This document shows, piece by piece, positions 1-64,000 of a DNA stretch of 64,000 nucleotides (position 1 is the first letter of the stretch; each line of letters begins with the position of its first letter). The stretch is from the NCBI GenBank assembly GCA_964019135.1, contig OZ025256.1, positions 23,071,911 to 23,135,910 of the forward strand, given 5' to 3'. The notes below the pieces were generated by a model. It worked only from the letters and a program-made list of their open reading frames with translations. It was not told where the DNA came from and searched no databases. A program made the translations under genes and the position numbers. Source of the stretch: Arenicola marina (taxonomy: Eukaryota > Annelida > Polychaeta > Arenicolidae).

Positions 1-918
1 GTCACGGTTGTTAGAGGTCTTCATCAATGGATTGCTACTTGTCGGGACTGGGTTCGAGTGTTTTTGTTATTTGTGATTAGATGTTTCTTTGTCATGGACA
101 ATTGTGTATTTTGTACAAGTACCACAAGGCGTTGTTAATAAATGAATCTATTGCTTCACGTAGCTCGTCTCTTTGATAATGATAATAAATGCATCAAATA
201 ACCCCGAATTAACGTAGTTTGTTGCAACTCTTGCCCTAAATAAGCACATCTATAGTGACTATAATGTCCAATCCAGCACTTAACTTTAACCACTAAGATA
301 GTCCAAACGTGTTTGCTTGAACCAGTGTTACCATGTTATATGTCATTGATGTACATGTTCTGTGGGCCCCATGGCCTCGAAACAATAAAGATATCTATCT
401 ATGGTGACTATAGTGGAGGTCTGGTTCCATTCTCGTATACGCCATCGTTTTAAATTGTTCATTTTATTATTAAACTTTAGGGTTTTTCAGGGTTTTTTTA
501 AGGCCAGGCATAACTGATCAATTTCTTAGCACAGAGAACATTGATTTCTATAACATTTATCGATTCATTCAGGTATTTTCCATTTCACGTTTGATTATCT
601 GTGGATAATTGTGGTTGCCTTTCGCTTGCAAAAACGCCTTCCGCGGTTCACATTATTTCGGTAGACTGTATGTTGATTTGGGCAAACAAATTCCTGTAAT
701 TAAGAGACACGATGTTTGGTAGGCTTGTCATGGAGACTTGATGTAGCATAGGCATACACGATTTCTTGATAGAAAGGATATATTGGCATCACCCGTCACG
801 ACTTAGGGTGACAGCACATATGATAGAAATAACGACGCCTATGTTCTCCCTACTATGACAGTCAAATCCTCGCCATGTCGTAGCCAATCAATGTCGTATT
901 TGTGTGGTACAAGTAGCA
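1..918. other. Unique AT-rich flank with two retroposon-like 3' tails
   Basis: No open frame of useful length is visible. Two AATAAA signals occur, at 137-142 and 384-389. The second is followed directly by a short ATCT repeat, a layout common at 3' ends of non-LTR retroposons, so both may be tails of old LINE or SINE copies on the plus strand. No coding remnant supports this, so the assignment is inference. Confidence 0.35.
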
Positions 919-3900
919 CATCTGGGGCAAGACCTAGAGCTAGATCTGGGGCAAGACCTAGAGCTAGATCTGGGGCAAGACCTAGAGCTAGATCTGGGGC
1001 AAGATTTAGAGCTAGATCTGGGGCAAGATTTAGAGCTAGATCTGGGGCAAGATTTATAGCTAGATCTGGGGCTAGATTTATAGCTAGATCTGGGGCTAGA
1101 TCTAGAGCTAGATCTGGCGCAACATCTGGAGCAAGGTCTCAGGCAGGATCCAGAGTTTGCACAAGAGTGATATATTGAGCAAAATCTAGAGCTAGATCTA
1201 GAGCTAGATCTGGAGCTAGACCTGGACGTCGACCTGGAGGTAGACCTGGAGGTAGACCTGGAGCTAGACCTGGAGCTAGACCTGGCGCTAGATCTGGAGG
1301 TAGACCTGGAGTTGGCCTGGAGTTAAAACCGGAGCTGGAGGTAGACCTGGCGCTAGACCTGGAGGTAGACCTGGAGCTAGACCTGGAGCCAGACCTGGAG
1401 CTAGACATGGAGCTAGACATGGAGCAAAACCTGGAGGTAGACCTGGAGGTAGACCTGGAGGTAGACCTGGAGGTAGACCTGGAGCTGGACGTGGAGCTAG
1501 ACCTGGAGCTAGACCTGGAGCTAAACCTGGAGGTAGACCTGGAGCTAGACCTGGAGCTAGACCTGGAGCTAGATCCAGAGCTGGACGTGGAGCTAGACCT
1601 GGAAGTAGACCTGGAGCTAGATCTAGAGCTGGACGTGGAGCTAGGCCTGGAGCTAGACCTGGAGCTAAACCTGGAGGTAGACCTGGAGCTTGACCTGGAG
1701 GCAGACCTGGAGGTAGACCTGGCGCTAGACCTGGAGCTAGAACTGGAGCTAGATCTAGAGCTGGATGTGGAGCTAGACTTGGAGCTAGACCTGGAGCTAG
1801 ACTTGGAGCTAGAGCTGGAGGTAGACCTGGAGGTAGACCTGGAGCTAGACCTGAAGCTAGATCTAGACGTGGAGCTAGACATGCAGCTAGACCTGGAGCT
1901 TGACCTGGAGCTAGACCTGGAGCTAGACCTGGAGCTAGACCTGGAGCTAGACCCGGAACTAGACTTGGAGCTAGACCCGGAGCGAGACCTGAAGCTAGAC
2001 CTGGATCTGGACTTGGAACTAGACCTGGGGGTAGACCTGGAGGTAGACCTGGAGGTAGACCTGGAGGTAGACCTGGAGGTAGACCTGGAGCTGGACGTGG
2101 AGCTAGACCTGGAGCTAGACCTAGAGCTAGACCTGGAGCTAGACCTGGAGCTAGACCTGGAGGTAGACCTGGAGCTAGACCTGGAGCTAGACCTGGAGCC
2201 AGATCTAGAGCTGGACGTGGAGCTAGACCTGGAGGTAGACCTGGAGCTAGATCTAGAGCTGGAGGTGGAGCTAGGCCTGGAGCTAGACCTGGAGCTAAAC
2301 CTGGAGGTAGACCTGGAGCTTGACCTGGAGGCAGACCTGGAGGCAGACCTGGAGGTAGACCTGGAGGTAGACCTGGAGCTAGACCTGGAGCTAGACCTGG
2401 AGGTAGACCTGGAGGTAGTCCTGGCGCTAGACCTGCAGCTAGAACTGGAGCTAGATCTAGAGCTGGACGTGGAGCTAGACTTGGAGCTAGACCTGGAGCT
2501 AGACTTGGAGCTAGAGCTGGAGGTAGACCTGGAGGTAGACCTGGAGGTAGACCTGGAGCTAGACCTGGAGCTAGATCTAGAGCTGGACGTGGAGCTAGAT
2601 CTAGAGCTTGACGTGGAGCTAGACTTGCAGCTAGACCTGGAGCTTGACCTGGAGCTAGACCTGGAGCTAGACCTGGAGCTAGACCTGGAGCTAGACTTGG
2701 AGATAGACCCGGATCTAGACCTGGAGCTAGGCCTGGAGCTAGAGCTGGAGGTAGACCTGGAGGTAGACCTGGAGCTAGACCTGGAGCTAGATCTAGAGCA
2801 AGACTTGGATATAGACCTGGAGCTGGACCTGGAGCTAGACCTGGAGCTAGATCTAGAGCAAGACTTGGATATAGACCCGGAGCTGGACCTGGAACTGGAT
2901 CTAGAGCTGGACGTGGAGCTAGACTTAAAGCAAGACCCGGAGCTAGACCTGGAGCTAGATCTGGAGCTAGACCTGGAGCTAGACCCGGAGCTAGACCTGG
3001 AGCTGGACCTGGAGGTAGACCTGGAGCTAGACCTGAAGCTAGATCTAGACGTGGAGCTAGACATGCAGCTAGACCTGGAGCTTGACCTGGAGCTAGACCT
3101 GGAGCTAGACCTGGAGCTAGACCTGGAGCTAGACCCGGAGCTAGACTTGGAGCTAGACCCGGAGCAAGACCTGAAGCTAGATCTAGAGCAAGACTTGGAT
3201 ATAGACCTGGAGCTGGACCTGGAACTAGATCTAGAGCTGGACGTGGAGCTAGACTTAAAGCAAGACCCGGAGCTAGACCTGGAGCTAGATCTGGAGCTAG
3301 ACCTGGAGCTAGACCCGGAGCTAGACCTGGAGCTGGACCTGGAGCTAGACCTGGAGGTAGACCTGGAGGTAGACCTGGAGCTAGACCTGGAGCTAGACCT
3401 GGAGCTAGACGTGGCGCTAGATCTGGAGGTAGACCTGGATTTGGCCTGGAGTTAAAACCGGAGCTGGAGGTAGACCTGGCGCTAGACCTGGAGGTAGACC
3501 TGGAGCTAGACCTGGAGCCAGACCTGGAGCTAGACATGGAGCTAGAAATGGAGCAAAACCTGGAGGTAGACCTGGAGGTAGACCTGGAGGTAGACCTGGA
3601 GGTAGATCTGGAGGTAGACCTGGAGGTAGACCCGGAGCTGGACGTGGAGCTAGACCTGGAGCTAGACCTAGAGCTAGACCTGGAGCTAGACCTGGAGCTA
3701 GACCTGGAGGTAGACCTGGAGCTAGACCTGGAGCTAGACCTGGAGCCAGATCTAGAGCTGGACGTGGAGCTAGACCTGGAGGTAGACCTGGAGCTAGATC
3801 TAGAGCTGGAGGTGGAGCTAGGCCTGGAGCTAGACCTGGAGCTAAACCTGGAGGTAGACCTGGAGCTTGACCTGGAGGCAGACCTGGAGGCAGACCTGGA

Positions 3901-6900
3901 GGTAGACCTGGAGGTAGACCTGGAGCTAGACCTGGAGCTAGACCTGGAGGTAGACCTGGAGGTAGTCCTGGCGCTAGACCTGCAGCTAGAACTGGAGCTA
4001 GATCTAGAGCTGGACGTGGAGCTAGACTTGGAGCTAGACCTGGAGCTAGACTTGGAGCTAGAGCTGGAGGTAGACCTGGAGGTAGACCTGGAGCTAGACC
4101 TGGAGCTAGATCTAGAGCTGGACGTGGAGCTAGATCTAGAGCTTGACGTGGAGCTAGACTTGCAGCTAGACCTGGAGCTTGACCTGGAGCTAGACCTGGA
4201 GCTAGACCTGGAGCTAGACCTGGAGCTAGACTTGGAGATAGACCCGGAGCTAGACCTGGAGCTAGGCCTGGAGCTAGAGCTGGAGGTAGACCTGGAGGTA
4301 GACCTGGAGCTAGACCTGGAGCTAGATCTAGAGCAAGACTTGGATATAGACCTGGAGCTGGACCTGGAGCTAGACCTGGAGCTAGATCTAGAGCAAGACT
4401 TGGATATAGACCCGGAGCTGGACCTGGAACTGGATCTAGAGCTGGACGTGGAGCTAGACTTAAAGCAAGACCCGGAGCTAGACCTGGAGCTAGATCTGGA
4501 GCTAGACCTGGAGCTAGACCCGGAGCTAGACCTGGAGCTGGACCTGGAGGTAGACCTGGAGCTAGATCTGGAGCTAGACCTGGAGGTAGACCTGGAGGTA
4601 GACCTGGAGTAAATGCTGGAGGTAGACCTGGAGGTAGATCTGGAGCTAGACCTGGAGCTAGACTTGGAAGTAGACCTGGAGCTAGACCTGGAGCTAGACC
4701 TAGAACAAGATCTGGAGCTAGACCTGGAACTAGACCTGAAGCTAGAGCTGGAGCTGGACCTGGAGCTCGATCTAGAGCTCGATCTAGAGCTGGACGTGGA
4801 GCTAGACCTGGAGCTAGACCTGGAGCTAGACCTGGAGCTGGACCTGGAGCTCGATCTAGAGCTGGACGTGGAGCTAGACCTGGAGCTAGACCCGTAGCCA
4901 GACCTGGAGCTAGATCGGGAGCTAGACCTGGAGCTAGACCTGGAGCTAGACCTGGAGCTAGACCTGGAGCTAGATCTGGAGCTAGATCTGGAGCTAGACC
5001 TGGAGCTAGACCTGGAGCCAGGCCTGGAGCTAGATCTGGAGCTAGACCTGGAGCTAGACTTGGAGGTAGACCTGGAGATAGACTTGGAGGTAGACCTTAA
5101 GGTAGACCTGGAGCTAGACCTGGAGCTAGACCTGGAGCTAGGCCTGGCGCTAGACCTGGAGCTAGACCTGGAGCTAGATCTGGAGCTAGACCTGGAGCTC
5201 GACTTGGAGGTAGACCTGGAGGTAGACTTGGAGGTAGACCTTGAGGTAGACCTGGTGCTAGACCTGGAGCTAGATCTGGAGCTAGACCTGGAGCTAGACT
5301 TGGAGGTAGACCTGGAGCTAGACTTGAAGGTAGACCTTGAGGTAGACCTGGAGCTAGACCTGGAGCTAGATCTGGAGCTAGACCTGGAGCTAGACCTGGA
5401 GCTAGACCTGGAGCTAGACCTGGACCTGGAGCTGGACCTGGAGCTACATCTGGAACTAGACCTGGAACTAGACCTGGCGCTAGATCTAGAGCCAGACCTC
5501 GAGGTAGACCTGGAGCTAGACCTGGAGGTAGACCTGGAGCTAGACCTGGAGGTAGACCTGGAACTAGACCTGGAGCTAGATCTGGAGCTAGACCTAGAGC
5601 TAGACCTGGAGCTAGACCTGGAGCTGGACTTGGAGCTAGACCTGGCGCTAGATCTAGAGCTAGACCTGGAGCTCGACTTGGAGGTAGACCTTGAGGTAGA
5701 CCTGGAGCTAGACTTGGAGCTAGATCTGGAGCTAGACCTGGCGCTAGACTTGGAGGTAGACCTGGAGCTAGACCTGGAGGTGGACCTGGAACTAGACCTG
5801 GATCTAGATCTGGAGCTAGACCTAGAGCTAGACCAGGAGGTAGACCTTGAGGTAGACCTGGAGCTAGACCTGGAGCTAGATCTGGAGCTAGACCTGGAGC
5901 TAGACTTGGAGGTAGACTTGGAGCTAGACTTGGAGGTAGACCATGAGGTAGACCTGGAGCTAGATCTGGAGCTAGATCTGGAGCTAGACCTGGAGCTAGA
6001 CCTGGAGCTAGACCTGGAGCTAGACCTGGATGTAGACCTGGAGCTAGACCTGGAGGTAGACCTGGAGCTAGACCTGGAGCTAGACCTGGAGGTAGACCTG
6101 GAACTAGACCTGGAGCTAGATCTGGAGCTAGACCTAGAGCTAGACCTGGAGCTACACCTGGAGCTGGACTTGGAGCTAGACCTGGCGCTAGACATGGCGC
6201 TAGATCTAGAGCTAGACCTGGAACTAGACTTGGAACTAGACTTGGAGGTAGACCTGGAGCTAGACTTGGAGGTAGACCTCAAGGTAGACATGGATCTAGA
6301 TCTGGACCTGGAGCTAGATCTGGAGCTAGACCTCGGGGTAGATCTGGAGCTAGAGCTGGAGCTAGACCTGGAGCTAGACCTGGGGCTAGACCTGGAGGTA
6401 GACCTGGAGCTAGACCTGGAGGTAGACCTGGAGCTAGACCTGGAGGTAGACCTGGAAGTAGACCTGGGGCTAGACCTGGAGGTAGACCTGGAGCTAGACC
6501 TGGAGCTAGACCTGGAGCTGGACCTGGAGCTAGACCTGGAGCTAGACTTGGAGGTAGACCTGGAGCTACACCTGGAGCTAGACCTGGAGCTAGACTTGGA
6601 GGTAGACCTGGAGCTAGACCTGGAGCTAGACCTGGAGCTGGACCTGGAGCTAGACCTGGAGCTAGACCTGGAGCTAGACCTGGAGCTGGACTTGGAGCTA
6701 GACCTGGGGCTAGACCTGGCGCTAGATCAAGAGCTAGACCTGGAGCTAGACCTGGAGCTAGACTTGGAGGTAGACCTCGAGCTAGACTTGGAGGTAGACC
6801 TCAAGGTAGACATGGATCTAGATCTGGAGCTGGACCTGGAGCTAGATCTGGAGCTAGACCTCGGGGTAGATCTGGAGCTAGAGCTGGAGCTAGACCTGGA

Positions 6901-9900
6901 GCCAGACCTGGAGCTAGACCTGGAGGTAGACCTGGAGCTAGACCTGGAGGTAGACCTGGAGCTAGACCTGGAGCTAGACCTGGAGGTAGACCTTGAGCTA
7001 GATCTAGAGCTGGACGTGGAGCTAGGCCTGGAGCTAGACCTGGAGGTAGACCTGGAGCTAGACCTGGAGCTAGACCTGGAGCTGGACCTGGAGCTAGACC
7101 TGGAGCTAGACCTGGAGCTAGACCTGGAGCTGGACTTGGAGCTAGACCTGGGCTAGACCTGGCGCTAGATCTAGAGCTAGACCTGGAGCTAGACCTGGAG
7201 CTAGACTTGGAGGTAGACCTGGAGCTAGACTTGGAGGTAGACCTCAAGGTAGACATGGATCTACATCTGGAGCTGGACCTGGAGCTAGATCTGGAGCTAG
7301 ACCTCGGGGTAGATCTGGAGCTAGAGCTGGAGCTAGACCTGGAGGTAGACCTGGAGCTAGATCTAGAGCTGGACGTGGAGCTAGGCCTGGAGCTAGACCT
7401 GGAGCTAAGCCTGGAGGTAGACCTGGAGCTTGACCTGGAGGCAGACCTGGAGGTAGACCTGGAGGTAGACCTGGAGCTAGACCTGGAGCTAGACCTGGAG
7501 GTAGACCTGGAGGTAGACCTGGCGCTAGACCTGGAGCTAGAGCTGGAGGTAGACCTGGAGGTGGACCTGGAGCTAGATCTACAGCTAGACCTGGCGCTAT
7601 ACCTGGAGCTAGACCTGGAGCTAGAGCTGGAGGTGGAGCTAGATCTAGAGCTGGACGTGGAGCTAGACTTGGAGCTAGACCCGGAGCTAGACCTGGAGCT
7701 AGACCTGGAGCTAGATCTAGAGCTGGACGTGGAGCTAGACTTGGAGCTAGACCCGGCGCTAGACCTGGAGCTAGACCTGGAGCTAGAGCTGGAGGTAGAC
7801 CTGGAGGTAGACCTGGAGCTAGACCTGGAGCTAGATCTAGAGCTGGACGTGGAGCTAGACTTGGAGCTAGACCCGGAGCTAGACCTGGAGCGAGATCTGG
7901 AGCTAGACCTGGAGCTAGACCTGGAGCTAGACCTCTAGCTAGAGCTGGAGGTAGACCTGGAGGTAGACCTGGAGCTAGATCTAGAGCTGAACGTGGAGCT
8001 AGATCTAGAGCTGGACGTGGAGCTAGACTTGGAGCTAGACCCAGAGCTAGAACTGGAGCTAGATCTGGAGCTAGACCTTGAGCTGGACCTGGAGCTAGAC
8101 TTGGAGCTAACCCTGGAGCTAGATCTAGAGCTGGACGTGGAGCTAGAGATGGAGCTAGACCCGGAGCTAGAACTGGAGCTAGACCTGGAGCTAGACCTGG
8201 AGCTAGACCCGGAGCTAGACCTGGAGCTGGACCTGGAGGTAGACCTGGAGCTAGATCTGGAGCTAGACCTGGAGCTAGACCTGGAGCTAGACTTGGAAGT
8301 AGACCTGGAGCTAGACCTGAAGCTAGAGCTGAAGCTGGACCTGGAGCTCGATCTAGAGCTCGATCTAGAGCTGGACGTGGAGCTAGACCTGGAGCTAGAC
8401 CTGGAGCTAGACCTGGAGCTGCACCTGGAGCTCGATCTAGAGCTGGACGTGGAGCTAGACCTGGAGCTAGACCCGTAGCCAGACCTGGAGCTAGATCGGG
8501 AGCTAGACCTGGAGCTAGACCTGGAGCTAGACCTGGAGCTAGACCTGGAGCTAGATCTGGAGCTAGATCTGGAGCTAGACCTGGAGCTAGACCTGGAGCC
8601 AGGCCTGGAGCTAGATCTGGAGCTAGACCTGGAGCTAGACTTGGAGGTAGACCTGGAGATAGACTTGGAGGTAGACCTTAAGGTAGACCTGGAGCTAGAC
8701 CTGGAGCTAGACCTGGAGCTAGGCCTGGCGCTAGACCTGGAGCTAGACCTGGAGCTAGATCTGGAGCTAGACCTGGAGCTCGACTTAGAGGTAGACCTGG
8801 AGGTAGACTTGGAGGTAGACCTTGAGGTAGACCTGGTGCTAGACCTGGAGCTAGATCTGGAGCTAGACCTGGAGCTAGACTTGGAGGTAGACCTGGAGCT
8901 AGACTTGAAGGTAGACCTTGAGGTAGACCTGGAGCTAGACCTGGAGCTAGATCTGGAGCTAGACCTGGAGCTAGACCTGGAGCTAGACCTGGAGCTAGAC
9001 CTGGACCTGGAGCTGGACCTGGAGCTACATCTGGAACTAGACCTGGAACTAGACCTGGCGCTAGATCTAGAGCCAGACCTCGAGGTAGACCTGGAGCTAG
9101 ACCTGGAGGTAGACCTGGAGCTAGACCTGGAGGTAGACCTGGAACTAGACCTGGAGCTAGATCTGGAGCTAGACCTAGAGCTAGACCTGGAGCTCGACCT
9201 GGAGCTGGACTTGGAGCTAGACCTGGCGCTAGATCTAGAGCTAGACCTGGAGCTCGACTTGGAGGTAGACCTTGAGGTAGACCTGGAGCTAGACTTGGAG
9301 CTAGATCTGGAGCTAGACCTGGCGCTAGACTTGGAGGTAGACCTGGAGCTAGACCTGGAGGTAGACCTGGAGCTAGACCTGGAGCTAGATCTGGAGCTAG
9401 ACCTAGAGCTAGACCTGGAGGTAGACCTTGAGGTAAACCTGGAGCTAGACCTGGAGCTAGATCTGGAGCTAGACCTGGAGCTAGACTTGGAGGTAGACTT
9501 GGAGCTAGACTTGGAGGTAGACCATGAGGTAGACCTGGAGCTAGATCTGGAGCTAGATCTGGAGCTAGACCTGGAGCTAGACCTGGAGCTAGACCTGGAG
9601 CTAGACCTGGATGTAGACCTGGAGCTAGACCTGGAGGTAGACCTGGAGCTAGACCTGGAGCTAGACCTGGAGGTAGACCTGGAACTAGACCTGGAGCTAG
9701 ATCTGGAGCTAGACCTAGAGCTAGACCTGGAGCTACACCTGGAGCTGGACTTGGAGCTAGACCTGGCGCTAGACATGGCGCTAGATCTAGAGCTAGACTT
9801 GGAGCTAGACCTGGAGCTAGACCTGGAGCTGGACTTGGAGCTAGACCTGGAGCTGGACTTGGAGCTAGACCTGGGGCTAGACCTGGCGCTAGATCTAGAG

Positions 9901-12900
9901 CTAGACCTGGAGCTAGACCTGGAACTAGACTTGGAGGTAGACCTGGAGCTAGACTTGGAGGTAGACCTCAAGGTAGACATGGATCTAGATCTGGACCTGG
10001 AGCTAGATCTGGAGCTAGACCTCGGGGTAGATCTGGAGCTAGAGCTGGAGCTAGACCTGGAGCTAGACCTGGGGCTAGACCTGGAGGTAGACCTGGAGCT
10101 AGACCTGGAGGTAGACCTGGAGCTAGACCTGGAGGTAGACCTGGAAGTAGACCTGGGGCTAGACCTGGAGGTAGACCTGGAGCTAGACCTGGAGCTAGAC
10201 CTGGAGCTGGACCTGGAGCTAGACCTGGAGCTAGACTTGGAGGTAGACCTGGAGCTACACCTGGAGCTAGACCTGGAGCTAGACTTGGAGGTAGACCTGG
10301 AGCTAGACCTGGAGCTAGACCTGGAGCTGGACCTGGAGCTAGACCTGGAGCTAGACCTGGAGCTAGACCTGGAGCTGGACTTGGAGCTAGACCTGGGGCT
10401 AGACCTGGCGCTAGATCAAGAGCTAGACCTGGAGCTAGACCTGGAGCTAGACCTGGAGCTGGACCTGGAGCTCGATCTAGAGCTGGACGTGGAGCTAGAC
10501 CTGGAGCTAGACCCGTAGCCAGACCTGGAGCTAGATCGGGAGCTAGACCTGGAGCTAGACTAGGAGCTAGACCTGGAGCTAGACCTGGAGCTAGATCTGG
10601 AGCTAGATCTGGAGCTAGACCTGGAGCTAGACCTGGAGCCAGGCCTGGAGCTAGATCTGGAGCTAGACCTGGAGCTAGACTTGGAGGTAGACCTGGAGAT
10701 AGACTTGGAGGTAGACCTTAAGGTAGACCTGGAACTAGACCTGGAGCTAGACCTGGAGCTAGGCCTGGCGCTAGACCTGGAGCTAGACCTGGAGCTAGAT
10801 CTGGAGCTAGACCTGGAGCTCGACTTGGAGGTAGACCTGGAGGTAGACTTGGAGGTAGACCTTGAGGTAGACCTGGTGCTAGACCTGGAGCTAGATCTGG
10901 AGCTAGACCTGGAGCTAGACTTGGAGGTAGACCTGGAGCTAGACTTGAAGGTAGACCTTGAGGTAGACCTGGAGCTAGACCTGGAGCTAGATCTGGAGCT
11001 AGACCTGGAGCTAGACCTGGAGCTAGACCTGGAGCTAGACCTGGACCTGGAGCTGGACCTGGAGCTACATCTGGAACTAGACCTGGAACTAGACCTGGCG
11101 CTAGATCTAGAGCCAGACCTCGAGGTAGACCTGGAGCTAGACCTGGAGGTAGACCTGGAGCTAGACCTGGAGGTAGACCTGGAACTAGACCTGGAGCTAG
11201 ATCTGGAGCTAGACCTAGAGCTAGACCTGGAGCTCGACCTGGAGCTGGACTTGGAGCTAGACCTGGCGCTAGATCTAGAGCTAGACCTGGAGCTCGACTT
11301 GGAGGTAGACCTTGAGGTAGACCTGGAGCTAGACTTGGAGCTAGATCTGGAGCTAGACCTGGCGCTAGACTTGGAGGTAGACCTGGAGCTAGACCTGGAG
11401 GTAGACCTGGAACTAGACCTGGAGCTAGATCTGGAGCTAGACCTAGAGCTAGACCTGGAGGTAGACCTTGAGGTAGACCTGGAGCTAGACCTGGAGCTAG
11501 ATCTGGAGCTAGACCGGGAGCTAGACCTGGAGCTAGACCTGGATCTAGACCTGGAGCTGGACCTGGAGCTGGACCTGGAGCTACACCTGAAACTAGACCT
11601 GGAGCTAGCCCTGGCGCTAAATCTAGAGCCAGACCTGGAGGTAGACCTGGAGCTAGACCTGGAGCTAGCCCTGGCGCTAAATCTAGAGCCAGACCTGGAG
11701 CTAGATCTAGAGCTAGACCTGCAGCTAGACCTGGAGCTAGACCTGGAGCTGGACCTGGAGCTGGACTTGGAGCTAGACCTGGCGCTAGACCTGAAGCTAG
11801 ACTTGGAGCTAGATCTAGAGCTAGACCTGGAGCAAGACCTGGAGCTAGATCTAGAGCTAGACCTGGAGCTAGACCTGGAGCTAGACCTGGAGCTAGATCT
11901 AGAGCTAGACCTAGAGTTAGACCTGCAGCTAGACCTGGAGCTAGACCTGGAGCTGGACTTGGAGGTAGACCTGGAGCTAGACCTGGAGCTAGACCTGGAG
12001 CTAGACCTGGAGCTGGACCTGGAGCTAGACCTGGAGCTAGACTTGGAGCTAGATCTAGAGCTAGACCTGGAGCTAGACCTGGAGCTAGATCTAGAGCTAG
12101 ACCTGAAGCTAGACCTGGAGCTAGACCTGGAGCTAGATCTAGAGCTAGACCTGGAGCAAGACCTGGAGCTAGACCTGGAGCTAGACCTGGAGCTAGACCT
12201 GGAGCTAGATCTAGAGCTAGACCTGAAGCTAGACCTGGAGCTAGACCTGGAGCTAGATCTAGAGCTAGACCTGGAGCAAGACCTGGAGCTAGACCTGGAT
12301 CTGGACTTGGAGCTAGACCTGGGGCTAGACTTGGAGGTAGACCTGGAGCTAGACTTGGAGGTAGACCTCAAGGTAGACATGGATCTAGATCTGGAGCTGG
12401 ACCTGGAGCTAGATCTGGAGCTACATCTGGAACTAGACCTGGAACTAGACCTGGCGCTAGATCTAGAGCCAGACCTGGAGGTAGACCTGGAGCTAGACCT
12501 GGAGCTAGACCTGGAGGTAGACCTGGAGCTAGACCTGGAGCTAGACCTGGAGGTAGACCTGGAGGTAGACCTGGAGCTAGACCTGGAGCTGGACCTGGAG
12601 CTAGACCTGGAGCTAGACTTGGAGGTAGACCTGGAGTTACACCTGGAGCTAGACCTGGAGCTAGACCTGGAGGTAGACCTGGAGCTAGACCTGGAGCTAG
12701 ACCTGGAGCTAGACCTGGAGCTAGACCTGGAGCTGGACCTGGAGCTAGACCTGGAGCTAGACCTGGAGCTAGATCTAGAGCTAGACTTGGAGCCAGACCT
12801 GGAGCTAGACTTGGAGCTAGACCTGGGGCTAGACCTGGAGCTAGACCTGGAGCTAGATCTAGAGCTAGACCTGAAACTAGACCTGGCGCTAGACCTGGAG

Positions 12901-13098
12901 CTAGACTTGGAGGTAGACCTGGAGCTAGACTTGGAGGTAGACCTCAAGGTAGACATGGATCTAGATCTGGAGCTGGACCTGGAGCTAGATCTGGAGCTAG
13001 ACCTCGGGGTAGACTCGGAGCTAGAGCTGGGGCTAGACCTGGAGCTAGACCTGGAGCTAGACCTGGAGGTAGACCTGGAGCTAGACCTGGAGGTAGAT
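919..13098. repeat. 12-bp minisatellite array, GACCTGGAGCTA family
   Basis: About 12.2 kb of head-to-tail 12-bp units, consensus GACCTGGAGCTA, with common variants at a few positions (GGTA for GCTA, AGATCT for AGACCT, GGACGTGGAGCT). The first 200 bp (921-1130) is a 24-bp version containing GGGGCAAGAC. The period is a multiple of three, so long frames stay open on both strands, reading Leu-Asp-Leu-Glu on plus and Ser-Arg-Ser or Ala-Pro-Gly-Leu on minus. Overlapping frames on both strands and the absence of any non-repeat domain argue against a gene. Larger duplicated blocks are present: the marker CCCGTAGCC lies at 4891, 8472 and 10512; AAAACCGG blocks lie at 1325 and 3454; ACTTAAAG lies at 2923, 3253 and 4458. 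The array ends abruptly against a LINE-like 3' tail. Confidence 0.95.
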
Positions 13099-13300
13099 TC
13101 AGATTCATATTCAATCTCATTTATTCCGTCAAAGCAAACATTTCATGTGGTACATTATAGGAAAAAAAGAAAAAAAAAGGAATGCTCGACGCAGGAGACT
13201 CTGATTGAGGTAAGAACCGCTAGCATCAGAGCCACCTATATTTGTGGTAAACAGAATATTATATGATGGTAAGTAATGGAAACCGAACAGAACAGAACAG
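13099..13300 (-). mobile_element. Probable LINE 3' terminus (minus strand)
   Basis: Read on the minus strand, this stretch carries an AATAAA signal (ATTTATTCC on plus, near 13118-13126) followed by a degenerate GAAT/CTGAAT tail that runs into the 12-bp array. An A/T-homopolymer-rich tract lies just upstream. A polyadenylation signal followed by a GAAT-type simple repeat is typical of several non-LTR families. No recognisable protein motif lies in it, so the family is unassigned. The tail borders the array exactly, so either the LINE inserted at the array edge or the array expanded up to it. Confidence 0.35.
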
Positions 13301-13404
13301 ACACAGAACTGAACGTTTCCAACAACAAACAAACAATATGTGTCATAAATATGTGATAAATGAAAGATAGACTAGAACACAATTGAGTGCAAGCGCTTCA
13401 ATCC

Positions 13405-13877
13405 AGTTATTTTAATTTAAATTAATTTAATTTAGTTTAATTTAATTCAATTTAAGGTCCAACCATGGGAGAGGCACTACTTTACCTTTGACATGAATAG
13501 CAATTTTGTACAGTGCAATACTCGGAATAATTACTTATGATATCATCTTTTAAATACTTGGAAAATCCTATCAGGCTGTGTGTATTGATTTTATCTAAGA
13601 TACTTGCGGGCTCTGTGTTCACAGTTTCAATTAGGGAGTGTCTAATGCATGTTGTGGCATAGTCTTGGTGTGCTCTATTGGTACGGACCAGTGCCTTATG
13701 TCTGGTGTTGTATGCGTGTATCTCGTATGCATGTGTTATGGGAATCTGCGAAAAATACGTGGGAAGATTATTATTCTTTAATTTGTGATAGAACTTTAGT
13801 ATTTTCAAACGGTGAATGCCATCTAACTTTACTAGACCTTCCGAGGTCATTAACTTATGTAAAATCCACGTTCCTTA
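13405..13877 (-). pseudogene. 3'-terminal fragment of a Jockey/CR1-like LINE ORF2
   Basis: A minus-strand frame from 13874 to 13482 reads through blocks typical of the extreme C-terminus of Jockey/CR1/Rex-type ORF2 proteins: TWILHKLMTSEGLVKLDG, then LKILKFYHKLKNNNLPTYF, then HAYNTRHK and RHSLIETVN. These segments lie after the reverse-transcriptase domain in such elements; the RT and endonuclease regions are absent, so this is a 5'-truncated relic. Downstream on the minus strand lies an AT-rich TTTAA simple repeat (13409-13455), which fits a simple-repeat 3' tail. A stop bounds the frame near 13875. It is not a host gene. The clade is uncertain because only the C-terminal tail is available. 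Confidence 0.7.
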
Positions 13878-13948
13878 TGACTCAAACACACTACATTACA
13901 GTAAAATAATGTCGTGAGAGAACAATAGAGTGACGTCATCAGTGGATT

Positions 13949-14008
13949 TTACTGGATAACAATGGGTCCTCGGGCTTCGCCCTCGGACTCCATTATTATC
14001 CGGTAATG
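13949..14008. repeat. Imperfect 60-bp hairpin
   Basis: Arms of about 27 bases (one beginning TTTTACTGGATAACAATGG, the other ending ATTATTATCCGGTAATG) are inverted copies of each other with a few mismatches, closing over GGGCTTCGCCC. It could be a small foldback or MITE remnant, or a structure-forming element. No target duplication was recognised. Confidence 0.6.
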
Positions 14009-14248
14009 TCTTGTTCCTCGGACATTAACTTATACGGAACACTACCTTTACTCATTTGGCGGTAACATGCGCTCTGAGAAGTGAGTTGACAGATACATTT
14101 CGTTCCATTGTTATACAGCATTTGGCAAGGCCGGTTTTCGCAAGATCTGGGGTATGGTAACATACAAACGCAATAGCTATTGGATATGGACATGCGAGAT
14201 GACGACCGATTGGTTTGAGACGATGTAAATGCAGATATTTGAAGCTTA

Positions 14249-14647
14249 AAGTTGCATGTGGAGTTCTTTCCCGCCAAAATTAAGCCTAGGCGAAATTTAT
14301 ATCAAAATTTGCAGAAAACTCGATTGTTTCATTCTATAAATTCGAAAACCTGATAAACATCGCCGTTTCGGCTGTGGTGTGGCAAATTTATATCCCGGGA
14401 CACCACAGAACTCGGTCGCGGCACTGCTACTTATACCAAAGCATCGCGAAGCACACAAACTGATGACGTTTACCACTAAAATGAAAACTTGTGGTAAATT
14501 GATATCACGGACAAGGCTAAGAGACACTATTTGGCAGTCTGGTATGGGTGGAGTATAGATAAAAGAAGTCTTTAATGATTCAAGGACTGATTCTTATATG
14601 TATTTTGACCTCATTAGTTTTGGCGGGAAAGAGCTCGACATGCAACT
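14249..14647. repeat. Inverted-repeat pair bounding about 400 bp
   Basis: A roughly 34-base sequence at 14249-14283 (GTTGCATGTGGAG, then TTCCCGCCAAAA) recurs in inverse orientation at 14614-14647 with about three mismatches. Both arms contain TTTTGGCGGGAAA or its complement. The 330 bp between has no gene but holds three similar AAATTTATATC-type words. It may be a non-autonomous DNA transposon, but a clear target duplication was not seen. Confidence 0.5.
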
Positions 14648-15121
14648 ATAAACGGGCTAACCCACTTGATATAGGCCCAGTCGGTGGAGCGCTGGTGGTG
14701 GAGGAATGGTTCAGGTGGAGCAGAAACTTGACTCACGTTTGACACAAACATATACAATGAACGAAAGAAAAGAGAAACAAATAAAGGAAACATAACATGA
14801 AGATTGAGTACATAAATACACATTTGAGACGTTGTGCGTCCCAAAGCGGCCAGTGAACACGTTTTGCATTACTTCGTAACAGTGCGAGCTTTAACCTTCA
14901 GCGTTGTACATTTCTTACATTACGGGGTCAGTAAGATACCAGGAAGCACAGCTCCCCATTACTAGCGTACATTCCAAGTGCAGGTTGGCGTGTACGGGCA
15001 CCCAACTGGTGTACACAGTCACCTCCCGCCACTCATCATATGGTTTTGATTTCCTAAATACAAAAATAGCGAGGTCCACAGTTTACAGTGGACTATATTT
15101 ATAGTTATAGTTAATGCGGCG
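14648..15121. other. Unique sequence, no gene recognised
   Basis: No convincing coding or RNA feature is visible. A short perfect hairpin (GTCCAC and GTGGAC arms) sits near 15075-15095. The stretch separates the inverted-repeat pair from the end of the LINE ORF1 remnant. Read on the minus strand, the expected downstream ORF2 of that LINE is missing here. Confidence 0.4.
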
Positions 15122-16394
15122 TTAAAACAGCGTGTCCAGTGAAGATGAAATTTGGCGGAAGCCTCTTTGTCCCAGCTGTGGTTTTCGCCCGGTTATGGTG
15201 AGGAAGATGGCGGTGTTGACGAGGCCCTGGCGGCGCATGAGATAGCGCAGATGTCTGCCGACACCGTGTGCGCCGTCATCCTGCCAGCCTTCAGATATGT
15301 TGTCGTTTTCTGAGCCCGAATCAACGTTCATCCGGAATACAGCAGCAACATGGGATGCTTCCTGTCTGACTGGATCTAGTAGCAACAGCTTGTACGCGTT
15401 TCGAACATCCGTGATGGATTTGACCTCCACCTGCGTTGCGGTAACGGAGATACCCAGTGAGCTGACGGTACGGCCTTCCTTATACTTGAATTTGTTGTTT
15501 AAGAGGGAGTCCTTCTCTACGGTAGACGTATGAAGGATATCCTTGGAAGAGGGTCTGGGCAACGGGTCCTTTTGCAACTCTCCGTTTATCCACAATTTGT
15601 CTTTCACCATTTTGACCCTCACCTGTGATTGACCTGCTTTTCTCTTCATCTCCGCCACGGTTTCGCCATGTTTTCTTCTCTGCTCGAGCATGTCATTGGG
15701 AAATTGAGGTGTAATTTTCCCCTTTGTGTTTAGATAGGCTTTTACCGAAAGCAATAATCCTATCAGCTGCTCGCTGCGTAGAGAATCGTACGACGATTAA
15801 CCGTGGTCGTTTGGCGGTGGGGCCAGGCGGGGCGCCGAGGCGATTGGCTCGATCCAGGTCTGGCAGTGGGCCATGGAAACCGTTATTGGTAAGGAATTTA
15901 GTGATGGTCATTTCACAATTTTCTAGTTCATCTGCATTTCTGGATTCCGGTATGTTGTGGAAAAGAGCATTATATCTCATCGATCTCAAAGTGAGGTCTT
16001 GGACGTTTTCGGTAAGTTGGTTTATCCGATCCTGTTGATTTATCACTATTCCTTTCAGAAGGGTCAATTCTCTCTTTAAATCCTCGTTTTGTTTCTGTAG
16101 GCTAGCAATACAGCCGGAATTTTCGCCAACCGTTTCGATGGTTAAGGAGAGACTATCCTCAGGAAAGTCAGCGTCCCCACCTGCATGCGGTGAATCGTCT
16201 GTTTCACTCTCCTCGGCGGTAGCCGGCTCAGGCGGCAAACTTCCTTTGTTTGCGTTATCCGCATCATCGCTCATTATCCGAAAGGCGGGTGGGGTTCTTT
16301 GCTTAAAATTCAACTTTTTGCTTTCTTTTGCATCAGTATCTGCACCGAGTTGGCGTATACGCTTCTTTGAGCTTTTGGTCACCCACTTATCCAT
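15122..16394 (-). pseudogene. L1/Tx1-type LINE ORF1 with C-terminal UPF0029/IMPACT-like region, frameshifted
   Basis: The minus-strand frame starting at 16394 (MDKWVTKSSKKR) has a charged, low-complexity N-terminus of about 95 residues. A coiled coil follows (LQKQNEDLKRELTLLKG to LTENVQDLTLRSMRYN, about residues 97-140), then an RRM-like segment (NALFHNIPE to RPRLIVVRF). This order matches L1/Tx1 ORF1 nucleic-acid-binding chaperone proteins. The frame ends at 15693, and the protein continues in a second frame open from 15754 to 15122 (ITPQFPNDMLEQRRKHGE, typical of the ORF1 C-terminal domain). The switch is at a TTTTCCCC run (15715-15722) and looks like a one-base change. The last 90 residues (ASHVAAVFRM, EGWQDDGAHGVGRHL, NTAIFLTITG, then QLGQRGF) resemble the UPF0029 fold of IMPACT/YigZ. 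No ORF2 follows, so the copy is partial. Confidence 0.7.
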
Positions 16395-16493
16395 GTAATG
16401 GCACTGTATTTAGGTATAATATCGTGTTTTGGGTGTTTACTTGCCGCTTTGCCTCCTCTATGCGTTCGCTATTACCGGATCCCTAATGGGAAC
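16395..16493. other. Short spacer between LINE ORF1 start and array
   Basis: About 100 bp of unique sequence upstream of the ORF1 start, possibly part of the element's 5' untranslated region. It contains ACCGGATCCCTAATGGGAAC (16474-16493), which resembles ACGGTACCCTAATAGGG at 17721-17737 on the other side of the next array. Confidence 0.4.
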
Positions 16494-17697
16494 GTAGACC
16501 TGGAGCTAGACCTGGAGCTAGACCTGGACGTAGACCTGGAGCTAGACCTGGAGGTAGACCTGGAGCTAGACCTGGAGCTAAACCTGGAGCTAGACCTGGA
16601 GCTAGACCTGGAGCTAGACCTGGAGCTAGACCTGGAGCTAGACCTGGAGCTAGACCTGCAGCTAGACCTGGAGCTAGACCTGGCGCTAGACCTGGAGCTA
16701 GACCTGGAGCTAGACCTGGAGCTAGACCTGGAGCTGGACCTGGAGCTGGACCTGGAGCTAGACCTCGGGGTAGATCTGGAGCTAGAGCTGGAGCTAGACC
16801 TGGAGCTAGACCTGGAGCTAGACCTGGAGGTAGACCTGGAGCTAGACCTGGAGCTGGACCTGGAGCTGGACCTGGAGCTAGACCTGGAGCTAGACCTGGA
16901 GCTAGACCTGGAGCTAGACCTGGAGGTAGACCTGGAGCTGGACCTGGAGCTGGACCTGGAGCTAGACCACGGGGTAGATCTGGAGCTAGAGCTGGAGCTA
17001 GACCTGGAGCTAGACCTGGAGCTAGACCTGGAGGTAGACCTGGAGCTAGACCTGGCGGTAGACCTGGAGCTAGACCTGGAGCTAGACCTGGAGCTAGACC
17101 TGGAGCTAGACCTGAAGCTAGACCTGGAGCTAGACCTGGCGCTAGACCTGGAGCTAGACCTGGAGCTAGACCTGGAGCTAGACCTGGAGCTAGACCTGGA
17201 GCTAGACCTGGAGCTGGACCTGGAGCTGGACCTGGAGCTAGACCTCGGGGTAGATCTGGAGCTAGAGCTGGAGCTAGACCTGGAGGTAGACCTGGAGCTA
17301 GACCTGGAGGTAGACCTGGAGCTAGACCTGGAGGTAGACCTGGAGCTAGACCTGGAGCTAGACCTGGACGTAGACCTGGAGCTAGACCTGGAGGTAGACC
17401 TGGAGCTGGACCTGGAGCTGGACCTGGAGCTGGACCTGGAGCTGGACCTGGAGCTAGACCTCGGGGTAGATCTGGAGCTAGAGCTGGAGCTAGACCTGGA
17501 GCTAGACCTGGAGCTAGATCTGGAGGTAGACCTGGAGCTAGACCTGGAGCTAGACCTGGAGCTAGACCTGGAGCTAGACCTGGCGCTAGACCTGGAGCTA
17601 GACCTGGAGCTAGACCTGGAGCTATACCTGCAGCTAGACCTGGAGCTAGACCTGGAGCTAGACCTGGAGCTGGACCTGGAGCTAGACCTGGAGCAAG
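16494..17697. repeat. Second block of the 12-bp GACCTGGAGCTA array
   Basis: About 1.2 kb (close to 100 units) of the same family as the large left array, but more homogeneous. It carries the same variant block (CGGGGTAGATCTGGAGC) seen at 6334, 6862, 7305 and 10022; here the block recurs near 16766, 16970, 17246 and 17461, spaced by multiples of 12. Sharing of this internal variant shows common descent with the left array rather than independent origin. Open frames on both strands are again a result of the period. Confidence 0.93.
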
Positions 17698-17764
17698 GTC
17701 AGCTCTCGTCGGAACAACCAACGGTACCCTAATAGGGCGAAGCGGTCGTCATAATGCGGAACAC
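17698..17764. other. Junction between two different 12-bp arrays
   Basis: A 67-bp unique bridge separates the GACCTGGAGCTA family from the CACCGCATCCAT family. It contains ACGGTACCCTAATAGGGCGA (17721-17740), a diverged direct copy of the sequence bordering the left edge of the preceding array. Confidence 0.5.
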
Positions 17765-20700
17765 CTATCACCCCATCCATCACCGCATCCATCATCACTT
17801 CCATCACCGTATCCATCACCACATCCATAACCGCATCCATCACCACACCCATCACCACACCCATCACCGCATCTATCACCGCATCCATCACCACACCCAT
17901 CACCACACCCATCACCGCATCTATCACCGCACCCATCACCGCATCCATCACCGCATCCATCACCGCATCCATCACCGCATCTATCACCGCATCTATCACC
18001 GCATCTATCACCGCACCCATCACCGCATCCATCACCGCATCCATCACCGCATCCATCACCGCATCTATCACCGCATCTATCACCGCATCTATCACCGCAT
18101 CTATCACCGCATCCATCACCGCATCCATCACCGCATCTATCACCGCATCTATCACCGCATCTATCACCGCACCCATCACCGCATCCATCACCGCATCCAT
18201 CACCGCATCCATCACCGCATCTATCACCGCATCTATCACCGCATCTATCACCGCATCCATCACCGCATCCATCACCGCATCTATCACCACATCCATCACC
18301 GCATCCATCACCGCATCCATCACCGCATCCATCACCGCATTCATCACCACATCCATCACCGCATCCATCACCGCATCCATCACCGCATCTATCACCGCAT
18401 CCATCACCGCATCCATCACCGCATCTATCACCACATCCATCACCGCATCCATCACCGCACCCATCACCGCATCCATCACCGCATCCATCACCACATCCAA
18501 CACCGCACCCATCACCGCATCTATCACCGCATCCATCACCGCATCTATCACCGCATCTATCACCGCATCTATCACCGCACCCATCACCGCATCCATCACC
18601 GCATCTATCACCGCATCTATCACCGCATCTATCACCACACCCATCACCGCATCCATCACCGCATCCATCACCGCATCCATCGCCGCATCCATCGCCACAT
18701 CCATCACCGCATCTATCACCACATCCGTCACCGCATCCATCACCGCATCCATTACCGCACCCATCACCGCATCCATCACCGCATCTATCACCGCATCTAT
18801 CACCGCATCTATCACCACACCCATCACCGCATCTATCACCACACCCATCACCGCATCCATCACCGCATCCATCACCGCATCTATCACCACACCCATCACC
18901 GCACCCATCACCGCATCCATCACCGCATCCATCACCGCATCCATCACCGCATCTATCACCACACCCATCACCGCATCCATCACCGCATCTATCACCGCAT
19001 CCATCACCACACCCATCACCACACCCATCACCGCATCTATCACCGCATCCATCACCACACCCATCACCACACCCATCACCGCATCCATCACCGCATCCAT
19101 CACCGCATCTATCACCACACCCATCACCGCATCCATCACCGCATCTATCACCGCATCCATCACCACACCCATCACCACACCCATCACCGCATCCATCACC
19201 GCATCCATCACCGCATCTATCACCGCATCTATCACCACACCCATCACCGCATCCATCGCCACATCCATCACCACATCCATCACCGCATCCATTACCGCAT
19301 CCATCACCGCATCTATCACCGCATCTATCACCACACCCATCACCGCATCCATCACCGCATCCATCACCGCACTCATCACCGCATCCATCACCGCATCTAT
19401 CACCGCATCTATCACCGCATCTATCACCACACCCATCACCGCATCTATCACCACACCCATCACCGCATCCATCACCGCATCCATCACCGCATCCATTACC
19501 GCACCCATCACCGCATCCATCACCGCATCTATCACCGCATCTATCACCGCATCTATCACCACACCCATCACCGCATCCATCACCGCATCCATCACCGCAT
19601 CTATCACCACACCCATAACCGCATCCATCACCGCATCCATCACCGCATCTATCACCGCATCTATCACCGCATCTATCACCACACCCATCACCGCATCCAT
19701 CACCGCATCCATCACCGCATCTATCACCACACCCATAACCGCATCCATCACCGCATCCATCACCGCATCTATCACCGCATCTATCACCGCATCTATCACC
19801 ACACCCATCACCGCATCTATCACCACACCCATCACCGCATCCATCACCGCATCCATCACCGCATCCATTACCGCATCCATCACCGCATCTATCACCGCAT
19901 CTATCACCACACCCATCACCGCATCCATCACCGCATCCATCACCGCATCCATCACGGCATCTATCACCGCATCTATCACCACACCCATCACCGCATCCAT
20001 CACCGCATCCATCACCGCATCCATTACCGCATCCATCACCACATCCATCACCACATCCATCACCACATCCATCACCACACCCATCACCACATCCATCACC
20101 GCATCCATTACCGCATCCATCACCGCATCTATCACCGCATCTATCACCACACCCATCACCGCATCCATCGCCACACCCATCACCGCACTCATCACCGCAT
20201 CCATCACCGCATCCATTACCGCACCCATAACCGCATCCATCACCGCATCCATCACCGCACTCATCACCGCATCCATCACCGCATCTATCACCGCATCTAT
20301 CACCGCATCTATCACCACACCCATCACCGCATCTATCACCACACCCATCACCGCATCTATCACCACATCCATCACCGCATCCATTACCGCATCCATTACC
20401 GCACCCATCACCGCATCCATCACCGCATCTATCACCGCATCTATCACCGCATCTATCACCACACCCATCACCGCATCCATCACCGCACCCATCACCGCAC
20501 CCATCACCGCATCCATCACCGCATCCATCACCGCATCTATCACCACACCCATCACCGCATCCATCACCGCATCCATCACCGCATCCATTACCGCATCCAT
20601 CACCACATCCATCACCACATCCATCACCACATCCATCACCACACCCATCACCACATCCATCACCGCATCCATCACCCCATCCATCACCGCATCCATCACC

Positions 20701-23700
20701 GCATCCATTACCGCATCCATCACCGCATCTATCACCACACCCATCACCGCACTCATCACCGCATCCATCACCGCATCCATTACCGCACCCATAACCGCAT
20801 CCATCACCGCATCCATCACCGCATCTATCACCGCATCTATCACCGCATCTATCACCACACCCATCACCGCATCCATCACCGCACCCATCACCGCACCCAT
20901 CACCGCATCCATCACCGCATCCATCACCGCATCTATCACCACACCCATCACCGCATCCATCACCGCACCCATCACCGCACCCATCACCGCATCCATCACC
21001 GCATCCATCACCGCATCTATCACCACACCCATCACCACATCCATCACCACATCCATCACCACATCCATCACCACACCCATCACCACATCCATCACCGCAT
21101 CCATTACCGCATCCATCACCGCATCTATCACCGCATCTATCACCACACCCATCACCGCATCCATCGCCACATCCATCACCGCATCCATCACCGCATCCAT
21201 TACCGCATCCATCACCACATCCATCACCACATCCATCACCACATCCATCACCACACCCATCACCACATCCATCACCGCATCCATTACCGCATCCATCACC
21301 GCATCTATCACCGCATCTATCACCACACCCATCACCGCATCCATCGCCACATCCATCACCGCATCCATCACCACATCCATTACCCCATCCATCACCGCAT
21401 CCATCACCGCATCCATTACCGCATCCATCACCGCATCTATCACCACACCCATCACCGCACTCATCACCGCATCCATCACCGCATCCATCACCGCATCCAT
21501 TACCGCACCCATAACCGCATCCATCACCGCATCCATCACCGCACTCATCACCGCATCCATCACCGCATCTATCACCGCATCTATCACCGCATCTATCACC
21601 ACACCCATCACCGCATCTATCACCACACCCATCACCGCATCTATCACCACATCCATCACCGCATCCATTACCGCATCTATCGCCACATCCATTACCGCAT
21701 CCATCACCACATCCATTACCGCACCCATCACCGCATCCATCACCGCATCTATCACCGCATCTATCACCGCATCTATCACCACACCCATCACCGCATCCAT
21801 CACCGCATCCATCACCGCATCCATCACCGCATCCATCACCACATCCATCACCACATCCATAACCGCATCCATTACCGCATCCATCACCGTATCCATCACC
21901 ACATCCATCACCACATCCATTACCACATCCATCACCGCATCCATCACCGCATCCATTACCGCATCCATCACCGTATCCATCACCACATCCATCACCACAT
22001 CCATTACCACATCCATCACCGCATCCATCACCGCATCCATCACCGCATCCATCACCGCCCCCATCACAACATCCATTACCACATCCATCTCTGCATCCAT
22101 CACCGCATCCATCACCGCATCCATCACCGCACCCATCACCACATTCATCACCGCATCCATCACCGCATCCATCACCGCATCCATCACCACATCCATTACC
22201 GCATCCATCACCGTATCCATCACCACATCCATCACCACATCCATAACCGCATCCATCACCGCATCCATTACCGCATCCATCACCGTATCCATCACCACAT
22301 CCATCACCACATCCATAACCGCATCCATCACCGCATCTATCACCGCATCTATCACCACACCCATCACCGCATCCATCACCGCATCCATCACCGCATCCAT
22401 CACCGCATCCATCACCGCATCCATCACCGCATCCATCACCGCATCTATCACCGCATCTATCACCGCATCTATCACCACACCCATCACCGCATCCATCACC
22501 GCATCCATCACCGCATCTATCACCGCATCTATCACCGCATCTATCACCACACCCATCACCGCATCCATCACCGCATCCATCACCGCATCTATCACCGCAT
22601 CTATCACCGCATCTATCACCACACCCATCACCGCATCCATCACCGCATCCATCACCGCATCTATCACCGCATCTATCACCGCATCTATCACCGCATCTAT
22701 CACCGCATCTATCACCGCATCCATTACCGCACCCATCACCGCATCCATTACCGCATCCATCACCGCATCTATCACCGCATCCATTACCGCACCCATCACC
22801 GCATCTATCACCGCATCTATCACCGCATCTATCACCGCATCTATCACCGCATCCATAACCGCACCCATCACCGCATCCATTACCGCATCTATCACCGCAT
22901 CTATCACCGCATCTATCACCGCATCTATCACCGCATCTATCACCGCATCCATTACCGCATCTATCACCGCATCTATCACCGCATCTATCACCGCATCCAT
23001 TACCGCATCTATCACCGCATCTATCACCGCATCTATCACCGCATCCATTACCGCACCCATCACCGCACCCATCACCGCATCTATCACCACACCCATCACC
23101 GCATCTATCACCACATCTATCACCGCATCTATCACCGCATCTATCACCGCATCTATCACCGCATCTATCACCGCATCCATTACCGCATCTATCACCGCAT
23201 CTATCACCGCATCTATCACCGCATCCATTACCGCATCTATCACCGCATCTATCACCGCATCTATCACCGCACCCATCACCGCATCCATCACCGCATCTAT
23301 CGCCACATCTATCACCGCATCTATCACCGCATCCATTACCGCACCCATCACCGCATCTATCACCGCATCTATCACCGCATCTATCACCACACCCATCACC
23401 ACATCCATCGCCACATCCATCACCGCATCTATCACCGCATCCATCACCGCATCCATCACCGCATCCATCACCGCACCCATCACCGCATCCATCACCGCAT
23501 CCATCACCGCATCTATCACCGCATCCATCACCGCATCCATCACCGCATCCATCACCGCACCCATCACCGCATCTATCACCGCATCCATCACCGCATCCAT
23601 CACCGCATCCATTACCGCATCCATCACCGCATCTATCACCGCATCTATCACCGCATCTATCACCACACCCATCACCACATCCATCGCCACATCCATTACC

Positions 23701-24438
23701 GCACCCATCACCGCATCCATTACCGCATCCATCACCGCATCCATCACCGCATCTATCACCGCATCCATCACCGCATCCATCACCGCATCCATCACCGCAC
23801 CCATCACCGCATCCATTACCGCATCTATCACCGCATCTATCACCGCATCCATCACCGCATCCATCACCGCATCTATCACCGCATCCATCACCGCATCCAT
23901 CACCGCATCCATCACCGCACCCATCACCGCATCCATTACCGCATCTATCACCGCACCCATCACCGCATCCATCACCGCATCCATCACCGCATCCATTACC
24001 GCATCCATTACCGCATCTATCACCGCATCTATCACCGCATCTATCACCACACCCATCACCGCATCCATCACCGCATCCATCACCGCATCCATTACCGCAT
24101 CCATCACCGTATCCATCACCACATCCATAACCGCATCCATCACCACACCCATCACCGCATCCATCACCACATCCATCACCGCATCTATTATCGCATCCAT
24201 CACCGCATCCATCACCGCACCCATCACCGCATCCATCGCCACATCCATCACCGCATCTATCACCGCATCCATCACCGCATCCATCACCGCATCCATCACC
24301 GCACCCATCACCGCATCCATCACCGCATCCATCGCCACATCCATTACCGCATCCATCACCGCTTCCATCGCCACATCCATCACCGCATCCATCGCCACAT
24401 CCATCATCACATCCATCACCGTATCCATCACCGCATCC
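17765..24438. repeat. 12-bp minisatellite array, CACCGCATCCAT family (left part)
   Basis: About 6.7 kb of 12-bp units, consensus CACCGCATCCAT, with variants CTAT for CCAT, CCACACCCAT and CGCCACATCC. The plus frame reads His-His-Arg-Ile repeats and the minus frame Met-Asp-Ala-Val repeats for over 2,200 codons each. Simultaneous openness of both strands shows this follows from the period and from avoidance of stop-forming variants; no domain, intron signal or unique terminus supports a protein. Internal duplications are visible, for example 21061-21180 equals 21241-21360. Confidence 0.94.
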
Positions 24439-24625
24439 GGGGGCCTCCCTGGTGTAGTGGTTAGCGCACTAGACCGCAGATCAATAGGTCCTGGGTTCGA
24501 ATCCGGGCTCGGGCACCTAATCTGGGGCGTGTTTCATTCCTTCATCCTTCATCGTCCCGGGAAGTTCCTTGGCCCAATTTAGCCTGTATGTGCACAAAAG
24601 TGGCCTAAAACACCAACATTCCATT
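24439..24625 (+). mobile_element. tRNA-derived SINE inserted in the array
   Basis: This 187-bp unit interrupts the 12-bp array. Its first 78 bp resembles a tRNA gene: an A-box-like TGGTGTAGTGGTTAGCGCA (24450-24468) and a perfect B box GGTTCGAATCC (24494-24504), ending GGGCACC. Unlike a functional tRNA gene it continues into about 110 bp of unrelated body and ends in an ATTCC-type tail (ACATTCCATTCC), as SINEs do. The array resumes directly after it. Target-site duplication cannot be judged because both flanks are the same 12-bp repeat. The parent tRNA was not identified. Confidence 0.8.
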
Positions 24626-27600
24626 CCATCACCGCATCCATTACCGCATCCATCACCACATCCATCACCGCATCCATCGCCACATCCATCATCACATCCA
24701 TCACCTCATCCATCACCGTATCCATCACCACATCCATCGCCACATCCATCACCGCATCCATCACCGCATCCTTAACTGCATCCTTAACCGCATCCATCAC
24801 CGCACCCAGCACCGCATCCATCACCGCACCCATCACCGCATCTATCACCACATCCATCACCGCACCCATCACCACATCCATCACCACATCCATCACCACA
24901 TCTATTATCGCATCCATCACCGCATCCATCACCGCACCCAGCACCGCATCCATCACCGCACCCATCACCGCATCCATTACCGCATCCATCACCGCATCCA
25001 TCACCGCATCCATCACCGCATCCATCACCGCATCCATCACCGCATCCATCACCGCATCTATCACCACACCCATCACCACACCCATCACCGCATCCATCAC
25101 CGCATCTATCACCGCATCTATCACCACATCCATCACCGCATCCATCACCGCATCCATCACCGCATCCATCACCGCATCCATCACCGCATCCATCACCGCA
25201 TCCATTACCGCATCTATCGCCACATCCATTACCGCATCCATCACCACATCCATCACCGCATCCATCACCGCATCCATCACCGCATCCATCACCGCATCCA
25301 TCACCGCATCCATCACCGCATCCATTACCGCATCTATCGCCACATCCATTACCGCATCCATCACCGCATCCATCACCGCATCCATCACCGCATCCATTAC
25401 CGCATCCATCACCGCATCCATCACCGCATCCATCACCGCATCCATCACCGCATCCATCACCGCATCCATCACCGCATCTATCACCACACCCATCACCACA
25501 CCCATCACCGCATCCATCACCGCATCTATCACCGCATCTATCACCACATCCATCACCGCATCCATCACCGCATCCATCACCGCATCCATCACCGCATCCA
25601 TCACCGCATCCATCACCGCATCCATTACCGCATCTATCGCCACATCCATTACCGCATCCATCACCACATCCATCACCGCATCCATCACCGCATCCATCAC
25701 CGCATCCATCACCGCATCCATCACCGCATCCATCACCGCATCCATTACCGCATCTATCGCCACATCCATTACCGCATCCATCACCGCATCCATCACCGCA
25801 TCCATCACCGCATCCATCACCGCATCCATCACCACATCCATCACCACATCCATCACCGCATCCATCACCGCATCCATCACCGCATCCATCACCGCATCCA
25901 TTACCGCATCCATCACCGCATCCATCACCACATCCATCACCGCATCCATCACCACATCCATCACCGCATCCATCACCGCATCCATTACCGCATCTATCGC
26001 CACATCCATTACCGCATCCATCACCGCATCCATCACCGCATCTATCGCCACATCCACCACCGCATCCATCACCGCATCTATCGCCACATCCATCACCGCA
26101 TCCATCACCGCATCCATCGCCACATCCATCACCGCATCCATCACCGCATCTATCGCCACATCCACCACCGCATCCATCACCGCATCTATCGCCACATCCA
26201 TCACCACATCCATCACCGCATCCATCACCACATCCATCACCGCATCCATCACCGCATCCATTACCGCATCTATCGCCACATCCATTACCGCATCCATCAC
26301 CGCATCCATCACCGCATCTATCGCCACATCCACCACCGCATCCATCACCGCATCTATCGCCACATCCATCACCGCATCCATCACCGCATCCATCGCCACA
26401 TCCATCACCGCATCTATCACCGCACCCATCACCGCATCCACCACCGCACCCATCACCGCATCCATCACCGCATCCATCACCGCACCCATCACCGCATCCA
26501 TCACCGTATCCATCACCGCATACATCACCACATCCATCATCACATCCATCACCTCATCCATCACCGTATCCATCACCACATCCATCACCACATCCATCAC
26601 CACATCCATCACCACATCCATCACCACATCCATCACTACATCTATCACCACACCCATCACCACACCCATCACCTCATCCATCACCGCACCCATCACCACA
26701 TCCAACACCGCATCCATCACCACACCCATCACCTTATCCATCAACGTATCCATCACCACATCCATCACCACATCCATCACCGCATCTATCGCCACATCCA
26801 CCACCGCATCCATCGCCGCATCCATCACCACATCCACCACCACATCCATCACCACATCCGTCACCACATCCATCACCGCATCTATCGCCACATCCACCAC
26901 CGCACCCATCACCGCATCCATCACCGCACCCATCACCGCACCCATCACCGCATCCATCACCACATCCATCACCGCATCCATCATCACATCCATCACCGCA
27001 CCCATCACCGCATCCATCACCGCATCTATCACCGCACCCATCACCACATCCAACACCGCATCCATCACCACATCCATCACCGCATCCATCACCACATCCA
27101 TCACCGCATCCATCACCGCATCCTTAACTGCATCCTTAACTGCATCCATCACCGCACCCATCACCGCATCCATCACCGCATCCATCACCACATCCATCAC
27201 CGCATCCATCATCACACCCATCACCGCATCCATCACCGCATCCATTACCGCATCTATCACCGCATCCATCACCGCATCTATCACCGCATCTATCACCGCA
27301 TCTATCACCGCATCCATCACCGCATCTATCACCGCATCTATCACCACATCCATCACCACATCCATCACCTCATCCATCACCGCATCCATTACCGCATCTA
27401 TCACCGCATCCATCACCGCATCTATCACCGCACCCATCACCACATCCATCACCACACCCATCACCGCATCTATCACCGCATCTATCACCGCATCTATCAC
27501 CGCATCTATCACCGCATCTATCACCGCATCTATCACCACACCCATCACCGCATCCATCACCGCATCCATCACCGCATCCATCACCGCATCTATCACCGCA

Positions 27601-28498
27601 CCCATCACCGCATCCATCACCGCATCTATCACCGCATCTATCACCGCATCTATCACCGCATCTATCACCACACCCATCACCGCATCCATCACCACATCCA
27701 TCACCGCATCCACCACCACATCTATCACCGCATCTATCACCGCATCTATCACCGCATCTATCACCACACCCATCACCGCATCCATCGCCACATCCATCAC
27801 CGCATCTATCACCGCATCTATCACCGCATCTATCACCACATCCATCACCGCATCCATCGCCACATCCATCACCGCATCTATCACCGCATCCATCACCGCA
27901 TCCATCACCGCACCCATCACCGCATCCATCACCGTATCCATCACCGCATCCACCACCGCATCCATTACCGCATCCATCACCGCATCCATCGCCACATCCA
28001 TCACCGCATACATCACCGCATCCATCACCGCATCCATCATCACATCCATCACCTCATCCATCACCGCATCCATCACCGCACCCATCACCGCACCCATCAC
28101 CGCATCCATCACCACATCCATCACCGCATCCATCATCACATCCATCACCACATCCATCACCGCATCTATCACCGCATCCATCACCGCATCCATCACCGCA
28201 CCCATCACCGCATCCATCACCGCATCCATCACCGTATCCATCACCGCATCCACCACCGCATCCATTACCGCATCCATCACCGCATCCATCGCCACATCCA
28301 TCACCGCATACATCACCGCATCCATCACCGCATCCATCATCACATCCATCACCTCATCCATCACCGCATCCATCACCGCACCCATCACCGCACCCATCAC
28401 CGCATCCATCACCACATCCATCACCGCATCCATCATCACATCCATCACCACATCCATCACCGCATCCATCACCACAACCATCACCGCATCCATCATCC
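24626..28498. repeat. 12-bp minisatellite array, CACCGCATCCAT family (right part)
   Basis: Continuation of the array after the SINE, about 3.9 kb, with the same consensus and some new variants (CTTAACTG, CACCTCATCC). Recent block duplications are visible: 24962-25381 is repeated at 25382-25801 (420 bp, 35 units) almost without change, and the 300 bp ending at 28140 is repeated up to 28440. The long frames on both strands are repeat artefacts. Confidence 0.94.
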
Positions 28499-28752
28499 AT
28501 CATCAAGGCAAGCAGACATTCTTGACGGGTGCACTTTGACGTTGGGCACCTGAAACCTGAAAGCTATCCAGTGACTCCCACACCACAAGCGTCATACAGC
28601 ACGCGTGCATGGTTCAGCAAATGCAACCGTTGTGTGAAGAAGACTGAAAGGTTAAAGGAGACTTAGCTTCTAATAGTTGCAGTTAACATAACTGACTAGC
28701 AATGTATATTCTTTCCACTCATTAATTAATTAAATTCCGCATTGACCATAGG
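28499..28752. other. Unique spacer, no gene recognised
   Basis: About 250 bp of ordinary sequence between the 12-bp array and a LINE insertion. No coding or RNA feature was recognised. It ends with the left copy of the LINE target-site duplication. Confidence 0.5.
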
Positions 28753-29600
28753 CCTATAACGGCCCCTATATATTTTTTTTTTTTTTTTTTTTTTTCATAA
28801 ACTTTATTTCACAAATCGTGTGTTACATTTGTAAATACGGTCATTTAAAATACACAGTAGTACGATCACAAAGTGAAAATTGTCTAAAAAAAGAGATGTA
28901 ATCAGATCGTATCTAAGAAAAAACTGTATAAATGCGGCGTAGAATGTCGCTGATGTCGTTCCACTTTAAAAATTTGTAGAGAGTAGCATTGGTTAATAAT
29001 TCGTTCCGTAAAAATAATAACGAAGTAAACTCTTGACGGTAAGCATAGTCTTGGGCATGTAATAACCAGTCTTTGTATAGAATAAATGCTACAACAGATA
29101 TGGCAAAGTTTAAAGCTGCGTTTTCAACACCGACAATGATTTCTGTCAGACCTATTTTGATATTAAGAATATTCGATATTTGTTTCCATATTTCCTTCGT
29201 AAAATAACAGTTATAAATCATGTGATAAATATCTTCAATGCAGCCACATCTATCGCAAAGGTCGGTGGGACATCTACCCCATTTTCTGAGATCCTTTTTA
29301 CATGGTAATATCTGATTAATGATCTTAAAATTAAAAGCCGCTATTCTCTTATCCGGAATATTTCGAATATTTCTTTTGTAGACCAACGAAAAGTTGATAG
29401 GATGGTAGTTTACAATGTCACATAATTTGGTTTCACTGCGTAGTAATCCGCTCTTTTGTTGAATAAACTTATCATATAGTTCTCGACTCTTTTTATTCAC
29501 TCTCGGTGGGTTTAATTTAAGGGTATCACGATTTTTGCTCAACAGCTGCGTACATAACGTTTTAAACGGTTTTAGAGCCCCTATAACGGCCCCTATATAT
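28753..29600 (-). mobile_element. 5'-truncated L1/Tx1-type LINE with perfect 21-bp target-site duplication
   Basis: A minus-strand insertion with all hallmarks of target-primed reverse transcription. The sequence CCTATAACGGCCCC followed by TATATAT occurs at 28753-28773 and again, identical over 21 bases, at 29580-29600. Next to the left copy is a T run (28774-28795), the poly(A) tail read from the other strand, then a 117-bp 3' untranslated region, then the C-terminal part of ORF2. The element is cut off at 29579, so only about 800 bp of 3' end inserted. A perfect duplication and long homopolymer tail point to a young insertion. Confidence 0.9.
28913..29579 (-). pseudogene. C-terminal fragment of LINE ORF2
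   Basis: The minus-strand frame is open from the truncation point (29579) to a stop at 28913, about 220 codons with no internal stop. It contains the CCHC-type zinc-knuckle region found near the end of L1/Tx1 ORF2 proteins (CPTDLCDRCGCIEDIYHM followed by IYNC and FTKEIWK) and the preceding FNFKIINQILPCKKDLRKW block. Reverse-transcriptase and endonuclease domains are absent because of 5' truncation. It differs in sequence and 3' end from the LINE at the right edge of the window, so it belongs to a different subfamily. It is not expected to yield a functional protein. Confidence 0.85.
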
Positions 29601-29694
29601 GCAAGAGGGGGTTGTCACAGTCACGAACATTCTTCTTGGTTCCTCGTCATTGGCTAGATGACGCCACTGGCATTGGGCCGACTGTGTGTAGTCG

Positions 29695-32600
29695 GCTAGT
29701 CGTGCTCCCCGTGGGGCCAGCGACGGGTGCTGGTGTGACCGGCGGTCCCGTCTGGGTGTGACCCGTGCTCCCCGTGGGGCCAGCGACGGGTGCTGGTGTG
29801 ACCCGTGCTCCCCGTCTGGGCGTGACCCGTGCTCCCCGTGGGGCCAGCGGCGGGTGCTGGTGTGACCGGCGGTCCCGTCTGGGCGTGACCCGGGCTCCCC
29901 GTCTGGGCGTGACCCGTGCTCCCCGTGGGGCCAGCGACGGGTGCTGGTGTGACCGGCGGTCCCGTCTGGGCGTGACCCGTGCTCCCCGTGGGGCCAGCGA
30001 CGGGTGCTGGTGTGACCGGCGGTCCCGTCTGGGCGTGACCCGTGCTCCCCGTGGGGCCAGCGACGGGTGCTGGTGTGACCGGCGGTCCCGTTTGGGTGTG
30101 ACCCGTGCTCCCCGTCTGGGCGTGACCGGTGCTCCCCGTGGGGCCAGCGACGGGTGCTGGTGTGATCCGTGCTCCCCGTCTGGGCGTGACCCGTGCTCCC
30201 CGTGGGGCCAGCGACGGGTGCTGGTGTGACCGGCGGTTCCGTCTGGGCGTGACCCGTGCTCCCCGTGGGGCCAGCGACGGGTGCTGGTGTGACCGGCGGT
30301 CCCGTCTGGGCGTGACCCGTGCTCCCCGTCTGGGCGTGACCGGTGCTCCCCGTGGGGCCAGCGACGGGTGCTGGTGTGACCGGCGGTCCCGTCTGGGCGT
30401 GACCCGTGCTCCCCGTCTGGGCGTGACCGGTGCTCCCCGTGGGGCCAGCGACGGGTGCTGGTGTGACCGGCGGCCCCGTCTGGGCGTGACCCGTGCTCCC
30501 CGTGGGGCCAGCGACGGGTGCTGGTGTGACCGGCGGTCCCGTCTGGGCGTGACCCGTGCTCCCCGTGGGGCCAGCGACGGGTGCTGGTGTGACCGGCGGT
30601 CCCGTCTGGGTGTGACCCGTGCTCCCCGTGGGGCCAGCGACGGGTGCTGGTGTGACCGGCGGTCCCGTCTGGGCGTGACCCGTGCTCCCCGTCTGGGCGT
30701 GACCGGTGCTCCCCGTGGGGCCAGCGACTGGTTCTGGTGTGACCGGCGGTCCCGTCTGGGCGTGATCCGTGCTCCCCGTGGGGCCAGCGACGGGTGTTGG
30801 TGTGACCGGCGGTCCCGTCTGGGCGTTACCCGTGCTCCCCGTGGGGCCAGCGACGGGTGCTGGTGTGACCGGCGGTCCCGTCTGGGCGTGACCCGTGCTC
30901 CCCGTGGGGCCAGCGACGGGTGCTGGTGTGACCGGCGGTCCCGTCTGGGCGTGACCCGTGCTCCCCGTGGGGCCAGCGACGGGCGCTGGTGTGACCGGCG
31001 GTCCCGTCTGGGCGTGACCCGTGCTCCCCGTGGGGCCAGCGACGGGTGCTGGTGTGACCGGCGGTCCCGTCTGGGCGTGACCCGTGCTCCCCGTGGGGCC
31101 AGCGACGGGTGCTGGTGTGACCGGCGGTCCCGTCTGGGCGTGACCCGTGCTCCCCGTCTGGGCGTGACCGGTGCTCCCCGTGGGGCCAGCGACTGGTTCT
31201 GGTGTGACCGGCGGTCCCGTCTGGGCGTGACCCGTGCTCCCCGTGGGGCCAGCGACGGGCGCTGGTGTGACCGGCGGTCCCGTCTGGGCGTGACCCGTGC
31301 TCCCCGTGGGGCCAGCGACGGGTGCTGGTGTGACCGGCGGTCCCGTCTGGGCGTGACCCGTGCTCCCCGTCTGGGCGTGACCGGTGCTCCCCGTGGGGCC
31401 ATCGACTGGTTCTGGTGTGACCGGCGGTCCCGCCTGGGCGTGACCCGTGCTCCCCGTGGGGCCAGCGACGGGTGCTGGTGTGACCGGCGGTCCCGTCTGG
31501 GCGTTACCCGTGCTCCCCGTGGGGCCAGCGACGGGTGCTGGTGTGACCGGCGGTCCCGTCTGGGCGTGACCCGTGCTCCCCGTGGGGCCAGCGACGGGTG
31601 CTGGTGTGACCGGCGGTCCCGTCTGGGCGTGACCCGTGCTCCCCGTGGGGCCAGCGACGGGTGCTGGTGTGACCGGCGGTCCCGTCTGGGCGTGACCCGT
31701 GCTCCCCGTCTGGGCGTGACCGGTGCTCCCCGTGGGGCCATCGACTGGTTCTGGTGTGACCGGCGGTCCCGTCTGGGCGTGACCCGTGCTCCCCGTGGGG
31801 CCAGCGACGGGTGCTGGTGTGACCGGCGGTCCCGTCTGGGCGTGACCCGTGCTCCCCGTGGGGCCAGCGACGGGTGCTGGTGTGACCGGCGGTCCCGTCT
31901 GGGTGTGACCCGTGCTCCCCGTCTGGGCGTGACCGGTGCTCCCCGTGGGGCCAGCGACGGGTGCTGGTGTGACCGGCGGTCCCGTCTGGGCGTGACCCGT
32001 GCTCCCCGTGGGGCCAGCGACGGGTGCTGGTGTGACCGGCGGTCCCGTCTGGGCGTGACCCGTGCTCCCCGTGGGGCCAGCGACGGGTGCTGGTGTGACC
32101 GGCGGTCCCGTCTGGGCGTGACCCGTGCTCCCCGTCTGGGCGTGACCGGTGCTCCCCGTGGGGCCAGCGACGGGTGCTGGTGTGACCGGCGGTCCCGTCT
32201 GGGCGTGACCCGTGCTCCCCGTCTGGGCGTGACCGGTGCTCCCCGTGGGGCCAGCGACGGGTGCTGGTGTGACCGGCGGTCCCGTCTGGGCGTGACCCGT
32301 GCTTCCCGTCTGGGCGTGACCGGTGCTCCCCGTGGGGCCAGCGACGGGTGCTGGTGTGACCGGCGGTCCCGTCTGGGCGTGACCCGTGCTCCCCGTGGGG
32401 CCAGCGACGGGTGCTGGTGTGACCGGCGGTCCCGTCTGGGCGTGACCCGTGCTCCCCGTCTGGGCGTGACCGGTGCTCCCCGTGGGGCCAGCGACGGGTG
32501 CTGGTGTGACCGGCGGTCCCGTCTGGGCGTGACCCGTGCTCCCCGTCTGGGCGTGACCGGTGCTCCCCGTGGGGCCAGCGACGGGTGCTGGTGTGACCGG

Positions 32601-33260
32601 CGGCCCCGTCTGGGCGTGACCCGTGCTCCCCGTGGGGCCAGCGACGGGTGCTGGTGTGACCGGCGGTCCCGTCTGGGCGTGACCCGTGCTCCCCGTGGGG
32701 CCAGCGACGGGTGCTGGTGTGACCGGCGGTCCCGTCTGGGTGTGACCCGTGCTCCCCGTGGGGCCAGCGACGGGTGCTGGTGTGACCGGCGGTCCCGTCT
32801 GGGTGTGACCCGTGCTCCCCGCGGGGCCAGCGACGGGTGCTGGTGTGACCGGCGGCCCCGTCTGGACGTGACCCGTGCTCCCCGTGCGGCCAGCGACGGG
32901 TGCTGGTGTGACCGGCGGCTCCGTCTGGGCGTGACCCGTGCTCCCCGTGCGGCCAGCGACGGGTGCTGGTGTGACCGGCGGTCCCGTCTGGGCGTGACCC
33001 GGGCTCCCCGTCTGGGCGTGACCCGTGCTCCCCGTGCGGCCAGCGACGGGTGCTGGTGTGACCGGGGGTCCCGTCTGGGCGTGACCCGTGCTCCCCGTGG
33101 GGCCAGCGACGGGTGCTGGTGTGACCGGCGGTCCCGTCTGGGCGTGACCCGTGCTCCCCGTGCGGCCAGCGACGGGTGCTGGTGTGACCGGCGGCCCCGT
33201 CTGGGTGTGACCCGTGCTCCCCGTGCGGCCAGCGACGGGTGCTGGTGTGACCGGCGGTCC
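29695..33260. repeat. GC-rich 63/24-bp minisatellite array
   Basis: About 3.6 kb built from two modules: a 63-bp unit beginning GTGACCCGTGCTCCCCGT and a 24-bp unit, GTGACCCGTGCTCCCCGT plus CTGGGC. The short unit equals the long one with 39 bp removed between two CCCGT copies. Both are multiples of three, so the minus strand is open for more than 1,200 codons (Pro-Val-Thr-Pro-Ala-Pro-Val-Ala-Gly type) and the plus strand for more than 1,000. CpG is dense. Each long unit can pair with itself (ACCCGT with ACGGGT; CCCC-GT-GGGG). The array ends about 0.7 kb upstream of the methyltransferase-like gene. A mucin-like or collagen-like minus-strand protein cannot be excluded but has no independent support. 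Confidence 0.93.
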
Positions 33261-33933
33261 AGTTATAACGCCCCTGGGCGTGACTCTCATCTCCTCACCC
33301 TGGGGCTGTGTTGACTATGCTGAGATGTTGACGTGCCCCCGCCTCCTTGCCCCTCCCCCTCCCCTCCCTTACGACCCTCTCTTCGTCCCCGCCGCTCTGG
33401 TATGACCGTAGTCCAGCCACACTATAGACTCCGTGTAGCCACCAATGTAGGTGCGAGACATATCCGAGTTGGGAGCGGACCGCGTTTAATTTCTTGAAAG
33501 AGTGTCACCCCACATGTATGTGAGGGTGGGTCAGTGGACACAGTCACAAAGTGGGCGAGGGCGAGGTCTGTGTCAACAACAAGGTGTGTCAGGGACGGGA
33601 GGAAGGGGCGTGGGGGGGGGGGGGGGGTGCGAGACGTGTGCTTACCGCCAGCTGAGATTGTTAACAACCTATTTACAATGAGCAAGGTTAGAAGTGTATA
33701 TAGCCTGCAGTGGACATGGTGTCTGCTGACATAACGCTCGAGTCTCAACGACGCTACTTGGCAAGGAAACCCTCTTCAAATATGGCTCCCGTGTGAATGT
33801 ATATATCCAATAGACTGTGCCTGTCTCCCAGCAGACAGCAATGAACTCTCGGGAGACGTGGCCAGACAGCGCGAACATTTTATCCGACACGTGGCTTTTG
33901 GCCAGCGCAGTGGTCCGATGACAACACTGTGAC
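33261..33933 (+). promoter_or_regulatory. Upstream region of the FkbM/Star-like gene
   Basis: This 670-bp interval between the array and the first coding exon must hold the promoter and 5' untranslated region, unless a further 5' exon exists. It has a pyrimidine-rich stretch (about 33340-33395) and a G run (33611-33627) but no TATA box I would trust. A tiny upstream reading frame (ATGACAACACTGTGA, 33918-33932) ends one base before the chosen start codon. Confidence 0.3.
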
Positions 33934-34317
33934 ATGCGCTTAACACACGACCTCAAGTGGTTTCTCTTGATTGGCTGCTTCCTGGGCGGCCTCATTGTTA
34001 TTCCATTGTTACGTCACTCACGCCGCCATCGCCTTAGTAACATAGGCGACGACAATAGTTTCCATGGCGATACGAAAAGGACATACATTTCTTACGCACA
34101 GCGGAGGAAAGTGTTCAACGCTCCGTTTACTGAGTTGGATCCAGTGCTTACCGAGAAGTTCTTGAAGCTCGTGGATCTCAATCCAGAGCCCAATCATCCT
34201 GAACTGATCCGGCTCATTCAAGACGTTGTGGACCCACCCTCCGCGCATGCGCAGAAAGTGCGCATTCGGCCGATGACGCCACAAGCCCAGGAGGTGATGA
34301 CGCTGTTCAGGAACCAG
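33934..34317 (+). CDS. FkbM/Star-like membrane-anchored methyltransferase-fold protein, exon 1
   Basis: First coding exon of a three-exon gene (33934-34317, 35318-35512, 43742-44167) that joins to 334 codons; every junction is phase 0. Exon 1 encodes 128 residues: a short N-terminus, one hydrophobic segment (residues 9-26, WFLLIGCFLGGLIVIPLL) followed by arginines, then a stem region. The whole protein matches the Methyltransf_21/FkbM family in the arrangement seen in Drosophila Star-like proteins: single membrane anchor, then an SAM-methyltransferase fold. Star acts in the secretory pathway in trafficking of EGF-type ligands; whether this protein does so, or methylates anything, is not shown. 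The exon ends AACCAG|GTATGA, a good donor. Start choice: first ATG in frame ahead of the hydrophobic segment. Membrane orientation is ambiguous because positive charge is heavier after the segment. Confidence 0.82.
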
Positions 34318-35317
34318 GTATGAGAATGTCGGGAAGGAACATTAGAGCCGTATTCATAATCGCCACGTAGGCTACGCCACTAAACTTAGCGCTAAGTGGA
34401 AGATTTGTCGAGCGATTATCGGGTTCAAAGTACATAAGTAGTCACCAAAGAAATGGATTTTCTGAATTAGGAAAATGCTAAAATTATATTGAAGATAATT
34501 TCTTAATCATGAGCACCAGCATAACGAGCTGGTGAGGCTAAGACGAAAATGCACTTTTCGTGCGTAACTTACGAGGGGATTATGAATACGGCCCCTGGCC
34601 TCATCCCGGCATCTGACACCATGTAACCATGCATTTGTATGATACAAGACGATTAGATTCACGCTAGCATCGGTACCGAGTGCCAAAAACATTACCACAG
34701 CTGCTATCGGCCGAACATGACTAATGTTAATGGTGATTTCATTAATCACCATTTCCCTACCGATAACTCATTAGTAAGCTGTACATTAATTGAAGCAAAA
34801 CTTGCATTAGGACGCAAACACACTAATTGTGAATATTTTGTTCTTTGGTGTGTTTTTGTGTAATTTTCGTATTATGTTATTTTGCTTTTTGAACTCCACA
34901 AAATGAAGGAAATAAAGTACATTAATACATTTCATTTCTTTGGTAATAATTTGTTTGGAACCTCGCTGAAGTTCGACCATTTTAGTATTGACGCTTGGGA
35001 AACGAAGAGCTTTTCTTCTAGGCCTATCGTGCATGGCCCAGTGTTATTGACTACTCTGTGTACTTCTAGAGATGCGGGTTAGTCGCTTAACATGCACTGG
35101 TCTGTCATTTTGCCCTAATCATGTATAATCAGAAGTAAAATCCCAAAACTTATCTCAGCGCACGTTTGTCGTATCTGTCGGGCACACAACACCTGTTACT
35201 GTCATGGATAACTGTACCAGTTATAACATTCGTTAATATTTCAATAGGGGGTGAGATCCTACTACCACACCCCATAGCTTCCTCTGCCCATCACCCCCCG
35301 CCACCCTCCTGTTTCAG
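34318..35317 (+). other. Intron 1 of the FkbM/Star-like gene
   Basis: A 1,000-bp intron, GT at 34318 and AG at 35316-35317 after a pyrimidine-rich tract (CCACCCTCCTGTTTCAG). It contains a MITE (34345-34595); the rest is AT-rich unique sequence without a recognised gene. Confidence 0.8.
34345..34595. mobile_element. MITE with terminal inverted repeats in intron 1
   Basis: The left end GCCGTATTCATAATCGCC (from 34348) and the right end are inverted copies; the right complement reads GCCGTATTCATAATCCCC. Partial matching extends to about 30 bases (CGTAGGCTACGC versus CGTAAGTTACGC). The element is about 250 bp with no coding capacity. A subterminal hairpin (CACCAGC and GCTGGTG) lies near 34511-34531. 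Ends of the type GGCCGTATTCATAA with an internal TTAGCGCTAAG are common among invertebrate MITEs, as far as I recall; superfamily not assigned, and the target duplication is unclear. Confidence 0.7.
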
Positions 35318-35512
35318 ACGGGCCTGCTGTTTGTGGAGGCGGGAGCCAATGACGGCGACACGGCCTCCAACACTCTGCCACTGGAGCAGCTGCTCGGCTG
35401 GACGGGCCTCCTGGTCGAGATGGACTCCTTCCTGTACACACAGCTGATGGGCAAGAGTCGCCACGCCTTCTCCCTCAACGCCTGCCTCAGCCTCAGCGTG
35501 GCCCCGACCCTG
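35318..35512 (+). CDS. FkbM/Star-like protein, exon 2 (SAM-binding motif I)
   Basis: Sixty-five codons, residues 129-193, joined in phase 0 on both sides. It carries the N-terminal half of the methyltransferase fold: FVEAGANDGD (residues 133-142) is the glycine-rich SAM-binding loop, SNTLPLEQLLGWTG follows as in the family, and LLVEMD (159-164) provides the acidic residue at the end of strand 2. ACLSLSVAPTL ends the exon. The acceptor is TGTTTCAG|ACG. The donor is CCCTG|GTCAGTATTCTGG, and the tandem array that fills intron 2 begins immediately at this donor. If the intron were retained, the frame would run into the array and stop at about 35617. Confidence 0.85.
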
Positions 35513-38500
35513 GTCAGTATTCTGGGGCAGTACTCTGGGGCAGCACTCTGGGCCAGTACTCTGGGCCCTGGTCAATACTCTGGGGCAGTACTCTGGGGCA
35601 GTACTCTGGGGGAGTAGTCTATGCCTTGGTCAATACTCTGGGGCAGTACTCTGGGCCCTGGTCAATACTCTGGGGCAGTACTCTGGGCCCTGGTCAGTAC
35701 TCTGGGGCAGTATTCTGGGGCAGTACACTGGGGTAGTACTCTGGGGGTGTACCTTGGGCCTTGCTTAGTACTCTGGGGCAGTACTTTGGGCCTTGGTCAG
35801 TACTCCGGGGCAGTACTCTGGGGCAGTACTTTGGGCCTTGGTCAGTACTCCGGGGCAGTACTCTGGGGCAGTACTCTTGGGGAGTACCCTGGCCCTGGTC
35901 TGTACTCTGGGGCAGTGTTTTTGGCCTTGGTCAGTACTCTGGGGCAGTATTTTGGGCTTTGGTCAGTACTCTGGGCCCTGGTCAGTATTCTGGGGCAGTG
36001 TATTTGGCCTTGGTCAGTACTCTGGGGCAGTACTTTGGGCCTTGGTCAGTACTCTGGTGCAGTGTTTTTGGCCTTGGTCAGTACTTTGGGGCAGTATTTT
36101 GGGCTTTGGTCAATACTCTGGGCCCTGGTCAGTATTCTGGGGCAGTGTTTTTGGCCTTGGTCAGTACTCTGGGGCAGTACTTTGGGCCTTGGTCAGTACT
36201 CTGGGGTAGTGTTATTGGCTTTGGGCAGTTCTCTGGGGCAGTGTTATTGGCCTTGGTAAGTGCTCTGGGGCAGTACTATTGGTCATGGTCAGTACTCTGG
36301 GTCAGTACTGTGGGCCTTGGTCAGGAATCTGCGCCATGGTTTGTACTATGGGCCTTGGTCAGTACTCTGGGCCTTGATTAGTACCATGGGTCAGTACTGT
36401 GGGCCTTGGTCAGTACTTTGGATCTTGGTCAGTACTCTGGGGCAGTGTTATTGGCCTTGATCAGTACTCTGGGGCAGCGTTATTGGCCTTGGTCAGTACT
36501 CTGGGGCAGTACTAATGGCCTTGGTCAGTACTCTGAGGCAGTGTTATTGGCCTTGGCCAGTATTCTGGGGCCGTACTATTGGCCTTGGTCAGTACTCTGA
36601 TGCAGTGTTATTGGCATTGGTCAGTACTCTGAGGCAGTGTTATTGGCCTTGGTCAGTACTCTGAGGCAGTGTTATTGGCCTTGGTCAGTACTCTGAGGCA
36701 GTGTTATTGGCATTGGTCAGTACTCTGGTGCAGTGTGATTGGCCTTGGTCAGTACTATGGGGCAGTGTTATTGGCCTTGGTCAGTGCTCTGGGGCAGTAC
36801 TATTGGCCTTGGTCAGTACTCTGGGCCAGTGGTATTGGCATTGGTCAGTACTCTGGGGCAGTACTAATGGCCTTGGTCAGTACTCTGAATCAGTGTTATT
36901 GGCCTTGGTCAGTACTCTGGAGCAGTGTTATTGGCCTTGGTCAGTACTCTGGTGCAGTGTTATTGGCCTTGGTCAGTACTCTTGGGCAGTGTTATTGGCC
37001 TTGGTCAGTACTCTTGGGCAGTACTATTGGCCTTGGTCAGTACTCTGGGGCAGTACTATTGGCCTTGGTCAGTACTCTGGGGCAGTACTATTGGCCTTGG
37101 TCAGTACTCTGGGGCAGTATTATTGGCCTTGGTCAGTACTCTGGGGCAGTAGTGTTGGCCTTGGTCAGTACTCTGTGGCAGTGTTATTGGCCTTGGTTAG
37201 TACTCGGGGGCAGTGTTATTGGCCTTGGGCAGTACTCTGGGGCAGTGTTATTGGCCTTGGTCAGTACTCTGGGGCCGTACTATTGGGCTTGGTCAGTACT
37301 CTGGGCCAGTACTCTCGGCCTTGGTCAGTACTCTGGGCCTTGATTAGTTCTATTGGTCAGTACTCTGGGCCTCGGTCAGTACTCTGGGTCTTGGTCAGTT
37401 CTCTGGGCCATGGTCAGTACTCAGGGCCTTGGTCAGTATTCTGGGCCTTGGTCAGGACACCGGGCCTTGGTCAGGACACTGGGCCTTGGTCAGTACTCTG
37501 AGCCTTGGTCACTACTCTGGGCCTTGGTCAGGACTCTGGGCATTGGTCAGTACTCTAGACCTTGGTCAGTGCTCCGGGCTTTGGTTGTATTCTGGGCCTT
37601 GGTCAGTACTCTGGCCTTGGTCAGTACTCTGGCCTTGGTCAGTACTCTGGCCTTGGTCAGTACTCTGGCCTTGGTCAGTACTCTGGCCTTGGTCAGTACT
37701 CTGGGCCTTGGTCAGGACACTGGGCCTTGGTCAGGACACTGGGCCTTGGTCAGTACTCTGGGCCTTGGTCAGTACTCTGGGCCTTGGTCAGGACTCTGGG
37801 CATTGGTCAGTACTCTGGACCTTGGTCAGTGCTCCGGGCTTTGGCTTGTATTCTGGGCCTTGGTCAGTACTCTGGCCTTGGTCAGTACTCTGGCCTTGGT
37901 AAGTACTCTGGCCTTGGTCAGTACTCTGGGCCTTGGTCAGGACTCGGGGCATTGGTCAGTACTCTGGACCTTGGTCAGTGTGCCGGGCTTTGGCTTGTAT
38001 TCTGTGCCTTGGTCAGTACTCTGGCCTTGGTCAGTACTCTGGCCTTGGTCAGTACTCTGGGCCTTGGTCAGTACTCTGGGCCTTGGTCAGTACTCTGGGC
38101 CTTGGTCAGTACTCTGGCCTTGGTCAGTAATCTGGGCCTTGGTCAGTACTCTGGCCTTGGTCAGTACTCTGGCCTTGGTCAGTACTCTGGGCCTTGGTCA
38201 GTACTCTGGCCTTGGTCAGTACTCTGGCCTTGGTCAGTACTCTGGCCTTGGTCAGTAATCTGGGCCTTGGTCACTACTCTGGCCTTGGTCAGTACTCTGG
38301 CCTTGGTCAGTACTCTGGCCTTGGTCAGTACTCTGGGCCTTGGTCAGGACTCTGGGCATTGGTCAGTACTCTGGACCTTGGTCAGTGCTCCGGGCTTTGG
38401 CTTGTATTCTGGGCCTTGGTCAGTACTCTGGCCTGGGTCAGTGCTCTGGCCTTGGTCAGTACTATGGCCTTGGTCAGAACTCTGGCCTTGGTCAGTACTC

Positions 38501-41500
38501 TGGCCTTGGTCAGTACTCTGGCCTTGGTCAGTACTCTGGCCTTGGTAAGTACTCTGGCCTTGGTCAGTACTCTGGCCTTGGTCAGTACTCTGGCCTTGGT
38601 CAGTACTCTGGGCCTTGGTCAGTACTCTGGGCCTTGGTCAGTACTCTGGCCGTGGTCAGTACTCTGGCCTTGGTCAGTACTCTGGCCTTAGTCAGTACTC
38701 TGGCCTTGGTCAGTACTCTGGCCTTGGTCAGTACTCTGGCCTTGGTCAGTACTCTGGCCCTGGTCAGTACTCTGGGCCTTGGTCAGTACTCTGGGCCTTG
38801 GTCAGTACTCTGGGCCTTGGTCAGTACTCTGGCCTTGGTCAGTACTCTGGGCCTTGGTCAGGACACTGGGCCTTGGTCAGGACACTGGGCCTTGGTCAGT
38901 ACTCTGGGCCTTGGTCAGTACTCTGGGCCTTGGTCAGGACTCTGGGCATTGGTCAGTACTCTGGACCTTGGTCAGTGCTCCGGGCTTTGGCTTGTATTCT
39001 GGGCCTTGGTCAGTACTCTGGCCTTGGTCAGTACTCTGGCCTTGGTCAGTACTCTGGGCCTTGGTCAGGACACTGGGCCTTGGTCAGGACACTGGGCCTT
39101 GGTCAGTACTCTGGGCCTTGGTCAGTACTCTGGGCCTTGGTCAGGACTCTGGGCATTGGTCAGTACTCTGGACCTTGGTCAGTGCTCCGGGCTTTGGCTT
39201 GTATTCTGGGCCTTGGTCAGTACTCTGGCCTTGGTCAGTACTCTGGCCTTGGTCAGTACTCTGGGCCTTGGTCAGGACTCTGGGCATTGGTCAGTACTCT
39301 GGACCTTGGTCAGTGCTCCGGGCCTTGGCTTGCATTCTGTGCCTTGGTCAGTACTCTGGCCTTGGTCAGTACTCTGGGCCTTGGTCAGTACTCTGGGCCT
39401 TGGTCAGTACTCTGGCCTTGGTCAGTACTCTGGCCTTGGTCAGTACTCTGGCCTTGGTCAGTACTCTGGGCCTTGGTCAGTACTCTGGGCCTTGGTCAGT
39501 ACTGTGGCCTTGGTCAGTACTCTGGCATTGATCAGTACTCTGGCCTTGGTAAGTACTCTGGCCTTGGTCAGTATTCTGGCATTGGTCAGTACTCTGGGCC
39601 TTGGTCAGTACTCTGGGCCTTGGTCAGGACTCTGGGCATTGATCAGTACTCTGGCCTTGGTAAGTACTCTGGGCCTTGGTCAGTACTCTGGCCTTGGTCA
39701 GTACTCTGGCCTTAGTAAGTACTCTGGGCCTAGGTCAGTATTCTGGCCTTGGTAAGTACTCTGGCCTTGGTCAGTACTCTGGGCCTTGGTCAGTACTCTG
39801 GGCCTTGGTCAGTACTCTGGCCTTGGTCAGTACTCTGGCCTTGGTCAGTACTCTGGGCCTTGGTCAGGACACTGGGCCTTGGTCAGGACACTGGGCCTTG
39901 GTCAGTACTCTGGGCCTTGGTCAGTACTCTGGGCCTTGGTCAGGACTCTGGGCATTGGTCAGTACTCTGGACCTTGGTCAGTGCTCCGGGCTTTGGCTTG
40001 TATTCTGGGCCTTGGTCAGTACTCTGGCCTTGGTCAGTACTCTGGCCTTGGTCAGTACTCTGGCCTTGGTCAGTACTCTGGGCCTTGGTCAGGACACTGG
40101 GCCTTGGTCAGGACACTGGGCCTTGGTCAGTACTCTGGGCCTTGGTCAGTACTCTGGGCCTTGGTCAGGACTCTGGGCATTGGTCAGTACTCTGGACCTT
40201 GGTCAGTGCTCCGGGCTTTGGCTTGTATTCTGGGCCTTGGTCAGTACTCTGGCCTTGGTCAGTACTCTGGCCTTGGTCAGTACTCTGGGCCTTGGTAAGG
40301 ACTCTGGGCATTGGTCAGTACTCTGGACCTTGGTCAGTGCTCCGGACCTTGGCTTGCATTCTGTGCCTTGGTCAGTACTCTGGCCTTGGTCAGTACTCTG
40401 GGCCTTGGTCAGTACTCTGGGCCTTGGTCAGTACTCTGGCCTTGGTCAGTACTCTGGCCTTGGTCAGTACTCTGGCCTTGGTCAGTACTCTGGCCTTGGT
40501 CAGTACTCTGGGCCTTGGTCAGTACTCTGGGCCTTGGTCAGTACTGTGGCCTTGGTCAGTACTCTGGCATTGATCAGTACTCTGGCCTTGGTAAGTACTC
40601 TGGCCTTGGTCAGTACTCTGGCATTGGTCAGTACTCTGGCCTTGGTAAGTACTCTGGCCTTGGTCAGTACTCTGGCCTTGGTCAGTACTCTGGCCTTGGC
40701 TAGTAATCTGGGCCTTGGTCAGTACTCTGGCCTTGGTCAGTACTCTGGCCTTGGTCAGTACTCTGGGCCAGTACTCTGGGCCTAGGTCAGTATTCTGGCC
40801 TTGGTCAGTACTCTGGCCTTGGTCAGTACTCTGGCCTTGGTCAGTACTCTGGCCTTGGTCAGTACTCTGGCCTTGGTCAGTACTCTGGGCCTTGGTCAGG
40901 ACACTGGGCCTTGGTCAGGACACTGGGCCTTGGTCAGTACTCTGGGCCTTGGTCAGTACTCTGGGCCTTGGTCAGGACTCTGGGCATTGGTCAGTACTCT
41001 GGACCTTGGTCAGTGCTCCGGGCTTTGGCTTGTATTCTGGGCCTTGGTCAGTACTCTGGCCTTGGTCAGTACTCTGGCCTTGGTCAGTACTCTGGCCTTG
41101 GTCAGTACTCTGGGCCTTGGTCAGGACACTGGGCCTTGGTCAGGACACTGGGCCTTGGTCAGTACTCTGGGCCTTGGTCAGTACTCTGGGCCTTGGTCAG
41201 GACTCTGGGCATTGGTCAGTACTCTGGCCTTGGTCAGTGCTCCGGGCTTTGGCTTGTATTCTGGGCCTTGGTCAGTACTCTGGCCTTGGTCAGTACTCTG
41301 GCCTTGGTCAGTACTCTGGCCTTGGTCAGTACTCTGGGCCTTGGTCAGGACTCTGGGCATTGGTCAGTACTCTGGACCTTGGTCAGTGCTCCGGGCCTTG
41401 GCTTGCATTCTGTGCCTTGGTCAGTACTCTGGCCTTGGTCAGTACTCTGGGCCTTGGTCAGTACTTTGGGCCTTGGTCAGTACTCTGGCCTTGGTCAGTA

Positions 41501-43300
41501 CTCTGGTCTTGGTCAGTACTCTGGCCTTGGTCAGTACTCTGGCCTTGGTCAGTACTCTGGGCCTTGGTCAGTACTCTGGGCCTTGGTCAGTACTCTGGCC
41601 TTGGTCAGTACTCTGGCCTTGGTCAGTACTCTGGCCTTGGTAAGTACTCTGGCCTTGGTCAGTACTCTGGCCTTGGTACGTACTCTGGCCTTGGTCAGTA
41701 CTCTGGCCTTGGTCAGTACTCTGGCCTTGGTCAGTACTCTGGGCCTTGGTCAGTACTCTGGGCCTTGGTCAGTACTCTGGCCTTGGTCAGTACTCTGGCC
41801 TTGGTCAGTACTCTGGGCCTTAGTCAGTACTCTGGCCTTAGTCAGTACTCCGGCCTTGGTCAGTACTCTGGCCTTGGTCAGTACTCTGGCCCTGGTCAGT
41901 ACTCTGGGCCTTGGTCAGTACTCTGGGCCTTGGTCAGTACTCTGGGCATTGGTCAGGACACTGCGCCTTGGTCAGGACACTGGGCCTTGGTCAGTACTCT
42001 GGGCCTTGGTCAGTACTCTGGGCCTTGGTCAGGACTCTGGACCTTGGTCAGTGCTCCGGGCTTTGGCTTGTATTCTGGGCCTTGGTCAGTACTCTGGCCT
42101 TGGTCAGTACTCTGGCCTTGGTCAGTACTCTGGCCTTGGTCAGTACTCTGGGCCTTGGTCAGGACACTGGGCCTTGGTCAGTACTCTGGGCCTTGGTCAG
42201 TACTCTGGGCCTTGGTCAGGACTCTGGGCATTGGTCAGTACTCTGGACCTTGGTCAGTGCTCCGGGCTTTGGCTTGTATTCTGGGCCTTGGTCAGTACTC
42301 TGGCCTTGGTCAGTACTCTGGCCTTGGTCAGTAATCTGGCCTTGGTCAGTACTCTGGGCCTTGGTCAGGACTCTGGGCATTGGTCAGTACTCTGGACCTT
42401 GGTCAGTGCTCCGGGCCTTGGCTTGCATTCTGTGCCTTGGTCAGTACTCTGGCCTTGGTCAGTACTCTGGGCCTTGGTCAGTACTCTGGGCCTTGGTCAG
42501 TACTCTGGCCTTGGTCAGTACTCTGGCCTTGGTCAGTACTCTGGCCTTGGTCAGTACTCTGGCCTTGGTAAGTACTCTGGCCTTGGTCAGTACTCTGGCC
42601 TTGGTCAGTACTCTGGGCCTTGGTCAGTACTCTGGGCCTTGGTCAGTACTGTGGCCTTGGTCAGTACTCTGGCCTTGGTCAGTACTCTGGCCTTGGTCAG
42701 TACTCTGGCCTTGATCAGTACTCTGGCATTGGTCAGTACTCTGGCCTTGGTAAGTACTCTGGCCTTGGTCAGTACTCTGGCCTTGGTCAGTACTCTGGCC
42801 TTGGTCAGTAATCTGGGCCTTGGTCAGTACTCTGGCCTTGGTCAGTACTCTGGCCTTGGTCAGTACTCTGGGCCTTGGTCAGTACTCTGGCCTTGGTCAG
42901 TACTCTGGCCTTGGTCAGTACTCTGGCCTTGGTCAGTACTCTGGCCTTGGTCAGTACTCTGGGCCTTGGTCAGTACTCTGGCCTTGGTCAGTACTCTGGC
43001 CTTGGTCAGTACTCTGGCCTTGGTCAGTACTCTGGCCTTGGTCAGTACTCTGGCCTTGGTCAGTACTCTGGGCCTAGGTCAGTACTCTGGCCTTGGTCAG
43101 TACTCTGGCCTTGGTCAGTACTCTGGCCTTGGTCAGTACTCTGGGCCTTGGTCAGTACTCTGGCCTTGGTCAGTACTCTGGCCTTGGTCAGTACTCTGGC
43201 CTTGGTCAGTAATCTGGCCTTGGTCAGTACTCTGGCCTTGGTCAGTACTCTGGCCTTGGTCAGTACTCTGGCCTTGGTCAGTACTCTGGGCCTTGATCAC
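35513..43300. repeat. Intronic minisatellite built from the exon 2 donor junction
   Basis: About 7.8 kb of tandem repeats filling almost all of intron 2. Three zones follow in order. First, 35513-36200, mixed units of about 13 bp (GGGGCAGTACTCT) with GTCAGTACTCTGG. Second, about 36200-37300, a 32-bp composite that adds CAGTGTTATTGGCC. Third, 37300-43300, homogenised 18/19-bp units, CCTTGGTCAGTACTCTGG with an optional G. Within the third zone a pattern of about 1.03 kb is repeated four times: marker CCGGGCTTTGGCTTG at 38980/39187, 39986/40211, 41018/41242 and 42056/42262. Units share TTGGTCAGTA-CTCTGG with the real donor CTGGTCAGTATTCTGG. All plus frames are open over long stretches, but this is intronic repeat. 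Confidence 0.93.
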
Positions 43301-43741
43301 TATTCTGGAAGATTCTGGACGTCAAATCGGGGACGGGACGGGGTGGTCAACATACACCACTCCAGGCAGATGTATAGATAATATGTATATGGGATAAAGA
43401 TCATTGCACTCTACCTGTACGTGTATATATGTATGTGATAGACAGTATAAATGTTGATCGGTAGGGGACGAAGTCCTAAAAATAGGGTGATCCATACCTA
43501 TATTTTGCATTAAAAGAATACATCCTCGCTATAACAGGTAGAAGCCCCCGAGAACCACCCTCCCCAGCCCCTCCCCCCTCCCACGCCTCGATCAGCCACG
43601 ATGCCAAGAATCATCCTGAGGATAATAATTATTCACAGGCGAAACAAGCGACTTTTAATACAAACACACTTGGTCCACCAATTTGTGTTGCCAATGGTGC
43701 ATTGCGATATATTTTAACAATGACGTCATTTCCTTTCCTAG
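43301..43741 (+). other. Unique end of intron 2
   Basis: About 440 bp without repeats between the array and exon 3. It includes a C-rich stretch (43555-43590) and ends TTTCCTTTCCTAG, a good acceptor at 43740-43741. No other feature was recognised. Confidence 0.7.
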
Positions 43742-44167
43742 ATGCGCTACACGATTCCTGCTAGCGGTGGAGGTCACATGGTCCGGGAGGTGCGGCGGGG
43801 GGAGGACTGGGGCGGTGCCGGGCCGGCGGGGGAGGAGGGGGGCGTGCGTACAGAGAGGGTGGGCACGGTGCCCTGCTTCCCGCTGGAGAGCATCCTGGCG
43901 GCCCTCGGCGTGCACCACGTCCACTACCTCAGTCTGGATGTGGAGGGCGGCGAGATGGACATCCTGCGCCAGATCCCCTTTCACCTCATCCGGATCGACG
44001 TGCTCTCCGTGGAGTGGAGCCACGTGCCGGAGGGCAAGGACGCGCTGCGTGCCTTCATGGTCAGGAGGGGGTTCGCCGTCCACAGGGACATCACGTACAA
44101 GAACAGAGCCAACAAAATCTGGGTCAAGGACTTTATCTTTGTCCGCCACGACTTTCAGATCAGTTGA
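43742..44167 (+). CDS. FkbM/Star-like protein, exon 3 (C-terminal half of methyltransferase fold)
   Basis: Last coding exon, residues 194-334 and stop TGA at 44165-44167. It begins MRYTIPASGGG, passes through a Gly/Glu/Arg-rich variable loop (residues about 204-233), then VPCFPLESILAALGVHHV, the family block before strand 4. LDVEGGEMDIL (258-268) is the conserved acidic motif of FkbM-type enzymes, followed by IPFHLIRIDVLSVEWSHV (272-289) and PEGKDALRAFM. The C-terminus FIFVRHDFQIS matches the usual last strand. The exon is markedly GC-rich relative to its intron flanks. The first methionine is a splice-junction residue, not a start. No canonical AATAAA was seen in the next 800 bp; a GATAAA variant lies at 44433. 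Confidence 0.87.
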   Translation: MRYTIPASGGGHMVREVRRGEDWGGAGPAGEEGGVRTERVGTVPCFPLESILAALGVHHVHYLSLDVEGGEMDILRQIPFHLIRIDVLSVEWSHVPEGKDALRAFMVRRGFAVHRDITYKNRANKIWVKDFIFVRHDFQIS

Positions 44168-45354
44168 TGTATCCATGGAAACCGATGTTAGATGATGTGG
44201 CGAACAGCTTTATTCATATATTCTAGTTTAATATGTTCTATGCAAAGCATAATGTAACTTGAGGGTCTGGATAAGCAGCGTTTTGTGAACAACTGATCTT
44301 AGGCCATAAGTCATCAATTATTCTATTCGTCTCTGATATATTGATTAGTTTAAGTGCAGTTGCTTCGAGCAGGGTTTCGTTAAATATATTTTTTTGAGCC
44401 ATTACTATTATGGCTAAACTGGGATCGATATTGATAAAGACATTATTGAAGCCACCAGCTATTATACATGTTTCTCCATAAACTACACAACATTCGGAAT
44501 ATTGCCTTCATTTTGTCGACTACTTGATTATTTCCCCAATTGCTGCCCAAGTTAGTCTCACATCGTGATTCCCATTTTCCCCACCATTGCCAATGTGGTG
44601 CAATACGGGTGTAAATGGGATTGGTTATGTGTAGTGTAGCACGTATTAGGGAACGTTTTTTTTACATTTTTGCTTAATTTATCACAGAATAACATGGATT
44701 CAATTATTCCATTTCGTTATCATCTTGCAATTGTTCTGTTTATGTCTATTGTGTTGGACTGTTTTTGATGGTAGATGCTTGTCTTTTGGTAGATAGATTT
44801 AATATTCCAGGATGTGTTAAAGTACTGTTATGGCATCATCCTATTGTATAAACTGTACATTAATTTTCAAGAATGATGAGCTGGAAGCTTGACGCCCGAT
44901 GGAATGCTCCAGCGAAACAGATACACATTTCTCTTCAAAACAAGCGTAGATCACGAAATCTAATTTTTAAAACTGAAATTGAGATCATGTGTCATTCTTA
45001 TGCAAAATACATACCGACATTTCCTTATATTCTTCATTAATCACACAAGAAATCATTTTTCTTTTCACCAAAGCGTATTCCACCTTCAAATGACCATTAT
45101 CGTCTGTATAATGACGCATGATCCATGTAAAGTAGCCTACGCGCCTTGATTCGAAACACTTTTTTTTCACACTTGACAGGTTTAAGAATACATCACATAA
45201 GACATGTTAATTATAGAGTATCAATTATACATCAGCTACTATAACAAGGGCAATACATTATCCCATGTTTCCTGATATTTCTTTCGTCTGCACGTTGGAT
45301 AATCGGTGTTTTCCCCAATATGACATTCTATCTGGTAGTTAGCTTTTATTACGC
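44168..45354 (+). other. 3' untranslated region and downstream flank of the FkbM/Star-like gene
   Basis: AT-rich unique sequence. The first few hundred bases are presumably 3' untranslated; the end of the transcript cannot be placed because no canonical polyadenylation signal is seen. No other gene or repeat was recognised before the LINE relic at 45355. Confidence 0.5.
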
Positions 45355-45636
45355 TTAGTGGTCCCTGCATGTTCGGCTTATGTTCCCCCCATTATATACA
45401 TATTTCATGACTATTAACAGAATATGATTTATTAAAATACTATGTCTATTTTGACCCATAATACCCAACACTACAGATTGTAAATTTATGAAATCATCAA
45501 CTGTTCTACCACATAAAGATGAAGCTGTTTGTAACCATAAACTTTTCAAAATATATTTACCTATATCACTCTAAAAGAACTTACAAAATTCCACGGGAAG
45601 ACCATCGTTTCCAGGGGTCTTACCATTTTTCATGTA
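45355..45636 (-). pseudogene. LINE ORF2 relic with internal deletion
   Basis: The minus strand from 45636 reads MKNGKTPGNDGLPVEFCKFF, the early reverse-transcriptase block of L1/Tx1 ORF2 (compare NKSPGNDGLTVEFYQALW in the LINE at the right edge). After a TAG (45568-45570) standing where the family usually has Trp, it continues in the same frame with SDIGKYILKSL. It then passes to TASSLCGRTVDDFINLQS and HILLIVMKYVYNGG, a stretch resembling the extreme C-terminus of such ORF2 proteins. The catalytic palm is missing, so an in-frame internal deletion of well over 1 kb is inferred. The upstream edge is replaced by the 23-bp array. The RT block is clear; the C-terminal match is weaker. Confidence 0.6.
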
Positions 45637-48600
45637 TAGCCGCCCGCAGGTCCCGCGTATAGCCGCCCACAGGTCCCGCGTATAGCCGCCCGCAGGTCCC
45701 GCGTATAGCCGCCCGCAGGTCCCGCGTTTGGCCGCCCGCAGGTCCCGCGTATAGCCGCCCGCAGGCCCCGCGTATAGCCGCCCGCAGGCCCCACGTATAG
45801 CCGCCCGCAGGTCCCGCGTATAGCCGCCCACAGGTCTTGCGTATAGCCGCCCGCAGATCCCGCGTATAGCCGCCCGCAGGTCCCGCGTATAGCCGCCCGC
45901 AGGTCCCGCGTATAGCCGCCCGCAGGTCCCGCCTATAGCCGCCCGCAGGTCCCGCCTATAGCCGCCGGCATGCCCCGCGTATAGCCGCCCGCAGGTCCCG
46001 CCTATAGCCGCTCGCAGGTCCCGCGTACAGCCGCCCGCAGGTCCCGCGTATAGCCGCCCGCAGATCCCGCCTATAGCCACCCGCAGGTCCCACGTATAGC
46101 CGCCCGCAGGTCCCGCCTATAGCCGCCCGCCGGTCCCGCGTATAGCCGCCCGCAGGTCCCGCGTATAGCCGCCCGCAGGTCCCACGTATAGCCGCCCGCA
46201 GGTCCCGCCTATAGCCGCCCGCAGGTCCCGCGTATAGCCGCCCGCAGGTCCCGCGTATAGCCGCCCGCAGATCCCGCCTATAGCCGCCCGCAGGTCCCGC
46301 GTATAGCCGCCCGCAGGTCCCGCGTGTAGCAGCCCGCGGGTCCCGCGTATAGCCGCCCGCAGGTCCCGCGTATAGCCGCCCACAGGTTCCGAGTGTAGCC
46401 GCCAGCAGGTCCAGCGTGTAGCCGCCCGCAGATCCCGCGTATAGCCGCCCGCAGGTCCCGCGTATAGCCGCCCACAGGTCCCGAGTGTAGCCGCCAGCAG
46501 GTCCAGCGTGTAGCCGCCCGCAGGCCCCGCGTATAGCCGCCCGCAGGCCCCGCGTATAGCCGCCCGCAGGTCCCGCGTATAGCCGCCCACAGGTCCCGAG
46601 TGTAGCCGCCAGCAGGTCCAGCGTGTAGCCGCCCGCAGGTCCCGCGTATAGCCGCCCACAGGTCCCGAGTGTAGCCGCCAGCAGGTCCAGCGTGCAGCCG
46701 CCCGCAGGTCCCGCGTATAGCCGCCCACAGGTCCCGAGTGTAGCCGCCCGCAGGTCTTGCGTATAGCCGCCCGCAGGTCCCGCGTATAGCCGCCCGCAGG
46801 CCCCACGCATAGCCGCCCGCAGGTCCCGCGTATAGCCGCCCGCAGGTCTTGCGTATAGCCGCCAGCAGGTCCCGCGTATAGCCGCCCGCAGGTCCCGCGT
46901 ATAGCCGCCCGCAGATCCCGCGTATAGCCGCCCGCAGGTCCCGCGTATAGCCGCCCGCAGGTCCCGCCTATAGCCGCCCGCAGGTCCCGCGTATAGCCGC
47001 CCGCAGGTCCCGCGTATAGCCGCCCGCAGGTCCCGCGCATAGCCGCCCGCAGGTCCCGCGTTTGGCCGCCCGCAGGTCTTGCGTATAGCCGCCCGCAGGT
47101 CCCGCGTATAGCCGCCCGCAGGCCCCACGTATAGCCGCCCGCAGGTCCCGCGTATAGCCGCCCGCAGGTCCCGCGTATAGCCGCCCGCAGGTCCCGCCTA
47201 TAGCCGCTCGCAGGTCCCGCGTATAGCCGCCCGCAGGTCCCGCGTATAGCCGCCCGCAGATCCCGCCTATAGCCACCCGCAGGTCCCACGTATAGCCGCC
47301 CGCAGGTCCCGCCTATAGCCGCCCGCCGGTCCCGCGTATAGCCGCTCGCAGGTCCCGCGTATAGCCGCCCGCAGGTCCCACGTATAGCCGCCCGCAGGTC
47401 CCGCCTATAGCCGCCCGCAGGTCCCGCGTATAGCCGCCCGCAGGTCCCGCGTATAGCCGCCCGCAGATCCCGCCTATAGCCGCCCGCAGGTCCCGCGTAT
47501 AGCCGCCCGCAGGTCCCGCGTGTAGCAGCCCGCGGGTCCCGCGTATAGCCGCCCGCAGGTCCCGCGTATAGCCGCCCACAGGTCCCGAGTGTAGCCGCCA
47601 GCAGGTCCAGCGTGTAGCCGCCCGCAGATCCCGCGTATAGCCGCCCGCAGGTCCCGCGTATAGCCGCCCACAGGTCCCGAGTGTAGCCGCCAGCAGGTCC
47701 AGCGTGTAGCCGCCCGCAGGCCCCGCGTATAGCCGCCCGCAGGCCCCGCGTATAGCCGCCCGCAGATCCCGCGTATAGCCGCCCGCAGGTCCCGCGTATA
47801 GCCGCCCGCAGGTCCCGCGTATAGCCGCCGGCAGGTCTTGCGTATAGCCGCCAGCAGGTCCCGCGTATAGCCGCCGGCAGGTCTTGCGTATAGCCGCCAG
47901 CAGGTCCCGCCTATAGCCGCCCGCAGGTCCCGCCTAGAGCCGCCGGCAGGCCCCACGTATAGCCGCCCGCAGGTCCCGCGTATAGCCGCCGGCAGGCCCC
48001 GCGTATAGCCGCCCGCAGGTCCCGCCTATAGCCGCCCGCAGGTCCCGCCTAGAGCCGCCGGCAGGCCCCACGTATAGCCGCCCGCAGGTCCCGCGTATAG
48101 CCGCCGGCAGGCCCCGCGTATAGCCGCCCGCAGGTCCCGCCAATAGCCGCCCGCAGGTCCCGCGTATAGCCGCCGGCAGGCCCCGCGTATAGCCGCCCGC
48201 AGGTCCCGCCTATAGCCGCCCGCAGGTCCCGCGTATAGCCGCCCGCAGGTCCCGCGCATAGCCGCCCGCAGGTCCCGCGTTTGGCCGCCCGCAGGTCTTG
48301 CGTATAGCCGCCCGCAGGTCCCGCGTATAGCCGCCCGCAGGCCCCACGTATAGCCGCCCGCAGGTCCCGCGTATTGCCGCCCGCAGGTCTTGCGTATAGC
48401 CGCCCGCAGGTCCCGCGTATAGCTGCCCGCAGGTCCCGCGTATAGCCGCCCGCAGGTCCCGCGTATAGCCGCCCGCAGGTCCCGCGTATAGCCGCCCGCA
48501 GGTCCCGCGTATAACCGCCGGCAGGTCTTGCGTATAGCCGCCAGCAGGTCCCGCGTATAGCCGCCCGCAGGTCCCGCGTATAGCCGCCCGCAGGTCCCGC

Positions 48601-51600
48601 GTATAGCCGCCCGCAGGTCCCGCCTATAGCCGCCCGCAGGTCCCGCCTATAGCCGCCGGCATGCCCCGCGTATAGCCGCCCGCAGGTCCCGCCTATAGCC
48701 GCTCGCAGGTCCCGCGTATAGCCGCCCGCAGGTCCCGCGTATAGCCGCCCGCAGATCCCGCCTATAGCCACCCGCAGGTCCCACGTATAGCCGCCCGCAG
48801 GTCCCGCCTATAGCCGCCCGCCGGTCCCGCGTATAGCCGCTCGCAGGTCCCGCGTATAGCCGCCCGCAGGTCCCACGTATAGCCGCCCGCAGGTCCCGCC
48901 TATAGCCGCCCGCAGGTCCCGCGTATAGCCGCCCGCAGGTCCCGCGTATAGCCGCCCGCAGATCCCGCCTATAGCCGCCCGCAGGTCCCGCGTATAGCCG
49001 CCCGCAGGTCCCGCGTGTAGCAGCCCGCGGGTCCCGCGTATAGCCGCCCACAGGTCCCGAGTGTAGCCGCCAGCAGGTCCAGCGTGTAGCCGCCCGCAGA
49101 TCCCGCGTATAGCCGCCCGCAGGTCCCGCGTATAGCCGCCCACAGGTCCCGAGTGTAGCCGCCAGCAGGTCCAGCGTGTAGCCGCCCGCAGGCCCCGCGT
49201 ATAGCCGCCCGCAGGCCCCGCGTATAGCCGCCCGCAGATCCCGCGTATAGCCGCCCGCAGGTCCCGCGTATAGCCGCCCGCAGGTCCCGCGTATAGCCGC
49301 CGGCAGGTCTTGCGTATAGCCGCCAGCAGGTCCCGCGTATAGCCGCCCGCAGGTCCCGCGTATAGCCGCCCGCAGGTCCCGCGTATAGCCGCCCGCAGGT
49401 CCCGCCTATAGCCGCCCGCAGGTCCCGCCTAGAGCCGCCGGCAGGCCCCACGTATAGCCGCCCGCAGGTCCCGCGTATAGCCGCCGGCAGGCCCCGCGTA
49501 TAGCCGCCCGCAGGTCCCGCCTATAGCCGCCCGCAGGTCCCGCGTATAGCCGCCGGCAGGCCCCGCGTATAGCCGCCCGCAGGTCCCGCCTATAGCCGCC
49601 CGCAGGTCCCGCGTATAGCCGCCCGCAGGTCCCGCGTATAGCCGCCCGCAGGTCCCACGTATAGCCGCCCGCAGGTCCCGCCTATAGCCGCCCGCAGGTC
49701 CCGCGTATAGCCGCCCGCAGGTCCCGCGTATAGCCGCCCGCAGATCCCGCCTATAGCCGCCCGCAGGTCCCGCGTATAGCCGCCCGCAGATCCCGCCTAT
49801 AGCCGCCCGCAGGTCCCGCGTATAGCCGCCCACAGGTCCCGCGTGTAGCAGCCCGCGGGTCCCGCGTATAGCCGCCCGCAGGTCCCGCGTATAGCCGCCC
49901 ACAGGTCCCGAGTGTAGCCGTCAGCAGGTCCAGCGTGTAGCCGCCCGCAGATCCCGCGTATAGCCGCCCGCAGGTCCCGCGTATAGCCGCCCACAGGTCC
50001 CGAGTGTAGCCGCCAGCAGGTCCAGCGTGTAGCCGCCCGCAGGCCCCGCGTATAGCCGCCCGCAGGCCCCGCGTATAGCCGCCCGCAGGTCCCGCGTATA
50101 GCCGCCCACAGGTCCCGAGTGTAGCCGCCAGCAGGTCCAGCGTGTAGCCGCCCGCAGGTCCCGCGTATAGCCGCCCACAGGTCCCGAGTGTAGCCGCCAG
50201 CAGGTCCAGCGTGCAGCCGCCCGCAGGTCCCGCCTATAGCCGCCCGCAGGTCCCGCGTATAGCCGCCCGCAGGTCCCGCGTATAGCCGCCCGCAGATCCC
50301 GCCTATAGCCGCCCGCAGGTCCCGCGTATAGCCGCCCGCAGATCCCGCCTATAGCCGCCCGCAGGTCCCGCGTATAGCCGCCCGCAGGTCCCGCGTGTAG
50401 CAACCCGCGGGTCCCGCGTATAGCCGCCCGCAGGTCCCGCGTATAGCCGCCCACAGGTCCCGAGTGTAGCCGTCAGCAGGTCCAGCGTGTAGCCGCCCGC
50501 AGATCCCGCGTATAGCCGCCCGCAGGTCCCGCGTATAGCCGCCCACAGGTCCCGAGTGTAGCCGCCAGCAGGTCCAGCGTGTAGCCGCCCGCAGGCCCCG
50601 CGTATAGCCGCCCGCAGGCCCCGCGTATAGCCGCCCGCAGGTCCCGCGTATAGCCGCCCACAGGTCCCGAGTGTAGCCGCCAGCAGGTCCAGCGTGTAGC
50701 CGCCCGCAGGTCCCGCGTATAGCCGCCCACAGGTCCCGAGTGTAGCCGCCAGCAGGTCCAGCGTGCAGCCGCCCGCAGGTCCCGCGTATAGCCGCCCACA
50801 GGTCCCGAGTGTAGCCGCCCGCAGGTCTTGCGTATAGCCGCCCGCAGGTCCCGCGTATAGCCGCCCGCAGGCCCCACGTATAGCCGCCCGCAGGTCCCGC
50901 GTATAGCCGCCAGCAGGTCCCGCGTATAGCCGCCCGCAGGTCCCGCGTATAGCCGCCCGCAGATCCCGCGTATAGCCGCCCGCAGGTCCCGCGTATAGCC
51001 GCCCGCAGGTCCCGCGTATAGCCGCCGGCAGGTCTTGCGTATAGCCGCCAGCAGGTCCCGCGTATAGCCGCCCGCAGGTCCCGCGTATAGCCGCCCGCAG
51101 GTCCCGCGTATAGCCGCCCGCAGGTCCCGCCTATAGCCGCCCGCAGGTCCCGCCTAGAGCCGCCGGCAGGCCCCACGTATAGCCGCCCGCAGGTCCCGCG
51201 TATAGCCGCTGGCAGGCCCCGCGTATAGCCGCCCGCAGGTCCCGCCTATAGCCGCCCGCAGGTCCCGCGTATAGCCGCCGGCAGGCCCCGCGTATAGCCG
51301 CCCGCAGGTCCCGCCTATAGCCGCCCGCAGGTCCCGCGTATAGCCGCCCGCAGGTCCCGCGTATAGCCGCCCGCAGGTCCCGCGCATAGCCGCCCGCAGG
51401 TCCCGCGTTTGGCCGCCCGCAGGTCTTGCGTATAGCCGCCCGCAGGTCCCGCGTATAGCCGCCCGCAGGCCCCACGTATAGCCGCCCGCAGGTCCCGCGT
51501 ATAGCCGCCCGCAGGTCTGGCGTATAGCCGCCCGCAGGTCCCGCGTATAGCTGCCCGCAGGTCCCGCGTATAGCCGCCCGCAGATCCCGCGTATAGCCGC

Positions 51601-52342
51601 CCGCAGGTCCCGCGTATAGCCGCCCGCAGGTCCCGCGCATAGCCGCCGGCAGGTCTTGCGTATAGCCACCAGCAGGTCCCGCGTATAGCCGCCCGCAGGT
51701 CCCGCGTATAGCCGCCCGCAGGTCCCGCGTATAGCCGCCCGCAGGTCCCGCCTATAGCCGCCCGCAGGTCCCGCCTATAGCCGCCGGCATGCCCCGCGTA
51801 TAGCCGCCCGCAGGTCCCGCCTATAGCCGCTCGCAGGTCCCGCGTATAGCCGCCCGCAGGTCCCGCGTATAGCCGCCCGCAGATCCCGCCTATAGCCACC
51901 CGCAGGTCCCACGTATAGCCGCCCGCAGGTCCCGCCTATAGCCGCCCGCCGGTCCCGCGTATAGCCGCCCGCAGGTCCCGCGTATAGACGCCCGCAGGTC
52001 CCACGTATAGCCGCCCGCAGGTCCCGCGTATAGCCGCCCGCAGGTCCCGCGTATAGCCGCCCGCAGGTCCCGCGTATAGCCGCCGGCAGGTCTTGCGTAT
52101 AGCCGCCAGCAGGTCCCGCGTATAGCCGCCCGCAGGTCCCGCGTATAGCCGCCCGCAGGTCCCGCCTATAGCCGCTCGCAGGTCCCGCGTATAGCCGCCC
52201 GCAGGTCCCGCGTATAGCCGCCCGCAGATCCCGCCTATAGCCACCCGCAGGTCCCACGTATAGCCGCCCGCAGGTCCCGCCTATAGCCGCCCGCCGGTCC
52301 CGCGTATAGCCGCCCGCAGGTCCCGCGTATAGACGCCCGCAG
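45634..52342. repeat. GC-rich 23-bp minisatellite array
   Basis: About 6.7 kb of 23-bp units with core CCGCCCGCAGGTCCCGCG followed by TATAG. Main variants are CCTATAG, GTGTAGCCGCCAGCAGGTC and CTTGCGTATAG. Because 23 is not a multiple of three, frames cycle every 69 bp, giving minus-strand Gly-Gly-Tyr-Thr-Arg-Asp-Leu-Arg-type open frames of up to 390 codons that start and stop at indels. Variant blocks recur: CAGCCCGCGGG lies near 46331, 47527, 49021 and 49850, spaced close to multiples of 23. CpG density is very high. The left edge abuts the LINE relic and the right edge ends abruptly at 52342. Confidence 0.93.
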
Positions 52343-52412
52343 AGTTTAGCTCATTCGAAAGACTTATAACTCATTCGAACGACTTTGTTGTTCGAACGAC
52401 TAGGTTTGAAAT
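52343..52412 (-). repeat. Degenerate inverted units related to the 22-bp array
   Basis: This stretch contains CTCATTCGAAAGACTTATAA and CTCATTCGAACGACTTTG, two to three diverged units that match the complement of the 22-bp array (53186-54432), which reads CTCGTTCTAACGACTTAC. It also mirrors the right edge of that array (AGTTATAAGTCGCTCGTGAGC, 54418-54438), so the two form an imperfect inverted pair about 2 kb apart. Confidence 0.55.
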
Positions 52413-53185
52413 GAGCCGGGGGAGGGAACTAAAATAGACAAAAGACAAAAAGGCGGGTGTCTATTGGTCCCCCCCCTCGTGGATCCGCACCTTATATTGA
52501 CCAATATAGTTGAGGCTCAGATCGGCTCGGTGACAACCGTACCGGGCTAGCGGCCTTGCCCCTGTGAGACATACGGGTTATAATGGGTTGATCCACCAGT
52601 GAACCATTTCGTCTCTCAAGGCATATATAAAGTAAGTGGAGTCTAGAGAATTGATAGCGGTGAATATCAAGAGTCCCGGGTTTAAATCCCTGCGTGGGCA
52701 CCCTGGTGGGACCCCCGGGGATCTCTTAGTGCGATGCTCAGTTTTGGAGGATTCCGCGGTAAAGCGTCCCCACTTTTTCAAGTTTACAATCCTCTCGGAA
52801 ACTATTTCACACCCATCTTTTTGCCATTGACCTATAAACATATCCGTTGTTTCTTTCCCATACAAAAATTATGTCCGCTCTAATGGAGCTTTTTTCATCA
52901 GAAAGGTCCGCTCTCTCATGCCTGAAGGGGCACCCAGTGACACCCCCCCCCCCTCCACCTCCCCCACCAGATATGTATAATGGTGCCCCCCCACCCCCTG
53001 GCCTGAGCTCTGATGCTTTCATTGGTCGTCCTCGGACGTTGCCAAGCATCGTTTAGGACTCGTGTGCTCACAGGGAGGCATAACACCCAGCATTCCATTG
53101 TGCTCATTGGCTGAGGAAATATCACAATGGTATGTTGCGGCTGACACTGTACTATTAGATCCAAACGATATATGTCCTTCCAACG
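52413..53185. other. Unique spacer with a possible SINE remnant
   Basis: No gene recognised. Near 52664-52712 the plus strand reads GAGTCCCGGGTTTAAATCCC followed by TGCGTGGGCACC, containing a B-box match (GGTTTAAATCC, 52678-52688) and resembling the same part of the SINE at 24439. The A box is not recognisable, so this may be a decayed tRNA-derived SINE. A C-rich tract lies at 52940-52970. Confidence 0.4.
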
Positions 53186-54432
53186 AGACACGTAAGTCGT
53201 TAGAACGAGATACGTAAGTCGTTAGAACGAGATACGTAAGTCGTTAAAACGAGCTACGTAAGTCGTTAGAACGAGCTACGTAAGTCGCTGGAACGAGATA
53301 CGTAAGTCGTTAAAACGAGATACGTAAGTCGTTAGAACGAGATACGTAAGTCGTTAGAACAAGATACGTAAGTCGTTAGAACGAGATACGTAAGTCGTTA
53401 GAATGAGACACGTAAGTCGTTAAAACGAGATACGTAAGTCGTTAGAACGAGATACGTAAGTCGTTAGAACGAGATACGTAAGTCGTTAAAACGAGATACG
53501 TAAGTCGTTAGAACGAGATACGTAAGTCGTTAGAACGAGATACGTAAGTCGTTAAAACGAGATACGTAAGTCGTTAGAACGAGATACGTAAGTCGTTAGA
53601 ACGATATACGTAAGTCGTTAGAACGAGATACGTAAGTCGTTAGAACGAGATACGTAAGTCGTTAAAACGAGATACGTAAGTCGTTAGAACGAGATACGTA
53701 AGTCGTTAGAACGAGATACGTAAGTCGTTAGAACAAGATACGTGAGTCGTTAAAACGAGATACGTAAGTCGTTAGAACGAGATACATAAGTCGTCAGAAC
53801 GAAATACGTAAGTCCTTAGAACGAGATACGTAAGTCGTTATAACAAGATACGTAAGTCGTTAGAACAAGATACGTAAGTCGTTAGAACGAGATACGTAAG
53901 TCGTTAGAACGAGATACGTAACTCTTTAGAACGAGACACGTAAATCCTTAGAACAAGATACGTATGTCGTTAGAATTAGATACGTAAGTCGTTAGAATGA
54001 GATACGTAAGTCGTTAGAACGAAATACGTAAGTCCTTAGAACGAGATACGTAAGTCGTTAGAACGAAATACGTTAGTCCTTAGAACGAGATACGTAAGTC
54101 GTTAGAACGAAATACGTTAGTCCTTAGAACGAGATATGTAAGTCGTTAGAACGAGATACGTAAGTCGTTAGAACGAGATACGTAAGTCGTTAGAACGAGA
54201 TACGTAACTCTTTAGAACGAGACACGTAAATCCTTAGAACAAGATACGTAAGTCGTTAGAACAAGATACGTAAGTCGTTAGAATGAGATACGCAAATCGT
54301 TAGAACAAGATACTAAGTCGTTAGAATGAGATACGTAAGTCCTTAGAACGAGATACGTAAGTCCTTAGAACGAGATACGTATGTCCTTAGAACGAGATAC
54401 GTAAGTCGTTACAACAAGTTATAAGTCGCTCG
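53186..54432. repeat. 22-bp minisatellite array
   Basis: About 1.25 kb of 22-bp units containing TACGTAAGTCGTTAGAACG, with variants at the GTT (AAA, CTT) and AACGAG positions. Divergence rises toward the right end (CCTTAG, ATGAGA variants). Each unit contains TACGTA and GTAAGT. The array has no long open frame. Its right edge runs into AGTTATAAGTCGCTCGTG, which resembles the inverted sequence at 52351. Confidence 0.93.
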
Positions 54433-55550
54433 TGAGCTCATTCTTATTTCCGCTTGGCAACAATACGCTTTCGCAGATATATCATTACAAAGTAATATGA
54501 AGGGGGGGGGGGTATTGGCATCCAAAAATTCTTGAAGATTCGCGATTAGCTGGTGGCAATATTTGGGGACCGCTATCCGTACAGTTCCTGATTCAACGCG
54601 AAAACCCTTAACCTATTTACCGCGATCCGTTATAGCAGTCTGCGAATTCCTCGACATTCGCCATATCGTCTTTAAGGCATTTTTTGTCGTACCCAGCTTT
54701 AAAATGTTCTCATCTTAGACATGCGATATTGCTCACTATTTATTTACACGTATATTTGCATATTCTGTGAGAAAACATGCATTTTGATCATTTACTGCCG
54801 AGAGGCCTTCATGATATCGATGGTCATTGTGCACACGACCTCTGTCCAGGGATATGATCAAGCAGTTCCGCCCAAGCTCGGCAGGGGCGCCCCCGGGTGG
54901 TGACGTCAGCGACATATCCTACTGACCGGAAGTAGATGCTGGGGTTGCCATGCCGACCGCATTGATTTGTGCGGCTCAGGTATTGCGAGAAAAAAGCAAT
55001 AGAAGGCGGGAGCACGAGCTAGCCTCAGCCAATCGGTGAGCCGGACAAATATAATCAGTAGTTCCCTCAAGTGACGCTTGATGGCGCTTGAAATCGCGCC
55101 GTTTACGACGTCCTGGCGGTTGGAGTGATTTCACCTAGATTCCCTTGCCGAGGCCCGCTATTTACACAGGCCAACCGATCTGAAGACCTCACCAACCATA
55201 AACGGATGACCTAATGGCTGTCAATACAAGAGCCGACATTAAGCAGACATTATATTCCACCGGAATGAGATATGAGACTGTAATAACAATGCGCAAATGA
55301 ACACATACGTTATATCCTGCGTCGGCTATAATTGCATCCCGCCTGTTATGTTCCACCGGTGGATGAGTCGCTACACCAGCATCTTGGAAGTTCGGGAGAA
55401 TACTTATAATGCACAGCATTATCTGTCTCGCAGAACTTTTTCAGGCCCTCCTTCGAAGAGACCAGAAACTCTGTGGGCCACGGCTCCTTTCGACCTTGAC
55501 CTTTGTCCTTATCGCGATGTGACTTTACAGGATGAATAGCTCCTCAAACT
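54433..55550. other. Unique sequence, no gene recognised
   Basis: About 1.1 kb of ordinary sequence. It has a G run at about 54501-54512. Short frames exist but none has a recognisable motif or coding bias. Confidence 0.4.
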
Positions 55551-55610
55551 AACAGGGACAGGTCACTAAGGGACAGGTCACTAAGGGACAGGTCACTAAG
55601 GGACAGGTTA
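55551..55610. repeat. Four copies of a 15-bp unit
   Basis: GGGACAGGTCACTAA is repeated about four times, the last with one change (GGTTACAAA). It lies just before the large purine array. Confidence 0.9.
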
Positions 55611-55639
55611 CAAAGCGTACCAGTCAAGGATTGAGCGTC

Positions 55640-58600
55640 AGAGTGAACGAGCGAGGGAGGAAGATGAAGGGGAGGAGGAAGATGAATGGGAGGAGGAAGA
55701 GAAGGAGGAGGAAGAGGAAGGGGAAGAGGAAGAGAAGGAGGAGGAAGAGGAAGGGGAGGAGGAAGGGGAGGAGAAAGATGAAGAGGAGGAGGAAGAGAAG
55801 GAGGCGGAAGACGAAGGGGAGGAGGAAGAGAAGGAGGAGGAAGACGAAGAGGAGGAGGAAGGGTAGGAGGAGGAAGACGAAGGGAGGAGGAAGTGTAGGA
55901 GGAGAAAGATGAAGAGGAGGAGGAAGAGAAAGGGGAGGAAGAGGAAGAGGAGGAGGAAGGGGAGGAGGAGGAAGACGAAGGGGAGGAGTAAGAGAAGGAG
56001 GCGGAAGATGAATGGGAGAAGGAAGAGAAGGAGGCGGAAGACGAAGGGGAGGAGGAAGAGAAGGAGGAGGAAGATGAAGGGGAGGAGGAAGAGAAGGAGG
56101 CGGAAGATGAAGGGGAGGAGGAAGAGAAAGAGGCGGAAGATGAAGGGGAGGAGGAAGAGAAGGAGGAGGAAGATGAAGGGGAGGAGGAAGAGAAAGAGGC
56201 GGAAGATGAAGGGGAGGAGGAAGAGAAGGAGGAGGAAGAGGAAGGGGAGGAGGAATGGGAGGAGAAAGATGAAGAGGAGGAGGAAGAGAAGGAGGCGGAA
56301 GATGAAGGGGAGGAGGAAGAGAAAGAGGCGGCAGATAAAGGGGAGGAAGAAGAGAAGGAGGAGGAAGAGGAAGGGGAGGAGGAAGGGGAGGAGGAAGGGG
56401 AGGAGAAAGATGAAGAGGAGGAGGAAGAGAAGGAGGCGGAAGACGAAGGGGAGGAGGAAGAGAAGGAGGAGGAAGACGAAGAGGAGGAGGAAGGGTAGGA
56501 GGAGGAAGACGAAGGGAGGAGGAAGTGTAGGAGGAGAAAGATGAAGAGGAGGAGGAAGAGAAAGGGGAGGAAGAGGAAGAGGAGGAGGAAGGGGAGGAGG
56601 AGGAAGACGAAGGGGAGGAGTAAGAGAAGGAGGCGGAAGATGAATGGGAGAAGGAAGAGAAGGAGGCGGAAGACGAAGGGGAGGAGGAAGAGAAGGAGGA
56701 GGAAGATGAAGGGGAGGAGGAAGAGAAGGAGGCGGAAGATGAAGGGGAGGAGGAAGAGAAAGAGGCGGAAGATGAAGGGGAGGAGGAAGAGAAGGAGGAG
56801 GAAGATGAAGGGGAGGAGGAAGAGAAAGAGGCGGAAGATGAAGGGGAGGAGGAAGAGAAGGAGGAGGAAGAGGAAGGGGAGGAGGAATGGGAGGAGAAAG
56901 ATGAAGAGGAGGAGGAAGAGAAGGAGGCGGAAGATGAAGGGGAGGAGGAAGAGAAAGAGGCGGCAGATAAAGGGGAGGAAGAAGAGAAGGAGGAGGAAGA
57001 GGAAGGGGAGGAGGAAGGGGAGGAGGAAGGGGAGGAGAAAGATGAAGAGGAGGAGGAAGAGAAGGAGGCGGAAGATGAAGGGGAGGAGGAAGAGAAAGAG
57101 GCGGAAGATGAAGGGGAGGAGGAAGAGAAGGAGGAGGAAGAGGAGGGGGAGGAGAAAGGGGAGGAAGAAGACGAAGGGGAAGAGGAAGAGAAGAAGGAGA
57201 AAGATGAAGGGGAAGAGGAAGAGAAGGAGGAGTAAGATGAAAGGGAGGAGGAAGTGAAAGAGGCGGAAAATGAAGGGGAGGAGGAAGAGAAAGAGGCGGA
57301 AGATGAAGGGGAGGAGGAAGAGAAGGAGGAGGAAGATGAAGGGGAGGAGGAAGAGAAAGAGGCGGAAGATGAAGGGGAGGAGGAAGAGAAGGAGGAGGAA
57401 GAGGAAGGGGAGGAGGAATGGGAGGAGAAAGATGAAGAGGAGGAGGAAGAGAAGGAGGCGGAAGATGAAGGGGAGGAGGAAGAGAAAGAGGCGGAAGATG
57501 AAGGTGAGGAGGAAGAGAAGGAGGAGGAAGATGAAGGGGAGAAGGAAGAGAAAGAGGCGGAAGATGAAGGGGAGGAGGAAGAGAAGGAGGAGGAAGAGGA
57601 AGGGGAGGAGGAATGGGAGGAGAAAGATGAAGAGGAGGAGGAAGAGAAGGAGACGGAAGATGAAGGGGAGGAGGAAGAGAAAGAGGCGACAGATGAAGGG
57701 GAGGAGGAAGAGAAGGAGGAGGAAGAGGAAGGGGAGGAGGAAGGGGAGGACAAAGATGAAGAGGAGGAGGAAGAGAAGGAGGCGGAAGATGAAGGGGAGG
57801 AGGAAGAGAAAGAGGCGGCAGATGAAGGGGAGGAAGAAGAGAAGGAGGAGGAAGATGAAGGGGAGGAGGAAGGGGAGGGGGAAGACGAAGGGGAGGAGGA
57901 GGAGAAGAAGGAGAAAGATGAAGGGGAGGAGGAAGAGAAGGAGGCGGAAGATGAAGGAGAGGAGGAAGAGAAAGAGGCGGAAGATGAAGCGGAGGAGGAA
58001 GAGAAAGAGGCGGAAGATGAAGGGGAGGAGGAAGAGAAGGAGGAGGAAGATGAAGGGGAGGAGGAAGTGAAAGGGGCGGAAGATGAAGGGGAAGAGGAAG
58101 AGAAGGAGGAGGAAGAGGAAGGGGAGGAGGAGTGGGAGGAGAAAGATGAAGAGGAGGAGGAAGAGAAGGAGGCGGAAGATGAAGGGGAGGAGGAAGAGAA
58201 AGAGGCGACAGATGAAGGGGAGGAAGAAGAGAAGGAGGGGGAAGAGGAAGGGGAGGAGGAAGGGGAGGAAAAAGATGAAAAGGAGGAGGAAGAGAAGGAG
58301 GCGGAAGATGAAGGGGAGGAGGAAGAGAAAGAGGCGGAAGATGAAGGGGAGGAGGAAGAGAAGGAGGAGGAAGAGGAAGGGGAGGAGGAAGGGGAGGAGG
58401 AAGACGAAGGGGAGGAGGAAGAGAAGAAGGAGGAAGATGAAGGGGAGGAGGAAGAGAAGGAGGCGGAAGATGAAGGAGAGGAGGAAGAGAAAGAGGCGGA
58501 AGATGAAGCGGAGGAGGAAGAGAAAGAGGCGGAAGATGAAGGGGAGGAGGAAGAGAAGGAGGAGGAAGATGAAGGGGAGGAGGAAGAGAAAGAGGCGGAA

Positions 58601-58861
58601 GATGAAGGGGAAGAGGAAGAGAAGGAGGAGGAAGAGGAAGGGGAGGAGGAATGGGAGGAGAAAGATGAAGAGGAGGAAAAAGAGAAGGAGGCGGAAGATG
58701 AAGGGGAGGAGGAAGAGAAAGAGGCGGAAGATGAAAGGGAGGAGGAAGAGAAGGAGGAGGAAGAGGAAGGGGAGGAGAAACGGGAGGAGAAAGATGAAGA
58801 GGAGGAGGAAGAGAAGGAGGCGGAAGATGAAGGGGAGGAGGAAGAGAAAGAGGCGGAAGAT
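55640..58861. repeat. Purine-only 33-bp minisatellite array (left part)
   Basis: About 3.2 kb of nearly pure A/G on the plus strand. The 33-bp unit has core GGGGAGGAGGAAGAGAAGG plus GAAGATGAA, interrupted by GCG (GGAGGCGGAAG) and TGG. In one plus frame it reads Glu-Asp-Glu-Gly-Glu-Glu-Glu-Glu-Lys-Glu-Ala, in another Arg/Lys-rich; the minus strand reads Ser/Pro or hydrophobic Leu/Phe. None has a unique domain. Two adjacent segments from 55861 and 56493 are virtually identical over about 632 bp. A homopurine-homopyrimidine tract of this size can form triplex DNA. Confidence 0.93.
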
Positions 58862-59727
58862 TGTCACGGATTCATGGTTTTGTGAGTTATGATTTTGAGT
58901 TATCGATGTCGGTTTCACCTGTGTCAAGGAGTGCCACAGTTGGCCGAGTAATTAAGTTGTGTGAGCGTTCTAGATGTCAGCATCTGGGAAGGTCTAATTG
59001 CGTGACTGTGTACGAGTAAATTTTAGTGTCTTTGGTTAATTGCAGTAGAGATGGGAGTGGCAGTAGCCGGTATATATAGAACCGCAGTATAGAGCTAAAG
59101 AGAGACAGATGACAGATGAGGTTACTGTGGTGAGGCTGTGTGCCAGAGCGTTATTAGGCTGTGTGCCACGGTTTGTTAGGCTGTGTGCCAGAGCGTTATT
59201 AGGCTGTGTGCCAGCGCTTTATTAGGCTGTGTGCCATGATATTGTGAGGCTGTGTGCCATGATATTGTGAGGCTGTGTGCCATGATATTGTGAGGCTGTG
59301 TGCCATGATATTGTGAGGCTGTGTGCCAGGTGTTGTATATTGTGCGGCTGTGTGCCAAGGTGACAAGCTGAGAAGATGTTGTGAGAGCTGGGTGCCAGAT
59401 ATGTTAACGGAAATGGTGAATGTTCACGTAAGTGTCTCAAGTGTACTTATTTGTTTATATTTCATAAGTTCAAACATGTATTGCCACCAATGTATATGTA
59501 TATACCTTGCCCAATAATTATGACGTGTTTATATTTAATTATAGCTGTGAATGCTGAGAGAAGCGGACTTGTACGAAAGAATTCTAGCTGCCATGTATGA
59601 CGAAAACCAGAAAGAAAGAGGAGGAAAGAAAGAAGAGTTTTATTGTATCGTGTAAACACAATCTTTCGCCCTCAATTTTGTCCATTGTTGTTGTTACGTT
59701 ATAAATTACCCCTAGACGAACGTGACA
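58862..59727. mobile_element. Solo LTR of an LTR retrotransposon
   Basis: An 866-bp element sits inside the purine array. It begins TGTCACG and ends CGTGACA (perfect 7-bp inverted ends with TG/CA termini) and is flanked by a perfect 5-bp duplication, AAGAT, at 58857-58861 and 59728-59732. These are the hallmarks of an LTR retroelement insertion; the lack of internal coding sequence and of a second LTR makes it a solo LTR. A TATA-like TATATATAGA is at 59071-59080. A block of about ten 23-bp repeats (59126-59365, GAGGCTGTGTGCC core) lies in its second third. Family not assigned. The perfect ends and duplication suggest it is fairly recent. Orientation is suggested as plus by the TATA-like element only. 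Confidence 0.8.
59126..59365. repeat. 23-bp tandem repeat within the solo LTR
   Basis: About ten units with core GAGGCTGTGTGCC followed by ATGATATTGT; the first units are more diverged (AGAGCGTTATTAG). Whether all copies of this LTR family carry it cannot be told from one copy. Confidence 0.85.
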
Positions 59728-60978
59728 AAGATGAAGGGGAGGAGGAAGAGGAAGGGGAGGAGGAAGAGGAAGGGGAGGAGGAAGGGGAGGAGGAAGGGGA
59801 GGAGGAAGACGAAGGGGAGGAGGAAGAGAAGGAGGAGGAAGATGAAGGGGAGGAGGAAGAGGAAGGGGAGGAGGAAGACGAAGGGGAGGAGGAAGAGAAG
59901 GAGGAGGAAGATGAAGGGGAGGAGGAAGAGAAGGAGGCGGAAGATGAAGGGGAGGAGAAGAGAAAGATGAAGATGAAGGGGAAGAGGAAGAGAAGGAGGA
60001 GGAAGATGAAGGGGAGGAGGAAGAGAAGAAGGCGGAAGATGAAGGGGAGGGGGAAGAGAAGGAGGAGGAAGAGGAAGGCGAGGAGGAAGGGGAGGAAAAA
60101 GATGAAGAGGAGGAGGAAGAGAAGGAGGCGGAAGACGAAGCGGAAGAGGAAGAGAAGGAGGCGGAAGACGAAGGGGAGGAGGAAGGGGAGGAGAAAGATG
60201 AAGAGGAGGAAGAGAAAGAGGCGGAAGACGAAGGGGAAGAGGACGAGAAGGAGGAGGAAGATGAAGCGGAGAAGGAAGAGAAGAAGGCGGAAGATGAAGG
60301 GGAGGAGGAAGAGAAGGAGGCGGAAGATGAAGGGGAGGAGGAAGAGAAGGAGGCGGAAGATGAAAGGTGGGAGGAAGAGAAGGAGGAGGAAGACGAAGGG
60401 GGGGGGGAGGAAGAGAAGGAAGAGGAAGATGAAGGGGAGGAGGAAGAGAAGGAGGCGGAAGATGAAGGGGAAGAGGAAGAGAAGGAGGCGGAAGATGAAG
60501 GGGAGGAGGAAGAGAAGGAGGAGGAAGAGGAAGGCGAGGAGGAATGGGAGGAGAAAGATGAAGAGGAGGAGGAAGAGAAGGAGGCGGAAGACGAAGGGGA
60601 AGAGGAAGAGAAGGAGGCGGAAGAGGAAGGCGAGGAGGAATGGGAGGAGAAAGATGAAGAGGAGGAGGAAGAGAAGGAGGCGGAAGACGAAGGGGAAGAG
60701 GAAGAGAAGGAGGCGGAAGACGAAGGGGAGGAGGAAGGGGAGGAGAAAGATGAAGAGGAGGAGGAAGAGAAGGAGGCGGAAGACGAAGGGGAAGAGGAAG
60801 AGAAGGAGGAGGAAGATGAAGGGGAGGAGGAAGAGAAGAAGGCGGAAGATGAAGGGGAGGATGAAGAGAAGGAGGCGGAAGATGAAGGGGAGGAGGAAGA
60901 GAAGGAGGCGGAAGATGAAAGGTGGGAGGAAGAGAAGGAGGAAGACGAAGGGGGGGAGGAACAGAAGGAAGAGGAAGA
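59728..60978. repeat. Purine-only minisatellite array (right part)
   Basis: Continuation of the 55.6-58.9 kb array on the other side of the solo LTR, about 1.25 kb, with the same GGGGAGGAGGAAGAGAAGG core. It ends exactly at the poly(T) tract of the LINE on its right. Long frames on both strands are repeat artefacts. Confidence 0.93.
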
Positions 60979-63900
60979 TTTTTTTTTTTTTTTTTTTTTT
61001 TTTTCAAAATAAAAGTGCGGTACATAGGTACATCAAGTCCAATTGACTTATTCACAACAACAATAAAACATGATGAAGAAAGAAAAGACATTGTTTACGT
61101 CAATGCAATATTTAGTTTCTCAAGCCAGTTACATATATTTTTAATTTTTGTTACCCTGGTTACCCTGTATATGTAAATTTTTTGTGTTAATTCAGCCAGA
61201 AATAATTTATTGATATCGGAGTGAACACATCTAGTTTCTCTTTGGTTAAGTATCAGGTAGATTTTGTATATTATATAGCTGCATACAGTTATTCCAAAGT
61301 TATCTATATAGCTGTTGCAACCAGTTACGATGTCGGCTGGTGTAACAGTTCTACACATTACGAATGAAACAGCTTTCCAAATGTTATTGATATAATCACA
61401 CCAGAATAACATGTGAGGTATGGTATGAGAATCGCGACAGTAAGGACAATAGTCATTTTCTCTTAGTTTCATTTTCTTCAGATTGTAGTTACAAGTTAAA
61501 ATATTGTGCAAAATCTTATAGTTAAATTCTGACAATTTAGAGTCTGTGATGTCAATCACTTTTCGACTAAAAGCTGCCAATGTATCTTCCTCAGCAGGTA
61601 GCAGACACCAATTGCCTAACGCCTTCAGAGGTTTTTTAACCTCGTACTTACAGCTTACTAACGCTTTATATATGTCTTTAGATTTGATATTATTGTTTAA
61701 AAAAGGAATGGAGCCTGTAGTTACACAAGGTAAAATAGTCATGACATCGCGTAGCTTTAACATTATATCTCTATATGGATATAGAGCTTTCTTTAGTAAC
61801 TTGATTTGACGCAGTACATCTCTCTGGTCATTTATCATATGGTACAGGTAGGTTTCATCGACACTTCCATTTGTGAGTTTCAAATGGTGTACTTTAGTGA
61901 TACCAACCTTAATAAACGAATTAAAGAGTAGGCATGTTTTTACACTCCTGTTACCTAACATTACGCTTACGTTTTGGTTTCCCCATAAAGACTCAGTAAG
62001 TAAACTCTCGATATCTTGTGGCTGCGGTCGAACATTTGCTTTCGCGTACGCACTTATGATATTTGAATAGAAGGTGGGCAACTTGGATAACTCAGGCAAT
62101 GCACTTTTTTCACTGAAGCACATGTCAACGATTGGTGTTTGAAACTGCTCGCAATATCCTTTACCTAGGACAGCCCAATTTGCATTATTTTCATCTGCAA
62201 GTAGTCGTATCAGCCACTTGGCTTTCAGGGAGTCAATATTCGAGTCTAAGTCTATCATTGCCACTCCGCCATACGCTTTTGGTGACATCAATACATTACG
62301 TTTAATACGTTCCGTTCTATTCCAGATAAAATTATACAGTAGCTTGTTAAGTTTCTTAACTATGTCGGGTGGCACTATAACGCAGGTTGCAATAAACGAT
62401 ATCTTTGGGATAATTAAGGCTTTTATTACAGTTAGCTTGCCAAAGAGTGTTAACTTCCTTTTTTTCCAGGTACTTAAGACTTTCTCTATGGATAGTAGTT
62501 TGTTAGTCCAGTTTAGATTATTACACTCTTCACTATCATTTCCGATATACACGCCGAGACACTTCACAGGCTCTTCCAATATTGCTATACCGTGGGGGGT
62601 TACCTCTTTTTTATTCCCGCTGGGACCGACATTCATACACATGGTTTTTGCTAGGTTTATTTTTAGTCCTGCCACTTTTTCAAATTCATTTAATTCATCG
62701 AGCACCCCTGTAATTTGTTCGGCGTTTTGTAGGAATAGTGTCAAGTCGTCAGCAAATTGGGATACCTTTAGCTCGTGCTCTTGCTGTCTGATTCGAACCT
62801 TGAAACCCTTTATACCCTTATTGTTTTTAAAATTAATGGCCAGCAATTCAATAGCTATGACGAACAGCATCGCCGAGAGTGGACATCCCTGCTTTATACC
62901 GCGAGACAAGTTAACAAGATTTGAAAAGTGACCGTTGTTTTTTACCCGTGCAGATGAATCTTTATATAACAGTCGGACCCATTGAATGAATGATTTTCCA
63001 AACTCAAATTCTTTTAGTGACTGGTGTAGAAAATCCCATTCTAAACTGTCAAAAGCTTTCTCGAAGTCCAAAAATAGAAGAATACCACTGACATGTTTAC
63101 GATTTGCATAATCTATAACGTCTTGCATCATACGGACATTGCAACCTATAAACCGTTTTGGTATATAACCAGTTTGATCTGGGCTTATGATACTAGATAT
63201 GACTGATTTAAGACGCCGGGCCAGCGCTTGTGCCAGGATCTTATAATCAACATTAGATAGCGTGATTGGTCTGTAGTTTTTAAGTAATCCACGAGAGTTG
63301 CCTTTATGAATGAGCGTTAAAAGCGACGTGCGTTGTGAAACCGACAACATTTCCTCTTCATAGCATTCCTTGTATGATTCAACTAACAAATCTTTTATGT
63401 ATGGCCATAATGCTTGATAAAACTCCACGGTGAGCCCGTCGTTTCCCGGAGACTTGTTTAGTTTCATTGCCATAAGTGCATTTGAACATTCCTGCACTGA
63501 CACATATCCTTCACAGAGATCGCGATCTTCCTTTGACAATACATTTGTAACCTTTACGGCGTCAATATAACTGTTTACGTGGTTAATGTCAGGAGACCTG
63601 CTTTTGTAGAGGCTATCATAGTATTGATGTAATTCCTTCAGGATACAATCTTTGTTTGTGATACGGGTTCCGTCCGGTGATTCTAACATGTCTATACTAT
63701 TATAAGATTGACGAGACTTTTCTAAATTAAGAAAATAAGACGTATTTTTTCCCCTTGCTCTCTCCATTCTGCCCTAGCACGTATCTGAGCTCCTTTTGCG
63801 GTATCACACATCAACATATCGTATTCTGCTTTTAGTGTGGTTCTTTTGACTATCAAGTCAGTAGAGCTATGAAGGACTATGGCTCTCTCGATAACCTTCA

Positions 63901-64000
63901 ACTCTTCCTCGACCTTTTCCACAGCATTTTTACGTACTCTACTTTGGATTATACCATAATGTATGGAAAACTCCTTAAATTTAATTTTGCACAAGTCCCA
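60979..64000 (-). mobile_element. L1/Tx1-type LINE, 3' half, running off the right edge
   Basis: A minus-strand LINE whose 3' end is a run of 26 T (60979-61004) directly joined to the purine array, followed by a 90-bp 3' untranslated region with an ATTTTATT-type signal, then ORF2 (stop at 61095). The element extends past 64000, so its endonuclease domain, ORF1, 5' end and right target duplication are not visible. The homopolymer tail and nearly intact ORF2 suggest a fairly recent insertion. It is the longest LINE piece in the window. Confidence 0.9.
61095..64000 (-). pseudogene. LINE ORF2 (reverse transcriptase and C-terminal domain), one frameshift, 5' end outside window
   Basis: The main frame runs from 63767 to the stop at 61095 (890 codons) without internal stops. 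In order: SPGNDGLTVEF and LIHKGNSRGLLKNYRPITL (RT blocks 1-2), FLDFEKAFDSLEWDF (about residue 230, first catalytic Asp), SRGIKQGCPLSAMLF, QFADDLTLF (about residue 337, catalytic FADD), GLKINLAKT, then a C-terminal zinc-knuckle-like CPYCRDSHTIPHM (about residue 772). This matches L1/Tx1 ORF2, which nicks and reverse-transcribes at the target. Upstream, another minus frame (63994-63722, continuing to the window edge as WDLCKIKFKEFSIHYG) encodes the EN-RT linker up to EWREQGEK. The two frames meet in a run of six T at 63747-63752, where one missing base would explain the shift from GEK to NTSYFLNLEK. Confidence 0.88.

Follow-up and report, generated by a model that had tools for sequence, protein, structure and literature searches.

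Introduction

Minisatellites spanning exon-intron boundaries have been described in lancelets under the name of mirages (Canestro et al., 2002, as cited in PMC3087553), with examples in Adh3, globins, PGBD5 and troponin C, and the available parts of these reports describe them as leaving splicing undisturbed (PMC3087553, PMC3902484). Minisatellite-type internal tandem repeats located at exon-intron boundaries, and altering gene structure, have been reported in human paralogues (PMC2812944), and intronic minisatellites of C. elegans, CeRep25B, have been linked to alternative splicing (PMC4039745). In the available portions of the open-licence literature, the boundary-spanning minisatellites described were those of lancelets and, in the form of boundary repeats, those of human paralogues, while none was described in the portions covering Conus, Lucina and earthworms.

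The array considered here lies in intron 2 of a gene in the window, the whole 64,000-nucleotide stretch of DNA that was analysed. Like the lancelet mirages, it is built of units that cross a genuine exon-intron boundary, splice signals are present in many of its copies, its unit falls within the known size range (10-72 bp in Adh3) and the array abuts the 5' splice site, as do some of those in lancelets. It differs from them in having about 300 copies over 7.8 kb, compared with two to seven in the globin and PGBD5 genes, in sharing only five exon bases at the window locus, and in recurring at many genes of one genome, probably not that of a lancelet. It also resembles the boundary repeats of human paralogues, but those are said, in the part of the report available, to cause new introns (PMC2812944), and it resembles intron gain by tandem duplication in that a duplication crossing an intron-exon boundary copied splice signals. 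An origin of the intron through this array was rejected, however, because the intron is common to the 20 split paralogues fetched, most of them without this array; these 20 were chosen as split, and in other family members the domain lies within a single open frame, so that the intron may have been gained or lost elsewhere in the family. CeRep25B is likewise an intronic minisatellite with a possible role in splicing, but the available part of its description does not present it as built from a splice junction (PMC4039745).

Host gene and anatomy of the array

The array is hosted by a three-exon FkbM-methyltransferase gene (Table 1) with a single open frame of 334 aa, a product matching Pfam Methyltransf_21 (E=1.8e-11) and three exons each of a length divisible by 3. 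The exon-2 donor reads GACCCTG/gtcagtattctg (35512/35513) and intron 2 extends over 35513-43741 (8,229 bp), of which the array (35511-43308, from TRF rows 35511-43290 and 37253-43308, the latter scoring 8899) occupies 95%. TRF thus recognises a tandem array of short units, the boundary on which it sits belongs to a real exon by the in-frame gene, the Pfam match and the paralogue junction, and the unit of 18/19 bp (GGCCTTGGTCAGTACTCTG) spans that boundary, weakly at the window locus, with 18 exon bases in the paralogue L047 and 3-40 elsewhere. Besides the true donor the array contains 302 donor-like copies (290 GTCAGT and 12 GTAAGT/GTGAGT), and GTNAGT occurs 304 times on the plus strand, the true donor included, and 0 times on the minus strand. 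The first-pass annotation had described an array at 35500-43300 that opens at the donor CCCTG/GTCAGT, with a unit made of the last exon bases, the GT and the first intron bases, and several hundred donor-like copies before an acceptor 8.2 kb away; this anatomy is borne out throughout, except that the array ends at 43308.

Table 1. Positions in the window of the gene, its splice sites and the two parts of the array.
Feature	Position	Strand	Evidence
Exon 1 (ATG, 128 codons), FkbM-methyltransferase gene	33934..34317	+	donor CAG/GTATGA; open frame, Pfam
Exon 2 (65 codons, phase 0)	35318..35512	+	open frame; homologous exon in paralogues
CCCTG, final five bases of exon 2, also in array copies	35508..35512	+	junction comparison
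Donor-proximal array part, mostly 32-bp spacing, 85-95% best match elsewhere in array	35511..37250	+	TRF, self-comparison
True 5' splice site GTCAGT	35513..35518	+	gene model; position of homologous donor of paralogues
First in-frame stop (TAG) on skipping the true donor	35615..35617	+	+103
Distal array part, 18/19-bp units, tiles matching other places at 96-100% identity	37253..43308	+	TRF, self-comparison
Unique tail of intron 2, acceptor TTTCCTTTCCTAG	43309..43741	+	sequence
Exon 3 with stop codon	43742..44167	+	open frame

Copies beside the donor, spaced mostly at 32 bp in the first 1.7 kb, are the most varied, and distal copies, which show higher-order repetition at about 1.0 kb and 225 bp, are the most alike, as would follow from growth directed away from the donor; from this self-comparison the donor-proximal part is read as older and the distal part as younger. 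Near-identical higher-order copies are hard to assemble and the copy number may be off, but an assembly artefact of a long repeat is the least credible account of the array, since the same anatomy recurs with other units at many loci; the array type is thus real and the doubt is limited to its exact length.

Regarding the overlap with the exon, CCCTG comprises all the exon bases held in common with array copies, and none of 19 other exon tips matched any array copy by more than three bases. For a random tip ending in G, a match of five bases has p=0.007 when the two variants of the first 300 bp are considered and p=0.06 when all 18 array variants are, which is suggestive of a donor-flank similarity at this locus beyond chance, though only moderately so; the paralogues and other genes decide on a junction origin. 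Such a short overlap would also suit an ordinary intronic minisatellite whose growth was halted at the exon by selection, all the more as minisatellites are very common here, with about 75% of the window being tandem repeat. This chance adjacency would, however, leave the unit phase and the donor word at the start of the array unexplained. At the other nine arrays in the window no adjoining exon was recognised by eye, which counts against a junction origin as the general case.

The final residues of exon 2, LSVAPTL, are unlike the family pattern PxDYxxE, so that the exon tip may have been altered by the array. An alternative history takes this further, with the repeat arising inside the intron, reaching the donor, and rewriting exon tip and donor by conversion or exchange. 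The exon end APTL with CTG/GTCAGT, unlike the family's (often xxE with GAG/GTRAG), is in keeping with such a history, as is the fact that the first 300 bp of copies show just two tips, one of them GCCCTG; against it, divergence is highest, not lowest, in the copies closest to the donor.

Paralogous introns

The paralogue set comprises 20 loci picked for having separate matches to exons 2 and 3. In each of them exon 2 extends to one common point, seven codons past CLS, followed by GT in 18 and by AT in L042 and L044. The same intron is present without a donor array in some paralogues, such as L039-L041 and L045, and contains arrays away from the donor in L046, L048 and L052-L056, the latter also compatible with a repeat that began inside the intron.

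Three unrelated arrays begin at one donor within the family, which chance adjacency does not explain: the 18/19-bp array of the window, a 35-bp array (x 63.8) at L047 whose unit includes 18 exon bases, and a 39-bp array at the homologous donor of L049, L050, L051, L057 and L058. No match was found by blastn between these three kinds, and their independence rests on the unrelated units and not on the paralogue tree, which has few firm forks. The exon bases of the L047 unit, GACTATATTACTGTG, encode residues like DYVTE of L046 and DHITE of L048, both without a donor array, and the exon part of that unit is thus older than its array. In a junction test with L042-L044 left out, scores were 39-84 at arrays, the 39-bp group apart, vs 5-8 in ten introns of paralogues that lack a donor array; the 39-bp group had a weak junction match (score 9-11, 2-6 exon bases) and L052 scored 27, from an exon-end copy at +129.

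Donor-word arrays at other genes

A further 18 arrays were drawn from the matches listed in donor-word searches and their starts were read by eye. Among them 13 start at a coding-exon donor, two do not and three are longer than the stretch fetched, giving 13 of 15 resolved. The 13 units include 3-40 exon bases (rapsyn 40, PDZ exon 29, ATM 27, COPB1-like 23, L088 21, TM exon L065 20, ALDH1L1 19, wntless 17, TFIP11 15, CLC7-like 12, M50 peptidase 7, CHCH-like 5, lustrin-type 3), and their exons have firm database matches in seven cases, weak ones in four and none in two; a dynein array with 30 exon bases came from a reversed-word search and stands outside the 13. With 13 of the 15 resolved arrays among the matches listed lying exactly at coding-exon donors, and overlaps of up to 40 exon bases, chance adjacency is very improbable.

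The tips WCDKIQ and DPVSHEWTD, present in the repeats, occur without change in the solved chains of ALDH1L1 and DNAH12, and the exon therefore preceded the array there. At ALDH1L1, dynein and L047 the exon bases taken up into the repeat code for conserved residues, which makes the exon the source at these loci, and a rewriting of the exon tip from an intronic repeat is, on balance, unlikely.

Regarding controls, an arbitrary word (four arrays) gave an exon donor at 0 of 6 ends read (8 ends in all), and one of two reversed-word arrays lay at an exon donor. Having been found with donor words, the 18 arrays say nothing on the share of all arrays that start at donors. By hand count among the matches listed, array loci numbered at least 16 in 127.3 Mb for donor words vs at least 12 in 317.7 Mb for reversed words (p=0.0015), one of the 12 being identical with the L063 array. 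No enrichment of donor words among arrays is claimed, as counts of this kind vary widely: the arbitrary word had 4,458 matches vs 831 for its own reverse, and 4 array loci in 27.2 Mb when three near-copies at 25.45-25.49 Mb are taken as one.

As side observations on the same genome, one myosin locus has four matches to one profile stretch, in a pattern as of alternative exons; alternative myosin exons are a protostome habit. The muscle myosin exon is nearest to chains that we take to be from squid and then scallop. Genome searches for a GFP domain and for a mollusc haemocyanin domain, both without a positive control, gave no match.

Donor copies and splicing

By computed duplex energy with U1 (a single U1 gene was read, starting ATACTTACCTG), the true donor is surpassed by 21 array sites, ten of which, TTG/GTAAGTAC, reach -10.5 kcal/mol vs -6.9 for the true donor. 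If the true donor were skipped, the first in-frame stop would follow at +103, and none of the array's GTCAGT/GTRAGT copies is both in frame and stop-free. Titration of U1, a shift of donor choice or slowed splicing, as envisaged in the first-pass annotation, is not favoured; U1 abundance makes titration by one transcript unlikely on general grounds. The 302 donor-like copies on a single strand and the 21 sites stronger than the true donor might also point to an array kept as a working part, whether as a U1 decoy, as a guard against premature polyadenylation in a long intron or as a tuner of splicing rate. There is little likelihood of this, as paralogues manage without the array, its copies are unequal in strength, origin alone accounts for the strand bias, and lancelet mirages are reported, in the part of the source available, not to disturb splicing (PMC3087553).

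Discussion

The array is likely to be a mirage-type minisatellite grown from the exon-2/intron-2 junction. Growth would have started with a tandem duplication spanning this junction, after which rounds of slippage or unequal exchange would have added ever more copies of the junction segment on the downstream, intronic side, to 7.8 kb. The first copy would keep the complete exon and its donor, and later copies would land in the intron and all be removed together, which may be why such arrays persist. The exon-proximal donor would be favoured by exon definition and first-come transcription, and messages skipping it would carry a stop and be decayed. The birth of the array from a splice junction, as first proposed from the window without naming mirages, gains backing from paralogues that lack a donor array or have an unrelated one at this donor, and from other genes alike in structure, where the overlap with the exon is in some cases long and codes for residues found in named homologues.

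Thus, the window array is best seen as a very large mirage, and its birth from the junction is well supported. It is conceivable, though with some doubt, that 5' splice sites are a main birthplace of minisatellites in this genome, donors seeding intron growth to as many as hundreds of copies and repeatedly at the same site, with exon-end duplications tolerated because splicing continues from the first donor. If this were so, the choice of the first donor would be put to a natural experiment across the whole genome. Introns in which the true donor is followed by up to hundreds of copies of near-equal and at times greater strength would provide a direct test of exon-proximal preference by the spliceosome. 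Repeat birth at a splice junction is a concrete path for intron lengthening and one by which exon ends may drift, and with some 300 donor copies behind the true donor, and the same growth at many genes, these loci offer a good natural test of splice-site choice.

Donor copies in the FkbM gene

The window corresponds to C9:23071911-23135910 in a genome of 867 Mb. The minisatellite in intron 2 of its FkbM-methyltransferase gene (Pfam PF05050, E=1.8e-11) opens at the exon-2 donor. The acceptor does lie 8.2 kb from that donor, as the first-pass annotation had it, and its several hundred donor-like copies behind the true donor are borne out by the count: besides the true donor, the array holds 290 GTCAGT and 12 GTAAGT or GTGAGT, and the plus strand has 304 GTNAGT with the true donor counted, the minus strand none. 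The true donor, CTG/GTCAGTAT, has 9 of 11 matches to the U1 complement, and the most frequent donor-like site, TTG/GTCAGTAC (n=247), has a computed duplex energy of -6.4 vs -6.9 kcal/mol at the true donor; TTG/GTAAGTAC (n=10) reaches -10.5 kcal/mol, and 21 sites of the array beat the true donor in U1 duplex energy, 26 being equal or better. A stop is met at +103 when the true donor is skipped, and none of the GTCAGT or GTRAGT copies in the array gives an open frame. The U1 search of the genome returned 42 matches, 41 of them in one cluster and the 42nd at 783 kb; the single gene read starts ATACTTACCTG.

Genes, arrays and other features in the window (bare coordinates) and elsewhere in the genome (C1, C2 and C12, genome sequences; array positions on C1 and C2 in Mb; L-numbers, fetched loci)
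Feature	Position	Measure	Remark
FkbM-methyltransferase gene	33934-44167	3 exons, 384/195/426 bases	all phase 0; single frame, 334 aa
Intron 2	35513-43741	8,229 bp	
Tandem array in intron 2	35511-43308		433 bp non-array sequence up to exon 3
Array	922-13097	12-bp unit	CTGGAGCTAGAC
Array	16495-17694	12-bp unit	CTGGAGCTAGAC
Array	53182-54415	22-bp unit, 56 copies	AACGAGATACGTAAGTCGTTAG; GTAAGT in consensus; no upstream exon recognised by eye
Purine array	55656-58861	33-bp unit	similar to next
Purine array	59738-60979	33-bp unit	similar to previous
LINE-like sequence	28760-29600		minus strand
LINE-like sequence	60980-64000		minus strand
Paralogue donor array	L047	35-bp unit, 63.8 copies	begins 18 bases inside exon
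Paralogue donor arrays	L049, L050, L051, L057, L058	39-bp unit, 15-24 copies	from +12
ALDH1L1	C1 0.606	E=1e-24	firm
Lustrin-type	C1 1.754	under cut-off	weak; antistasin exon (E=1.3e-9) immediately upstream
CHCH-type	C1 9.67	under cut-off	weak
PDZ	C1 14.72	E=2.9e-5, above Pfam cut-off	firm
No database match	C1 31.99		exon called from frame and splice sites
Transmembrane stretch, no database match	C1 39.5		exon called from frame and splice sites
Rapsyn	C1 46.09	E=1.7e-19	firm
ATM	C1 47.82 (L089)	E=3.6e-8	firm
Coatomer beta-like	C1 51.9	E=0.01	weak
CLC7-like	C1 65.4	E=0.01	weak
TFIP11	C1 70.7	E=1.8e-19	firm
M50 peptidase	C1 76.8	E=2.7e-8	firm
Wntless	C2 0.475	E=3.2e-7	firm
Acceptor-side array	L070 (C2:42755000-42756150)	20-bp array	likely minus-strand exon
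Arbitrary-word array	L079/L080 (C1:14.78 Mb)	39-bp unit	open in one frame
U1 snRNA cluster	G000:C12:556678-593202	mostly 616-bp spacing	

In the first 1.7 kb of the array, tiles are 85-95% identical to other places in the array at a spacing of mostly 32 bp, and beyond 1.9 kb they are 96-100% identical at a spacing of 18/19 bp, with higher-order copies recurring at about 1.0 kb and 225 bp; this gradient suggests that the latest growth was away from the donor. Minisatellites, in ten arrays spanning 922-60979, take up 75% (about 48 kb) of the 64-kb window, and the reverse-transcriptase-like (LINE) sequences, recognised by eye, adjoin arrays.

Regarding the overlap with the exon, the first-pass annotation's match of the unit to the last exon bases holds for five bases, CCCTG, common to the exon-2 end and the array copies; random tips ending in G reach a five-base match at p=0.007 (2 variants of the first 300 bp) to p=0.06 (all 18 variants). 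Of 19 other exon tips, none shares more than 3 bases with an array copy. On its own, the overlap at the window locus would be a lead rather than proof that the start at the donor goes beyond chance.

FkbM paralogues

At the exon level the window protein matches 121 places in the genome, including the three exons of its own gene, and 20 paralogue loci, selected for separate matches to exons 2 and 3, were fetched. In many other paralogues the domain is encoded by a single long frame that lacks intron 2. Exon 2 extends to the identical place, seven codons past CLS, in 20/20 loci, and the homologous donor has GT in 18, with AT in L042 and L044; L042 is probably a decayed copy, since its exon 2 also carries a stop. 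Seven loci, L039-L045, all on C14, have an intron without an array, in L046, L048 and L052-L056 the arrays lie within the intron away from the donor, and a donor array is present in 6/20. The unit of the window array, that of L047 and that of the 39-bp group do not match one another. The L047 unit is, judging from its exon bases, which are family-typical codons, derived from the exon. The 39-bp group has a weak junction match of 2-6 exon bases and junction-test scores of 9-11. Introns without a donor array were scored for ten paralogues (5-8) and for L052, the set excluding L042-L044; the score of 27 in L052 is owed to a single exon-end copy at +129 from the donor in intron 2. This copy comprises 25 bases of the exon-2 end plus donor, slightly diverged and nearest to the exon tip of L054, and is perhaps a mirage (a minisatellite spanning an exon-intron boundary) at the two-copy stage, or a product of conversion.

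Donor-word arrays elsewhere in the genome

The genome was searched for one donor word three times in succession with gaps of 8-40 bases, and all arrays among the matches listed were taken: 7 on C1 for AGGTRAGT and CAGGTAAGT combined, and a further 11, found with GAGGTGAGT, on C1 and within the initial 4.2 Mb of C2, adjacent clusters at C2 4.16 and 4.17 Mb being treated as one. The 5' side was fetched for all 18 and starts were read by eye, in 15/18, the arrays at C1 0.331, C1 1.09 and C2 4.17 being longer than the stretch fetched. Among these matches, 13 of the 18 arrays start at a coding-exon donor, a sample that says nothing on the share of all arrays starting at donors, because the search words are themselves donor words. 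Their units contain 3 to 40 exon bases, and the exons have firm (seven), weak (four) or no (two) database matches. Of the 15 starts read, the remaining two are not at an exon: none was recognised by eye at C1 31.54, and C1 46.70 adjoins another array. The ATM-like locus has the true donor GTCAGT, like that of the window gene, and its downstream copies include GTCAGT and GTGAGT.

Among the matches listed for control words, those of the reversed word TGAATGGAC include two arrays: one is a donor array of a dynein heavy-chain gene, its unit carrying 30 exon bases, and the other adjoins the acceptor side of a likely opposite-strand exon. L070, an array judged by eye to be an acceptor-side counterpart, has an exon peptide without a Pfam match. 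The reversed word TGAGTGGAG gave 10 arrays, one identical with C1 1.754. Four array loci came from an arbitrary word; two of them were read at both ends and two at a single end, and an exon donor was found at 0/6 ends read. One of these arrays likely codes for a repeat of 13 residues. Donor starts number 13/15 vs 1/6 in controls, the latter being the arrays of TGAATGGAC and of the arbitrary word (p=0.0055, two half-read arrays scored negative). Enrichment of arrays at donor words is not claimed, array counts per word being too variable.

Origin of the arrays and relation to mirages

The repeated exon bases encode WCDKIQ in the ALDH1L1 array and DPVSHEWTD in the dynein array, and because solved chains of ALDH1L1 and DNAH12 have exactly these residues, the exon is plainly the source of the repeat at both genes. 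In the window gene, the exon-2 tip APTL deviates from the family pattern, so that an exchange of this tip with the array is conceivable there. On the most likely reading, duplication across the exon-2/intron-2 junction came first and growth into the intron next, and such growth would be silent while the first donor stays in use; on general grounds, exon definition (exon 2 has 195 bases and its own acceptor) and transcription order would favour that donor. The first AG past the branch point tends to win, so a duplication spanning the acceptor would be less silent, and a bias towards donors is predicted. Titration of U1 by a single transcript is implausible, since U1 is abundant.

The window array has the anatomical features of mirages, a term from lancelet genes. 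In the mirage literature, PGBD5 is added to the known cases, with troponin C cited, and some repeats adjoin the 5' splice site (PMC3902484). In the open-licence literature searched, no report of such large, recurrent, many-gene mirages was found. The known cases come from lancelets, and the host here is probably outside that group; the present arrays also go beyond those cases in the size of the window array, with its hundreds of copies, in the recurrence of unrelated units at one donor, and in their occurrence at many conserved genes of a single genome.
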